Positions 1-64,000 of a DNA stretch of 64,000 bases are shown piece by piece. Origin of the DNA: Procambarus clarkii. Its lineage: Eukaryota; Arthropoda; Malacostraca; Decapoda; Cambaridae. Positions within the stretch are counted from its first letter, which is position 1, and the number at the start of each line of letters is the position of its first letter. Made by a program: the position numbers and the translations under genes. Location of the stretch: contig NC_091227.1 of the NCBI RefSeq assembly GCF_040958095.1, positions 13,761,262-13,825,261 of the forward strand. The letters run 5' to 3'. The notes under the pieces were generated by a model. The model saw only the letters and a list, made by a program, of their open reading frames with translations, had not been told where the DNA came from and made no database searches.

Positions 1-359
1 ACGAATGTCACATTCAGTGGTCATTAATGAGTAAAATTTATAAAGAAAACTACATTGAACTATTCGATCAATAATGGGGCGATTGTAATGAAGAAAATAC
101 TATGACCAATTAGGTCATTAATTTGGTGGTTACAAGCGCTCACATGACGAGTAAGGAAGATAGAAAAGTAAATGAAAGAGTTAACAAAAAATATATTATA
201 CAGAATATTTACCCTTGAAAGCCAAAATTCTAAATAAATATTTTTTTTGTTTTTTAAAGTATATGAACGGCTTATGGTTATTAGAGTTCATGTACTAAAA
301 ATGGGGTTTGTTGTGTGGTTCAGATTCGAGAGTAAATTAACATTAAGATTTGAACTCAC

Positions 360-447
360 CCGGGGAGTCACTCTGGTAGCCATCCAGATCGAAGCTTGGC
401 CAGGCGGCAGCCGCAGCTACCAGTGAACACAAGACCAGGAGCTTCAT
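360..447 (-). CDS. Hemocyanin gene, exon 1 only (partial, runs off left edge)
   Basis: First coding exon of a third hemocyanin gene. The ATG is at 447-445 (minus) and the exon ends at 360 before a GT donor (359-358, GTGAGT). It encodes a 29-residue start, [20 protein letters not shown] and on to ...YQSDSP, with the last base opening a split Gly codon. This is a secretion signal peptide followed by the start of the mature chain, nearly identical to the first exons of the two complete genes in this window, and the length (88 nt) is the same. Positions 1-359 are the 5' part of intron 1 and align base for base over long stretches with the start of intron 1 of the 10.4 kb gene, so the two are recent duplicates in the same orientation. 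Exons 2 and 3 must lie left of the window. Hemocyanin is the secreted hexameric copper oxygen carrier of crustacean hemolymph. Confidence 0.9.
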
Positions 448-482
448 GGTGGTTGTGGTGGCGAGTGGTGATTGTGGCGGCC

Positions 483-572
483 TTATATACCCCCGATGAC
501 ACCCTGCCGCTTAGCAACGAAATGCGCCTCTTATGCTAGTAATCTTTTGCTCTTGTCAACAGTATCTTATCT
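483..572 (-). promoter_or_regulatory. Core and proximal promoter of the left hemocyanin gene
   Basis: Read on the minus strand: TATATAA box at 489-483, 36 nt before the ATG; GTTGCTAAGCGG at 518-507; a block beginning GTTGACAAGAGC at 560-527; and a GATA-type site AGATAAGAT at 572-564. The same blocks occur in the same order and spacing upstream of the other two hemocyanin genes. The motifs are seen directly; transcription-factor identity is inferred. Confidence 0.75.
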
Positions 573-599
573 ATAGAATATGTGCACAAAGAAAAAATG

Positions 600-1230
600 T
601 GTTTCTGCTTTTAACTACGTAATTTGTTTAAATATGATGGACAGTGTTTAAATATGATGGACGTGCCCAAAATAGGCGAGTCGGAATTGGCATCAGTAAA
701 AAGAGTGCAATGTAACACTGTTCCAAAGTGACCCCCATGAAATGTTTCACAATACCATTATGACTCGACTCTGAATTATTATTATTATTATTTAGATTTT
801 TTCCGTATAGAAAACTTAATGTGCTGACAATCCAATTATTAAAAAACTAATAATTCTTACTCTTTAATTCTAAATAAACTTTGATATGAATTTCTGTCCT
901 TAGACTTTATGGGATGTGGGTTGATTTCTTGTGACATTGTTGGTAAACTGATTGTCTTTAATGTGTTCTTATAGTGCTATCAGTGATATTGTAGGAGAAG
1001 GAGACCTGGTCACTTCCGGGTACCCATTCTAGTAAATTATACTATATATCTATATATATAAATAGAATGTCTGTTTTTCCGAGGCTGAAGGCCAGATGCT
1101 TGGAGCTAGCATGAATCGTGAGGAGTATGAAATATTAACTTCTATAACATTCCCCACCCCACCCCTGCAATTATTTATCAAGTCTAAAATCGGCAATGTG
1201 GTTTCCTTATATTTGCATAGCGTTTTGTGC
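600..1230. other. No gene seen; AT-rich spacer
   Basis: Upstream flank of the left hemocyanin gene. It holds a duplicated 15-mer (tttaaatatgatggac, about 628-662), a short (ATT)n and an AT-rich tract near 1041-1065. No coding region is supported. Confidence 0.5.
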
Positions 1231-1232
1231 GC

Positions 1233-1400
1233 TGCAGGCGATGAGTCACAATAACGTGGCTGAAGTATGTTGGCCAGACCACACACTAGAAAGTGAAAGG
1301 ACGTCGACGTTTCGGACCGTCCTGGTCCATTCTCAAAAAATATCGACATGAGAATGGTCCAGGACGTACCGAAACGTCGTCGCCCCTTTACTTTTTAAGT
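1233..1400. mobile_element. Fold-back repeat (family R1), full palindromic copy
   Basis: Starts with a GCAGGCGATGAGTCACAATA-type end, then GACCAGACCACACACTAG. The arm containing GACGTTTCGG and GTCC is followed by its inverted copy (GAATGGTCCAGGACG...CGAAACGTCGTC). The same unit recurs at 25.0, 26.4, 38.7, 56.1 and 61.5 kb. Confidence 0.7.
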
Positions 1401-1439
1401 GTTTTGTAATAGATTCAATGTTCTGAGAGGGAAAGAGAA

Positions 1440-2240
1440 TTAAAAAGAAGTGGGGGGGGGCGGAGAGAGAGAGTATGATTCGGGGGAGAGGGGTGAAGCA
1501 AGAGGAGAGGGGAGAAATTTTGGAAGAGGGGAAAGGAGAGAGAGGTGAGAGAATCTCATATACAGATACAGATGTTTATACTTTGAGAATGTCTGTCTGT
1601 CTTGCCAAAGTTGGTGGCTTTGAGATAGCCTTGTCCAAATTTGCAAAAGGAATGGTCTTGAGTATGGGACGGACAAGGATATACTTCGACCTGTATTAGC
1701 TAAATATTTTAAGAAACTTCAACAATTATAGAAACCTCGCATGCAATTTTCGTTGTGACAATTGTAAACTATGCAGTGTGATTCCCCTAGAGTTTTTAGT
1801 ATATTTTTAAGTTACACATGCATTCAAATTTAGTAATAAATTTTCGGAGAGAATTTATTACCCTCCACTGAGAATTCAGTGGAGGGAAAGGTGGGAGGGG
1901 GGGGGAGAAAATGGAGAGGTTGAGAGTAGGAATGAAAGGAGGGAACAAGGGACTCGGTAAGAGGTGGGATCAAAGAGGAGATGGGGTGGAGGTAGGGAAG
2001 AGGGGGGAAAGAGACCTGAGTGCAGCCGGGTACACATTCCATATTAATAAATGAAAGTGTGTGTTCGAGGTGGAGGGGAGAGTAGGAAAGAGTGGGGAGA
2101 AAAAAGAAAACGAGGAAGATAAGAGGGAAGAGGGACGAAAGTGGTAGAGGGGGGAAAGAAAGTGTATGTGAGGTGAGGGGGAAACAAGAGGGGTGGAATG
2201 TGGGGTCGGGGGAGAGAGAGGCTATGCCGGACACGGCCGG
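1440..2240. other. Purine-rich G/A tracts
   Basis: Two blocks (about 1445-1550 and 1880-2225) are strongly purine-rich on the plus strand, with G runs up to 9. Open frames here arise from low complexity. Short similar segments ending in CCGGGTAC (near 1013-1023, 2026-2032 and 2239-2245) look like a dispersed repeat. Confidence 0.45.
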
Positions 2241-2318
2241 GTACCCCTTTTGTGTATGCAAATTATATATTAGTATATTTTGATAGCAGTCATGTAAACA
2301 TTTGTTGTTGAATATGAC

Positions 2319-2980
2319 CGAAAGGGTAAGATTAATGATTCTAATACGAATCTTCTCAATATGTCTTATGTTTTTATTCACTGTCGAGGCTAGTTTAAAA
2401 ATTTAACTCCCCAAAGTTCATTTTCGCACTTTATTTATGGTCTGACGCCTAGAAGCATTTCCCAAGACACTTCTTACAATTTCAAAGACAATTTTACATA
2501 CGCTGTCAATGCTTATATTCGCTTGGGGTGAGGAAATACAGGACATGACTGAGATGAACAAATGAATCAATGGGTACACCATTGCATGTTCTATCTTCTT
2601 GCTTCTGTGTTGGTTCAGAGTCGTAAAGTGAGTAGAATGTAATTGTGTGTTAATTGTTTGTTCGTTTTGATTTTTTGATGTGTTGGGCCTCGCTGAAGTC
2701 GAGTCTCCTGTTGTCGTCGTTGTATCTGTCGATAATTTCTGTGCTGCTTGATGATACAAGACAATCATGTCCAGTATCACCTCACTCCAAGCGAATATAA
2801 GTATTGACAGTGAATGTAAAATTGTCTTAAAAAAGTAAGAAGTGTCTTGCGAAACCCTTCTACGCGTCAGACCATAAATAAAATGTGAATATGAACGTTG
2901 GAGAGTTAATTTCTCAACTAGCCTCGACAGTGAAGTAAAACATAAGAAATATTGAGAAAATTCGTGTTAGAATCATTATT

Positions 2981-2983
<3 letters not shown>
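2319..2983. mobile_element. MITE-like element with about 210-bp terminal inverted repeats
   Basis: The left arm (about 2320-2535) and right arm (about 2775-2983) are inverted copies. Landmarks are CACTGTCGAGGCTAGTT (left, 2381-2397) against AACTAGCCTCGACAGTG (right, 2917-2933), and GCTTATATTCGCTTGG (left) against CCAAGCGAATATAAG (right). About 240 bp of unrelated sequence lies between them. No transposase is visible, so it is probably non-autonomous. The right end abuts a (TA)n array. Confidence 0.65.

Positions 2984-3059
<76 letters not shown>
2984..3059. repeat. (TA)n microsatellite
   Basis: About 38 uninterrupted TA units, directly abutting the MITE-like element on the left and, on the right, a dispersed repeat (ACCACCTCTGGTGCATTTG) also seen near 43.1 and 61.4 kb. 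Confidence 0.95.
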
Positions 3060-3062
<3 letters not shown>

Positions 3063-3129
3063 GAGTGTACCACCTCTGGTGCATTTGTAAGGACCAATAG
3101 CCTCGGAGAAGAAAATAAAGAGTATTCAG

Positions 3130-4340
3130 GGTAGTTATTTATTTATTTCCTCTGAATTTGACACAGAAGCGCTGGAACAAAACTCTTGGCTACTTTTGCT
3201 ATCTCATGTTTGCTAAAAGAGCTCCGCTCTCAGATTCGTGTGAAAATTAAGTGCACATTCAACGCAGAATCAAGTGTCTCTGATCCTATTGACACGAACT
3301 TGTTACAATGCTCTAAGCTTCTCTACTTATTGATTTTTTGAGTCTCCTTCAAGGTGACGTCCCAACTACCTTCAGATACACAGTTCTGTTGATATATATT
3401 AATCAATGTAGTTGCAAAATTGCAATCCTTGACATCCTGTTTACAATCCCTCCAAGAATGCCGTGTCCTTTATCTGATCCGTTTCCACTGCCTCATTTCT
3501 GAATATATGGAGTTTTTTGTGCTAAGCTAGGACGTAGCTAGACTTATCGTGGTGTCATTGATTGCTTAGTACTTAGCTAACTTTCCCCCTGACATACGAC
3601 AGGTGAGACCACGGTGCACTTCAAGTATTACTCAAGTACTCTATCCACTGTTCCACAGCGCTCATAAAGAGAAACAGAGGGTTGACGGCTACACACTACC
3701 CTAGCTCTCTTTTCTACTTTCCCCATTGTCAGAATTACCTAATTGTTTTTTGTCCCGGGTCAGGGCACAAATATATTTTAAACCCACAATCAACCAGACC
3801 ACTTTCGTACACAACATCGCCTGACATCCACTTGGAGCAGTTTATAACTCATAGGTGTACCATGATTGTACTTTTAGAAGTTTGATTATATTCGTTTTGG
3901 CGAAGACGTAATCATTACTTTTGTGCTGTCAAAACTGCTTAGTTTGTTGAATGCCTGTCATCAAACTAATTAACTGGCTCAAGTTACCTGGAATCAGGTA
4001 AGTGAATCAGGCATATAAGGCCTTCCAAACGTATATCAACACCTATAAAGTATTGACAAATATTGTCATTAAAGTCGCACAATTTACTTTGCCAAATGGC
4101 CGTTCAAGTACAATGGTCATTCAAGGGACATTACCTAGGAATGACCTAGAACATGACCTAGAACAATGTCTAGGGACATGGTTCTGACTTTGGGAATAAA
4201 TCACATCTGTTTCTCACATCAAACAATTTGGATCTCTCTTCTCTATCTGGATATCTCTTCTCCGCGAGAAATAATTACAGAAACAATGAACAAATGTAAA
4301 TGTATTTGCTTTGTAAAATAACATTTGTATACTGTACGGA
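3130..4340. other. No gene seen
   Basis: Unique-looking AT-rich sequence. Short open frames have no recognisable protein features. Confidence 0.4.
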
Positions 4341-4354
4341 TTTGGAACTCCTTG

Positions 4355-4450
4355 AATGGTTTTAACAGACTGGGGAAGAAATAGCATAAGCTACTTTTAT
4401 GTTTTTGAGATGTATTTTATAATCTCAAACATACTTGAATGTGAATGAAT
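4355..4450 (-). repeat. Dispersed repeat fragment (family F)
   Basis: On the minus strand it reads TTCAAGTATGTTT...ATACATCTCAAA...TAGCTTATGCTATTTCT. This matches 48905-48985 (plus), so it is a dispersed element with an inverted relative. Confidence 0.5.
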
Positions 4451-4557
4451 TATTAATTGGATATCTAGTGCAACTTTTGATGGGTGATTGGACACGAATT
4501 AGCAAGATGATTTTTATTTAGAGAGCATAAACGAGGAAAAGACTATATCACCACTTA

Positions 4558-5002
4558 TCAGGTTGTTTGCATGCCCCCCCTCCCAACCATGCATTTCAAA
4601 TGTTTTTTCTTTAGAATTCCATATTTATGATCGAGGTTTGGGATTATCAAGCAAAGTAGGTTTGGTTCAGGTTGCACTTTTATCAATATTTTAGAAATAG
4701 TCTTGTTATCTGTTAAGGTAACAAGAATTCCACAGCAATTCAAAACTGACAACCATATCAATGTACGAAGCGTGCTGTTGTCGAGACCTGTTGGTACTGA
4801 AGTTTTTTCCGAGCATCTAAACGTTTTACAGATAACGAAAGGAAGTGGAATAGTACTTGTAGAAGGTATTGTTAATACTTGGTGTTTCTGGTATTGGAGC
4901 CCCAGGATGATAGCGCGAGTGTTAAGGACACAGACATTTGGAAAAAAAGGAAATGCCATTTCCTTCGCATTGATCGTCAGGTACAGGGAAGGTTCAAGGT
5001 AT
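4558..5002 (-). other. 147-codon open frame of unknown nature
   Basis: This minus-strand frame is free of stops between TGA at 5002 and TGA at 4558. The longest ATG-initiated product is 133 residues (from 4959). An overlapping plus-strand frame (4703-5020) is also open. I recognise no domain, signal peptide or repeat. It may be a decayed transposon fragment or chance; I would not call it a gene without a homology or transcript match. Confidence 0.2.
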
Positions 5003-5019
5003 CAACAAGATATCGTTTA

Positions 5020-6060
5020 GGCACTTTAGATTTCTTCTCTTATTGTGGACATCCATAACATTGTTGATACGACAACGGTCTCGTGCTTTTGAGACTAAGT
5101 TCGAATCTCTTGGTGATTCAAGTGCATAATCGTGAAAGTACTGTAAAGTTGTTGTTTTGTTTGTTGCAAAATTACGTTGTATTGTTGTTAAAACAGCGTG
5201 TTATATTTTTCTGTTGTGATCTTGTTAGTGCATTACACTGAACTTCTTGTCAGTCACAGTCACCAACTCGTCCTAATATGGGACATCTGCTAAACTTTTC
5301 ACTCCAAATCCTACTAAAGAAATCCTTTTTCGACAAACAGTTGTATAAACAAATGACAAATAATAAATGTACTGATATATTCGCAAGATTGTAACCTGTT
5401 TGGAGTATCACGTGTGAATATAAGTCAGGTTTAAATGCATCTTTATTATTGGTCTTTTTTTTCTCAAAGTTAAAATTCTTTGTTTAAGTATCGCTTTTTG
5501 GTAAAAAACGCAGACCACCATCTGGTGGACAATGCATACTTTGCTAGGCTAAATAAAATAAGATAAACAATTCAATTAATGTATTTAAACATACAATAAT
5601 GGATGGATGAACTCCATACATAGTCTGGAGACATTCATAATTTTTTTTATTATTTAATTGGTGTGGTTATTATTGCTGTTATTAAAGATTCTCTGGCGTG
5701 TAAATATTGTGCAATATTGCTCAATTACTGACATCATAAATTAAATATTGCTTCAATAAAATGATTTTGCAAGTTCTTGTTGCAATAGATCCTTGAATAT
5801 ACACACATGTTTTACAAACTGCTGAAGAACTTTCACTAAATAATCGTAAGTAACAATGAATAATAATATGTAGTCTTAGATAACTTTTAAATGTGTTTTA
5901 CATATACTAAAATATGCAGTCATTAATTCGTCATGTTTGAAAAAATATATTTTGAAAAGCCAAATATCGAGCTACTAATGAAAACGTTAATTTTGATTTG
6001 GCTGAAGGTTCTCATTGAAAGTGCTCAATGCTGGTGGTCATTGTTGGTGCTCGATGTTGG
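5020..6060. other. 3' flank of hemocyanin gene; no gene seen
   Basis: AT-rich DNA downstream of the minus-strand hemocyanin gene. Candidate poly(A) signals on the minus strand (AATAAA) include one at 5447-5442. None is close to the stop codon, so the mRNA end is unresolved. Confidence 0.4.
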
Positions 6061-6068
6061 TGGTCATT

Positions 6069-9000
6069 CTACTGGTGCTCACCGTGGAAGACCTTGACGT
6101 AAACTCTCTTGATATTGGGAGTCTCAAGGAAGACACGATTGTCTGGGACTCTGCGGTCGACGGGGTAACCCATGGGCCGCTTGTCTGGGTACTTTTCTCC
6201 GTGAATGCCACACTGAGCATGCGTGGCGCCAAGCTCTTCAGGATTGTCTACGGTCTTATCCTCGTCGCCGTTGGTCACACCCACAAACAAGGCGAAGTCC
6301 ATTCCCCTCTCCTTACCCTTAGGCAGGAGCAGTCTGTTGGGGATGCCACACGACCGTTCGAACTCGTGAAGGTCAAGTTTGCTGCCGCTGGTTACGGCCG
6401 CGTCAGTTCTCTTCTTCAATTCTTCGAAGCTTAGTCTGTCAGGGACTGTTACTGAAGAGTCAACGGACTTGCGAACAACGTGGTTAGTTCCGGGAGCAAC
6501 TGTAGGGAATAATATAAAAATTGCATGTTACATCTTGTAGCAGTTTTTGATGTAGTTAAAAGCATTTAATTAACAGGTTATTAATTAAAATATTGTTTTA
6601 TTGTGCATGGACGATGCACAAGTTTCTCAAAATATAATATAATTAAATTACAATTCAAGGCAGGTTTTACTTACGTGATTTATAAAACTTGTCCATCTCA
6701 ATGCAGTACCAGTGACCTTCTTCCCAGGTGAAGGTGACTCCATTGCTGTCCTTAAGAGGACACAAGAAGATGCGGATGGTTCCTAGTACTTTATTTCCAT
6801 TATTGTTGCTGATGTCAATATTGTAAGAAAATTCTTCGTGGTTGAGGCGCTTTACATCAGCGGAGATGTCAACATCTGCCACGTTATCCGACTTGTCTAC
6901 TGCATTAACAAGACTGAACTCGAAAGTATCAAAGAATGTCTTGAGTTCTCCATCAATGGCAACACTGTCCACGACCACGCCGGGGAACTCTATGTCCGAT
7001 TTGGTGTAAGGAGGAAGACTGTCTTTGTGTTCCTTGAAAAGGTTGTCCATGTATTTGTGAAGTCTAAAGAAGCTTGGGTCACGGGTCGCGGTCTCGAAGT
7101 GTTCCATGACACCTGGAGGCATGTCGAACTTGCCGTGAGGATCACCTTGGCGACCAAGCATTATGTGAGCTGTGTTGTGCAGGGCTCCGTAATATTGCGC
7201 ATTGGGGCTGTACACTGAAGATTCAATGATGTCTCCTAGTAGGTCGATGCCGTGCTCGTTTCTGATGTCAATATGGTTTCCGCTTTTGTCTGTGATGTAG
7301 CCAAGAGCAATGGCGTCGCGAATGCGGCTCTCTAAGATAACCATGTCACGCACTCTAGCTACACCATCAACGTCTTCGAAGTGAACGTTGTCAGGACGAG
7401 CTGGGAACTCTCCGCCATACTTGTAGCTGGTATGTGGAGCAAATCCTTCGTGAATAACCTTTTCCCAGTGTATTTCATCAACAACATCCAGCCAGTTGGA
7501 GAGGCGCTCAGAGTCAAAGCGAGCAGTAAGTTGGTGGTGAACCCAGAAGAAGAGCTCTCCCTTGCGGTCCAGGTGGTAGCCGTAGGAGTCCTTCCACCAG
7601 AAGGGGAAGTCCATATGCCAAGTAACGTGGTGAATGTTCATGCCAATATCCTCGCCGAAGTATGCCACTCGCTGTTCCTTGTTCTTCTTTGTTCCAGTGA
7701 AATCCATGTGGAATTTGCCTGGTGTCTGGGTCATCTTGGCTGAGTAAGCCTTGTTGATGATCTCACTGTTGGTGAACAGGTGAGGAGTGACTTCGTAGAG
7801 TGGAGGAAGTACAATGCCATGTCCCAGATCTGAGTGGATGACAGCCACATAGAGTGCGTACACAAACTCTCCTTCATTCACGCGCTCACGGAAGTAAGCA
7901 GCGTTGTCAAGGAAGCCCTCCCACGTTCTGCAGTGAATCAGAACTTCAAAGAGTAGGAGAGCTTCTTCACGTTGGCGTGTATTAAAAAGTGAGAACCAGT
8001 GGTGCTGCTCCAACAGCCTGCCGTCTTTGAGCTCCTCCAGAAGCGCATGGACGGCTGCGCCATCATCAGTGTAGAGGGAGGTGTCAGCCTCAGGGGAGAA
8101 GGTCCCTGCGAGATCCTTCAGGTCTTTATAGTGAAGGTGGTCATAGACGTGCTCCAGCAGGTGGTTTACATCTTGCTGTTTCTTGGCTAAGGGCGTACCT
8201 GGAGAAAATAAATGGTCGTTGTTTATTACATGCAAGTTTATGAAATATTTGTCCTGAAGAAGACAATTTGCTCGGAGAAACTGACTGAATGTATCTTTAT
8301 AACAGAATTATCAAATTGACAACTAACAAAATTTACTAACAAGTTGCTAGCACTGTCACGTCCACCACGTTAGGCGAATATCAAAATGATCCCGAATGTT
8401 TAATTACTTGAAGTAATATTCTAAGTATATATCCATTCAATATTCAGATTGCCTCAGCTTGTACATGTAATTCTGAAATTAACTGTATATTTTCAATTTC
8501 CATCGTTTTAGGATCAGTACGTAATAAATTCATTCTGAAGATACACGAGCCAATTGTTGAACATAATGGTAGCGTTGCTGAGGACCCAGCACATCCTCCA
8601 ATAATGATATAATTAAAGTACGTAAAGCAAATATTTGGTAAAATGTACAGCAATGGACTGTAGTAACCAACAAATTTCAGGTTCTCTACTATTAATCTTA
8701 TTGAGGGCACAAGAAAAACCCCAAACCAAACCTGAAGTTTGTAATGTCTACTGAAATACACATTGAACACAGATGTGTTCAATTAGGCCTATGATTGCAC
8801 AAATAACTTCTAGGATTTTTATTTTTAGCCTAGTACAGGTGAGATTTGATTATTTAGTTACAGGTTCATTATTAATGCAATTTGGGGTAATCAAACGTTC
8901 AAAAAGTTTTTGGGCCTAATATTGCATTTTCGTATGTTTGAATCTTTTTAGCTATGAGTACTGTCATTTTTAGAGGATTGGTTGCTAGGACCATAAGTGT

Positions 9001-10396
9001 CCTCTCCAGGGACTATATGACGAGAGTCCTCTCCAAGACCATGTGGTCCCTGGAGAGGACACCTGTCATATGACAAGTGTCCTCTTCAAGGATCATATGA
9101 CAAGTGTCCTCTCCAGGGACCATATGACAGGTGTCCTCTCCAGGGACCATATTACAGGTGTCCTCTCCGAGGACTATATGACAAGGGTTTTCTCCAGGAA
9201 ATACATGAGAAGTGTCCTTTTTCGAGGACTATAACAACAAGTGTCCTTTTTCGAGGACTATATGACAAGTGTCCTTTTTCGAGGACTATATGACAAGTGT
9301 CCTTTTTCGAGGACTATATGACAAGTGTCCTTTTTCGAGGACTATATGACAAGTGTCCTTTTTCGAGGACTATATGACAAGTGTCCACTCGAAAGACCAT
9401 ATGACAAGTGTCCTCTCCGGGGAACTATATGACCAGTGACCTCAGGTACCATTATAATACGAGGCATCACAGACTACTTCATGACAAGTGGAGTTACTGA
9501 CTACCACATAACATGTTATCGCACGACGACCGGTGATGTTTCAGACCAAAGGGAATTATTTTGCGGCATGTATTGAGTGGTCAGAGAAACACTGAAAATT
9601 AATGGCTTTAAAACAGCATTCTAAATACAACTGCGCAGCGCACTGCTGTGCACTATGAGGTAACAGCGCCATGAGCTCTGTGGAGTTAACAGCTGGTATA
9701 TGCGCTCTACACCTGTTGGAAATTTTAGTTTGCTCTCGCCTTTCGGTAATTTTCCTGAATATTTCTCACACGCTGTACTGGGTACCAAAAGTCCAAGTCG
9801 GGAGATGAAACTGTTAAACTCTGATTTTTCAGTCGGTGAAGGTGATCAGTTCTACGACTGGTAGAACTGATTATAAACTGGCAGAAGCGCATCATAAACA
9901 AGAACTTAAAAGACACGTCTCATACATTATCACCGTTTGAAAGTTCGGAATAATGTCACTTAAAGTGGTCACTAATGAGTAAAATTAATAAAGAAAACTC
10001 CATATAACTATTCGATCAATAACGAGGTGATGGTAGTGAGGAAAATACTATAACCAATTAGGTCAGTAAATGGGTGGTTACAAGCGTGCACATCACGAAT
10101 AAGGAAGATAGGAAAGGAAATGAAAGAGATAACAAAAAACAAAATACATTATACAGAATATTTAACCTTGAAAACCAAAATTCTAAATATTTTTTGTTGT
10201 TAAAGTATGTGAACGGCTTATGTTCATGGGGGTTCATGTACGAAAATGGGGTTTGTTGTGAGGTTCAGAGTCTAAAGTAAGAATAACAACAGTAAGATTT
10301 GAACTCACCCGGGGTGTCACTCTGGTAGCCATCCAGATCGAAGCTTGGCCAGGCGGCAGCCGCCACTACCAGTGAACACAAGACCAGGAGCTTCAT
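6069..10396 (-). CDS. Hemocyanin subunit, complete three-exon gene
   Basis: Coding exons on the minus strand are 10396-10309, 8198-6675 and 6499-6069 (88+1524+431 nt, 680 residues plus TAG). Donors are GT at 10308, 6674; acceptors end AG at 8199 and 6500; both introns interrupt after the first base of a codon. Exon 1 encodes a signal peptide ([15 protein letters not shown]). The product has the arthropod hemocyanin order: helical N domain (about 35-155), type-3 copper M domain (about 165-425), beta-rich C domain. Copper-A ligands sit in [11 protein letters not shown] and FFWVHHQLT (His220, 224, 250). Copper-B ligands sit in GALHNTAH and FFRLHKYMD (His370, 374, 410). Exon 3 carries the family motif [13 protein letters not shown]. 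The protein is secreted into hemolymph, forms hexamers, and binds O2 between the two coppers. Intron 1 (2110 bp) holds a 28-bp minisatellite. No frameshift or missing ligand is seen, so the gene looks functional. Antisense open frames across exon 2 are shadows. Confidence 0.97.
8199..10308 (-). other. Hemocyanin intron 1 (2110 bp)
   Basis: A phase-1 intron between the signal-peptide exon and the main exon. Its first 350 bp (10308 down to about 9950) closely match positions 359-1 of the window. The middle contains the tandem repeat at 9028-9442. Confidence 0.85.
9028..9442. repeat. 28-bp minisatellite inside hemocyanin intron 1
   Basis: About 14 degenerate copies of a unit like GTGTCCTTTTTCGAGGACTA followed by TATGACAA. 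Each unit carries an internal inverted motif (GTCCTYTYCRRGGAC), so single units can form small hairpins. Confidence 0.85.
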
Positions 10397-10432
10397 GGTG
10401 ACGAGTGGTGGTGAGTGGTGATTGTGGCGGCC

Positions 10433-10530
10433 TTATATACCCCCTGATGCCACCGCGCCCGCTTAGCAACGACGATCCTTTTTCCACACCTCTCATACTT
10501 GTAATCTTTTACTCTTTACAACACTATCTT
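10433..10530 (-). promoter_or_regulatory. Core and proximal promoter of the minus-strand hemocyanin gene
   Basis: On the minus strand: TATATAA at 10439-10433, 37 nt before the ATG; GTTGCTAAGCGG at 10470-10459; and GTTGTAAAGAGTAAAAGATT opening the block 10522-10489. The GATA-like site is imperfect here (AGATATAAGAT). Order and spacing match the other two hemocyanin promoters. Confidence 0.75.
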
Positions 10531-10944
10531 ATATCTGGAATACGTGTTTAAAGGAATAGGAAATGTGTTTCTTGAATTCAACCAAGTTAATTTTGATTAC
10601 TGTGTTACATATATATTATTGGTAGCTAAAACGTAACTAATATAATGTCAGTTTTTCTGTCTGAGGCTAGAAGCCTCAGACAGATGCTTTTGGTTAGTTT
10701 CATTAAACTTTGCAGGGTGACTGAGTGTAGAAGGACTGTCACAGGCATGTGATTCGACCCCCATGTCCCTTTCACGAAGTCGGTGTGAATAAAACACATT
10801 TGATATTAATATTTTAGAATTTAGGTATTGACATACAAAATGCATATTCTGAATTGCAGATTGCATATTTAACTATTCTCTCTCTCTCTGTATATTCGAA
10901 CAAGCTTGAAAGGTCCCCAAACCAATATGCAACTGAAAACTCCA

Positions 10945-11032
10945 CACCCCAGAAGGATTCGAACCCAGACAGCCAAAACCACTGTGCACCTTGGCGTACC
11001 TGGTTCCTTAACCGCTTGACCACACTGGCTGT
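10945..11032 (-). mobile_element. tRNA-derived SINE head
   Basis: On the minus strand it begins GCCAGTGTGGTCAAGCGG (A-box-like) and has a B box GGGTTCGAATCC at 10966-10955. No full cloverleaf closes, so it is a SINE and not a tRNA gene. A fold-back follows at 11035-11241. Confidence 0.6.
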
Positions 11033-11034
11033 GC

Positions 11035-11241
11035 AAAAAATGTTGGAAGTCGTGAGACTTATGTCCCCAACATCCGACAGCGCTCGGCGGTAAACTTGGA
11101 CATAGATATTTCATGGAATCACCTCACTTGGTGGGGCCACGTGAGCAACACATATCCAAGTGATGAAATCTCTATGTCCAAGTTAACCCATTGACCGCTG
11201 ACGGATGTGGAATAGTCTCACGACTTCCAACATTTTTTGTA
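11035..11241. repeat. Fold-back (long inverted repeat)
   Basis: The arms are about 11036-11125 and 11155-11241. TGTTGGAAGTCGTGAGACT on the left is matched by AGTCTCACGACTTCCAACA on the right, and ACTTGGACATAGA by TCTATGTCCAAGT. The arms are imperfect in the middle. Confidence 0.7.
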
Positions 11242-11319
11242 CAGTAAAGTAATGGGAAGGGAGGTGATGGTGGAAGGAGTAGTGATGTAGTGGGAGGAAG
11301 GGGGGGAGGGTAGTGAGCT

Positions 11320-11470
11320 TGAGGAAGGGAGGGAGGCGGGGAAGGAATATGGGTAAGGGAAGCGGGGAAGGAATATGGGTAAGGGAGGCGGGGAAGCAAT
11401 ATGGGTAAGGGAGGCGGGGGAGCAATATGGGTAAGGGAGGCGGGGAAGGAATATGGGTAAGGGAGGTGGT
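11320..11470. repeat. G-rich minisatellite, about 26-bp unit
   Basis: Five or six copies of a unit like GGAATATGGGTAAGGGAGGC with GGGGAA. The proline-rich reverse-strand frames here come from the repeat. Confidence 0.8.
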
Positions 11471-11479
11471 TGGTAGAGG

Positions 11480-12200
11480 ACTGTGTTGTATTACTGGTCA
11501 AGATGTGCATCTAACTGATCGATGTAGATGTTGGGTAAAATAGCCAAAATTGCCTAACAAGCCGATTTTTTTGTTTAATAATAATGTATTTTTGTTTATT
11601 TCTCTTATGCAATGATAAAGTTTTTCAAAATATATCACATAAATTTATTTGAGTCAAACTTTAAACACCTAATTCGACCTAAATATTCAAATTACCTCGT
11701 AATACTTCCTAATATATGTAGAACTTAAGCTAGAAATTCTTGTTAATATAACATGATAGCCCATCAAACAAGGCTAGTTTGACCTAAGCAGTTCACTTCA
11801 ACGCCAGGAGTCATATCACACACTTAGGAGAGGTGCTTCTCTAACCTCAAATCACGGCAGTTAAGTCTGTGTTAATTACACGATTTACGATCTGTATAAA
11901 CACTACGAGATCGCGACAAATCAAGGTCAGTATTGTGGACTACCTCATAGTGCTTGGGAGTCCTTTGGTATAGGGTCGTTCTAGAGGTTGAAGCTATAAT
12001 TTAAGCTATGAAAAGCTATAAGGTTGAAGCTAAAGCTAAAAGGTTGAAGCTATAAAAAATAAGCTATAATGCTTATTTTTACCTGTTGATATTATTATTA
12101 TTGTCTTTTTGGCACTACAAATAACCATTATATATGATATATTAAACGTGATTGTGATTCTTGCGTAATGTTGGAATTGGTTACATATTAATATGCTGTA
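11480..12200. other. No gene seen
   Basis: AT-rich sequence with a short local repeat (AGGTTGAAGCTATAA, 11977-12066) and no coding signal. Confidence 0.4.
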
Positions 12201-12223
12201 ATTAAAGATGTGCTGGAGGGAGG

Positions 12224-12386
12224 GAGTTATCAGGGGGAAAGCGCCAAGCCATTACGACTCTTATTGCACTTGGATAACGATTTGGGATGGGACGGGGGAA
12301 AGGAATGGTGCTCAACCACTTGGATGGTCGGGGGATTGAACGCCGACCTGCATGATGTGAGACCGTCGCTCTATCGTCCACCCCCA
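12224..12386 (-). mobile_element. SINE family B copy
   Basis: On the minus strand it opens with a TAGAGCGACGGTC-type A-box region and a GGCGTTCAATCCCC B box. It then has a body with CCAAGTGGTTGAGCACCATT and ends near AATGGCTTGGCGCTTTCC. Further copies are listed separately. Confidence 0.65.
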
Positions 12387-12431
12387 AGTGATTGGGGCTG
12401 GAGATGGAGCTTATTATTCGCATAGTTACGT

Positions 12432-12432
12432 G

Positions 12433-12482
<50 letters not shown>
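12432..12482. repeat. (ATT)n microsatellite
   Basis: Seventeen near-perfect ATT units. Confidence 0.95.
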
Positions 12483-13118
12483 TGTCGATTTTCTTGTTCA
12501 TTTTTGTCATTTTATGCTGCTTTAATGTAAGTAAAATTGCATAAGAAGATGTTTGTGTTCTTCTTCAAATTAATTCTTATGACCAAACAAATTTCTCAGT
12601 GTGGTTTAACTTACACAAACACAGATGTAGATTTTAAGTTAACGATAATAATATTCGAATATATATTATTGATGGGCTATGACTGTGAGTGTGCAGTCAT
12701 GACCGGGAGATTGTAGCATGTTATGTCTTATGGAAAACATTTAAATCAACAAGATTCGAAAGATAAATGTAAATGTTATTATATCATAAAACAATTATTT
12801 CTGGGCTACTGCTCCTCAATACAAGCCTAGAAAATATTGAGTATATTGAGCAGAACATTAAACTGAAAGCAATGCAATGCACAGTAATGGGGAAGCAATG
12901 GGGTACTGCACAGGGTGCAGTACCCCATTCATTTGTTTTTCAGTCATTCGTAGATGAGTATCCAGCTGCAAACATTTTAACTATGCAGAGACATGATTCT
13001 ACCTAACAGTGATAGCTGGGATATTAGTCAGTTGCAAGGTCTCTGTAAGACACTTGCAAGATTGCAGATTCTTTTGTGTTTGTATCTCACCTGCTTGAAT
13101 GCACCGTGGGAATACTGA

Positions 13119-13159
13119 CACACACACACGCACACACACACACACACACACGCACACAC

Positions 13160-13221
<62 letters not shown>
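13119..13221. repeat. (CA)n microsatellite abutting a LINE 3' end
   Basis: About 50 CA units with a few CGCA interruptions. It is followed within a few bases by a LINE 3'-end fragment. Confidence 0.95.
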
Positions 13222-13225
<4 letters not shown>

Positions 13226-13227
13226 TA

Positions 13228-13312
13228 CGTCCTCTCAGTTGATTGACGGTTGAGAGGCGGGACCAAAGAGCCAGAGCTCAACCCCTGCAAGCACAACTGG
13301 GTGTTACACACA
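13228..13312 (+). mobile_element. LINE 3'-terminal fragment (family L1x)
   Basis: Reads TTGACGGTTGAGAGGCGGGA ... CAAGCACAACTGGGTG. It is the same terminus that follows the RT-encoding copies at 34 and 50 kb, here in plus orientation and without coding sequence. L1x is only a label for this window and does not mean mammalian L1. Confidence 0.7.
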
Positions 13313-14404
13313 GAAAGATTTCTTCTTGCAGGCCTATCTTCATGACCCTGGCTCCTGAAGCCCATCTTCCAGCAATACAACAGCAGTCAGAGTTTCATCC
13401 TCCAGGGGTTTTCCTTAAGCTACAGGGCCCCTGTTTCCTCCGGTTTGCATTTCCATGTTAAGGAGCAGAATCGAGACTGATATAACCCAAACGCTAAATG
13501 AACAATTTGTTTACACGGCTTCAGTGACCCCGTTGCTACGATACCAGGGGAAATGATAGTTGAATTATGCACGTATATCTACACATACTTACAAAAGAAA
13601 AAAAATACGCATATCTAGACAAAAACCTACACAAATGCGCACACACATTATCGAGTCGATCGCAAGACACTTCTTGAAGTGTTTACGTCTGCAGGAAGAT
13701 ATCAGAGCCCCTTCACCCTTCTCTCCCTCGTCCCCTCCACCACCACCACCACCGTCGCCGTGTCGCCGGTGGCTACGTGCTTCGCTGGACATAGGCAGGA
13801 GATAACAGAGGTGGACACATACCTGAGAAGCACCACTAGTCTATCGCCTGTCACCACCCTCCTCCTTCAAGGCGGGAGACGCCCCCACCAAGATTATCTC
13901 TCTACCTCTATATCACACTAGCGAGGAAAGGAAGAGGGGAACATAAATAGATGGTTCCCTTGCTTATGTTGAAAGTCCAGCATCTCTTCGTCTACGGGAT
14001 CATGACCACAAGTTAAGGTTACGTTATAAATATATAACAATTAGTTATATTATACTAGAGGGGTACTTGACGTTGCCCTAATTTGTTCGTCGGTTTGTCC
14101 GTCACTCCATCCGTCCATATATTGATCTATCCATGTATCTGTTCTCTCTTTCCCAACGTCCTCCTCCCAGAAAATATATTATTAAGAACCACTGAAACAA
14201 CTGAATGGGAATAAGAAATTATATTATTGTTACAAAATTCCCTATCAATCACCCGTTATATTTCACATCTGACTCCATGTTTGTCTTTGGACAAACTGAC
14301 AAACACATTCTCTCTAATAGATATATATTATACATTATTCTAAATGGATGTACCTGGAGTTTGGATCGACTTGGCTTTATTTTAAACAAATGAGAAACAA
14401 CTAG

Positions 14405-14520
14405 GTCTGACGGCTGAGTGGACAGCGCTCTGGATAAGTAGTAATTAGGTTACGGGATCGATCCCCGGCGGATCGATAATTCTTAATTATACCCGAAGAG
14501 GCTACCGGCGATGCTCGGGT
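14405..14520 (+). mobile_element. tRNA-derived SINE (family A head)
   Basis: An A-box-like GGCTGAGTGGACAGCGCTC and a B-box-like GGGATCGATCCCCGG, followed by a short body. It matches the head of the longer SINE A copies at 30.2, 45.0 and 48.0 kb. Confidence 0.6.
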
Positions 14521-14649
14521 CTCTGTCCTTTTATCTCTCCCTACCTCCTTCCCATTCTCCCTCCGTCTCTCCCGTTTTCTGTCTTTATAATCTTCCCGTT
14601 CTCTCTCCCTGAAGTCAAAACATCCTCGAATAAAGTAGACTCAACTTTA

Positions 14650-14805
14650 TCGATGCTGAATCAACGTTGAATCAATATTATCGACGATGAATCAACATTA
14701 TCGATGATGAATCAAAGTTGAATCAACATTATCAATGAGGAATCAAGGTTGAATCAACATTATCAATGAGGAATCAAGGTTGAATCAGCGTTATCGACCT
14801 TCAAA
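14650..14805. repeat. Degenerate tandem repeat, about 34-bp unit
   Basis: Units such as GAATCAACATTATCAATGAG with GAATCAAGGTT, about five copies. Confidence 0.75.
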
Positions 14806-15375
14806 TAAACGTTGATAATAGCCAGAGACGTTAGGAAACACACTATGGATAACCAAGCCATATTTCAGACTTCAAAGACCTTCTTGATTGTTACAATAAA
14901 AGTCAATCCTACTTAATGGAAGGCATTGGGGGAGGGGGGGGGGGGGTCGACCTTCCTAACCACCGGATGACTTTTGCAATACAGTCACAAATCACATTGC
15001 AAAGTTCGTTCAAGCGTCTGGATGTTACTGTATTTTACACAGTTCTGTATTGTATTATTTTGTTATGGAGAAAGAACAAGTACTCAGGTATATCCAGTGA
15101 ATTTCATGAAGTTCTGAAATTGTCGTTAAAAATTCCATATTATTACGAATCGAATATTAAAAAACAAAAAAAAAATTGGCGAGATTTTTGTAGAGGTTCG
15201 AACCGGTTCCAGACTCGCCACCTGAGATTTGCCATATGAGCCGACCCCCCGACCAGCCTATGTTGGGAATGTACCCAATCAATCAATCACTGTGGACAGT
15301 TAGATGAAGCTAACCCCAATGGTCTGGCCTCAAACCTCGAACAGACAGACATTAAATATTATAGATCTATATATG

Positions 15376-15514
15376 TTACCTTGAGGTTACCTTGAGGTGC
15401 TTCCGGGGCTTAGCGTCCCCGCGGCCCGGTCGTCGACCAGGCCTCCTGGTTGCCGGACTGATCAACCAGGCTGTTGGACGCGGCTGCTCGCAGCCTGACG
15501 TATGAGTCACAGCC
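15376..15514 (-). mobile_element. SINE A body fragment
   Basis: Contains GCTTCCGGGGCTTAGCGTCC, CGCGGCCCGGTCGTCGACC and AGGCCTCCTGGTTGCCGGA. The same block sits in the tail of the full SINE at 30174-30430; the tRNA head is missing. Confidence 0.6.
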
Positions 15515-15940
15515 ATGTTAGTGTATTTTGTGAGATAATGATAGCTAAACGATTCCAACATAAATCTTATGTATACTTCTTAACTTGAAAAAGAAGTTAA
15601 ACAAATGAACTCTTCAAAAATTTATTTTAGACTCATACTCCTCTTATTTCTACACTCATGCTCCATTCATCTTGTTGTTGATGATAACGACTGGTGAGCA
15701 ATGCATGTGCAACAGGCCGTGGTTACAACCCTAACAGCTGCTCAGTGCTCCAGGCGGCAACAGCCAGGCCACCTCGTTGAGGACAGAGAGCAGTGATAAG
15801 CTATCACCATGTAGCCAGTTTTCACTGCTAAGAGTCAAAGGGTCAATTGATTATGTCTTCGAATTATCTTGGTAACAATCTGATGTTACGGGTGGAGGGA
15901 ACTGGGCCTCTGGAGGGAAAGGGTGAGGGACTGGGCTCGG

Positions 15941-16407
15941 GGTGGAGGGCAGAGCTAGTGGGTGGAGGGCAGAGCTAGTGGGTGGAGGGCAGGGCTAGTG
16001 GGTGGAGGGCAGAGCTAGTGGGTGGAGGGCAGAGCTAGTGGGTGGAGGGCAAGGGTAGTGGGTGGAGGGCAGAGACAGTGGGTGGAGGGCAGAGCCAGTG
16101 GGTGGAGGGCAGGGCTAGTGGGTGGAGGGCAGGGCTAGTGGGTGGAGGACAGGGCCAGTGGGTGGAGGACAGAGCCAGTGGGTGGAGGACAGAGCTAGTG
16201 GGTGGAGGGCAGGGCTAGTGGGTGGAGGGCAGGGCTAGTGGGTGGAGGGCAGGGCTAGTGGGTGGAGGACACAGCTAGTGGGTGGAGGACACAGCCAGTG
16301 GGTGGAGGACACAGCTAGTGGGTGGAGGACACAGCCAGTGGATGGAGGACACAGCCAGTGGGTGGAGGACACAGCTAGTGGGTGGAGGACACAGCTAGTG
16401 GGTGGAC
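15941..16407. repeat. 20-bp minisatellite, about 23 copies
   Basis: Unit GGTGGAGGGCAGGGCTAGTG with exact 20-bp periodicity. Two variant blocks are visible: GGGCAG units on the left and GGACAC units on the right, typical of local unit spread. Confidence 0.95.
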
Positions 16408-16419
16408 GTGGTAACCAAC

Positions 16420-17930
16420 AGGAGATGGTGCTGGGTCTTTAGACTTCACCTCCTCTTCATAAGAGATAAGGAGCAATTCAGATTTTTATCATTCAGAGGA
16501 AAACAAATTTGTTTATTGCATCGATGATCCCGGAATGAGTTCAGTAATACCCCAAAAATGTTTTTCAGGCCCATTTGTATATATCATTGCATTTGGAAAA
16601 ATAAAACTTACAGATAATTGAACCTTAGAACTCAGAATTACCTAGAGACAGCTTGAAGAGACAGATAACTTGTTATCAACACAACTTGATAACGTGTGGC
16701 CTCGTCACCTTGCACACGTAAGTCAAGTCTCAGATATGGTGGTTATCGAACCTCGAGAGATCGTCGACATATTACATATTCTTTTATATGTAACTTTTTT
16801 AGTAATGGGTTACTAGTTCACTAATTTAACATTGCAAGCATTATAGGTTGTTCTGGGTGTTGACAACATAGTGTGTTTTCGATAGGAGCTATTTGAGATG
16901 ATGTACTTGTTGTGTTGAAAAACTCTAATTTTGAGATGGTTGAAATTATATTTTTTTGGGTCAAAATCAAAAGTTTGCTCGTGAAGAAAAGCCACACCTC
17001 TTCTCACTTAAGGACTGGTCGGTCCAGTCCAACTACCTATCCAAATTTCATCTAATTTATGTTATTTTTAATTTATCAATATTTAATGCTTATATTAATA
17101 ATATTTATTAATTTATCAATATATATTGCGTATCTCTTTTTTAGGAGTTAATGTGAAATATTTGTTGAAACCTTTAATTATTTACTATCCCCAGTCATTT
17201 ATGAAATTTTTCTCACCTACAAATTTATATTTTGTGTTAATTATATAACCTCACATGTCAATGGTTTTCTTATAGTCGCTTTAAAATGTAATTTGTTAAC
17301 TACACGACACTCAAGAAAGAATACCCCAGATCGTTCCTTATGACGAGGAAGCGATAAGCCAGTAAGACTATACAGTGTAAGTGGATAAAGCAAACAGTCA
17401 TTATCAGATAATCACCACTAGGCAACACGGGATCGTTTCCAAGAAAAGGTTAGTTATTGACTTACGTCAAGCAGAGGTTTGCTGCCAAGATGCAAATCCG
17501 TGATACAGGACGGCAACCAATGACTGTGGTGGTTGTACACAGATGGTTGACTGTAGAGTCAACCATCCAATGACTCTATCCAACTTATTTCAAGTAGTTA
17601 TTCAACAGGTTGAAGCTGTCGATCTCTTTAAAACATTCGGCATAGCAAGGCACTCGGGGATAGAAAAGGTCTGCTCATGACTTGTGCGGACCTACTTTGC
17701 TCCACCTGTCACTCTTCTGTACTAACTCTAATCTTAATGATTTTCGACCTCCTTATGAGTGAAGGCAGACGTAGTTTCGGTACGCTAAAAGAAGACGCTC
17801 ACTATAGTCACTGGTCTCAGTAACTGGCAAAATTCCTGAGGCAATCTTTCGGCAACTGATATTTCTTGTTCACCTTACGCTACTGTGGTTTTAGAAAAGG
17901 GGCTGTTGCTGACTTCTTGTTAAATCTCTC
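16420..17930. other. No gene seen
   Basis: AT-rich intergenic DNA between the divergent hemocyanin genes. A weak SINE-B-like stretch lies at about 17340-17440. No coding evidence. Confidence 0.4.
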
Positions 17931-17936
17931 CACTAA

Positions 17937-18048
17937 GTGGCCAGTACGACTATATCGCACATGGAAGGGATATGAGGACCGTCGGGGATCGAACACCGAC
18001 CTACATGCAGTGAGGACGTCGCAGTGTCGACCAATCCAAGATCATGTG
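17937..18048 (-). mobile_element. Degenerate SINE B copy
   Basis: Carries the B-box region in inverse (GGGGATCGAACACCGACCTA) and the GCAGTGAGGACGTCGC flank seen in other SINE B copies. Confidence 0.5.
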
Positions 18049-18282
18049 TCGTCCTGGACATTGTAGTGGGCACCTTAGATGAGGTGTGCTACTCTGGATT
18101 ACTTGCAAAGCTTCAAACACTAGATATATCAGGCTCCATTTTACTGTTTGGAGAACAGTACAACCGTAAAATACCAGTAAAATAACAGTAAAATACCTTC
18201 CGGAATGTACTTTAACAGTAGGCCTCATTGGGGTCGAATCTGAGAACCACTTAATTAGTGCCAGTTTACCACAGGGTACACA

Positions 18283-18475
18283 CGGCGCTGGATCCAAGCG
18301 TATTGACGTTTGCCTTTACATTGGGCAATTTCAGCGTCGAGGAGAATGAGAACTTGCTGCATGGGTGACAGCTTCTCTTCCATATACCCTGTCTCTGCGC
18401 CCTGGAGAGGCCACTTCAGCCTCAACAACCCGAGTCCAAGTGCATAGTCTTCCGAGGCTGCAGTATGCCTACCAC
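18283..18475 (-). mobile_element. Dispersed element family C
   Basis: Shares GGCGCTGGATCC, GCATGGGTGACAGCTTCTC and GCGCCCTGGAGAGGCCAC with copies at 26896-27150 and 62880-63055. It has a short AGTAG-type end. Function unknown; probably a SINE. Confidence 0.55.
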
Positions 18476-18809
18476 CACAGGCTAGTGTGCTTGGCTCTTT
18501 GTTCTTGACCGTCTACTTCAGCAGCTCATCCCCCTATTTAGATAGTACTTATATTAACGATGTGGACCATTGTACACATTGACAAAGGACAATTAGAAAG
18601 TATAATTTGGTACTATTTAACTGGGACAAACCAGGAAAAGGTTTTGTATTTATGTTGATAATATAACCTAACAGCCATCCCGGGTTAGGATGGCTAGGTT
18701 TATACACGCTATCTGAGCAATATACAGAAATTCAATATACATAAATAGCAATATACTGAGAAATTCACATTTCATTCGCATATATGCTTGGGGACCATTC
18801 AAGCTTGCT

Positions 18810-18812
<3 letters not shown>

Positions 18813-18896
<84 letters not shown>
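18813..18896. repeat. (AT)n microsatellite
   Basis: About 40 uninterrupted AT units. Confidence 0.95.
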
Positions 18897-18899
<3 letters not shown>

Positions 18900-19117
18900 T
18901 AATTATGTGGCATATAACCACATTGAAAAGTGAATGAATGCTGAAGCATTTTCAACCTTGCATGGGAACTTTTTCAGCAGCAAATGCAACGTAAGAAGGC
19001 CACTTGTTGTTGAAAGCACTTCAGCATTAAGCTAACTTTTCAATATTTGCGGCATTATATATAATTATATATTAAATATCAGACTTAGTCAGCTTTACGT
19101 ATAAACACGAAGTCCAA

Positions 19118-19225
19118 AGATAAGATGACAAGAGTGTTGACAAGAGCAAGAGATTACAAGCATGGGAGGTGCGGGTGATGGACTTTTTGTTGCTAAGCGG
19201 CCTTAAGACATCGGCGGGTATATAA
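19118..19225 (+). promoter_or_regulatory. Core and proximal promoter of the plus-strand hemocyanin gene
   Basis: AGATAAGAT (GATA-type) at 19118-19126; the block starting GTTGACAAGAGCAAGAGATT at 19136-19169; GTTGCTAAGCGG at 19189-19200; TATATAA at 19219-19225. The ATG at 19262 has a good context (CGCCACCATGA). A start site about 25-30 bp below TATA would give a leader of only about 10-15 nt. Confidence 0.8.
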
Positions 19226-19261
19226 GGCCGCCACAATCACCTCTCACCATCACTCGCCACC

Positions 19262-22200
19262 ATGAAGCTCCTGGTCTTGTGTTCATTGGTAGCGGCGGCT
19301 GCCGCCTGGCCAAGCTTCGATCTGGAGGGCTACCAGAGTGACTCCTCGGGTGAGTTCAATTCTTACTGTTATTAATCTTACTTTAGACTCTGAACCTCAC
19401 CTAACCTCCACAGGTGAACAGCCCCCGACCAATGCTACTCTCACATTCGACCACACACACGCTCACTTTTCTCATTTGATAGTCGCATTATGAACGCATC
19501 TATTATATAAATAGTCGCCGTATAGATCTTGTTCATCTTGTTCAACACCGAACTGGGAGGTTGGTTGCTAACTTATACTACCATATTACAAACATTACCC
19601 CATTCTCGCTAACTACCTTCAGTTATCCGTTGTTTGATATTTTAGATTTAGCTACTCAGAACGAAATGTCCATGTAGCACGGGCTATGGTGAGCCCGTAA
19701 TTCAGTTATCCGTTTATACGTAACCAACAGGAGCATTATCTGTGGTTTGTGGTTCCCAAGGGACCAATTGTTGACAACCTTATTTAATATCTTTGATGAC
19801 TTAATTTCTTGTGGAGCTATTACGAATTCCATTCATTATGTTTACATATAATTTATTAGACCTTGGTTACTTAGAAATAACATTCTATGTTATTTTAAAG
19901 AATATAGAATGTTGTATAGAATAACATTCTATGTCAATTGGCTATGAGAGGCTATTGATGAGCGACTCGGCAGTTCATTTATCAAGAGCGAAGTAGTTTG
20001 GGGCAATTAACGTCTTACGTAATTATCAGAAGACACCAATTCAGGTAGATTAATAACCAACGTCAAACAAATTTTAGTTTGATGGTAACAAGGGATGTTC
20101 CTGTTAACGTGGAGGAGGGCGGTAATCCTGGGTAGTTAACTATAGGAAGCATGATTGACCACAACGAGAAAACTCCATTATCGAGAATAATCGGCGTCAA
20201 TAGAATATTTCATACGAAGTCGTCTCGTCATAACATTGAAATTTCACTTATATGGAGGTAGGCTCCCAAAGCTAGGAAGATAGTTTAGACATCAATCTAG
20301 TAGTAGTAGACATCCATCAGTCTCAGGAGACTATGGAGTTGCGCTCTGGTTGTCGGCCTGGAGTAGCCTCTCCAGGACGCAAAGCCAGGGTAGAATGTAC
20401 ATCATTCTATGTACACTTATAACTACATAATGTGAGTCCATTCTCTAGTACTATGCCCAGAGCTGTGCCGTTGTACAAGTGAGACTCAGACGGGCAGCAT
20501 TAGATTGTCACATTGCTGACCCTTCTACTTGTGACTCCCACTACCCTCTTGGTCCTATTTCAAGCATTTATGTTGAACCCGAGTATCTTTGATAACTTTT
20601 ATCTAAAATATCCCCCATTACAAGGTTCTCTATTCCCTGTTCTTTTGTTTGCTAGCAGTAAGTCCCATATATGATTTCCCTTAAATCGCTTTACAATATA
20701 TTACTTGACAAAAATATCATTGTCAGTTGTAACATTATTGTATTGTAAAATAGTTGAGTTATGTAGCACATGAAATGGGATAGGAAATGGGTTGGAAAAA
20801 TGGAATGAAGGAACGATGCTAAACCACTTGGACCATCGGGAATCGAATGCGGGCCTGCAAGATGCAAGGCCGTCACTGGACGGACCAGTCCAATGGAGTC
20901 AATTCTTAATCATGTCTTTGGTGAGACTGCAATAACATAACATAAAAGAGATAAATATTTTCTTTAGAGGGATTTCATTTTACATATAAACACTGTTTGG
21001 CTGCAACTGCTATATTAATGGCCTTACGTGATTGCCGTGATAATTTTTTTCCCAAATTAGAAGTATTCTCTTGTTTCCATGTTTATGCCAAAGCTATGTG
21101 CCAAATATGTTTAGTTCAACTTCTACTTGAAATATATAAGGCATTACAATATTGTCTGCTAGTAAGCATTTAACAAGATTTATTTTCTCCAGGTACGGCC
21201 TTAGCCAAGAAACAGCAAGATGTAAACCACCTGCTGGAGCACGTCTATGACCACCTTCACTATAAAGACCTGAAGGATCTCGCAGGGACCTTCTCCCCTG
21301 AGGCTGACACCTCCCTCTACACTGATGATGGCGCAGCCGTCCATGCGCTTCTGGAGGAGCTCAAAGACGGCAGGCTGTTGGAGCAGCACCATTGGTTCTC
21401 ACTTTTTAATACACGCCAACGTGAAGAAGCTCTCCTACTCTTTGAAGTTCTGATTCACTGCAGAACGTGGGAGGGCTTCCTTGACAACGCTGCTTACTTC
21501 CGTGAGCGCGTGAATGAAGGAGAGTTTGTGTACGCACTCTATGTGGCTGTCATCCACTCAGATCTGGGACATGGCATTGTACTTCCTCCACTCTACGAAG
21601 TCACTCCTCACCTGTTCACCAACAGTGAGGTCATCAACAAGGCTTACTCAGCCAAGATGACCCAGACACCAGGCAAATTCCACATGGATTTCACTGGAAC
21701 AAAGAAGAACAAGGAACAGCGAGTGGCATACTTCGGCGAGGATATTGGCATGAACATTCACCACGTTACTTGGCATATGGACTTCCCCTTCTGGTGGAAG
21801 GACTCCTACGGCTACCACCTGGACCGCAAGGGAGAGCTCTTCTTCTGGGTTCACCACCAACTTACTGCTCGCTTTGACTCTGAGCGTCTCTCCAACTGGC
21901 TGGATGTTGTTGATGAAATACACTGGGAAAAGGTTATTCACGAAGGATTTGCTCCACATACCAGCTACAAGTATGGCGGAGAGTTCCCAGCTCGTCCTGA
22001 TGATGTCCACTTCGAGGACGTAGATGGTGTAGCTAGAGTGCGTGACATGGTTATCTTAGAGAGCCGCATTCGCGACGCCATTGCTCTTGGCTACATCACC
22101 GACAAAAGCGGAAACCATATTGACATCAGAAACGAGCACGGCATCGACCTACTAGGAGACATCATTGAATCTTCAGTATACAGCCCCAACGCACAGTATT

Positions 22201-23338
22201 ACGGAGCCCTGCACAACACAGCTCACATAATGCTTGGTCGCCAAGGTGATCCTCACGGCAAGTTCGACATGCCTCCAGGTGTCATGGAACACTTCGAGAC
22301 CGCGACCCGTGACCCAAGCTTCTTTAGACTACATAAGTACATGGACAACATCTTTAAGGAACACAAAGACAGCCTTCCTCCCTACACCAAATCAGACCTC
22401 GAGTTCCCCGGCGTGGTCGTGGACGGTGTTGCCATTGATGGAGAACTCAAGACATTCTTTGACACTTTCGAGTTCAGTCTTGTTAATGCAGTAGACAAGT
22501 CTGACAACGTGGCAGATGTTGACATCTCCGCTGATGTAAAGCGCCTCAACCACGAAGAATTTTCTTACAATATTGACGTCACCAACAACAATGGCGGAAA
22601 TGTACTAGCAGCCTTCCGCATCTTCTTGTGTCCTACTAAGGACAGCAACGGAGTCAGGTACACCTGGGATGAAGGTCACTGGCACTGCATTGAGCTGGAC
22701 AAGTTTTACAAAACATGTAAGTATATCCTACTTTCTATCGTTTTACTATTTATAAGATAGCTATATATTGAGTCATCCAAGTATTAATGCTAGCATCAAG
22801 TTAATGATTTAAATACTTATAACTTTTGAATGGAATATTTTGACATTTAAAATATGTAAACGAGACTATATGTAAAATATTTTGTGCATTCCCTACAGTG
22901 TCTTCAGGATCTAACCACGTTGTTCGCAAGTCAACTGAGTCATCAGTGACAGTCCCTGACAGACTAAGCTTCGAAGAATTGAAGAAGAGAACTGACGCGG
23001 CCGTAACCAGTGGCAGCGAACTTGACCTTCACGAGTTCGAACGGTCGTGTGGCATCCCCAACAGACTGCTCTTGCCTAAGGGTAAGGAGAGGGGAATGGA
23101 ATTTGCCTTGTTTGTGGGTGTGACCAACGGCGACGAGGATAAGACCGTAGACAACCCTGAAAAGCTTGGTCCCACGCATGCTCAGTGTGGCATTCACGGA
23201 GAAAAGTACCCAGACAAGCGGCCCATGGGTTACCCCGTCGACCGCAGAATCCCAGACAATCGCGTCTTCCTCGAGACTCCCAATATCAAGAGGATCTTCG
23301 TCAATGTCTTCCACGATGCGCACCATGGTGATCACTAG
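19262..23338 (+). CDS. Hemocyanin subunit, complete three-exon gene
   Basis: Coding exons are 19262-19349, 21193-22716 and 22899-23338 (88+1524+440 nt, 683 residues plus TAG). Introns are 1843 and 182 bp, both phase 1, with GT..AG ends (TTTTCTCCAG and TTCCCTACAG acceptors). The product is a secreted hemocyanin subunit: signal peptide [16 protein letters not shown] domain, copper M domain, C domain. All six copper ligands are present: His220, His224 ([11 protein letters not shown]), His250 (FFWVHHQ), His370, His374 (GALHNTAH), His410 (FFRLHKYMD). Compared with the minus-strand gene, the protein differs at only 5 positions between residues 37 and 491. It then differs at 14 of 47 positions in residues 492-538, and the tail is three residues longer, ending HHGDH. 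It lies in inverted orientation to the other complete gene, and the two starts are 8.87 kb apart. It looks intact and functional. Confidence 0.97.
20299..20393 (+). mobile_element. Family C fragment in intron
   Basis: Starts in AGTAGTAGTAG and continues TCTCAGGAGACTATGGAGTT, then GACGCAAAGCCAGGGTAG, as in the other family C copies. Confidence 0.55.
20773..20893 (-). mobile_element. SINE B fragment in intron
   Basis: Contains ACCACTTGGACCATCGGGAA and the inverted B box GGGAATCGAATGCGGGCC. Confidence 0.5.
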
Positions 23339-23571
23339 ACACAACATCAATACAATGAGCCTCAACCTCAACATGTATTTCAAGAATGGGAGCCAATTTA
23401 TGTGTACACTTATGTAAAACTTACCTCAAGATTAAACACCACTTGAAGGAAACACTTGAGGAGTGAATACATATTGAAGGAACACAAATTTAATGAACAC
23501 CAATTGAATGAACACAGTTGAATGAACATCAGTAGAATGAACACAACTTTAATGAATACTTTAGCAATAAA
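23339..23571 (+). promoter_or_regulatory. Hemocyanin 3' UTR with poly(A) signals
   Basis: Downstream of TAG at 23336-23338 lie ATTAAA (23431-23436) and AATAAA (23566-23571). The UTR contains a degenerate repeat of AATGAACAC units (about 23465-23610). Confidence 0.5.
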
Positions 23572-24279
23572 CATCAACTAAATGAACACAACCTGAATTA
23601 ACACAATATTATAGATAAACGTTTCGAAATTATTAATTTCCTAAGTTTTTATCCGAGGTTGAACGTATATGAACAACAACAACAGCAAATATAAAGTGCA
23701 TAATATGCACTGCCTGTCAAACATGCCATTGTCATATTCACTGGAGGAAAATGGTTCCAAATAAAAAAAATATACAAGATCTTTTAATTGTTTTAATCAA
23801 CAACTATTGTGAATTGACCAAAGTTCCAAGCGCCATACATACCAGAGAATCGCTAGTGGAAGCTATATTACTTTAGCGTGCGACCAGAGAATAACTCATT
23901 TAAGATTCAAGCAAGACGAAGATGGGAATGAAGGGGAAATTACTGATACACCTCACAGACTCTAATTGTCATCAATGCGGTCTAAACACGATACACACAC
24001 ACAGATGTTAAGGGAGCTCGCTTAGTCTTTTCTGTTACGTTATGGTCTTGTCTTACTTCGTCAGACTTTTGACAGTTAAGATAAGTGTTGCCTACTCGTG
24101 AGAATATGTCGACTTCTTGAGGTGATACAAGGCTTTCTTCGGGTGACGGAGGGCCACATCTTCACTATACTCTATCTTTATCACTGTAACCAGCTTCACT
24201 ACTGACAACCATCGTCTCTGTTAACTATCTTCACTACTCACGACCTTCATCATCACCACCTTACCTCTCCTTCACCTCC

Positions 24280-24490
24280 TAACAAACCCTTCACCACCTT
24301 CTCTTTCCTTTACCACCTTCCCTATTCCTAACCACCTTACCTACCCCTTCACCACTTTCCCTATCCTTCACCACCTTCCCTGCCCTTCACCACCTTCCCT
24401 GCCCTTCACCACCTTCCCTGCCCTTCACCACCTTCCCTGCCCTTCACCACCTTCCCTGCCCTTCACCACCTTCCCTACCCTTCACCACCT
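24280..24490. repeat. 19-bp minisatellite
   Basis: About 10 copies of CTTCACCACCTTCCCTGCC; the central six are nearly identical and the edges degenerate. Confidence 0.9.
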
Positions 24491-24800
24491 TTCCTTATTC
24501 ACTGTGATTATTTTCATTACACACAGCCTTCCTCAGTAAATAATCACTAGACTTACAATCTAGTAGAAAATAATATTCTTCAAGAATGTTAAAGTTAGAG
24601 TCTGATATTTATCGATTGGAAGATGAAATCATTTGTCATTTCATGCAACAGGGGACATACGACTCGACTCCAATCCACCTCCAATCCTCCTTCAGCAACC
24701 ACCAGTCACCCTGCAAAGTTTAGTGAAGCGTCTGACCTCCGGCCTCTGACAAACAAACTAACTCAAGGGATCTATCTCTTGATCTTGAGCTGTGATCAAG

Positions 24801-24955
24801 AGACAGCGCCAAGCCATAACGACTATATAGCACTTAGAAGGGGTCAGGATAAGGATTTGGGATAGGACAGGGAGGAAAGGAATGGTGCCCAACCACTTGA
24901 ATTAGAGCCGGTGATCGGGCGCCGTCTTGCAACCTTGCACTGATCATTCCAAGTA
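24801..24955 (-). mobile_element. SINE B copy
   Basis: AGCGCCAAGCCATAACGACT, GCCCAACCACTTGAATT, and a degraded tRNA-like head on the right. Confidence 0.6.
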
Positions 24956-25020
24956 GCGCGTCTCAAAAAATACATCCCGTTCCTGAGAAAAGGACACCAT
25001 AGGAAAATACATTATACAAT

Positions 25021-25130
25021 GCAGGCGATGAGTCACAATAACGTGGCTAAAGTATCGACAATCGACTTGAGAATGGTCCAGGACGGACCGAAACGTCGTC
25101 GTCCCTTCACATTCTAGTGTGTGGTCTTGT
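25021..25130. mobile_element. Fold-back family R1, single arm
   Basis: GCAGGCGATGAGTCACAATA followed by GAATGGTCCAGGACGGACCG and CTAGTGTGTGGTC. Only one arm is present, so an internal part has been lost. Confidence 0.65.
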
Positions 25131-25199
25131 CATCATACATTATACAATAATGAATACTAGGAGAATGCAATTTTTAATGTAACAATTAAAGGAATCTGG

Positions 25200-25345
25200 G
25201 TACAAGTGACAGGATGAACAACCCAACGGGTTTTCTTCCTATTGGGGAGTGTTGTACATGCTGCTATGCCCGTATAACACTCACAGGATAGGAAGTCCAC
25301 TCACAGGATGAGTGGCGCTGCCCAATAAACTCACCCCTCGGGGGA
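25200..25345. repeat. Unclassified dispersed-type sequence
   Basis: Contains AACCCAACGGGTTTTCTTCC and TAACACTCACAGGATAGGAA with an internal duplication of CTCACAGGAT. No coding content. Confidence 0.3.
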
Positions 25346-25724
25346 AAAAAACCCACAAAAATACATCCCCATTGTTGCTACACAATCTATTATACATTGA
25401 CAACTAGTGTGGCTCTCGGCGTCGCTTTGGTAACGGAGGCCACATCTTCGCTACAAACAACATTCACCACTGTAACCATCTTCACTACACACTCTCTTCA
25501 CCATCGAAATCACCATCACTAAAGTCTCATCACCATCAATAAATTACACAAGGCAAACTAACAATCACGTAGAAAATAATAGGTAAGGTGAATCATATTA
25601 CTGGAGTTTGGTATTATAGCGAACTTAGAATATGGTATAATTTGCCATTGTTATGCATAATGGGAAGCGTGGAGTTCCGGGCAAAGCCCACTCTGCAAAT
25701 GAACAAATCCACAAGGGCCGTGAC

Positions 25725-25795
25725 GAAGATTCGAACCTGCGTCCGGGAGCATCCCAGACGCTGCCTTAATCGACTGAGCTACGACAGGGTAAAAA
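25725..25795 (-). mobile_element. tRNA-like SINE head (family D)
   Basis: On the minus strand: TCGTAGCTCAGTCGATTAAG, an anticodon-like loop region, and the B box GGTTCGAATCTTCG. It resembles a tRNA more closely than the other heads, but it continues into a SINE-like body towards 25650. Confidence 0.5.
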
Positions 25796-25891
25796 GAGTT
25801 GAAACCGAAGTTCTACTGAACTTACTGGATCCTGCAGCCTCTCCGAGACACAAACCAGGGTTTTACACAACTCCCCCATGCACTAACATGG

Positions 25892-25993
<102 letters not shown>

Positions 25994-26009
25994 TGATGAC
26001 AAGGTAAGG

Positions 26010-26345
26010 TAATTATCAGGAGAAACAACAAAGGCATTACGAATGTATAGCGCTTGCAAGGGTTACGAGGATAAAGATCTGGGTTTGGACGGAGGGAAGG
26101 AATAGTGCCCAACCACTGGGAGCGTCAGGGGATCGAACGCCGTCCTGATGATGCAAAAATGATGCCATTCCTGTACAAACCAGTCCAAGGTAAGGTAATT
26201 ATGAGGAGAAATCGCTAAGCCAGTATAACTATAGTCCTAGGAATGAATAGAGGTTGGAATGATGAGAATGGTGCCCTAGCACTTTGGATCATTGGGATAG
26301 AACGCCGACCTTGCAAGATAGAGGATCGTCCTCTACCGTCCAAGT
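26010..26345 (-). mobile_element. Two tandem SINE B copies
   Basis: The copies are 26010-26190 and 26191-26345. Each begins AAGGTAAGGTAATTAT on the plus strand and ends at the inverted tRNA-like head near CCAGTCCAAG or CAAGTGG. They are head-to-tail neighbours. Confidence 0.6.
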
Positions 26346-26408
26346 GGCTTGGTTAAATCTGTTGACTCATATTTAACAGCTAAAATATGTTAAATCATAT
26401 TTCTAGTG

Positions 26409-26475
26409 TGTCTACCACACACTAGAAATTGAAGAGACGACGAGGTTTTGGTCCGTCCTGGAATATTATCAAGTC
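26409..26475. mobile_element. Fold-back family R1 fragment
   Basis: ACCACACACTAGAAATTGAA with GACGACGAGGTTTTGGTCCG; diverged single arm. Confidence 0.55.
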
Positions 26476-26490
26476 AGGCGTGATGAAACG

Positions 26491-26612
26491 AAGATTGATT
26501 GATTGATTGATGAAGATTAAGCCACCCAAAAGGTGGCACGGGCATGAATACCCCGTAAGTGGTGGCCCTTTTGAGCCATTACCAGTATCAAGAGCTAGAT
26601 GAAACGAAGGAG
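26491..26612. mobile_element. Dispersed element family E with (TTGA)n end
   Basis: A TTGATTGATTGATGAAGATT end, then AAGCCACCCAAAAGGTGGCA and CGGGCATGAATACCCCG. Related copies lie at 48769-48822 and 55552-55745 (inverse), ending in (ATCA)n. The short tandem tail suggests retroposition. Confidence 0.6.
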
Positions 26613-26891
26613 GCGAGGGCAATAAATAGGCAAGAGAGAGAGGTGAAAAGATGAAAATCTTAGAGGAAGTTAATCACAAGGCAAAAGGTACGGAAGGTAA
26701 GGTGAAATAAAGGGTGTAATAATAGGAATAAGAAAGGGATCGTGTGAGAAAACAAGAGAAAGAAATAGAAAGATAAAAGGAAGGATAAGCTTACGTTAGG
26801 TCGCGCTAGTTAGGAACTTTAGAACATTTGAGTATATACTATGAAATGAAAGAATCAGCAGCAACAAAGCCAGAACTCGGGTTCAGGTTGG

Positions 26892-26895
<4 letters not shown>

Positions 26896-26925
<30 letters not shown>

Positions 26926-27150
26926 GCATCCAACAGTCTCAGGAGACTATGGAGTTGCGCTCTGGGTGTCGGGTTGGAGTGGCCTCACCAGGGCGCAAAG
27001 CCAGGGTAGGTTGATTTGGGGGAGAAGCTGTTACCCAGGCAGCAGGTCCCCCCTCTCCACGGCGCTGAAAGTCTCCAGTGGAAAGGCATACGCCAATACG
27101 ATTGGATCCAGCGCCGTCGCAGGAACTGTGAGTTCCGGAGTTGACCTCGA
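26896..27150 (+). mobile_element. Family C element with (GTA)n start
   Basis: Ten GTA units, then TCTCAGGAGACTATGGAGTT, GGGCGCAAAGCCAGGGTAGG and GGATCCAGCGCC. It ends just short of the recoded-looking frame at 27198. Confidence 0.6.
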
Positions 27151-27197
27151 AGGTGGTGAAGAAGGGCACATGTATTAAAACTGTTGTTTTTGATCTA

Positions 27198-29840
27198 TCA
27201 TTCTTGCTCGTATGATACGGTGCTCGTACGGTTATGAGATAATCCGGAAGATGAGCTCGTACGGTTATGAGATAATCCGGAAGATGAGCTGGTACGGTTA
27301 TGAGATAATCCGGAAGATGAGCTCGTACGGTTATGAGATAATCCGGAAGATGAGCTGGTGCGGTTATGAGATAATCCGGAAGATGAGCTCGTACGGTTAT
27401 GAGATAATCCGGAAGATGAGCTCGTCCGGTTATGAGATAATCCGGAAGATGAGCTCGTCCGGTTATGAGATAATCCGGAAGATGAGCTCGTACGGTTATG
27501 AGATAATTCGGAAGATGAGCTGGTACGGTTATGAGATAATTCGGAAGATGAGCTGGTACGGTTATGAGATAATCCGGAAGATGAGCTCGTACGGTTATGA
27601 GATAATCCGGAAGATGAGCTCGTACGGTGTTTATCATCCAGAACACCGTACTTTTCATACTCCTGCTGTCTTAGATATTCCAAGGTGCTGCCTACGTCTT
27701 ACCCTAATTTCAACTTGTTTCTCGCTATGACACTCAACATTTTCAGTACGAATCTATCGTAGTGATAGGTTGTTCTATCTATTCTATCCTAATCCGGGGG
27801 TTCGAACATTGCCAGAACCGCAACCAAGATTTTAGCACCAGTATGTGTTACCGCAGCAACTGATACTGCTGTCAGGATCAGAAGGAGGAGCAGGAAAGTT
27901 AACGCCACGTAAACAAAGACTTAGTTTTTTCTCACTAAATCCTCAGTCGCAGTCTTCAAGTCGAACCTCGCATATCTAATCACCTTGCCTATCGTATCGT
28001 TATAATAAACGGCTCCGACCATGGGGACGTAGTTATGTATCTAGATCAGGGGGTCACTGACCAGGCAGCCATATGCATTCTCATTGTTCCACATGTTATC
28101 GTGCGAACTAATTTTGGCGTCCCATTTCACTTCATAACTCCAGGAACCTGAATGAACGATTCTACCGGTAATATCAAACCATCTTACCGTCGCTCCTCTC
28201 ATTTTAGCTTCAAAGTTCCCAAGGCCTCCATACTTGCAAATTAACTTCTAGTTCTTATTAAATAATGTTGGGATATCTAAGAATATCGGAGGTTTTAAAC
28301 GAGGATTTATAAATGCTCCTTGAGAGATAGTGCTGCTGCCAATTTTGGTATTTTCCGTATCACCCTTTGTAAGCAGATCTATTTTATGATGTTTATTAAT
28401 TGTTACTGTCCGTATACGTCCATGCAATCCCCATTTTGTTTCCTCTGATGTTATTGAAGAGGCATACAGATACGACTTAACTGATATGGGAATGTTGCCA
28501 AAGGTAATTGTCTCCTAACAACGGCGAGGAGCTGATTTCTACTTGAATTCGGCCATTTCGTTACCAGACCAGAGTCTGACTCCGTCATACCTGATTTACA
28601 TTTTAACTTACTGTGATTCATAAAAATTCATAATAGAGGGGTGAGTAAAGCAATCTTGTCTGGTGATCAAATCACCGCAGTAAAGCAAGTTAAAATATTT
28701 ATTTATCGCTAAGCCCCAGCCTTTCTAACTCTGTTTGTGCTTCACAAACACCAAAACTTGTAAGTGGCTCTGTGCTCGAAGGTCGAAGACTGCTAGCTCT
28801 ATTTCCGTTATGTTGTCTACCTGTTTAGTGCACTAAATCTCACTTACCGTCGATCCCTTGTAGATGAAGCCGTCAATTGACGGAGGTAAGTCAAGGAACT
28901 AGAAGGATCTGTCTACAAAGGACATTTACTTGACTAACCGGTCTCTTATAGAGAAGGTGTATTTCTCATAGTTTATCATTAGGTTTGCGATTTTCAGCTT
29001 GAAAGGATCATCGTCTAAATGTGTTTCTTTGATATTCTCTACAAGTGTTCCTGGGATATTCTCTACAAATGTTCCTGTGATTTTCTTTACAAGTGTTCCT
29101 GCGATATTTTTGGCGTATGTTCCTGCGATATTCTTTAAGTGTTCTCCTATGCTATTATCTACGGTCTCATTTATCTTAAGTATTGCACATATATACAAAT
29201 AGTATTAGCTGTATGTTGCATTCATTTTATTGATAAACTTTATTGATTTTATGTGGAAATCTCCACTTTCATCTTTCCAAAACAGTTTGTTTCTCATTAT
29301 GGCAAAAAATATTTGGTCGTATATTAATGGTTTAACTGTAAACATTGCCTCTCTTAAGCTTACGCGGCCGTTGGTTGCTTCAAAGAATAATGTTTAGTTC
29401 TAAATATACACATATATCGCGTTCTAGTTACCTAAACAGTATCGTTCTTAGCACAGGGCCACAAGATTTGTAATACCCTGTTGATGCATATTAATGCTGA
29501 AGTCCATAGATAATACAAACATATGGTTATATGGTAAATTAAACTGCGGTTCGAAACCAACGCGAGTTTTACTATTACATTAAACAAACTTCGGAATCAA
29601 TTATTCTTCTGTTATTCTAGAAACCCTCTTTTTCCTAACCCTCTTATCTATAACGTCTACCATTTTCTTATATATCTCAGATGGAGTCTCACTAGTTGCT
29701 GCTTTTTGGAAAGGGTTTCCTGACATTATTCCTTGATGATAATCGCTTTCAAAAGCAGCGAAGTTGTAGCACCTTATTGTCGAAGACAACATTGTCACTA
29801 CGAAGGCAAAGATCAATACTCTCCTACTAAAAGATAACAT
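27198..29840 (-). CDS. 881-codon frame with 20 in-frame TAA/TAG and terminal TGA: candidate stop-recoded membrane glycoprotein gene
   Basis: One minus-strand frame runs from ATG (29840) to TGA (27200-27198) with no shift. TAA codons (low coordinate) are at 29601, 29580, 29448, 29394, 29205, 28926, 28608, 28596, 27921, 27699. TAG codons are at 29424, 29400, 28899, 28833, 28725, 28539, 28515, 28248, 28041, 27789. No other in-frame TGA occurs up to 29925. The product would have a signal-like hydrophobic segment (residues 7-23), a polybasic site KRVRKKR (66-72), an ectodomain with about 11 Cys and sequons such as NAT, NET and NIT, a 9-residue repeat near 229-265, one long hydrophobic membrane segment just after residue 640, and a tail of about twelve 11-residue repeats (SSSSGLSHNRT). 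This is type I membrane glycoprotein architecture, as in surface or viral envelope proteins; no family is recognised. Either TAA/TAG are sense codons (ciliate-like code) or this is a decayed gene that by chance kept its frame and gained no TGA. No pol or gag-like neighbour is visible. Confidence 0.5.
27222..27628 (-). repeat. 33-bp tandem array forming the C-terminal tail of the 27.2-29.8 kb frame
   Basis: About 12 copies of a 33-bp unit (on plus, GAGCTCGTACGGTTATGAGA then TAATCCGGAAGAT). The period is a multiple of three, so all frames stay open; in the frame of the candidate gene it gives an 11-residue Ser-rich unit with an NRT sequon in each copy. Variation between copies is mostly C/G and A/C point changes. 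Confidence 0.9.
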
Positions 29841-30079
29841 TTCCTTAAGAAAGTCAAACTAGTTCATTAGATAGACTTGCTTTGGGATAAATAAATAAAT
29901 AAATTTAATAAATAAGTAAATAAATCAGATTTTTAGCAGGATTGCATTCAAATTTAGTTATCTTGAAATTTAAAGAACCTGCGAGAAATAGACTTTCATG
30001 AATCAGGGGAATTATCATTTTCTTTGCATAGATTAAGGAATCTGCTTCCATCACGTCTGTTCAAGGGATCCACAGTAAA

Positions 30080-30168
30080 AACCACCGTCTTCCCAGTACT
30101 CTTTGTCATATAACGCTTTGAAACTACCTACAGGTTCGGCTTCCACCACCAAAAAAGTTCAAGGGATC
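30080..30168 (-). mobile_element. LINE 3' fragment (family L2x)
   Basis: CCGTCTTCCCAGTACTCTTT and CAGGTTCGGCTTCCACCACC match 33430-33490, inside a longer LINE remnant. Confidence 0.55.
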
Positions 30169-30173
30169 CATAG

Positions 30174-30430
30174 TAGGTTATCTTAAGGTTATCTTAAGAT
30201 GATTTCGGGGCTTTTTAGTGTCCCCGCGGCCCGGTCCTCGACCAGGCCTCCACCCCCAGGAAGCACCCCGTGAAAGCTGACTAACACCCAGGTACCTATT
30301 TTAGTGCTAGGTAACAGGGGCATAGGGTGAAAGAAACTCTGCCCATTGTTTCTCGCCGTCGCCTGGGATCGAACCCGGGAACCACAAGATCACAAGTCCA
30401 GCGTGCTGTCCGCTCGGCCGACCGGCTCCC
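30174..30430 (-). mobile_element. SINE A, near full length
   Basis: On the minus strand: GGGAGCCGGTCGGCCGAGCG (A-box region), a GGTTCGATCCCAGG-type B box, then GGGCAGAGTTTCTTTCACCC, GTTACCTAGCAC, AATAGGTACCTGGG and a body ending in the CGGGGCTTTTTAGTGTCCCC block. The order tRNA head, unique body, 3' block is clear. Confidence 0.75.
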
Positions 30431-30524
30431 TAGAACAGTAGGATCCATAGGACAAAAAACTTTTGTCCTACCGGGAGAAAAGACTCAGTAGGACCCTTAA
30501 GGGATAAGACCAACCAAGTTATAG

Positions 30525-30602
30525 AAGTAGTAGACCTCCATCAGCCTCGGGAGACTATGGTGTAGCACTTTGGTCGTTAGTCTGGAGTCCCTTCACTCCA
30601 AG
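30525..30602 (+). mobile_element. Family C fragment
   Basis: AGAAGTAGTAGACCTCCATC then GGGAGACTATGG, a diverged start of the family C unit. Confidence 0.45.
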
Positions 30603-30939
30603 GTATACTTGACGATATAAGGGGCAGCTAACACTCTGAATGAATACTTTAAATCAGAGTTCACATTAAATTAAAAAATTCAAACTAAAATGTTTATTCA
30701 GGTGAAAGTACATACATAGAAGATGAGTTACAAGTTTAATGTTGGATTTATAGATAAAGCTAGTACTTACAATACCCAAGGCCATTAATACGCACAGCGT
30801 TTCGGGCAAGATGTAGGGAAAACACACTTAAGACTAAAACTTAATACAAATTGAGATTAAAGTATAAATTGTGTTGAAAGGGAGGGAGGGAGGGAGGAGG
30901 GGGGGAGAGGGGACATGGCAGAAATCAGCAATTAAACTT

Positions 30940-31170
30940 GCTATTTTCAGACAGTATTGTTTGAAAATAGTAAGAGATAGCAATATTTTCAAATAGCAAT
31001 AGAAAATATTGCTATTGCTATAGTATAGGCCAATAGTCCTCCTTCAGTTTTCGTGTTTCTTATGTTCCTATGAGTTTGCACCTACCCAAGTCAATTGGTA
31101 ATTAATCACGTCAATGCTAAAACAGTAGCAATATTTTCAAACAGTTTTGTTTGAAAATAGCAAGACATGG
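30940..31170. repeat. Cluster of short inverted repeats
   Basis: Several copies of CTATTTTCAAACAGTATTGT / GTTTGAAAATAG and AGCAATATTTTC / GAAAATATTGCT make nested hairpins, at about 30950-31020 and again at 31128-31165. Confidence 0.6.
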
Positions 31171-31189
31171 GTTGACATTTAGGGGGTAA

Positions 31190-31700
31190 GGTAGGTTACA
31201 TGGAGTTTATTAGGTAGTACTTAGTTTTTTTTCTTAAACTGGTTGAGAGAGGTACAGCTTCTGACATGATTGGGAAGGTCATTCCACATTCTGGGTCCCT
31301 TAATTTGTAATGCATTTTTAGTTTGGTTAAGGCGCACTCTGGTAATATCAAAGAGATATTTGTTTCTGGTGTTGTGCCTATGGGTTCTGTTACAACTTTC
31401 TAGGAAGCGTTTAAGGCCAGGATTGGCATTTCAGTTCAGAGTTTTATATATATAGAGCACACTTGAAAGAATGTGCTGTGACTTAATATCTAACATATTC
31501 ACAGATTTAAGTAAGGATACTGAGTGCTGTCTGAGGCCAGAGTTTGATATTGTTCTAATATCAGCTTTGTGTTGAGTAATTGGAGAACGTAGATGATTTT
31601 TGGGTAGTAGAACCCCAAGCACAAATACCATAATTGAGATAAGGATAGATGGGATGATTGACATCAGTGAGATCCCCACATTTATGGACTGGGGTTACTC
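31190..31700 (-). mobile_element. LINE reverse-transcriptase C-terminal remnant
   Basis: The minus strand reads, with frameshifts, the region after the RT core typical of CR1/L2-type non-LTR elements. It ends in an IKGPRMWNDLPNHVRSCTS-type motif followed by a Phe-Lys stretch. Stop codons and shifts show decay. Confidence 0.6.
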
Positions 31701-31869
31701 TCGCCTGTTTTTTAAGAATATCCTAAAAGGTTCGGAGTTCAAGGGATTTGTTGTAGAGCAATACAATGGCAGGAGCTAGAAATATGGATTATTTTTTTTT
31801 TGTAAATTAGAGTTGGTATCTCAGCATGAGGTACTTTGTTTTACATGTAGTTTACATTTTGTACTTTGA

Positions 31870-31975
31870 CTCTGTTTTAAGTTTAGTTCATTTATTATGC
31901 ACCCTATACCTATCTTGTGGGCGGTAGTGGAAAGGGTTACAGAGGCACATAATGGGCTCAGGGACTTGTTTTAAG
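31870..31975 (-). mobile_element. LINE 3'-UTR fragment (family L3x)
   Basis: TTCATTTATTATGCACCCTA and GGGTTACAGAGGCACATAAT are the reverse complement of 36090-36180, the 3' end of the remnant at 35460-36190. Confidence 0.65.
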
Positions 31976-32089
31976 AGAAAGGATTATCTCATTAACATCA
32001 GTGGAATTAGCGGGAGTTAGGTACAGAGACTATTACTAGGTATTAGAAAGTTTACACAAAATCTCAATACACACACATATTGGAAGAAT

Positions 32090-33115
32090 GTGAAGAGAAT
32101 GAGTTAAAGGATATCCCCATAACATGTGATATAATCAGTAAAAACATTAACAAACTGAAAAATTTTAAAGACCCAGGTGTGAATGGAATTCAATCTAAAG
32201 TCATCAGGGACTGGCATATGAACTCAGATTACCGCTGAAATTCCTTTTCAGAAAATTTCTGGACCAATGGATAGTTCCCTTAGACTGGTAATAGGCAAAT
32301 GTTATCCCTGTCACCAAAAAGGGAAGAAAGAGCTCCGCAGAAAACTTCCGTCCAAATCTGCCCGAAGGAGTCGGAAGAGTGGTAGATGATTTTTAATATA
32401 CAAAAATGCAAGACCTTGCATGTGGGGTATAACAGTGCACAGCACAATTATCAAATCAACACTATTACCATGCAGCAGATTGATGAAGAAAAGGACCTGG
32501 GAGTCAGAATCCACAGATCACAGAAAGTTTCACAGCACGTGAGAATGGCAGTAAAAAATGGCAACCAAATCCATGGAATAATCAGACGTAACTTTGATTT
32601 AAAGGAAAAAAAATGTAGATATTCAACTGTATAAATCTCTACAGTGCCCCTTTTTGGATTATTGTAGTCAAGCATGGTGACATCATCTTCAGAAAGACGT
32701 ACTGTGTCTGCTTTGGAGAAAGTCCAACACAGGGCATCAAAAATCATTCGTGAACTAAGACGACTTCTATACCAGGAGCGGCTGAGGGCCACAGAAGCTA
32801 ACCACACTGCAAACCAGACATGACAGGGCTGATCTCATCGAAACTTGTTCAAGTATTGAACAACTTGGAGGACATTCATACAGACCACTTCCTCAAGAGG
32901 TCTGAAGTATCGCGAACAAGGAGCAACGGATTTAAGCTGAACAAGCCACAATATAGAACAAAAAACAGTTGTTTGTTTCAGCTATGGAATCGCCAACCCA
33001 CCGAAGCCATATATGCAAAAATACTGCTACAATTTAAGATCCAAACAGATAACATCATCAAGATAAATGCAAGGAACTTTGACAAGCCGCCGGATTCCTG
33101 TCTTTGTCGAGGTTA
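32090..33115 (+). mobile_element. Non-LTR retrotransposon remnant with deleted RT core
   Basis: The left part (32100-32350) encodes, with stops, the RT approach region (KDPGVNGIQSKVIRDW; the AENFRPN-like segment is near 32335-32360). It jumps directly at about 32370 to the post-catalytic region (MIFNIQKCKTLHVGYN, EKDLGVRIHRSQ), and a C-terminal stretch follows to 33115. Motifs A and FADD are absent, so an internal deletion removed the catalytic core. Confidence 0.65.
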
Positions 33116-33314
33116 CTAGATAGATAGGAGGCCCTTAACTAAATTCAACTACATATGTCACGGGCTGGTTTACTAAATATAATATTACGTTAGTCTCCAA
33201 TCAAAGTAAATACGTTTTCTGTAACGAAAAATTTAGAGAAAATAGTAATTTGAAATGGGTGGTCTTTTATAATTATGTTCTCTACCCCCCTAGAAAATCA
33301 AGACGCGTAATTAT

Positions 33315-33850
33315 CTAAGTACTCAGTACCCACTAAGTTGTGCTTGCGGAGGTTGATCTTTGGCTCTTTGGTCTCTATGGTGCAATTACCTTAGTGCAGT
33401 TACAGGATGAGAACTACGCTCGTGGTGTCCCGTCTTCCCAGTACTCTTTGTCATATAACGCTTTGAACCTACTGACAGGTTCGGCTTCCACCACCACCTC
33501 ACTCGTTCCAACCGTGTTTGCGAAAGTTAATTTTCTTATATTTCTTCGGCATCTTTGTTTAGTTAGTTTAAACCTCTTGTTCTTGAAGTTCCAGCTCTCA
33601 GGAATGCTTCCTCATCAATTTTGCTGATTCCCGTCACTATTTTGAGCACAATGATCATATCACCTTTTTTTCTGCTATCTTCAAATCTTGACATATTTAA
33701 TGCCACTAACCTCTCCTCGTAGCTTTTGTCTTTCAGTTCCGGAAACCAGTTGCACAGTTGCAGGTCTCTGCAACTTTTCCAGTTTGATGATGTGTAATCA
33801 TCTGTTTGACGAGAATGAGCTGCTGCTTCTGAATACCCGGGTGTCAACCA
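33315..33850 (-). mobile_element. LINE remnant (family L2x) with RT C-terminal coding
   Basis: The minus strand encodes FPELKDKSYEERLVALNMSR and GDMIIVLKIVTGISKIDEE, the post-RT region of CR1/L2-type elements. The 3' end is at 33376-33500 (GTGCAATTACCTTAGTGCAG). A piece of the L1x terminus lies beyond it at 33315-33375. Confidence 0.65.
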
Positions 33851-33958
33851 GTAACTGGGTAGTCTGAAGCAACCTCGTGTAGGCCAGTGTTAATGGTCTT
33901 GAATTTGAACTTAATCGTGAATGGAGTGAAAATTCAAGACATCTTTTACTAGCGTTGT

Positions 33959-33959
33959 T

Positions 33960-34047
<88 letters not shown>

Positions 34048-34048
34048 C

Positions 34049-34112
<64 letters not shown>
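33959..34112. repeat. (GT)n microsatellite
   Basis: About 75 GT units with GAGT and CGCG interruptions, abutting LINE L1x 3' ends on the right. Confidence 0.95.
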
Positions 34113-34115
<3 letters not shown>

Positions 34116-34818
34116 CACCTAGTTGTGTTTGCGGGGGTTGAGCTCTGACTCTTTGGTCCCGCCTCTCAACCGTCAACTGTGTTTGTGTGTGTACTCACCT
34201 AGTTGTACTCACCTAGTTGTGCTTGCGGGGGTTGAGCTCTGGCTCTTTGGTCCCGCCTCTCAACTGTCAATCAACAGGTGTACAGGTTCCTGAGCCTATT
34301 GGGCTCTATCATATCTACACTTGAAACTGTGTATGGAGTCAGCCTCCACCACATCACTTCCTAATGCATTCCATTTGTCAACCACTCTGACACTAAAAAA
34401 GTTATTTCTAATATCTCTGTGGCTCATTTGGGCACTCAGTTTCCACCTGTGTCCCCTAGTGCGTGTGCCCCTTGTGTTAAACAGCCTGTCTTTATCAACC
34501 CTGTCAATTCCCTTGAGGATCTTGAATGTGGTGATCATGTCCCCCCTAACTCTTCTGTCTTCCAACGAAGTGAGGTTTAATTCCCGTAGTCTCTCCTCGT
34601 AGCTCATACCTCTCAGCTCGGGTACTAGTCTGGTGGCAAACCTTTGAACCTTTTCCATTTTAGTCTTATCCTTGACTAGATATGGACTCCATGCTGGTGC
34701 CGCATACTCCAGGATTGGTCTGACATATGTGGTATATAATGTTCTGAAAGATTCCTTACACAAGTTTCTAAAGGCCGTTCTTATGTTAGCCAACCTGGCA
34801 TATGCTGCTGCTGCTATG

Positions 34819-34822
<4 letters not shown>
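34113..34822 (-). mobile_element. LINE L1x, 5'-truncated, RT C-terminus largely intact
   Basis: A minus-strand open frame of about 170 codons encodes RPILEYAAPAWSPYLVKDKT, GMSYEERLRELNLTSLEDRR and WNALGSDVVEADSIHSFKCR. This is the C-terminal domain of a CR1/L2-type ORF2 ending in a stop at 34296. The 3' UTR runs to 34192 and ends in TGAGTACA-type units; a second partial 3' end occupies 34113-34188. The left truncation joins a (GT)n array. Confidence 0.75.

Positions 34823-34889
<67 letters not shown>
34821..34889. repeat. (GT)n microsatellite at LINE truncation point
   Basis: About 34 GT units between the truncated LINE and a CTCACTTGGCC-type sequence. Confidence 0.95.
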
Positions 34890-34890
<1 letters not shown>

Positions 34891-35139
34891 ACTCACTTGG
34901 CCGAGCTTGACCTCCTGGACTAGCCTCATTAATTGGGTTAGCATCGTTGTCCGTAATTACTTAATGCAACATTACAGTCATTGTGATGAATGGTTATATA
35001 TGGCTCGTACCGAATCCATCAGCAATGTTTACATAACAACTTAACATATTTATGTGGAATCGATTAACGTGTGTGTGTTTACACGGCAAAATAATATATT
35101 ACCTTTGAATCTATATTTAAGAAAAGAAGCTGGACTTGG

Positions 35140-35303
35140 GCTGGACGATAGAGCGACGGTCTCGCTTCATGCAGGTCGGCGTTCAATCCCCGACCCGTCC
35201 AAGTGGTTGGGCACCATTCCTTTTCCCCCCGTCCCATCCCAAATCCTTATCCTAATCAATTCCAAGGGCTATGTAGTCGTAATGGATTGGCGCTTTCTCC
35301 TAA
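35140..35303 (+). mobile_element. SINE B, well preserved
   Basis: GGACGATAGAGCGACGGTCT (A-box region), GGCGTTCAATCCCCGACC (B box), CCAAGTGGTTGGGCACCATT, TCCCATCCCAAATCCTTATC, then ATGGATTGGCGCTTTCTCC. This is the reference copy used to recognise the family here. Confidence 0.7.
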
Positions 35304-35459
35304 CGTTTTTCTCCTTTCTTCCTTTCCTCATGTTGCAACATCTTCCTTATTTCTGCCACCGTCGATTGTAATTCTTCATCCCTTGTCTTACAATTTACAT
35401 ATAGGGGAAAACAAATGATTCGAGGAATAAGTCTTATTAAGAATTATTACTATGGTTCC

Positions 35460-36190
35460 AGGTGGAGAGCGACACCAGGGCACGAGCAAGCCAGGGGTAA
35501 CTTAAACAAATATTAGGGGCGACAATATATAATGCGGAGTGTTGATAGACAAGCAGACAGATGCCTCCAATGACGGAGATGCAGCATAAATCATCGTCGC
35601 TCAGCAGACTTGATGTTACTACTGCTGCTCAGCTTAGACTCGGTTACAAGTATCTCTGGGAATTCTCATTATCTGCCGATGTAGACCTGACCAAATGTTA
35701 ACTGTGTCAACAAAATTATTCGCACACCCTCCGTCACTATGTGATGGAGTGCGAAAAGATACGTGAATTCAGAGATCATTCTATAACAAATGTTCCAGCG
35801 ATGTGTAAATATTTCATTCAAAATGATCTACTACCAGAAACCTTAGCCAAATATCCCCTGTTTGCAAACTGTAGGTAGTAACTAAGTGACTGTAACCTAT
35901 CCACCGCTGCCCACTGGATGGGGGGTGGTGTGCAGGACAAACATATCAATTGTGACACTTGCTCTCCACATATGTCAGTTGCTTAATTTAGAAACTATAC
36001 TTTTGGTCGATCTAGAACCCATTGACGATGTGACGACATATATGTTGAATTTTGTAACTCATCACAATTGTAACTTGCTTAGCTAAATTGTGGGGTTCAG
36101 TCCCTGAGCCCATTATGTGCCTCTGTAACCCTTTCCACTATCGCCCACAAGATGGGTATGGGGTGCATAATAAATGAACTAAACTAACTA
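35460..36190 (+). mobile_element. LINE L3x 3' end with C-terminal Cys/His motif
   Basis: The plus strand reads, with frameshifts and stops, LRLGYKYLWEFSLSADVDL and HTLRHYVMECEKIREF, a Cys-Cys-His-Cys-like tail found at the C-terminus of many non-LTR ORF2 proteins. It ends at TAG near 35877. The 3' UTR runs to about 36185. Confidence 0.6.
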
Positions 36191-36540
36191 GGCTGGCAGC
36201 GCGATAGAGGTGAACGAAATGTTCTCGCGAAAACATGTTTTTAGATTCATTTAATCCATCGGCGATGAGACACAATCAGGCAAGAGTGTGGCAGTCGGGC
36301 AAGAGTTGGTGAGAAAGACTCAGAGAAGGAAGTTTCCAAGTTGAATGAGAATAGTTAAGCCCAGAAATAACAAATATGCTTTGTTCAATCACCACATTTC
36401 CGTGTTCATTCATCATTCTTCTCTCCCTTGTTGCATTCGTCTCCTTTAACAGCTTTTCGACCCCTTATATTTCTTTATCTTTATACATCCCCTCTCTTCC
36501 CTTTCGCCTCCTGCATCTTGTTTGTCTCTTTCTTCCCATT

Positions 36541-36545
36541 CTCTC

Positions 36546-36603
<58 letters not shown>
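36541..36603. repeat. (CT)n microsatellite
   Basis: About 31 CT units with one CCCT interruption. Confidence 0.95.
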
Positions 36604-36606
<3 letters not shown>

Positions 36607-37031
36607 CACACATTTCTTTATGTAAAGTTGCTCTCGTCTCGTAGGCTACTCTAATACGTCATATTTTTTACGGAGTCGACCAATGTGTTAAAAACGTGGT
36701 GTTAATACAAAAAAAATAATCAAAGCATCGTCATATTGGCGTTTTCTGTGTATCGACTTCGATAGGTTAAGTGGGTTGATTGGGTTCGTATGTTTCGTGA
36801 TAGGCTAAACCAATGCGTTTTTCGCTGATTGAAAACAGGCTGCTCCACGTGCCTCCTTAACTACTGTTCCAATTCTGTACCAAAATACAGCGAGTGAAAA
36901 CAGTCTCCGACAACAGTGTCAACAATAAGATCTTCAACGAATCCCAACTATGGAAGCTTGTGAAATGGGATGAAGCTTACAATGAGGTGAAAGCTTAACC
37001 CTTACACTGCGCATGCGTAGCGAGTGGCGAT

Positions 37032-37116
37032 TGGTTGCGGCAACCAGGAGGCCTGGTCGACGACCGGGCCGCGGGGACGCTAAGCCCCGGAAGCACCTCA
37101 AGGTAACCTCAAGATA
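37032..37116 (+). mobile_element. SINE A body fragment
   Basis: GGTTGCGGCAACCAGGAGGC, GTCGACGACCGGGCCGCGG and GCTAAGCCCCGGAAGCACC: the same block as 15376-15514, in opposite orientation. Confidence 0.6.
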
Positions 37117-37319
37117 AGGAGGGGGGTGGAGGGGGGGGGGAGAGATTGAATATTTAAGGTGAGGGGGAAGCGGGATAGATGAGGGGAATGAGTGCTTAAG
37201 AAGTGAATATAGAGAATGAAGGTAGGAGACGATAAAAAAGGTGGGTAGGGGTAACCCGGATGTTGGGGTTAGTAGTTTCTGGTAATTCTGGAGCGATTTG
37301 TTCATATTTCGTCACTTCC

Positions 37320-38550
37320 TCCCTGAATGATCTGTAGGAATGGCCTATTATATCATGCCTATTTATTTCGTGTTGACTCCACTAATATTTCTCTCACCCT
37401 GTACCATTAGGAAGCAGAAGTAACTCATATTTCTCATTTACAATTAAATGCTGCAGTTGTTCCCTGTTGCAAACTTCCTCAGTTATATGCAATTTGGTAA
37501 ATTGCCTCTCACGCTCTCTTGCTAAGGCAGCGTGGCAGCGTTAGTTGCATGAGGTATAACTTGCAATAAATGGAGCTGCTTGCAAAAATTTCCACGGCTA
37601 GAAGTCGCTATACTCGTATGGCTCTACTGTCAGGAGCGGGTTTACCTTCATCTCCCTTGTACTAACCCTTCCCGCCTGTGACTCAAAATATTCTTAGAAT
37701 CTGCCTCCATCTCCGAATGATCACAGCAATATTGGATGTTATTCACAGAGGACGTAGGTACCTGTCTAACCTTCGAATGTCGTAAACTGCTACGACCTCG
37801 TAATGCATTTCAGGTAGACATTTTCCATGTCGTAGCCTGTCACGACATCTTCGTACCCTTCAGATAGGCTCTTCACAGAGCCCTTACGGACGTCGTAAGT
37901 AGGCACGTAGCTCTTATATCTTGAAGAGGACGGCTTAATCTGTATTTACTAAATAGCTTACGAGTCATGAGGCGTTAGGAGGTCGTTCTCAACCCGAGAT
38001 CTTTATATCTATGAATGACCTCGAAGTGTCAATACATAAAATGTACTTAGCCTTCATGATCGTAGCAAGAGGCACAGTGAATACTGACACAAGTGATTTC
38101 CAGCATCTCACATCCATCACTGTCGTCCAGCATCCCCCAGCGTCTTGGTCGAATACATACATTCTATCAGTTTGCTATTAATCAACTTGATCCTGTTTAA
38201 GATGTTCTCTTTAATGCAATGTGTGTCTACAATTCTCGTTAATCATTGTCTAGCGCTTCAAATATGCTTGAAAGGAATGAAAGTAAATTTTAGGGCGAGA
38301 GAGAGAGTTGAAAATTGGGACTGTCTTCCACTACTTGGATGGTTTATTGAATATTCTAGACAGGAGCTGACTAAGTTCATCACATTCATTTTATAAGTTG
38401 GAAATTTCAGTATAATGAATTGTTTTCACTAAATAAATCTAATCAGCTTCGAGGAAATTCTCAAGCACCTATGTAATGAATACAGAAATAAAACACATTT
38501 AAGAAGTGAACATCTGTTTCTGAATATATATATGTACCTTGTACTTTTTT
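37320..38550. other. No gene seen
   Basis: Mixed-composition sequence with a few motif repeats built on CGTCGTA / TACGAC (about 37780-37920). No coding evidence. Confidence 0.35.
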
Positions 38551-38605
38551 TTTACTTTTATTTTTAGATACTGATAAAGACTTCAGAGTCTAGCAGTAAA
38601 ATGTG

Positions 38606-38607
<2 letters not shown>

Positions 38608-38695
<88 letters not shown>
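38608..38695. repeat. (GA)n microsatellite
   Basis: About 44 GA units. The left flank (38554-38607) is duplicated at 39448-39502. Confidence 0.95.
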
Positions 38696-38698
<3 letters not shown>

Positions 38699-38720
38699 TG
38701 TGTGTCTATCATATATCATG

Positions 38721-38832
38721 CAGGCGTTGAGCCACAATAACGTGGCTGTAGTACGTTGACCAGACCACACACTAGAAGATGAAGGGACGACGACGTTTCG
38801 GTCCGTCTTGGACCATTCTCAAGTCGATTGTC
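38721..38832. mobile_element. Fold-back family R1, single arm
   Basis: CAGGCGTTGAGCCACAATAA, GACCAGACCACACACTAGAA, GGGACGACGACGTTTCGGTC, then the CTCAAGTCGATTGTC end. Confidence 0.7.
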
Positions 38833-39498
38833 AATATCATATATCATGCTTCGTATACCAGCAAAGGTATTTTGTGATGCAACTTTTGCGTCTGTTGCTT
38901 ATGTTGACGATTCTAATATTTCCAAGTGCTGCCCAAACTTGCCTGAAAGTTATTTACCATATCAGAACAAAAAAAGTTGAGATATATCTTGTCCTCAGAT
39001 TCCAGTTCCTTGTTCGATTTATTCAATTGTCCCATTGTCCTTGTCCTTGTCAAGTGCTGTATAAGCATACTTAGTGTTTTAACCTCATAATTACCTCATA
39101 ATTATTGACTAAACTTATTTAAGTCAAGAATGTTTTAAGTAACATTTTGTAGACCTTTTTAATCTACGTATCATAGCTGTGGATTTATTGAGCATATTTT
39201 ACGTAATAAACTGTAGAATTAAAGCTATTTATTCTTCTACTGTTGCCTTCCACAAATGTTTCAATCCCCCATGTCAGGTGTAATGGGGCTGATGATTCAC
39301 TATTCGCGCCTGCCTCAAAAACGGCGTAATTTGGGCTTTGCAATTAATGATATTGTTTACTATATTTCGCCCAGTTGAAAACGTAAACAAAGTTTTAATT
39401 TTTACGAATGAACTATTATTTGACGACTCGAAATAATTTATTCCTTTCTTTTATTTTTAGATACTGATAAAGACTTCAGAGTTTAGCAGTAAAATATG

Positions 39499-39885
<387 letters not shown>

Positions 39886-40584
39886 CAGACAGAGCACGAG
39901 ACAGTAGACAGGCAGAGAGGGGTGGAGGGGGAGTTTTTTTATTTCTTTAAAAGAAGCTTTGTTCACTGCACTAAACACCTTTGCGACAGTCAGCCGCATG
40001 ACAAAGAAAGTCACCTATAACGGTGTGTTATTTCGTATCCACATCGGCACTCCAGAGTGTGTTGAAGTTTGTTGAGGAATCTCCTCCCATCGGGACGCAC
40101 CGCTAGGGAAAAAACATCAGGGGAAAATTTATAATAAATTTAGCAGTTTACCGGATAACTAATACAACAAGAGGAAGAGCTCGAGATGTTGCTGCTTGAA
40201 TAATAAATGTTGCAATTGCTAGTCACTATTGAAACTTAACAATCACCCAGTTATGATTATGTTGAATCATAACATCACCAAACCTTCTTTAAGACTCAAA
40301 CTCCCTCGTAACTACCATCCAAGTGGTTGGGCACCATTCCTTCCCATAACACTAAACATTAAATCAACAATCACAATCGAACTTTATTCAGTGTTATTTT
40401 TGTGATAATGAAATATGCAAAATATATATTTTTGTCCGTTCATTCCTGATCCTGTACATTCATACTGACTTAGTACACCTTTTAATTACCTAACCATATG
40501 TAAAACCTGAAATCACGCACGCATACATTCTCCAATGACCTCCATATCTGTAAAATTCTAAATTGTAATTACCAATACTGACCT

Positions 40585-40770
40585 CAAACGCGTTTGGAGG
40601 GCTGCAACAGAAGCCAGACACCAAATGAGAAACATTGATTTCTTTGATGCTCGTAGAGTCCGATTAAACCGGAGTAGGAACGCCACTCAAATAAAGGAAC
40701 CTAAATTGTGCAGCTGTCTCCCAAATGCAGTAAAATGCTGAAGGACTTTGAACCAATTTAAAGAGAAATG
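40585..40770 (+). mobile_element. LINE RT C-terminal fragment
   Basis: The plus strand encodes IDFFDARRVRLNRSRNATQ, then a KLCSCLPNAVK-like stretch, and RTLNQFKEK. This resembles the last part of non-LTR ORF2. Confidence 0.45.
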
Positions 40771-40789
40771 AAGGAGGGCCGCGTGGTAG

Positions 40790-40985
40790 CGGTCATGTGG
40801 TCGGGCGGGCGAGCGGTCATGTGGTCGGGCGGGCGAGCGGTCATGTGGTCGGGCGGGCGGGCGGTCATGCGGTCGGGCGGGCGAGCGGTGATGTGGTCGG
40901 GCGGGCGAGCGTTTATGTGGTCGGGCGGGCGGGCGGTCATGCGGTCGGGCGGGCGGGCGGTCATGTGGCCGAGCACGCCAGTGAA
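40790..40985. repeat. GC-rich 24-bp minisatellite
   Basis: Eight copies of CGGTCATGTGGTCGGGCGGG plus CGAG. The 24-bp period keeps several frames open on both strands. Confidence 0.9.
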
Positions 40986-41350
40986 CATGTTCTCAGCGAG
41001 GAAGAAATTCAGACAAACAGACCAAGTTAGAAAATTTAGAAAGGCCAGGAAAAAATATTATCAGGATAACGATTGGTTATCAAAAAAGATATATATATGA
41101 TACTAAGAGGGAAAAAAAGATTACCATCTCTCTGGCATTTGGTCCTTTCAGACGGGATCCCCAAATTATCCCAATATCTAAAGATCTTTCTTCCCCAGAA
41201 TTAAGTACAAAGAATCTCTTATGCTCAATTGGTTTTCGATCGCTTTCCTTTGTGCGGAGTCAAGATGCCTCATTTAATCTGTCACCTAAAGCTACTGAAT
41301 AACTTCAATCAATATTCAATTATTATATAGCCTTACGTTTATTGATTCCG

Positions 41351-41359
41351 GATTTAAAG

Positions 41360-41433
<74 letters not shown>
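41351..41433. repeat. (TA)n microsatellite
   Basis: About 40 uninterrupted units. Confidence 0.95.
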
Positions 41434-41437
<4 letters not shown>

Positions 41438-42129
41438 TTTAGGCGCAAAATTGGAAATATACACACACATACACAAATAATAACACATGCACATGGTACT
41501 AAATAATTTAAACGATGCCAGTATCTAACTCATGACCTAAATGCAAACATAACTACTGGGTCGTAACTATCGCCCACTTGCGACATTTTCGGCTACATGG
41601 AAAACCCTTTGAAATTCCCTGACCAAACTGCATCGTATCCTGTCCTTTCAGAGAGGTAAATTCTCCGTTAACAGTTAACTCTTTGGTTTATCTCGCTGGT
41701 AAATAGCATATGAATCAACTATAAGAACATTAACATCGTGGTTTAATTCAGGTTTAGTTACAGTTTGTAAACCCACAGGAGAGGATGTGGATACAAGCAG
41801 GTGACGTTGACCAAACAATGGAATTAAAATGATAAAATAAATAACATGAACATAATTAATGGTCAGAGTGAAAATATAACTCAGAGTGCCACATTAAACA
41901 ATGCCAAATTCAGCCCTAACAATTATTTATAATTTTACGCTGAATGTTATCATAAAGCACATGTACCAGAATATTATTAACCTGAATGGTTTATATAATT
42001 AGCGAAGAAGATATCAAATGACACATTTAGTTGGCAAAATTACATACCACAAAAATACACGATAGCCCAAACTGTGAATGCAATAATTATATTCTTTATA
42101 GCAAGTATTGTAAATTACACCAGGCAAGG

Positions 42130-42340
42130 TCACACAATCTTTAATGCGCCTGACAATCCACAAAGAAGTAGTCTCCATAGAAGATCAACGCAGTTTTACA
42201 CTCAACTAGATTATCATCTGAGGCGTCCGGACCAGTAACACGGAATTTATAGCTACAGGGACAATAGGGGCTAGACATAGCCGAAGTCCTTCACATCAAA
42301 CACTCTCATCCAATTATCAACAACAGCTTTCAATTACGTA
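42130..42340 (+). mobile_element. Penelope-like or LINE 3' coding fragment
   Basis: AATGCGCCTGACAATCCACA and AGACATAGCCGAAGTCCTTC align with 57570-57735. The frame gives an Ile-Ala/Val-Glu-(A/V)-Leu-His-Ile-Lys motif, as at the end of GIY-YIG-type retroelement endonucleases. Family assignment is tentative. Confidence 0.4.
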
Positions 42341-42349
42341 CGCTGAACC

Positions 42350-44030
42350 ATTTACAAAAACACAAAATTGCCAGTTTACACCATATCTGTCCCAGCCGAC
42401 CAACGAAAGTCAGACAGACAGATAGAAGCAGACAGAGCAGCAATACTGCTGTCCACGTTCACAACGAGTCTGCAGAAGGGCTTCAGTGTACCCTAAAATC
42501 ATCATGACAAGAGCAGGCCGAATGTTGCGTTTCTTGATCAGCTTCCAAGATTCAAGGCCGAGGGCTTCCAGGACCTGGACAAGTGTGTTCAAATCAACTG
42601 GTCAGCGAGCTGAGCAATGGAGATGGGATAGACACAGCTGTTGAAACATTTGGAAATATTTCTTTTCTTACTTTGTTTTCTCTCGCTGCTGTTTGCTTTT
42701 TAGCATGCGCAAATGCACGACATTTTTTGCTCGGACACAGTTTACATTGTTTTCAACTGATCACTAATATCGCGTTCCCAGAATGAAGAACCTAATGAAA
42801 TCAAACGAATTGCATTTACTTAAATCTGCCTTGAAGCAGTCATTGCCTTGTATGTTTTCATTCTTGTGATTACTTAATTCCGTTACAATAATTACAAATT
42901 TAATTAATTTATTAAAAAATTTTAATTATTTTTTTGTGTCCTCTTAATGTTCATTTTTTGTATAAAATCAGATATGTAACTGTATAACCTTGCATAATAA
43001 AGTGTACACCATAAAAAAGGGGGGTGGTAGAAGAAGCAAACACACTTACGTATTCAGAGTTAAATGGCAAGTTTTTCCCCTGAATGCTCTGTGTTCCCTT
43101 CTCTGACGCTGTGGGTCCCTATAATTGCACCAGAGGTGGTACCCCCCTATAATTAAAAATATATTTCCCTGAATCAGTGGTTCTCAGGGCCCCCAGGACA
43201 CACACACCTTGCGATACCAGGTTTCATCAGAGTACATTCTTTCCTAGTTTGGAGTTCTTTCCCCTGACTGACATTCCTCCACAATTCCTACACCTGGGTA
43301 AAATCCCTCCACTTAAATTTTAAATACCTCCCTGGGAAGCCAAGTCTCTTCCCTTTGAGAATCATTCCTCTTAATGCAAAAGTTCTTAATAATGGCATTT
43401 CATAATGAATCTATTGCGTCCAGTGGCATTCTGGAAAATTTAATCCTCGATCCACATTTCTTTACCGAACATAACTATGGCCAATATTGCTTTATAGAAT
43501 AGAATTATTGCAATAATTGCTTTCCAAAACCTGAATGCAGACCATTCCTGTTGTTTAACAATGTGTTAAAACCTTAACTATAGCATGCTATGCCACTGAT
43601 ATAATTTATTTAAGCATAAAATGAGGTGAATAATTTGTGGACACTGAATATATAATGAACTTCGACTTTGTAGGTAATGATTTGTGGGTAGTGACCTACC
43701 CCAACATTTTTTTGTGGGTTAGATCTGTGGGTAATGACCTCTGAACGTGATAAACAGCCGTTGACCATCGACCTGTTAGTTGTGACCTCTGATACATGTA
43801 GTCAGACCTATCGCCTGGAATTACAGACTTTAATCTTAGACACTAGGTATATCGTACGACCTTTTACTGCTGACACTTCACCTAAAACCACTGATTACTG
43901 ATTTTTTGTATCTAGAACCTCTGATCTATACAATGGGTTTGACTTACACTTATTGCAAGAATGTACCATTTAATCATCAAAATAATGTGCTTTCACAACC
44001 CAATGTACCTTCTTGTAAGCGTATCACTAA
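42350..44030. other. No gene seen; one dispersed repeat
   Basis: Mostly unique AT-rich DNA. 43060-43160 contains GGTGGTACCCCCCTATAATT and TGCACCAGAGGTGGTAC, the inverse of the repeat seen at 3065 and 61423. Short open frames at 42410-42786 show no domain. Confidence 0.35.
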
Positions 44031-44035
44031 TTAAA

Positions 44036-44039
44036 TAAG

Positions 44040-44078
<39 letters not shown>

Positions 44079-44080
44079 AT
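44036..44080. repeat. (AAAT)n microsatellite
   Basis: About 11 tetranucleotide units. Confidence 0.95.
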
Positions 44081-45027
44081 TAGGACCAATAAACAGTGGT
44101 TTCCAGTTCCCAATTTTTATCCACCAAGTATTTTTTCTCTTGGATCTTCAATCTCGTCTCTCTACGTTCTGTGTAATTTAAACAAATATTATGTTTGCAT
44201 ATTTTATGTATACTATTTATTGTGGGAAGTCGGGTTAATGTAATGTTTTGAATGAGAATGTTTCACCATATAAAGAGAGATTCAATTTATACTGAATAAA
44301 CGAAACTGTTTAAAAAATGAATATAAAGTGCTTAACAAATGAAAATGTTTAAAAAAAAAAGAACCCCATTCAGGTGAGGATGAATGAAGATCTCTCTTGC
44401 TACTGTACATTATCATATTCCTTATTCTTGTACACTTTATGCATGTTTGTGTCTCTTACTTATTCTATATATCGGTCACTCATTTTCTAGCTCTTTCATT
44501 TTTCTCGCTGTCCCAATTCCCTCTCAGTTCTCTCTGAACCCTTCTCAATTCTCTCTATGGTCCCCTCTCAATTCTCTCCCCTCTCAATTCTCTCTCCAAT
44601 ACGATAACAGGTTCCAAACCATCCCGTGCCTGCAGCTCGCTGGCAGAAATTAACCGGGTAAAGGACTATTGGATTAGAGTTGACGGTGTAGTAGCGGAGT
44701 GTTCGGGCTGATTGGTAGAAGCAATCCCAACTCTGACTGGCTCCGGAACTTGGAAAGTGCCTGGTAATCTATCGCCTGCAGGACACGTCACCAAGCAACG
44801 GGAAGAACTGAAGAGTCGACGAAGTTAAGTCCAGTCACTGTGAGTCCACTGGACAGAAACACAATTAGATTATGTCCTGACAATGGGGTCTTTGATTTTA
44901 TTTCAGTGGCGAATCATTTTCGAACACCTTGTGGAAATTAAAAATAAAGTTCGAAGCCTAGTCAGCTTAAACACACATACACACACACACACAAACACTA
45001 TATATCGTGTGTATAGATACAGGGGGG

Positions 45028-45213
45028 GCTGGCTGGCTGAATAGACAGCGCTCTAGACTCATGGACCTAAGGATCAGGATTCGATATCAGCAGCCGGCGG
45101 AAAAACAAATGGGCAGAGTTTCCTTCACCCGGATGCTCCTGTTACCTAGCAGTAAATAGGTACCTGGGAGCTAGACAGCTGCTTCGGGCTGCTTCCTGGG
45201 GTGGGAAGGGGTG
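45028..45213 (+). mobile_element. SINE A copy
   Basis: GGCTGGCTGAATAGACAGCG, a degraded B box (GGATTCGATATCAGC), GGGCAGAGTTTCCTTCACCC, GTTACCTAGCAGTAAATAGG, then GCTTCCTGGGGTGGG. Confidence 0.7.
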
Positions 45214-45234
45214 AAAAAATAGTTGCTAGCTAGT

Positions 45235-45317
45235 AACAGTTGATTGATTGATTGCCAGTTGAGAGGCGGGCCGAAAGAGCAGAGTTCAACCCCCGCAAGC
45301 ACAACTAGGTGAATACA
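45235..45317 (+). mobile_element. LINE L1x 3'-terminal fragment
   Basis: CCAGTTGAGAGGCGGGCCGA and CCCCCGCAAGCACAACTAGG, ending GTGAATACACACAAG and running into (CA)n. Confidence 0.65.
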
Positions 45318-45321
45318 CACA

Positions 45322-45390
<69 letters not shown>
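45318..45390. repeat. (CA)n microsatellite
   Basis: About 35 CA units growing directly from the LINE terminus. Confidence 0.95.
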
Positions 45391-45393
<3 letters not shown>

Positions 45394-45752
45394 GACCTTG
45401 ATTAGATTAATATATAAAAGAAATCAACGCTAACTGGATCAATGTATGAAAAGGAAGAATACATTGATTGAATCAAAGTACAAAAAGAGCCATACACTGG
45501 ATCAATGCATATAAAGAAAACATACGCCGATTTGGTCTTTATTTGTAAAAATAACAAAGCATATATACAAAGATACAATCAAGCAACACACAAGATGCAC
45601 AGAAGAACACAATGAAAGCAGCAAGCAAACAAACACTTAAGCACAACATTCTTTTCAGTACACACTAATTGGTTCACAGAGATTCTTTCACCCCCAAGTT
45701 TTGTGAAGGTTTTGGCAAGTGACGTTACTACTGACTCGCCATGTGTGTCTGG

Positions 45753-46790
45753 CCCCAGCAACACCCTGGCCCCAGCAACACCCTGGCCCCAGCAACACCC
45801 TGGCCCCAGCAACACCCTGGCCCCAGCAACACCCTGGCCCCAGCAACACCCCTGGCCCCAGCAACACCTTGGCCCCGGCAACACCCTGGCCCCGGCAACA
45901 CCTTGGCCCCGGCAACACCCTGGCCCCAGCAACACCCTGGCCCCAGCAACACCCCTGGCCCCAGCAACACCCCTGGCCCCAGCAACACCCCTGGCCCCAG
46001 CAACACCCCTGGCCCCAGCAACACCCTGGCCCCAGCAACACCCTGGGCCCCAGCAACACCCTGGGCCCCAGCAACACCCTGGCCCCCAGCAACACCCTGG
46101 CCCCCAGCAACACCCTGGCCCCAGCAACACCCCTGGCCCCAGCAACACCCCTGGCCCCAGCAACACCCCTGGCCCCAGCAACACCCCTGGCCCCAGCAAC
46201 ACCCTGGCCCCAGCAACACCCTGGGCCCCAGCAACACCCTGGGCCCCAGCAACACCCTGGCCCCCAGCAACACCCTGGCCCCCAGCAACACCCTGGCCCC
46301 AGCAACACCCCTGGCCCCAGCAACACCCCTGGCCCCAGCAACACCCCTGGCCCCAGCAACACCCCTGATCCCAGCAACACCCTGGCCCCAGCAACACCCC
46401 TGGCCCCAGCAACACCCTGGCCCCCAGTAACACCCTGGCCCCAGCAACACCCTGGCCCCAGCAACACACTGGCCCCAGCAACACCCTGGGCCCCAGATAC
46501 ACCCTGGCCCCAGCAACACCCTGGCCCCAGCAACACCCTGGCCCCAGCAACACCCTGGCCCCAGCAATACCCTGGGCCCCAGATACACCCTGGCCCCAGC
46601 AACACCCTGGCCCCAGCAACACCCTGGCCCCAGCAACACCTTGGCCCCAGCAACACCCTGGCCCCAGCAACACCCTGGCCCCCAGTAACACCCTGGGCCC
46701 CAGCAACACCCTGGGCCCCAGCAACACCCTGGGCCCCAGCAACACCCTGGGCCCCAGCAACACCCTGGCCCCAGCAACACCCTGGGCCAC
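45753..46790. repeat. 1-kb GC-rich minisatellite, 17/18-bp unit
   Basis: About 60 copies of GGCCCCAGCAACACCCT, mixed with 18-bp versions that add a C or G. Because lengths alternate, all six frames stay open for hundreds of codons; these are not genes. Higher-order blocks are visible: the segment from about 45950 to 46120 recurs at about 46130-46310. Confidence 0.95.
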
Positions 46791-46999
46791 CCTCCCACCA
46801 CTCCACCTTCTTCATGTCCATCATATGCGTGTTAAAATATTCAAAATTGATAAAGTAGCCGGTTTTTAATATTTCCCCCATGGAGCCCACCCAACACAGC
46901 AATATCCATCAAGTGGAATCCCCAAAATATCCCTCGCTGCGAGCCCTAATAAAACTGTACTGAATATCTTGCTTTTGCAAGAGCTCTTGCTGGAGTGTG

Positions 47000-47300
47000 T
47001 AAACAAGAAGACACGGCAGCAGCTGGGGGTTATGTTATGGGCCTGGCGCCACTACGGGTTAGTAAACACGATAAACAGGAACCCTGGGTTCGAACCCTAG
47101 GGTGATACAACGAGGGTTTGTGCAACGGACGGACATTTCGGGCTGATTGAGAGGCTGCCTGAGACTGACTCGCACGGCTGGTTAGGGACAAGCTGGGCGC
47201 TGGTAAGCGAGCTGGATTACCTGGTCGAACGATGCGGATGAAGGCTGTGAAGAACCCAACGATGACAGACTGGCATCTCTTATCACCCTCGGCTCTCACT
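47000..47300. other. Possible tRNA-like repeat; no gene
   Basis: CCTGGGTTCGAACCCTAGGG (47080-47102) is a B-box-like palindrome. The rest resembles no known family here. Two or three TTAGG units occur at 47337-47352. Confidence 0.3.
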
Positions 47301-47985
47301 CTCAGGTGAGTTATATTAGTTTAGGTTAAAATTGGTAAGGTTAGGTTAGGTAGGGTTGGTTACGTTCGGTCGTATATCTACGTTAGTTTTGACTCATATT
47401 AAAAGAATTTAACTCATGCACAATGAAATGGATAGCTTTATCATTTCATAAGAACAAAATTCGAAAATTATATAAATTCAGGAAAACTTGGCTAATTAGG
47501 CAAATCGGGCCATGCATAGTAGGCCGAGTACTGCGTTCTGGATACTAGGTACAACATATTATATAAATACATATATAAAATGCACAACTTGCCTAAACAC
47601 GCAAGTGAAGTTTTACAACTTTAGAACACTTTCCCACCAAGATACTCGAAGTTGTCTTAATGCCAGTTGTGCATTTGTGCACTGAGCATGTGCACTAAGC
47701 CGTCGTAACGGCTTAGCGTTTTCCCCTGCTAATTCCCTCCCTCCCTCCTAACCTCACCTGTCCTTTCCTAACCATCCCTTATTTTTACGTCCAAACTCTA
47801 TAGTTACAAGTTAGAGTAAACCTAGTCGGCAATTTCTAAGTGTATCTGAACTTATAGAATTTGAAATTGTAAAATATAGCAATTGTTATGTCTTAAAGAT
47901 GTTATTATTATAATAACAACTTTCGGACCGCCTCTCAACTGTCAATCAATCAATTGTAACTACTATTTTTTTCTCCACACACACA

Positions 47986-48143
47986 CCCAGAGGAAGCAGC
48001 TCCGTAACAGCTGTCTAATTCCTAGGTAACAGGGGCATTCAGGGAGAAAGAAACTTTGCCCATTTGTTTCTGCCTGGTCCAGGAATCGAACTCGGGCCAC
48101 AGAATTACGAGTCCTGCGCGCTGTCCTCTCAGCTACCAGACTG
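47986..48143 (-). mobile_element. SINE A copy
   Basis: The plus strand reads CCTAGGTAACAGGGGCATTC, GAAACTTTGCCCATTTG and a GGAATCGAACTCGGGCC inverted B box, ending in CTCAGCTACCAG. Confidence 0.65.
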
Positions 48144-48167
48144 TATGTATGTGTGTGTCAGTGTTTG

Positions 48168-48260
48168 TGTGTACTCACCTAATTCTATTCACCTAATTGT
48201 GCTTGCGGGGGTTGAGCTTTGGCTCTTTGGGCCCGCCTCTCAACTGTCAATCAACTGGTG
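48168..48260 (-). mobile_element. LINE L1x 3'-terminal fragment
   Basis: TACTCACCTAATTCTATTCA, GTGCTTGCGGGGGTTGAGCT, CCGCCTCTCAACTGTCAATC. Confidence 0.65.
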
Positions 48261-48768
48261 TGTGTGTATGTTTGTTTTCCCCCGCTTCCACACGTGTTAT
48301 ATCCATACACCGTTACTCTAAGCATCTTCACTACGCAAACTGTAACACTACAACCATCTTCACTACACGTGACGATCCTCATAACTGTAACCATCTTCAT
48401 TAAATACTGTCTTCATCTCTGTAATTACCAGATAAATGAGAATTGGAAGTGACATCTTGAAAGTTTAAATTAAATAGTGATACTTATTTTTTATGGGGCG
48501 TGTCAGGAAACAAATATCAATGGGTTATGAAGTTAATGCCAGTGAAATTATGACATGGGGATATCAATGGGATAACATGGGATAACAATGGGGCATCTAC
48601 CACCTTCCCTACGCCTCACCTCCTTCCTTAACCTCCCTTTACCTCCTTCTCTACCCTTTGACCACCTTTCCCTACCTCTTCACCTCATGCCCTTTCTTTA
48701 TGACCTAAGCGGGGAAGAAAATGGGTTATTTAACTAGATGTAAAAATGGTTTAGAGAGATTACGGGCT

Positions 48769-48822
48769 ATTCGCGCCCGTGCCACCTTTTGGGTGGCTTA
48801 ATCTTCATCAATCTGGTTTAAA
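48769..48822. mobile_element. Family E fragment
   Basis: CGCGCCCGTGCCACCTTTTG then GGTGGCTTAATCTTCATCAA, inverse of 26491-26612. Confidence 0.5.
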
Positions 48823-48899
48823 GAAAGACACTGAGGGTCGACTCACTAATGACCATCCCTGAACAGAGACAACTCACGTTGCAAAATCTGGTGAGTCAA

Positions 48900-48985
48900 G
48901 TTCAAGTTCAAGTATGTTTATTGAGATAAGAAAGAAATACATCTCAAAGGGATAGAGTAGCTTAGGCTATTTCTACCCCCCTAAT
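48900..48985 (+). repeat. Dispersed repeat family F
   Basis: CAAGTATGTTTATTGAGATA, ATACATCTCAAAGGG, TAGCTTAGGCTATTTCTACC. Confidence 0.5.
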
Positions 48986-49541
48986 TTGGTGAGTCAAGCC
49001 TCATGCTGGCGTCAAACGTCATTCAGACTAAAACTCTTTACCTCTAGTTATAGAGGTAAAGAGATATATAAAACTCTAGTTATAGAGTTTCGTGAGAGCC
49101 TTCGTGTGTCTATACATCCAACTGCATTGGTAATGTTTTTCAAGTACATATATTCAACAACACCACCATCCTTCACTTTAATTAAACTATTCCCACAATC
49201 ATGAATTATGTATGTTATTCAATTACAGCGGCATCTCCTACATTCATTACGGTAATAATGGAAATGGATATGAAAGCTCCTGGAATTGTTTCTTGCCGAC
49301 TCGATGAACATTACCCACCATGTGATTAATGGCTTCACCACACCTCTGGCCATCTTGTCACCCCGCAGACAAGAGATAATGGGAAATCAGGAAAAAAGGG
49401 AGAAGGGAATTGCAAGTGACACGTTGATAGTGTAAATGAAATAGTGATAATTATTTTTTTCATGGGACGTGTCAGGAAACGGATATCATCGGGGTATGAA
49501 GTTAACGACAGTGAAATTATGAGATGATGTGACAATGTGTA

Positions 49542-49648
<107 letters not shown>

Positions 49649-49865
49649 AGTATCTGTAACAAAAGGAAGAAAAAAAACTTGAGAAACAAAAGACAGCTGG
49701 GAAAGATGACCAGGCCAACGACAGGTTCAATAAGGAGAATAATAGGTAGAATCTGAAGGAGAACGACGTAGACAAGTAGAAAGAATGATAGGAGTAGGAA
49801 GAGGAGGTGGAGGAAACGAGGAAAATAGCAAGCACAAGAATCACAGAAGAGTCTGCCTCGTTCTC

Positions 49866-49868
<3 letters not shown>

Positions 49869-49937
<69 letters not shown>
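49869..49937. repeat. (CA)n microsatellite
   Basis: About 34 uninterrupted CA units. Confidence 0.95.
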
Positions 49938-49938
<1 letters not shown>

Positions 49939-50120
49939 TTTTTACACCTGGAAAAATCGCAGTGTCTGTGAGGGGGACATAGTGAACTGTGGTTAAGTTA
50001 GGTGAACACCTTTCCCACGCTATGCTAGAACACTCCCTGGAATATATCGTGGCCGAGGTTTTGAGACATTCTGGTGTGATCTTTTGTGGGTGTTGTTGTT
50101 GTTGTTGTTGTTCGTGTGCG

Positions 50121-51545
50121 TACTCACCTAGTTGTACTCACCTAGTTGTACTCACCTAGTTGTACTCACCTAGTTGTACTCACCTAGTTGTGCTTGCGGG
50201 GGTTGAGCTTTGGCTCTTTGGTCGAGCCTCTCAACTGTCAATCAACTGGTGTATAGATTGTTGAGCCTATTGGGCTCTATCATATCTACATTTGAAACTG
50301 TGTATGGAGTCAGCCTCCACCACATCACTGCCTAATGCATTCCATCTGTTAACTACTCTGACACTGAAATTTTTTTTTCTAATATCTCATGTGACATATG
50401 TGACTCATCTGGGTACTAATTTTCCATCAATGACCCCTTGTTAGTGTTCCTCCCGTGCTAAAGAGTTTGTCTTTGTCCACCCTGTCAATTTCCCTGAGAA
50501 TTTTGTAGGTGGTTATCATGTCTTCCCTTACTCCTCTTTTTTCCAGGGACGTGAGGCTCAGCTCCCTTAGCCTTTCCTCGTAGCTCATACCTCTTAGTTC
50601 CGGGACTAGCCTGGTAGCATACCTCTGAATCTTCTCTAACTTTGTCTTATGTTTAACAAGGTATGGACTCCAGGCTGGAGCTGCATATTCCAGGATTGGT
50701 CTAAGTGATATAGGGTACTTTGTTCTATTTGACTCTTGCAGGATTTCACCTCCCAGATGGTATCTTGTGTTCAGCCTTCTGCTCCCTTCACCTAATTTCA
50801 TTACTTTACACTTTCCTGATTTGAACTTTAGTAGCTATTTTCAAGACTATTCCTCCTGTTTGTCCAGATCGTCTTGTAGCATCTGTATTTTCATCTGTCT
50901 TGATTCTTCTCGTAATTTTTTGCATCATCAGCAAACATTGAGAGGAATGAGTCTATACCCTCTGGAAGATCGTTTACATATATTAGAAACAGGATGGGTC
51001 CAAGTACAAAGCCCTGTGGGACTTCGCTGGTGACATCTCGCCACTCTGATGTCTTCCCCTCTCAGTTACTTGCTGTTTCCTTTTGCTTAGTTACTTCCAT
51101 ATCCACTGGAGCATCTTACCTTTGACTCTTGCGTGTTGCTCCAACTTTTATAACAGCCTTTTATGGGGTACTGTGTCAAAGGCTTTCTGACAGTCCAAGA
51201 AAAAGCAGTCTGCCCACCCTTCTCTTTCTTGCCTAATTTGTGTTGCTTGGTCATAGAATTCTATTAAACCTGCGAGACACGATTTACCATCCCTGAACCC
51301 ATGCTGGTGGTGCGTTACAAAGTTATTTCCCTCCAGATGTTCTACGAGCCTTTTCCTCACGATCTTCTCCCTCACCTTGCCTGGTGTACAAGTTAGGGAA
51401 ACTGGCCTGTAGTCCAGTGCCTCTTGCCTGTCACCCTTTTTGTATACTGGGACTACATTAGCTGTCTTCCAGCTTTCCGGTAGGTCTCCTGTTTCCAGTG
51501 ACCTGAGTCCTTTGGGTTCCTTAAGACTCGCACAGGTTCTCAACC
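50121..51545 (-). pseudogene. LINE L1x copy with degenerate reverse transcriptase
   Basis: The longest LINE copy here. On the minus strand from 51543 it encodes GDLPESWKTANVVPVYKKGD, ALDYRPVSLT, QHGFRDGKSCLAGL and FLDCQKAFDTVPHKRLL (RT motif A). After a stop at 51148 and small shifts come GVPQGFVLGPILF and FADDA (50935-50921, the catalytic motif). RPILEYAAPAWSPYLVKHKT and GMSYEERLRELSLTSLEKR then run to about 50427. The 3' UTR ends at 50121 in five tandem 14-bp TACTCACCTAGTTG units. The 5' end is truncated in RT, and endonuclease sequence is absent. It resembles the CR1/L2 superfamily and is inactive because of stops and frameshifts. Confidence 0.8.
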
Positions 51546-51584
51546 AGTGCTCAATAGACCTTTAGTGCTTTTTAGTGTGTTTAT

Positions 51585-51715
51585 GTCCCAAGGTTGCTTT
51601 AATGTTCAGCTGTTCCAAAGTGGCTTTAATGTTCAACTGTTCCAAGTTGCTTTAATGTTCAACTGTTCCAAGTTGCTTTAATGTTCAGCTGTTCCAAAGT
51701 TGCTCTCTGTGTATA
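51585..51715. repeat. 26-bp tandem repeat
   Basis: Four to five copies of TGCTTTAATGTTCAACTGTT plus CCAAGT, abutting a family G fragment (CGTGCTACTTGGAACTG, 51748-51764). Confidence 0.85.
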
Positions 51716-51939
51716 GATATGTAGCAACTAGACACTGCTGCAACCCGTGCTACTTGGAACTGTTTGTTCCTAGTAGCCGCATCTAAAACAATAAAGCCCA
51801 ATTTCGTCATAAGCCCGAGAGCAGGTCATTGCAGCCAGACAGAAGCTTGGTCGGGATCAGAGCCCAGGAAGCCCTCGACATGTACATGTTGCTTACTCTG
51901 GGTTAATGGGACGCTTAATTGTCTCCCGGTTTGTGGTCG

Positions 51940-52200
51940 TAGATGGAAGATCAGGGGTCAGAGGATGGTCAGAGAAAAGTCAAGGAAAGGTCAGGCGTCA
52001 GGGGGAAGGTTTAGGGTCTGGGGAAGGCCAGGGACAGAAAGTCAATGGGAGGTCAGGGGTCACAGAAAGCTCAGAGGGCTTGGAAGGTCAGAGTGTCAGC
52101 TAATCTGTGAAAGATCAGGTAAGGTCGGGGAGCGGTCAGGAAATCTGACGACGACTCACTGGAAGATCAGGAGAGGGTCAGGGGATCAGGTAAGGGGGAG
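51940..52200. repeat. Degenerate AGGTCAGG-type repeat
   Basis: Many irregular copies of GGTCAGRGGTCAG-like words. The plus-strand open frame over it is not convincing. Confidence 0.4.
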
Positions 52201-52209
52201 ATGAGGATG

Positions 52210-53510
52210 TAATAGTATAATCAGGGATACTCCAGGAGATTAGAAGAAGACCAGAGTCAGGTAAGCGGCCGAGGCATAGCTATTCCAGGTTAAACTTCAC
52301 CAGCGTTAACATACTTGGTCTGAGAGAGCAGCCATGATATTTTTCATTGAAGCAAATATACGCGTATGCTAGCTACAAGGTATGCCAAGATGTGTCCACT
52401 TCCTGTCGGTCTCATCTGTCTGTCTCTCTCAGTTATGAAAGAAACATTGTTCAGGTGTGAGGAACTGAATCAACGATGGAACAATACCTGATGAGCCTCA
52501 CAATAACAGAAAACACCCTTGCTTGGTCTCGCATCATCGCCTCAAGTCTACGGCCATAAGCAAGCTGTACAAAACACATGGCTATGAACTACCTTTTCCT
52601 ATTTTAACATGCAAATGTTTCACTCCCATCTGAGCTCCGCTCCAGGACATTTTGAACCGGAGGAAAGAAACACAGGCACTCTGAGGGGATCGAAAACATG
52701 CACACTTTGAAGGTAGTGAACATAACACTAAGTAATGGAGGCAGGTGATGAGTGAACATCAACCAGAGGTGAATTTTGTAATGAAATAGCATTTAAATTT
52801 TTTTTGGTGAAATAATCCACCTGAACCCCCCCCCTCCCCTTCCCTTTCGTGTGTTGAATTCAGTCACGCCATGGTTACAGCAACCATTAAGGCAATAGGA
52901 CATATAATACAGCACGGTACATAAAATACAAAACAGATTTTGTCGTGAAGATCACGTTCATCCTGATTGTTCAGTCCACACTGACTGCCCATTTGTAACA
53001 GCAGACTGTACAGGACATAAATCCCTTCCCCTCGTGCGAATAAAGACAAACTTTTTTGCAATTGTATTTTTGGGAGAAAGCACAGTATGAAATTGGCAAG
53101 TTATTGTTTCCTGACGCTGTGAAAATAGTAGAAGGTTTAAATGAAAAATATTCATAAACTTTAATATATCAAGAGGAATGAAGCATAATTGTACTTGAGG
53201 CCTATCAACCTCTGGAGGGTTATTAAGGCCACCACAATTGCTTACTGACCAATCAGCATATATGATCTGGCCCTGGTCGATGACTGTGGTAAACTCATTG
53301 TGGATATACACCTAGATATAGGGTAGACCTCTCTGTGCATATATTCCCTCGCGAGGCTATATAGCACCAAGAGACGAATATATATATGGAATATTCAGAG
53401 GATTGATGGTAGTTGGAAACAAAGTCGAGTTGCGCCAACTGGACGAATACATTACCAGAGTCGCTACGGAGGGACAAGGAGCCCAGCTGTATGTCCTGGA
53501 TGACAACAGC
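52210..53510. other. No gene seen
   Basis: Unique-looking sequence with short frames only. Confidence 0.35.
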
Positions 53511-53516
53511 AGCTGG

Positions 53517-54198
53517 TAAACCGCGTGACACAAGTCCTTGGTAAACCAGATGCCACAAGCCCTTGGTAAACCGCGTGACACAAACCCTTGGTAAATCAGA
53601 TGCCACAAGCCCTTGGTAAACCAGATGCCACAAGCCCTTGGTAAACCAGATGCCACAAGCCCTTGGTAAACCAGATACCACAATCCCTTGGTAAACCAGA
53701 TGCCACAAGCCCTTGGCAAACCAGATGCCACAAGCCATTGGTAAACCAGATGCCACAAGCCCTTGGTAAACCAGATACCACAAGCCCTTGGTAAACCAGA
53801 TGCCACAAGCCCTTGGTAAACCAGATACCACAAGTCCTTGGTAAACCGCGTGACACAAGCCCTTGGTAAACCAGATACCACAAGCCTTTAGTAAACCAGA
53901 TACCACAAGCCCTTAGTAAACCAGATACCACAAGCCTTTAGTAAACCAGATACCACAAGCCCTTAGTAAACCAGATACCACAAGCCCTTGGTAAACCAGA
54001 TGACACAAGCCCTTGGTAAACCAGATACCACAAGCCCTTAGTAAACCAGATACCACAAGCCCTTAGTAAACCAGATACCACAAGCCCTTAGTAAACCAGA
54101 TACCACAAGCCCTTGGTAAACCAGATACCACAAGCCTTTAGTAAACCAGATACCACAAGCCCTTAGTAAACCAGATACCACAAGCCCTTGGTAAACCA
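53517..54198. repeat. 25-bp minisatellite, about 27 copies
   Basis: Unit CCCTTGGTAAACCAGATRCC plus ACAAG with exact 25-bp spacing. Variants (CCTTTAG, GCGTGAC) are clustered along the array. The reverse-strand frames in it come from the repeat. Confidence 0.95.
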
Positions 54199-54728
54199 CA
54201 CAATACCACCCGTGTAAACTATCAACTTGAAGGCTTTTAACACCAACCTGTTAACTATCAAACAGCAACAAAATTTACACATTTTAGTTGCTGTTTAGTT
54301 TAGCATTACATAAAAGACGAGGAGAAGGTTACTCTCTTACTTGAAGCCTTTTTTGGCATTGTTAATAGGTTGTTCTTCCTCCTGCCTTTGTATGTTCAGT
54401 CGCAAGAGTGGTTGAGAACAGGATGATCAGAACATTTAGTGAAACTCGTTTGAAAGTTAGAACAGATATTCCTAATGTGAGAAATTTTATAGCGATCCTC
54501 CAGATTCTATGTTTCAGCTACATGTACGCGCACGCACACACCACACACACACACGCACACACACACACGCACTCTTTAACTCGCCATCATTAACCTATCA
54601 TCATTCTCTTCTCCCTTTATCGTCGCTTCCCTGTTCCATTATTCTCCCTTATTTTTTCTCTTTTATTATCTTCTTTACTCTTCTTGCCTTTTCACGCTCC
54701 TCTCACTCACACTTGTCGAACCATTCTG

Positions 54729-54900
54729 GTAGGACGGTAGAGCGACGGCCCGGGTTCTTGCAGGACGGGGTTCAATCCCCGACCGCCCAACTGGTTGGGC
54801 ACCATTTATTCTCTCTCTCCTATGCTGGAGCCTTGGCCTCCTGTCAATTCCTAGTGCTATATAGTTGTGATGGCTTAGTGCTTTATCCTTATAATTACCT
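54729..54900 (+). mobile_element. SINE B copy
   Basis: AGGACGGTAGAGCGACGGCC, GGGGTTCAATCCCCGACC, AACTGGTTGGGCACCATTTA, TATAGTTGTGATGGCTTAGT. Confidence 0.65.
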
Positions 54901-55239
54901 CCTTTCCTCGCCTCTCTCTCCATTCTACCTTCTTTATTGTCCTTTATATTCCGTCCGTCTGTCTGGTCTATCCCTCTCTCGTCCTTACTCTCCTTCTCTC
55001 ACCTATCTTCCTCTTTCTTAGCTTTACCAACATCAAATAATTTTTTTCCTCGCGCACACAGCAGGATTATTAAATTTAACTTTTCTCACTCTATGGATGG
55101 GGGATATTTAAGTGTGGCTGAGGGCTAGTAAGAGGGGGAAAGGCACATATATGGGTCATATCAGGGGAGGATGAAGAGATGAGTGAAGGGTATAAGAGCG
55201 GGAGTGAGAGAGGGAGAGAAAGCCCCGCCCCTGTGCCAG

Positions 55240-55318
55240 GTAAATCCACTACGGGCTCACCATAGCCCGTGCTACTTGGAACTTTTTGTTCCCAGTAGCT
55301 GAATTTTAAACAACAACG
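55240..55318. mobile_element. Dispersed element family G
   Basis: AATCCACTACGGGCTCACCA, GCCCGTGCTACTTGGAACTT and TTGTTCCCAGTAGCTGAATT. Diverged copies lie at about 19640-19705 (inverse) and 51740-51790. Confidence 0.5.
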
Positions 55319-55551
55319 AGGGAGAGAAGCCAGCAAGTCTCAGCCAAAGGAAAAAGGAAGGCCTAGAGGTCTACACTAACCCACCAGCAGGAAATGTATA
55401 TGTTTATTTCTTAGAATGTTTGGCAATATGTTTATTGTTTGTGATGTGTGTGTATATATGTATGAACACGTTGTACTGAACGGGGTGAGAATAGCTTTAG
55501 CTACCTCATCCATTTGTGTGTATTTTACCTCAATAAACTTATTTCAATTTC

Positions 55552-55745
55552 AACCCATCAGCTCCATAACTGGTACAGCCAGCCCTCCGAGGCTGAAATC
55601 CACCATGAGACCCTTATCCATCCACAGATCTCTAGTGTCAGCTATTGGTACTGATAATGACTCGAAAGAATCTCCACCTACGGGCTATACATGCCCGTAG
55701 CACCTTTAGGGAGGCTTAATCTTTATCAATCAATCAATCAATCTG
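55552..55745. mobile_element. Family E, long copy with (ATCA)n tail
   Basis: AGCTATTGGTACTGATAATG, TACGGGCTATACATGCCCGT, then AGGCTTAATCTTTATCAATC followed by four to five ATCA units. Confidence 0.6.
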
Positions 55746-56129
55746 GAGAGAAGCAGTTCGTTGAGTGTAGAAGCAGCTGGCAGGTTAAAGATTAACAACC
55801 TGGATAATAACCGCATCCGTCATCTCCCAATAACTATCTTCGCTTCTTGTACTTTTTCATTATTTTCGCAGCATCCACAAGCAAGGATAATGATTTCATT
55901 TCTGTCAGGTCGTTGACCTATGTCAGGAATGGAATGTATAACACTTTTAACTTCTTGCTCCTCAGGCTTCTGTTCTCTCACCATTAGCTCTGGTTTTCTA
56001 TCCGAGAGAGATTTTCTCACTAATCCCAGCACTTTTGCAGCTATATCGACCAGGTTCTAACGCTTGCATTGCAGTCTTTCATGCACGGCTGTATATGTGT
56101 GTGTGTGTGTGTGTGAGTGTGAGTGTGTG

Positions 56130-56305
56130 TTGACCAGACCACACACTAGAAGGTGAAGGGACGACGACGTTTCTGTTCGTCCTGGACCATTCTCAAGCCG
56201 ATTGAGAATGGTCCAGGACGGACCGAAACGTCGTCGTCCCTTCACCTTCTAGTGTGTGGTCTGGTCAACTTACTTTAGCCACGTTATTGTGACTCATCGC
56301 CTGCA
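56130..56305. mobile_element. Fold-back family R1, full palindrome
   Basis: The 67-bp left arm (56130-56196) and right arm (56202-56268) are inverted copies with about two mismatches around a 5-bp loop. The outer end on the right is GTGACTCATCGCCTGCA. This copy shows the complete structure and flanks a GT-rich stretch. Confidence 0.85.
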
Positions 56306-57564
56306 CGTGAGTGTGTGTTTTGTTTTGGGGTACTTTCATAATTCAGACTACACTTTGACACATCATAACTCGCCAGCACATCGCTGATCAAGCCGTCTGT
56401 AGCCTCCCATCAACAAAATATTAGATTTTAACTCACCAATATCAACCTCTCGTGATACTAACAAACAACTGGTATAAAATTCCCCTGAAATCATAAAAAA
56501 TATGTGATATATTCTTAAGGTTTTAAGATCTGTGATCCCGGAAGAGCGGAACAAACAGTAGGATAAGGGTAATGAGGTTCTTCGCTAATACCAGCCCAGG
56601 CTTTGACCACGAAGCCCTAGGCTGCGCACTTGGACCGAAATTTCCTCTTCATTTCCATATACGGGTTTCCTTTTTCCTCTCATCATCTCTTTTTCCTTCC
56701 CGTCTTTATCTGGCTTCGCCTGGTCTGTTTTGCACTTTCTGTCGATCTCGCTTTTCATTTTCCTCTCTTCTTATTCATTTTACACTTACATCTCTTTTTT
56801 TGAGTTTTCCTTATCTTACCTTACTTGCCTTATCAACCATCCCCTGTCTTTCAATGTGTTTTCTTTCATTCCAATTCATTCTCTTTATTCCAAAATGTTG
56901 TCCTTTCCGGATGTTTCCCATTCATTCACCTCTTCTTCCTACACTCCTCCTTCCCTTCCCTTCCTTTCAGAGCCCTAAACATATAGCAACACACGTCTAA
57001 TGACAATTTTCTGATTAAAAAATATTACATCTTATAAAACACTAAATGATTTTATTAAGTGTTTTTTTACACAATATTATAAACCTCCAGGTAGGCCTAA
57101 TGAGGTAGGCCTGACTTCGTGAGAGTTATTGCCCACCTGACCACATTTAGGAGTCAGGTAAATGAATTAAAATTAAGCAAACGTCAGTAATTATAATTGA
57201 GGAAAAGGAAAGCACAGGAGGTACATCTTAAGGAAACGAAGTAATACAAGATGTCGACGGTATGCTACGACACGTGACGTGGGTGGAGGTCTTAAGACCT
57301 CACTTGAGTTATGAGAGTCAGCAGAGACGGACGTGCATCGTTGCCTCTTTACGAAGAAAGAAGTTTATAGCTCATGATGAAGAATTGGTGATAAGCTACG
57401 TGAACAACGGATGAACAAACTGTTATAGGACGACGTGTAACGTTGTTATTTGTTGAACTTTCTCCGGAAGTGAAAAAAATGACTCCAAAGTTCATTTTAA
57501 AATGTTATCAAACCCAATGATCTTTATAAATAGGGAAGATGACAACATCTCTCTCTCTCTCTCA

Positions 57565-57740
57565 GGGCGCCTGACAATGCACAGAGATCACATCGTTTCT
57601 ACAAACTGGCCAACATCAGAGATGTTCTGACCACAAGCACCAAAATAATCGACAGATACTACAACAACAGGAGATCAGACATAGTCGAAGCACTACATAT
57701 CAAATCCAATTATCGACCACTAATTTACATTTCGTCCTCT
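57565..57740 (+). mobile_element. Penelope-like or LINE 3' coding fragment
   Basis: The plus strand encodes RAPDNAQRSHRFYKLANIRD and RRSDIVEALHIKSNYRPLI, resembling the C-terminal end of a GIY-YIG-bearing retroelement. It pairs with 42130-42340. Confidence 0.4.
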
Positions 57741-57932
57741 AATAATAGACCATAGTAGTATCACAACTATTATTTAGATTTTCACTATTGTTATTTGAAG
57801 TTTTACTTTTATTATTCATTGCATTATAACTATTAATCTTAAATTTTATTAAAATGATTGCTATAATTATAAGATCATTAAATGGTACTGGTTTATAGTT
57901 ACTGAGATTTCTTCAAGCTAACATTAATTCAG

Positions 57933-58105
57933 GAACTCTCCGGGGTGCTATTTCTTCCCCTGAAGAATCTCTCCAGAGAATAATGGAGTTTCTCCTGCGC
58001 CCAGTGTATGCCAGGCCTGTCCAGTATGTGGCCGTCGGGGTCATAAGAGCTTCCAGGGATCTCCTGAATGCTATCCAAGTTATCCCTCAGCCTCAACTTG
58101 CTGAG
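57933..58105 (+). other. Possible orphan exon (173 bp)
   Basis: An open frame here reads FLLRPVYARPVQYVAVGVIR and ASRDLLNAIQVIPQPQLAE with no low complexity. It is bounded on the left by ATTAATTCAG and on the right by CTGAG|GTAAAA, an acceptor- and donor-like pair. The frame continues to a TGA near 58150. No family recognised and no partner exon found; it may be a pseudo-exon or transposon remnant. Confidence 0.2.
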
Positions 58106-58654
58106 GTAAAATCTCCATCTTTTAGGGAAAACTTGGGGAGATATTGAGAAATGCTCCTGGCAACTGATTTTAGATTTTTTTATATATTATTGTGTCTTCT
58201 CTTTCTCTCTCTCTTTTCTGTTCGTTTAATATTTATGTAGACAATGGGGATTTGTGTGTTTATTCTTTATTTTTGTTGAATAATTATTTATAAAGTTCTA
58301 TTTATAAAATTTATTATTTATAAATTATTATTTATAAAGTTAAGTTGAGAACGTTTAAAGAAAAAAACCATGCAACAGTTTGTTTTAGCTGATGTGGGAA
58401 TTTCTGAATTGGTGGATGGTGGTCAGAGTTGAAGTTATGTGGTGGTTGGTAAAGCTGGTGGTGGTGGTGGGGGTGGGAGGTTGGTAAAGGTCGTGGTGGT
58501 TGATGACTGTGTTTGGTAAAGGTGGTGGTGGTAGGCGGTGATGGTTGATAAAGGTGTTGGTAGTGGTGGTGGTAGTGGTTGGTAAAAATGTTGATAGCGG
58601 TAGATAATGATAATTTTTGCAGCAGACGGGGATGGTAAGATACGGTTTCAGTAG

Positions 58655-59280
58655 GGAATAGAGAGGATGGTAGTGGCCCCAGAGATGGTGGTAGAGAGGA
58701 TGGTAGTGGGCCCCAGTAATGGTAGTAGAGAGGATGGTCGTGACTCAGTGGTGGTAGATGTTATGGTAGTGACCCCAGTGGTTGTGGTAGAGAGGATGGT
58801 AGTTACCCCAGTAGTGGTGGTAGAGAGGATAGTAGTGACCCCAGAGGTGGTGGTAGAGAGAATAGTAGTGACTCCAGAGGTGGTGGTAGAGAGGATAGTA
58901 GTGACCCCAGAGGTGGTGGTAGAGAGGATAGTAGTGACCCCAGAGGTGGTGGTAGAGAGAATAGTAGTGACCCCAGAGGTGGTGGTAGAGAGAACAGTAG
59001 TGACCCCAGAGGTGGTGGTAGAGAGAATAGTAGTGACCCCAGAGGTGGTGGTAGAGAGAATAGTAGTGACCCCATAGGTGGTGGTAGAGAGAACAGTAGT
59101 GACCCCAGAGGTGGTGGTAGAGAGAATAGTAGTGACCCCAGAGGTGGTGGTAGAGAGAATAGTAGTGACCCCAGAGGTGGTGGTAGAGAGGATAGTAGTG
59201 ACCCCAGAGGTGGTGGTAGAGAGGATAGTAGTGACCCCAGAGGTGGTGGTAGAGAGGATAGTAGTGACCCCAGTGGTGGT
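58655..59280. repeat. 33-bp minisatellite, about 19 copies
   Basis: Unit GTGGTGGTAGAGAGGATAGT plus AGTGACCCCAGAG. The 33-bp period keeps frames open on both strands (Thr/Ser-rich on minus, Val/Glu-rich on plus). No start or flanking coding context, so it is not called a gene. Confidence 0.9.
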
Positions 59281-59583
59281 AGCATATAGGCCGTCCAGAC
59301 GGGTAAGAAAAGACTGCTGCGTTATTTCAGATTCACTAACTCTCATAGACATGCTAATCACATACAATACATTCAGGATCATTTAACGTTTGAGTGCGTC
59401 AGGATAAAGCTAAAAATCACAAGATGAAAGGTCTAGGTCACAAGGCCAAAGGCTTGGATTACAGAGTAAAATGTTTGAATTCATGTATAAAATGTCTTTC
59501 TCTTATAGAAGACCTACGGTGATTGTGTTCAACATAGTACCTATGACATTAGAGCGACAGTCGTGGCCACTCTACGTGGTATA

Positions 59584-59681
59584 GACGACCATAGAATTTA
59601 GAATTCTATGGTCGTCGACCATAGACCTAGGTCCTAATGACCTAGTTCTATGGTCGAAAATTCGACCATAGAACTAGGTCA
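59584..59681. repeat. Two adjacent perfect palindromes
   Basis: Palindrome 1: 59584-59598 pairs with 59602-59616 (15-bp arms, 3-nt loop). Palindrome 2: 59638-59658 pairs with 59661-59681 (21-bp arms, 2-nt loop). Both contain CCATAGAA / TTCTATGG. Confidence 0.9.
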
Positions 59682-59719
59682 GAAGTAACTGACCTAGTTT
59701 GGTGGTCCCATTGTTGTTG

Positions 59720-60720
59720 ACCCGCCTATGAGATGACATCCTAAATCTCTTGGAACCAGCTTCACTGTGGTCCAAATCACTCCTAAATCTGAGCATAAAC
59801 TGCCTTATTATGGCATGACCTGAAGAGATAGTTCAATATGTGAAGCTACAGATGTTGGCAGATATGTTCGAGCTCCAATCACATAGGAAGGTCACATTTA
59901 AGACCTGAAGCATCGACCACAGAAATGAAGATGGGTTACTTTGAGTATTCTAAAACAATTTTGTTTAGGAATTGGTTATAGCATTGGCTATACCATGAAA
60001 ATTATTGATAACTTCTGGAGAAAGAAAATACAGGTTTAAGCTTAATTTACACATCTATCGACGGTGGAGATACAAATATTTAAGTTAACAGCTTATTACA
60101 GCAGATGATGCATCATAGAGTCCCGGGATAATGTAGTGTTCTGGCCTTGGGTAAAAAATAATATAACACAGTGTGAGAAAAAGTTGTTGTGATTCGCGAG
60201 TCGCATGACCGTTCCTACAACTTTGCAGCAAATAACTATTGACACAAACCCAATTGCGAGATCAGGGGAACTGATCCCACAAATAACATTTCTCTGATTT
60301 GCATGAAGAACTTTTGTGAATTTGGAACAGCAAGTGTCAACGTTGAATGAGATTTACATAAACTGACCGGAACAATGAAGTGAAATGTCTTTTGATACTA
60401 AAAAATAACACAGAAGTTTATGGAAGCATTCTTAGCAATCCCTAAGATGTGAGATTTCACTCGTAAACAATATTATATTGGTAAAAAAACTATGGTTTGC
60501 AATAGGCGCTATTGAAATATAACAGGTAATTGACCCGAGTAAGCGGAAATGCGACTGCCAAAAACAGTTTTACTGGAATTAGATTAAATTTACATATGTC
60601 CAAGGGAGTGAATTAATTAAAAAAGACTTACGAGAACAGGACAGCAAGGTGCGAGTTACTGAACTATTTACGGAGCGTCGAGGCTGTTGTTTGAAGCAGG
60701 GAGCAAGGAGGCATTAATTT
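59720..60720. other. No gene seen
   Basis: Unique AT-rich sequence without coding signals. Confidence 0.4.
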
Positions 60721-60744
60721 ACGAGTGAATACCATTGGAACTAC

Positions 60745-61142
60745 CAATATATGAGTGAATACCATCAGATCCATCAATATATGAGTGAATACCATCAGAT
60801 CCATCAATATATGAGTGAATACCATCAGATCCATCAATATATGAGCGAATACCATCAGATCCATCAATATATGAGTGAGTACCATCAGATCCATCAATAT
60901 ATGAGTGAATACCATCAGATCCATCAATATATGAGTGAATACCATCAGATCCATCAATATATGAGTGAGTACCATCAGATCCATCAATATATGAGTGAAT
61001 ACCATCAGATCCATCAATATATGAGCGAATACCATCAGATCCATCAATATATGAGTGAATACCATCAGATCCATCAATATATGAGTGAATACCATCAGAT
61101 CCATCAATATATGAGTGAATACCATCAGATCCATCAATATAT
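60745..61142. repeat. 30-bp minisatellite, about 13 copies, with a terminal inverted unit
   Basis: Unit ATGAGTGAATACCATCAGAT plus CCATCAATAT, very uniform. Immediately right (61150-61168) lies CATATATTGATGGATCT, the inverse of the unit end. Frames on both strands are open because the period is a multiple of three. Confidence 0.95.
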
Positions 61143-61422
61143 GAGAGTCTCATATATTGATGGATCTATTGATGCTCCTTGCTCTGGAGCATCTGAGACC
61201 CCATTTCTCAGACTGCAAGGAGCCCAGGACAAAAACAGAAGGACTCGACTCCCTCATGCATAGGATTATCATGTATAAGCATATTGGAATAACGGATAAC
61301 AGCTTAATTATGATTTACATACTGCATCTGAGGACGAAGAAAATGAGAAAATGGCATAACCAGGTGATATATATTTTTTAGATTATTGCATTATTTTCTT
61401 TGAGGGGGGGGGGGGGGGAGGG

Positions 61423-61490
61423 TACCACCTTTGGTGCATTTGTGGGAACTCATAGCATGAGAGAAGGAAATGTCGTTTATTTCAAGGTCA
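61423..61490. repeat. Dispersed repeat beside a G homopolymer
   Basis: TACCACCTTTGGTGCATTTG, as at 3065, preceded by an interrupted G tract of about 15 bases (61405-61422). Confidence 0.5.
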
Positions 61491-61497
61491 GAATATG

Positions 61498-61695
61498 AAA
61501 GAACTCGTATTTCGGTCCATTCTGGACCGACACGACGTGATTATAGTCTACGACTACGGACCGAAACGTCATCTTTTCATTTTCTGATGTGTGGTTTGGA
61601 TATCATATCTTCAATGGATATCATATCTTCAATGGATATCATATCTTCAATGGATATCATATCTTCAACCACGTTATTGTTACTCATCGTCTGCA
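61498..61695. mobile_element. Diverged R1 fold-back interrupted by 18-bp repeats
   Basis: TTTCGGTCCATTCTGGACCG and GGACCGAAACGTCATC arms. Between the TGTGTGGTT end and the CCACGTTATTGTTACTCATC end sit four copies of GATATCATATCTTCAATG (61604-61668). Confidence 0.6.
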
Positions 61696-61914
61696 GTATT
61701 TGGAGAAGAATCATGTCACTTGGTCTCTGAATTCGTATGAGGATTTGCTTTTACCACTCATGTTTTTGTTAACATATACTATTGTTAACAAAACTATTGT
61801 TTTGTTAACATACTCTATTGTGCCAAATTCCACGGTAACAAAACTGATTAGTTACAGAAGAGGAACTTTCCAAAAATATATATTTATAAAACGTGACATC
61901 AACGTTCAAGCATT

Positions 61915-62125
61915 CAGAGCAGTAGGTGGGGCTCGAACATACGCTTGCAGGGTTATTGCCCACGCTGCTATAGCCACTGGACTATGAGATGCGATAAAAG
62001 CAAGGTGGTCTGAAAGCTGGCTGCTAGAATTTAACCCAGCCAAATGCATAGTTATGAGGTGCAACAAGATACTAACATCAGCGACATATGACAAACTGGC
62101 CAAAGTCCATTTATCCTACAGAAAG
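61915..62125. mobile_element. tRNA-like SINE head next to LINE RT fragment
   Basis: 61922-61985 on the minus strand reads GTCCAGTGGCTATAGCAGCG ... GTTCGAGCCCC (A and B box-like). From 62005 the plus strand encodes WSESWLLEFNPAKCIVMR, a post-RT motif of CR1/L2-type LINEs. Confidence 0.45.
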
Positions 62126-62186
62126 TTGGAAAGACGAGCCTTTAGGGTCCTACATCTATAATTAGGGTCCTATATAACCTGTATAT

Positions 62187-62275
62187 CAGTTGATTGACAG
62201 TTGAGAGGCCGGGCCAAAGATCCAGAGCTCAACCCCCGCAAACACAACTAGGTGAATATAACTAGGTAAATACAC
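62187..62275 (+). mobile_element. LINE L1x 3'-terminal fragment
   Basis: TTGACAGTTGAGAGGCCGGG, CTCAACCCCCGCAAACACAA, then CTAGGTGAATATAACTAGGT terminal units and (CA)n. Confidence 0.65.
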
Positions 62276-62304
62276 ATACACACACACAAACACACACACG
62301 TTAT

Positions 62305-62395
62305 ATGACAAAGAGTGCTGTGAAGACGGGACACCACGAGCGTAGCTCTCATCCTGTAACTACACTTAGGTAATTACACTTAGGTAATTACACAC
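62305..62395 (+). mobile_element. LINE L2x 3'-terminal fragment
   Basis: GACGGGACACCACGAGCGTA, TCTCATCCTGTAACTACAC, then two tandem TTAGGTAATTACAC units and (CA)n. It is the inverse of 33380-33440. Confidence 0.65.
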
Positions 62396-62879
62396 ACACA
62401 CACACACATATATATACACACACACACACACATACACTACAAATATTGCAGCCATTAATACAAAAACAAATACCGACGTAATCACGAAATGTATCCGACA
62501 CAAATTGCTTAACTCCTGACTGATGTTTATAAAAAAAATTACTACCTAACTTTTGAGCATTTGTCAACATCATTGGAAGGTTTCAGGAGCTGACAGAAAT
62601 TCCTTTTCTGCACCGACACCAGTAATTATAGCCCAGGAAAACACTGCTCTATATATTTAACCATCTCTTTGTACCAGCTCAAATTGTACTACAAGCTCAT
62701 GGTTAGTAAATTTGAGTGACATTTTCCTGAAGTGACAGATGTAATTACTCGACAATTGTTCTCCTATACATAATTGCCTCGTAAAGCAGCTTATATCTTT
62801 GTAATTATGTGTTTACTTTGTAATTATTTGTTAAGCAATATGAATGCTATATTGATTAAGTTATACTGTGTTAGGGTGG

Positions 62880-63055
62880 TGGTTCTCCGGCCCCGACCAC
62901 GGCGGTTGGAGAAGGAGAGGAGGGACCTGCTGCATGGGTGACAGCTTCTCCTTCGTATCAACCTCCCCTGACTTTGCGCCCTGGAGAGGCCACTCCTGAC
63001 CCACAACCAGAGCGCAACTCCATAGTCTCCTGAGACTAATGGATGCCTACTACAA
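62880..63055 (-). mobile_element. Family C copy
   Basis: GCATGGGTGACAGCTTCTCC, TTGCGCCCTGGAGAGGCCAC, AACTCCATAGTCTCCTGAGA, ending ATGCCTACTACAA. Confidence 0.6.
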
Positions 63056-63270
63056 TACCGTATTGCAGTATAGCACACTAGATATCCAAAATACGTGGTG
63101 TATTATACAGCCACATTGTATTTTGCATATAAGTTCCGGACTAGCACTGAACGCCTACGGAGCAGCACTGTCAAATTTTCATTTGTCTGTCGGTACCACT
63201 AAATATGAATGAATGTTTCAGAAAATTTACACGGATTTTGTGCTGAAAATACATCACAAGTAGGGGAGGG

Positions 63271-63355
63271 GGGGGTGGATAATACACAAGATATACTGTG
63301 AATAGGTGTATAATACACAAGATATACTGTGTAAGGGTGTATAATACACAAAATA
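63271..63355. repeat. Short 28-bp tandem repeat
   Basis: Three copies of ATAATACACAAGATATACTG with GTGNANGGGTGT. Confidence 0.75.
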
Positions 63356-63770
63356 TTAACGAAATTTAAACAAAGTAAATATTTTTAAGTATTTAGGAAA
63401 ACTTGGTCAATAACCTTCACCTTTACGCTTCTTAAACTCGTACAAAAATACATTGTAATTCTGAGTGAGACATGAAATTGTAAAGGCGCAAAACATTACG
63501 AGCAAACATCACCCCCACTCTAAGTAAAGATACAAGAAAGATTGCCTAAACCATTTCTACAAAGTATCCCTTCATATATGGAGAGACGGTCAAGTGCCTG
63601 AAAAGTAATTTAGGTATAAAATCCTAATCTATTCATCCAGCTCATCAAGTCTTAAAATCAGTTCTTCTTTCCCCTAAACCCCCACAAAAAATCAGTTAAA
63701 TTTTTAGGAAATAGGTCTCTGTGGTCCAATGAGACCAAAGGGTTCCATCCTTAGAGGATATATAAAGAGG

Positions 63771-63801
63771 ATTATATATATCCTTAGAGGATATATATAA
63801 T
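63771..63801. repeat. Palindrome
   Basis: ATTATATATATCCT pairs with AGGATATATATAAT across a 3-nt loop. The TTAGAGGATATATA motif is repeated nearby. Confidence 0.8.
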
Positions 63802-64000
63802 CTGAATGAGTATTCATTTAGGCCCCTTAACTCGACGTTTGGTTCCATCCATAGAGGATGGAACACTTAGTATATCTCCTATCCTTGGCCAAATGATAGG
63901 GTTCACAAGCCTGGTAGACGAAGCCCTCAATCCTTCTCTAGAAAAAGGTTGTGTTCCATGGGGAAACTGTAGAGAGAGAGAGCCGGCTTTGTTATCCTTC

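What the first reader, a model, noticed from the sequence alone, without database searches (positions are those of the whole stretch)
27198..29840. Long frame with 20 in-frame TAA/TAG, no internal TGA, ending in TGA: possible stop-codon-reassigned gene in a crustacean genome
I checked every minus-strand codon in this frame. 881 codons contain 10 TAA and 10 TAG and no TGA until the final codon, with no frameshift over 2.6 kb. If the 20 stops were random nonsense mutations of three equal kinds, having no TGA would have a probability of about (2/3)^20, roughly 0.0003. Decay without any frame-breaking indel is also unlikely. TGA is common in the other minus-strand frames (two in the line starting 28081). 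The protein-like character (signal, Cys, membrane segment, in-frame repeat tail) runs straight through the TAA/TAG positions. Ciliates commonly read UAA/UAG as Gln and stop at UGA; no animal nuclear code is known to me that does so. If true, this is a gene or endogenous viral element from a recoded source, or an element that depends on suppressor tRNAs.
Basis: partly seen in the sequence, partly recalled or inferred. Interest (0 to 1): 0.93.

Follow-up and report, generated by a model that had tools for sequence, protein, structure and literature searches.

The report
Possible recoded gene in crustacean genome
A crustacean chromosome holds one gene-like frame for a membrane protein that is broken 20 times by two of the three stop codons and never by the third, as if it came from an organism that reads those two as amino acids; a lucky decayed gene is still possible.

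Summary
The frame is or was coding: its codon-position signal (G=55.4) exceeds 180 repeat- and hemocyanin-free local segments (max 14.4) and simulations stripped of in-frame TGA (max 33). It is the best of the three minus phases in 16 of 17 windows, though the signal is weak in several. About 14.5 TGA were expected. It is single copy, in a 26.7-Mb contig, between two high-copy host repeats, near hemocyanin genes. No homologue was found, so the donor and the meaning of TAA/TAG are unknown. A decayed standard-code gene would have had to escape TGA (P about 0.0015) and frameshifts. I favour a foreign gene from a source reading TAA/TAG as an amino acid (probably Gln), inert in this host (0.45). 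A decayed gene or viral fossil is the serious rival (0.35). Suppressor tRNAs were barely tested. Relatives from other crustaceans would decide.

The parts
27198..29840 (-). 881-codon frame, ATG to TGA; in-frame TAA/TAG begin at 29603, 29582, 29450, 29426, 29402, 29396, 29207, 28928, 28901, 28835, 28727, 28610, 28598, 28541, 28517, 28250, 28043, 27923, 27791, 27701
27171..30084 (.). block between host repeats that holds the frame; the probes 28100-28600 (DNA) and codons 1-733 (protein, X at stops) find only themselves in the genome, apart from weak matches at the 24-bp repeat
29769..29840 (-). codons 1-24, signal-peptide-like hydrophobic start (hydropathy 1.60 over codons 1-19)
   Evidence: cleavage site not predicted with a tool
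29625..29636 (-). RKKR, furin-site-like motif at codons 69-72 (motif meaning recalled)
29014..29148 (-). 24-bp tandem repeat, read in frame as an 8-residue repeat
27804..27920 (-). codons 641-679, the most hydrophobic stretch (hydropathy 2.86 over codons 641-659), likely membrane segment; no TAA/TAG inside
27222..27628 (-). 33-bp tandem array coding the Ser-rich tail NRTSSSSGLSH; 3 of 4 distinct variants among the 12 full units are synonymous
27198..27200 (-). terminal TGA
26914..27170 (.). high-copy dispersed host repeat (SINE-like; the label is mine), listed copies mostly 95-97% identical; 27 bases lie between it and the stop codon; (GTA)n at 26892-26925 adjoins it
30085..30151 (.). short repeat, second copy in the window at 33430-33496 (96%)
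30175..30431 (.). second high-copy dispersed host repeat (SINE-like), 334 bases upstream of the ATG

Best explanation
A single foreign gene, or a viral gene, from a source that reads TAA and TAG as an amino acid (most likely Gln) and stops only at TGA was copied or inserted into the germ line of this decapod. It encodes a likely type I membrane or surface protein: signal-like start, RKKR motif, ectodomain with 10 Cys and 4 N-glycosylation motifs, one strong membrane segment, Ser-rich repeat tail. In the host, which uses the standard code, translation would end at the first TAA (codon 80), so here it is an inert passenger. Shown: the frame, its coding signal, absence of TGA, lack of clear frameshifts, single copy, host flanks. 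Inferred: the foreign code, Gln, the donor, the route and the inertness.
For: Coding periodicity G=55.4 against a local maximum of 14.4 (180 selected segments) and a simulated maximum of 33.0. TGA 0 against about 14.5 expected, minimum 3-4 in 4500 simulated frames per model; the two other minus frames hold 21 and 23 TGA and the plus frames 10, 8 and 13. The frame is the best of the three minus-strand phases in 16 of 17 overlapping windows, so no clear frameshift. Decay to 20 stops needs about 411-625 substitutions, so lack of frameshifts is improbable unless indels are very rare, and P(0 TGA of 20) is 0.0012-0.0018. Gln from CAA/CAG alone is 2.0%, low by recalled averages; with TAA/TAG it would be 4.7%, while Glu (4.6%) and Tyr (4.7%) are not short. 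TAA:TAG is 10:10 and CAA:CAG 7:8. CpG obs/exp 0.88 is above all 180 window segments (mean 0.61, max 0.82), as expected of DNA that has not sat long in this genome. No TAA/TAG falls in the signal-like or membrane segments (weak evidence, 63 codons). The window has no N, the contig is 26.7 Mb, and 81 of 81 tubulin matches lie on contigs C1-C92 with at most two in-frame stops each, so no ciliate contamination is seen.
Against: No homologue in any library searched, so no independent sign that TAA/TAG columns are Gln. The phase signal is patchy: in 5 of 17 windows this phase scores below zero, in 5 a plus-strand phase scores higher, and in 28520-28281 another minus phase does. The CpG signal is weak on a wider base: 4 of 346 segments in 104 kb reach 0.88 (that set includes hemocyanin-like genes of the flank). 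TGA-free frames of 323-393 codons with 10-18 TAA/TAG exist nearby without any claim to recoding. Transfer of a ciliate-code gene into an animal germ line is a priori very rare. No second region of the same kind in the window.
Confidence: 0.45

Rival explanations
1. Decayed standard-code gene, most plausibly an old endogenous viral element (a lone viral surface-protein gene), that collected 20 nonsense mutations, by luck none of them TGA, and no surviving frameshift.
For: Endogenous viral genes are known in decapod genomes (PMC4506587, passages seen). The frame is isolated among host repeats. TAA/TAG are dense around codons 80-149 (6) and 305-442 (8), as in unconstrained sequence. The phase signal is below zero in 5 of 17 windows. 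A whole-genome pool of fossils makes rare outcomes possible.
Against: P(no TGA in 20) is 0.0012-0.0018. With 80% of indels taken to break the frame, no frameshift has P of 0.007-0.037, 4.5e-5-1.4e-3 and below 1e-7 at indel:substitution ratios of 0.01, 0.02 and 0.05 (this host's ratio is unknown). Strong overall periodicity remains. CpG is little depleted. No parent or relative found in the genome.
Confidence: 0.35
2. Assembly chimera or contaminant: a gene of an epibiont or parasitic ciliate joined into a crustacean contig.
For: The code would fit; ciliates live on crayfish (recalled).
Against: High-copy host repeats begin 27 bases after the stop and 334 bases before the ATG. The contig is 26.7 Mb. 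No N in the window. No ciliate-like tubulin among 81 matches. The SSU rRNA search did not complete.
Confidence: 0.07
3. Chance: a non-coding stretch with a long TGA-free frame.
For: About 100 such runs are expected in 4 Gb by my arithmetic. Shorter ones occur nearby.
Against: Periodicity above every repeat- and gene-free control. Signal-like start, membrane segment and repeat tail in one frame. Ten other TGA-free frames have G of 2.7-8.5.
Confidence: 0.06
4. A working host gene read through its stops by suppressor tRNAs or programmed readthrough.
For: Would explain an unbroken frame with stops.
Against: None of the 20 internal stops is followed by C (A 9, G 6, T 5), unlike known readthrough contexts (recalled). 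Twenty stops would need near-complete suppression. Loose tRNA patterns gave 685 and 1430 places (reversed-pattern controls 179 and 88), of which only the first were listed; of six fetched, one was a tRNA, Arg-TCT. This is a thin test.
Confidence: 0.03

Closest known systems
Ciliate/dasycladacean/hexamitid nuclear code (NCBI table 6: TAA, TAG = Gln, TGA stop)
   Same: TAA and TAG inside the frame, TGA only at the end; Gln would bring its share to 4.7%
   Different: Sits in a decapod chromosome between host repeats; no homologue; the meaning of TAA/TAG is not shown. Codes with TAA/TAG as Glu or Tyr (recalled), or as two different residues (PMC10553269, search listing only), also fit
Endogenous viral elements of decapods (for example nimavirus relatives)
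   Same: Intron-free gene-sized block in host DNA; surface-protein-like anatomy
   Different: No match to a viral protein or IMG/VR contig with the pieces searched; WSSV-like genes in decapods were reported with few or no premature stops, PMC4506587 (passages)
Processed pseudogene of a host gene
   Same: Intron-free, stop-broken
   Different: No parent gene found in the genome; no poly(A) run between the stop and the next repeat (by eye)

Membership tests
Gene in a TAA/TAG-sense, TGA-stop code | Coding frame with in-frame TAA/TAG and TGA only as terminator | tested here: met
Gene in a TAA/TAG-sense, TGA-stop code | TAA/TAG columns align with one amino acid in homologues | not testable with these tools
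   no homologue or second copy found
Gene in a TAA/TAG-sense, TGA-stop code | Located in a genome whose translation uses that code | tested here: not met
   neighbouring hemocyanin genes read openly in the standard code
Endogenous viral element | Similarity to a viral protein | tested here: not met
Endogenous viral element | Flanked by host chromosomal DNA | tested here: met
Neutrally decayed pseudogene | Stop mixture as expected from codon usage | tested here: not met
   0 TGA of 20, P 0.0012-0.0018
Neutrally decayed pseudogene | Frameshifts along with nonsense mutations | tested here: inconclusive
   best minus phase in 16 of 17 windows, but below zero in 5 and beaten by another minus phase in 1
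Processed pseudogene | Parent gene in the genome | tested here: not met
   itself plus 62 matches, all within codons 198-279 around the 24-bp repeat, E 0.0177 or worse
Programmed stop readthrough | Readthrough context, C after the stop | tested here: not met
   0 of 20 followed by C
Suppressor-tRNA-dependent gene | Host tRNA with anticodon UUA or CUA | tested here: inconclusive
   2115 loose pattern places, only the first listed, 6 fetched, none a suppressor tRNA; one search used a wrong spacing

The most novel reading that the evidence does not exclude
An intact recoded gene (TAA/TAG sense, TGA stop), encoding a surface protein of an unknown family from a ciliate-code organism or from a virus using such a code, became fixed in an animal chromosome: a cross-code horizontal transfer into an animal germ line.
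Probability: 0.4. Interest if true: 0.9.

Novelty: new variant of a known kind. Interest (0 to 1): 0.6.

Why it matters
If true, it is a gene that crossed between genetic codes into an animal chromosome, where the code difference silences it at once. That would show that code change does not bar DNA transfer, would give a trace of an unknown recoded donor (symbiont, parasite or virus) of decapods, and would suggest that stop-laden 'junk' in animal genomes should be screened for frames lacking just one stop codon. My six literature searches listed 84 rows, of up to 345 matching papers per search, and none of those titles or abstract openings reports such a gene in a decapod; the unlisted papers were not seen.

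Tried and rejected
Introns of a standard-code gene: rejected, because the coding signal runs through isolated stops (for example 28043 and 27923), so almost every stop would need its own intron. Coding on another frame or strand: the other five frames hold 33-71 stops each over 27630-29840. C-to-T or G-to-A hypermutation: eight TGG and 15 CAA/CAG codons remain, and such changes would also yield TGA. Transposon or LTR element: no flanking direct repeat of 60 bases or more around the block in 22500-36000 (shorter ones not tested), and no Pfam match at a meaningful score in six frames of 23.4-38.4 kb (the only row is PadR, 14.9 bits against a cut-off of 27). Matches elsewhere in the genome to the tail (all 70 besides itself lie in codons 716-877) and to the 24-bp repeat: four such regions were fetched, and the three run through the repeat finder (C62, C71, C82) are minisatellites with units that look unrelated by eye. 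AlphaFold2 on two stop-free pieces was useless (mean pLDDT 34 and 48), so no fold search was made. The CpT/ApG depletion reported for large DNA viruses of invertebrates (PMC4219779, search listing) is absent here (AG 1.06).

Full report
1. What is there. The minus-strand frame from ATG at 29840 to TGA at 27200-27198 has 881 codons with 10 TAA and 10 TAG and no other TGA. Upstream the frame meets a TAG at 29861 and a TGA at 29927. The TGA-only run of 908 codons is the longest of 2438 in the window. Over the non-repeat part (27630-29840) this frame has 20 stops, all TAA/TAG; the other minus frames have 71 and 65 stops with 21 and 23 TGA, and the plus frames 33, 36 and 45 with 10, 8 and 13 TGA.

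2. Is it more than chance. Third-order Markov sequences trained on the region give 14.6 TGA per frame (sd 3.7, minimum 3 of 4500 frames); second-order ones give 14.5, minimum 4. Run length alone is weaker evidence than it looks: with a mean run of 51.4 codons I estimate about a hundred frames as long as the 714 unmasked codons by chance in 4.03 Gb. Six other TGA-free frames of 323-393 codons with 10-18 TAA/TAG are among the ten looked at in the 104 kb. The independent evidence is codon periodicity: G=55.4 (6 df), against a mean of 5.5 and a maximum of 14.4 in 180 overlapping window segments of equal length with under 6% tandem repeat or hemocyanin, and a maximum of 33.0 in 1500 simulations per model whose in-frame TGA had been removed. 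Of 750-base window segments with under 5% tandem repeat, those scoring over 18 lie in or around the two hemocyanin regions and in this frame, apart from one at 59251 with 18.3. Tandem arrays score up to 137, and in the 104-kb set the maximum is 165, near a hemocyanin-like gene of the flank that was not masked.

3. Is the frame unbroken. With leave-one-out position models in 240-base windows, this phase is the best of the three minus phases in 16 of 17 windows and the best of all six in 12 of 17. In the other five a plus-strand phase leads (those frames are full of stops), and in one of them (28520-28281) another minus phase is also better. In five windows, four of them covering 28760-28161 and one 29600-29361, this phase scores below zero, meaning no support there. 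A small compensated frameshift in these parts cannot be excluded.

4. What it encodes. A hydrophobic start (codons 1-19, hydropathy 1.60), RKKR at 69-72, four N-glycosylation motifs (207, 224, 343, 614), 10 Cys between codons 25 and 640, a strong membrane segment (641-659, hydropathy 2.86) and a tail of 33-bp units. No TAA/TAG lies in the start or membrane segments. Among the 12 full tail units four distinct changes occur and three are synonymous in this frame (P about 0.06 under 26% synonymous chance; the thirteenth, diverged unit was left out). These tail and 24-bp repeats count for little by themselves, because minisatellites of the same periods occur elsewhere in this genome.

5. Relatives. 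None: Pfam on nine of the 21 stop-free pieces (two sub-threshold chance matches) and on the X-masked codons 1-733; 5.8 billion proteins (codons 150-720: 7996 candidates scored, codons 443-640: 253, one piece: none); IMG/VR with four pieces (3, 3, 31 and 5 pattern matches, none confirmed); prokaryote genomes with one piece (62 pattern matches, none confirmed); PDB (one piece: two hits at E 0.032 and 0.5; one hit at E=1 in the tail). In its own genome the DNA probe 28100-28600 has 1 match; codons 1-733 match themselves plus 62 places, all within codons 198-279 around the 24-bp repeat, at E of 0.0177 or worse. No other crustacean genome could be searched.

6. Setting. The contig is 26.66 Mb of a 4.03-Gb assembly in 2308 contigs. 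The host is a decapod, judged from hemocyanin genes and repeats; the many chromosome-sized contigs (long ones seen up to number C94) would fit red swamp crayfish, 2n=188, but that is recalled and untested. High-copy repeats, which I call SINE-like, lie at 26914-27170 and 30175-30431; the copies listed are mostly 95-97% identical, and only 40 of 5943 and 40 of 5671 candidates were scored. A shorter repeat lies at 30085-30151. The block holding the gene is therefore at most 27171-30084. No tubulin match (81 of 81 on C1-C92) looks like a ciliate contaminant; an SSU rRNA search did not complete.

7. Recoded or decayed. Reaching 20 stops by neutral mutation needs about 411-625 substitutions (0.19-0.28 per site). 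With 80% of indels breaking the frame, the chance of no frameshift is then 0.007-0.037, 4.5e-5-1.4e-3 or below 1e-7 at indel:substitution ratios of 0.01, 0.02 or 0.05 (this host's ratio is unknown), and the chance of no TGA among 20 is 0.0012-0.0018. Counting only the 12 windows where this phase leads all six, 16 of the 20 TAA/TAG remain, for which no TGA has a probability of about 0.006 (my arithmetic). CpG obs/exp is 0.88 against 0.61 (sd 0.12, max 0.82) in 180 window segments, but 4 of 346 segments in 104 kb reach it, so this is moderate support for a recent arrival. Gln supplied by CAA/CAG is 2.0%, TAA/TAG 2.7%, so Gln is the least strained meaning; Glu or a split code is not excluded. Against recoding stand the rarity of such transfers and the large pool of viral fossils in such genomes. 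I judge recoding somewhat more likely (0.45 against 0.35).

8. How it would work. In the donor: an ordinary surface protein translated through TAA/TAG. In this host: the standard code ends translation after 79 residues, so the copy is a passenger. Readthrough is not favoured (no C after any of 20 stops). Suppressor tRNAs were barely tested: one search used a wrong spacing; two searches gave 685 and 1430 loose matches, well above their reversed-pattern controls (179 and 88) and only partly listed; the listed ones I judged by eye to be largely repeats and ordinary Lys or Arg tRNAs; of six places fetched one was a tRNA, Arg-TCT.

9. Literature. Six searches showed 84 rows, none reporting a TAA/TAG-recoded gene in a decapod by title or abstract opening. 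I saw passages of PMC4506587. A term search of PMC10871703 gave no occurrence of the five terms asked. All other papers were seen as listings only.

Noticed in passing
window 6069-8307 (-) and 21174-23338 (+); flanks L066 near -13.6 kb and L067 near -1.5 kb: Two very similar hemocyanin genes in opposite orientations (Pfam hits); two more long open pieces (542 and 517 codons) starting with hemocyanin-like sequence lie in the 20 kb before the window.
   Followed up: partly
frame 370 codons long read down from -2127 on the minus strand (20-kb flank, L067): A frame overlapping a hemocyanin-like gene has 10 TAA, 6 TAG and no TGA, a warning that TGA-free frames arise without recoding.
   Followed up: partly
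L068 1-5000 (window coordinates 64001-69000): Five thousand N directly after the end of the window: an assembly gap or a withheld stretch.
   Followed up: no
window 48071-48141 (-): tRNA-Thr (CGT) prediction with a weak Rfam score (31.2 bits), overlapping a repeat that also occurs upstream of the frame; probably repeat-derived.
   Followed up: no
G000 C1:2674480-2752266, 2981235-3047691, 3450154, 14832619 (L070-L073): Repeated units with a tRNA-like T arm after TCTAA or TTTAA; the four fetched are not tRNAs by ARAGORN or Rfam; nature unknown.
   Followed up: partly
window 45749-46785, 53529-54198, 58659-59280, 60712-61145 and others: Very dense minisatellites (periods 18, 25, 33, 30 bp), some with long spurious open frames in several phases.
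   Followed up: no
window 51148-51561 (-): Fragment of a reverse transcriptase (RVT_1, 46.8 bits), remnant of a retrotransposon.
   Followed up: no
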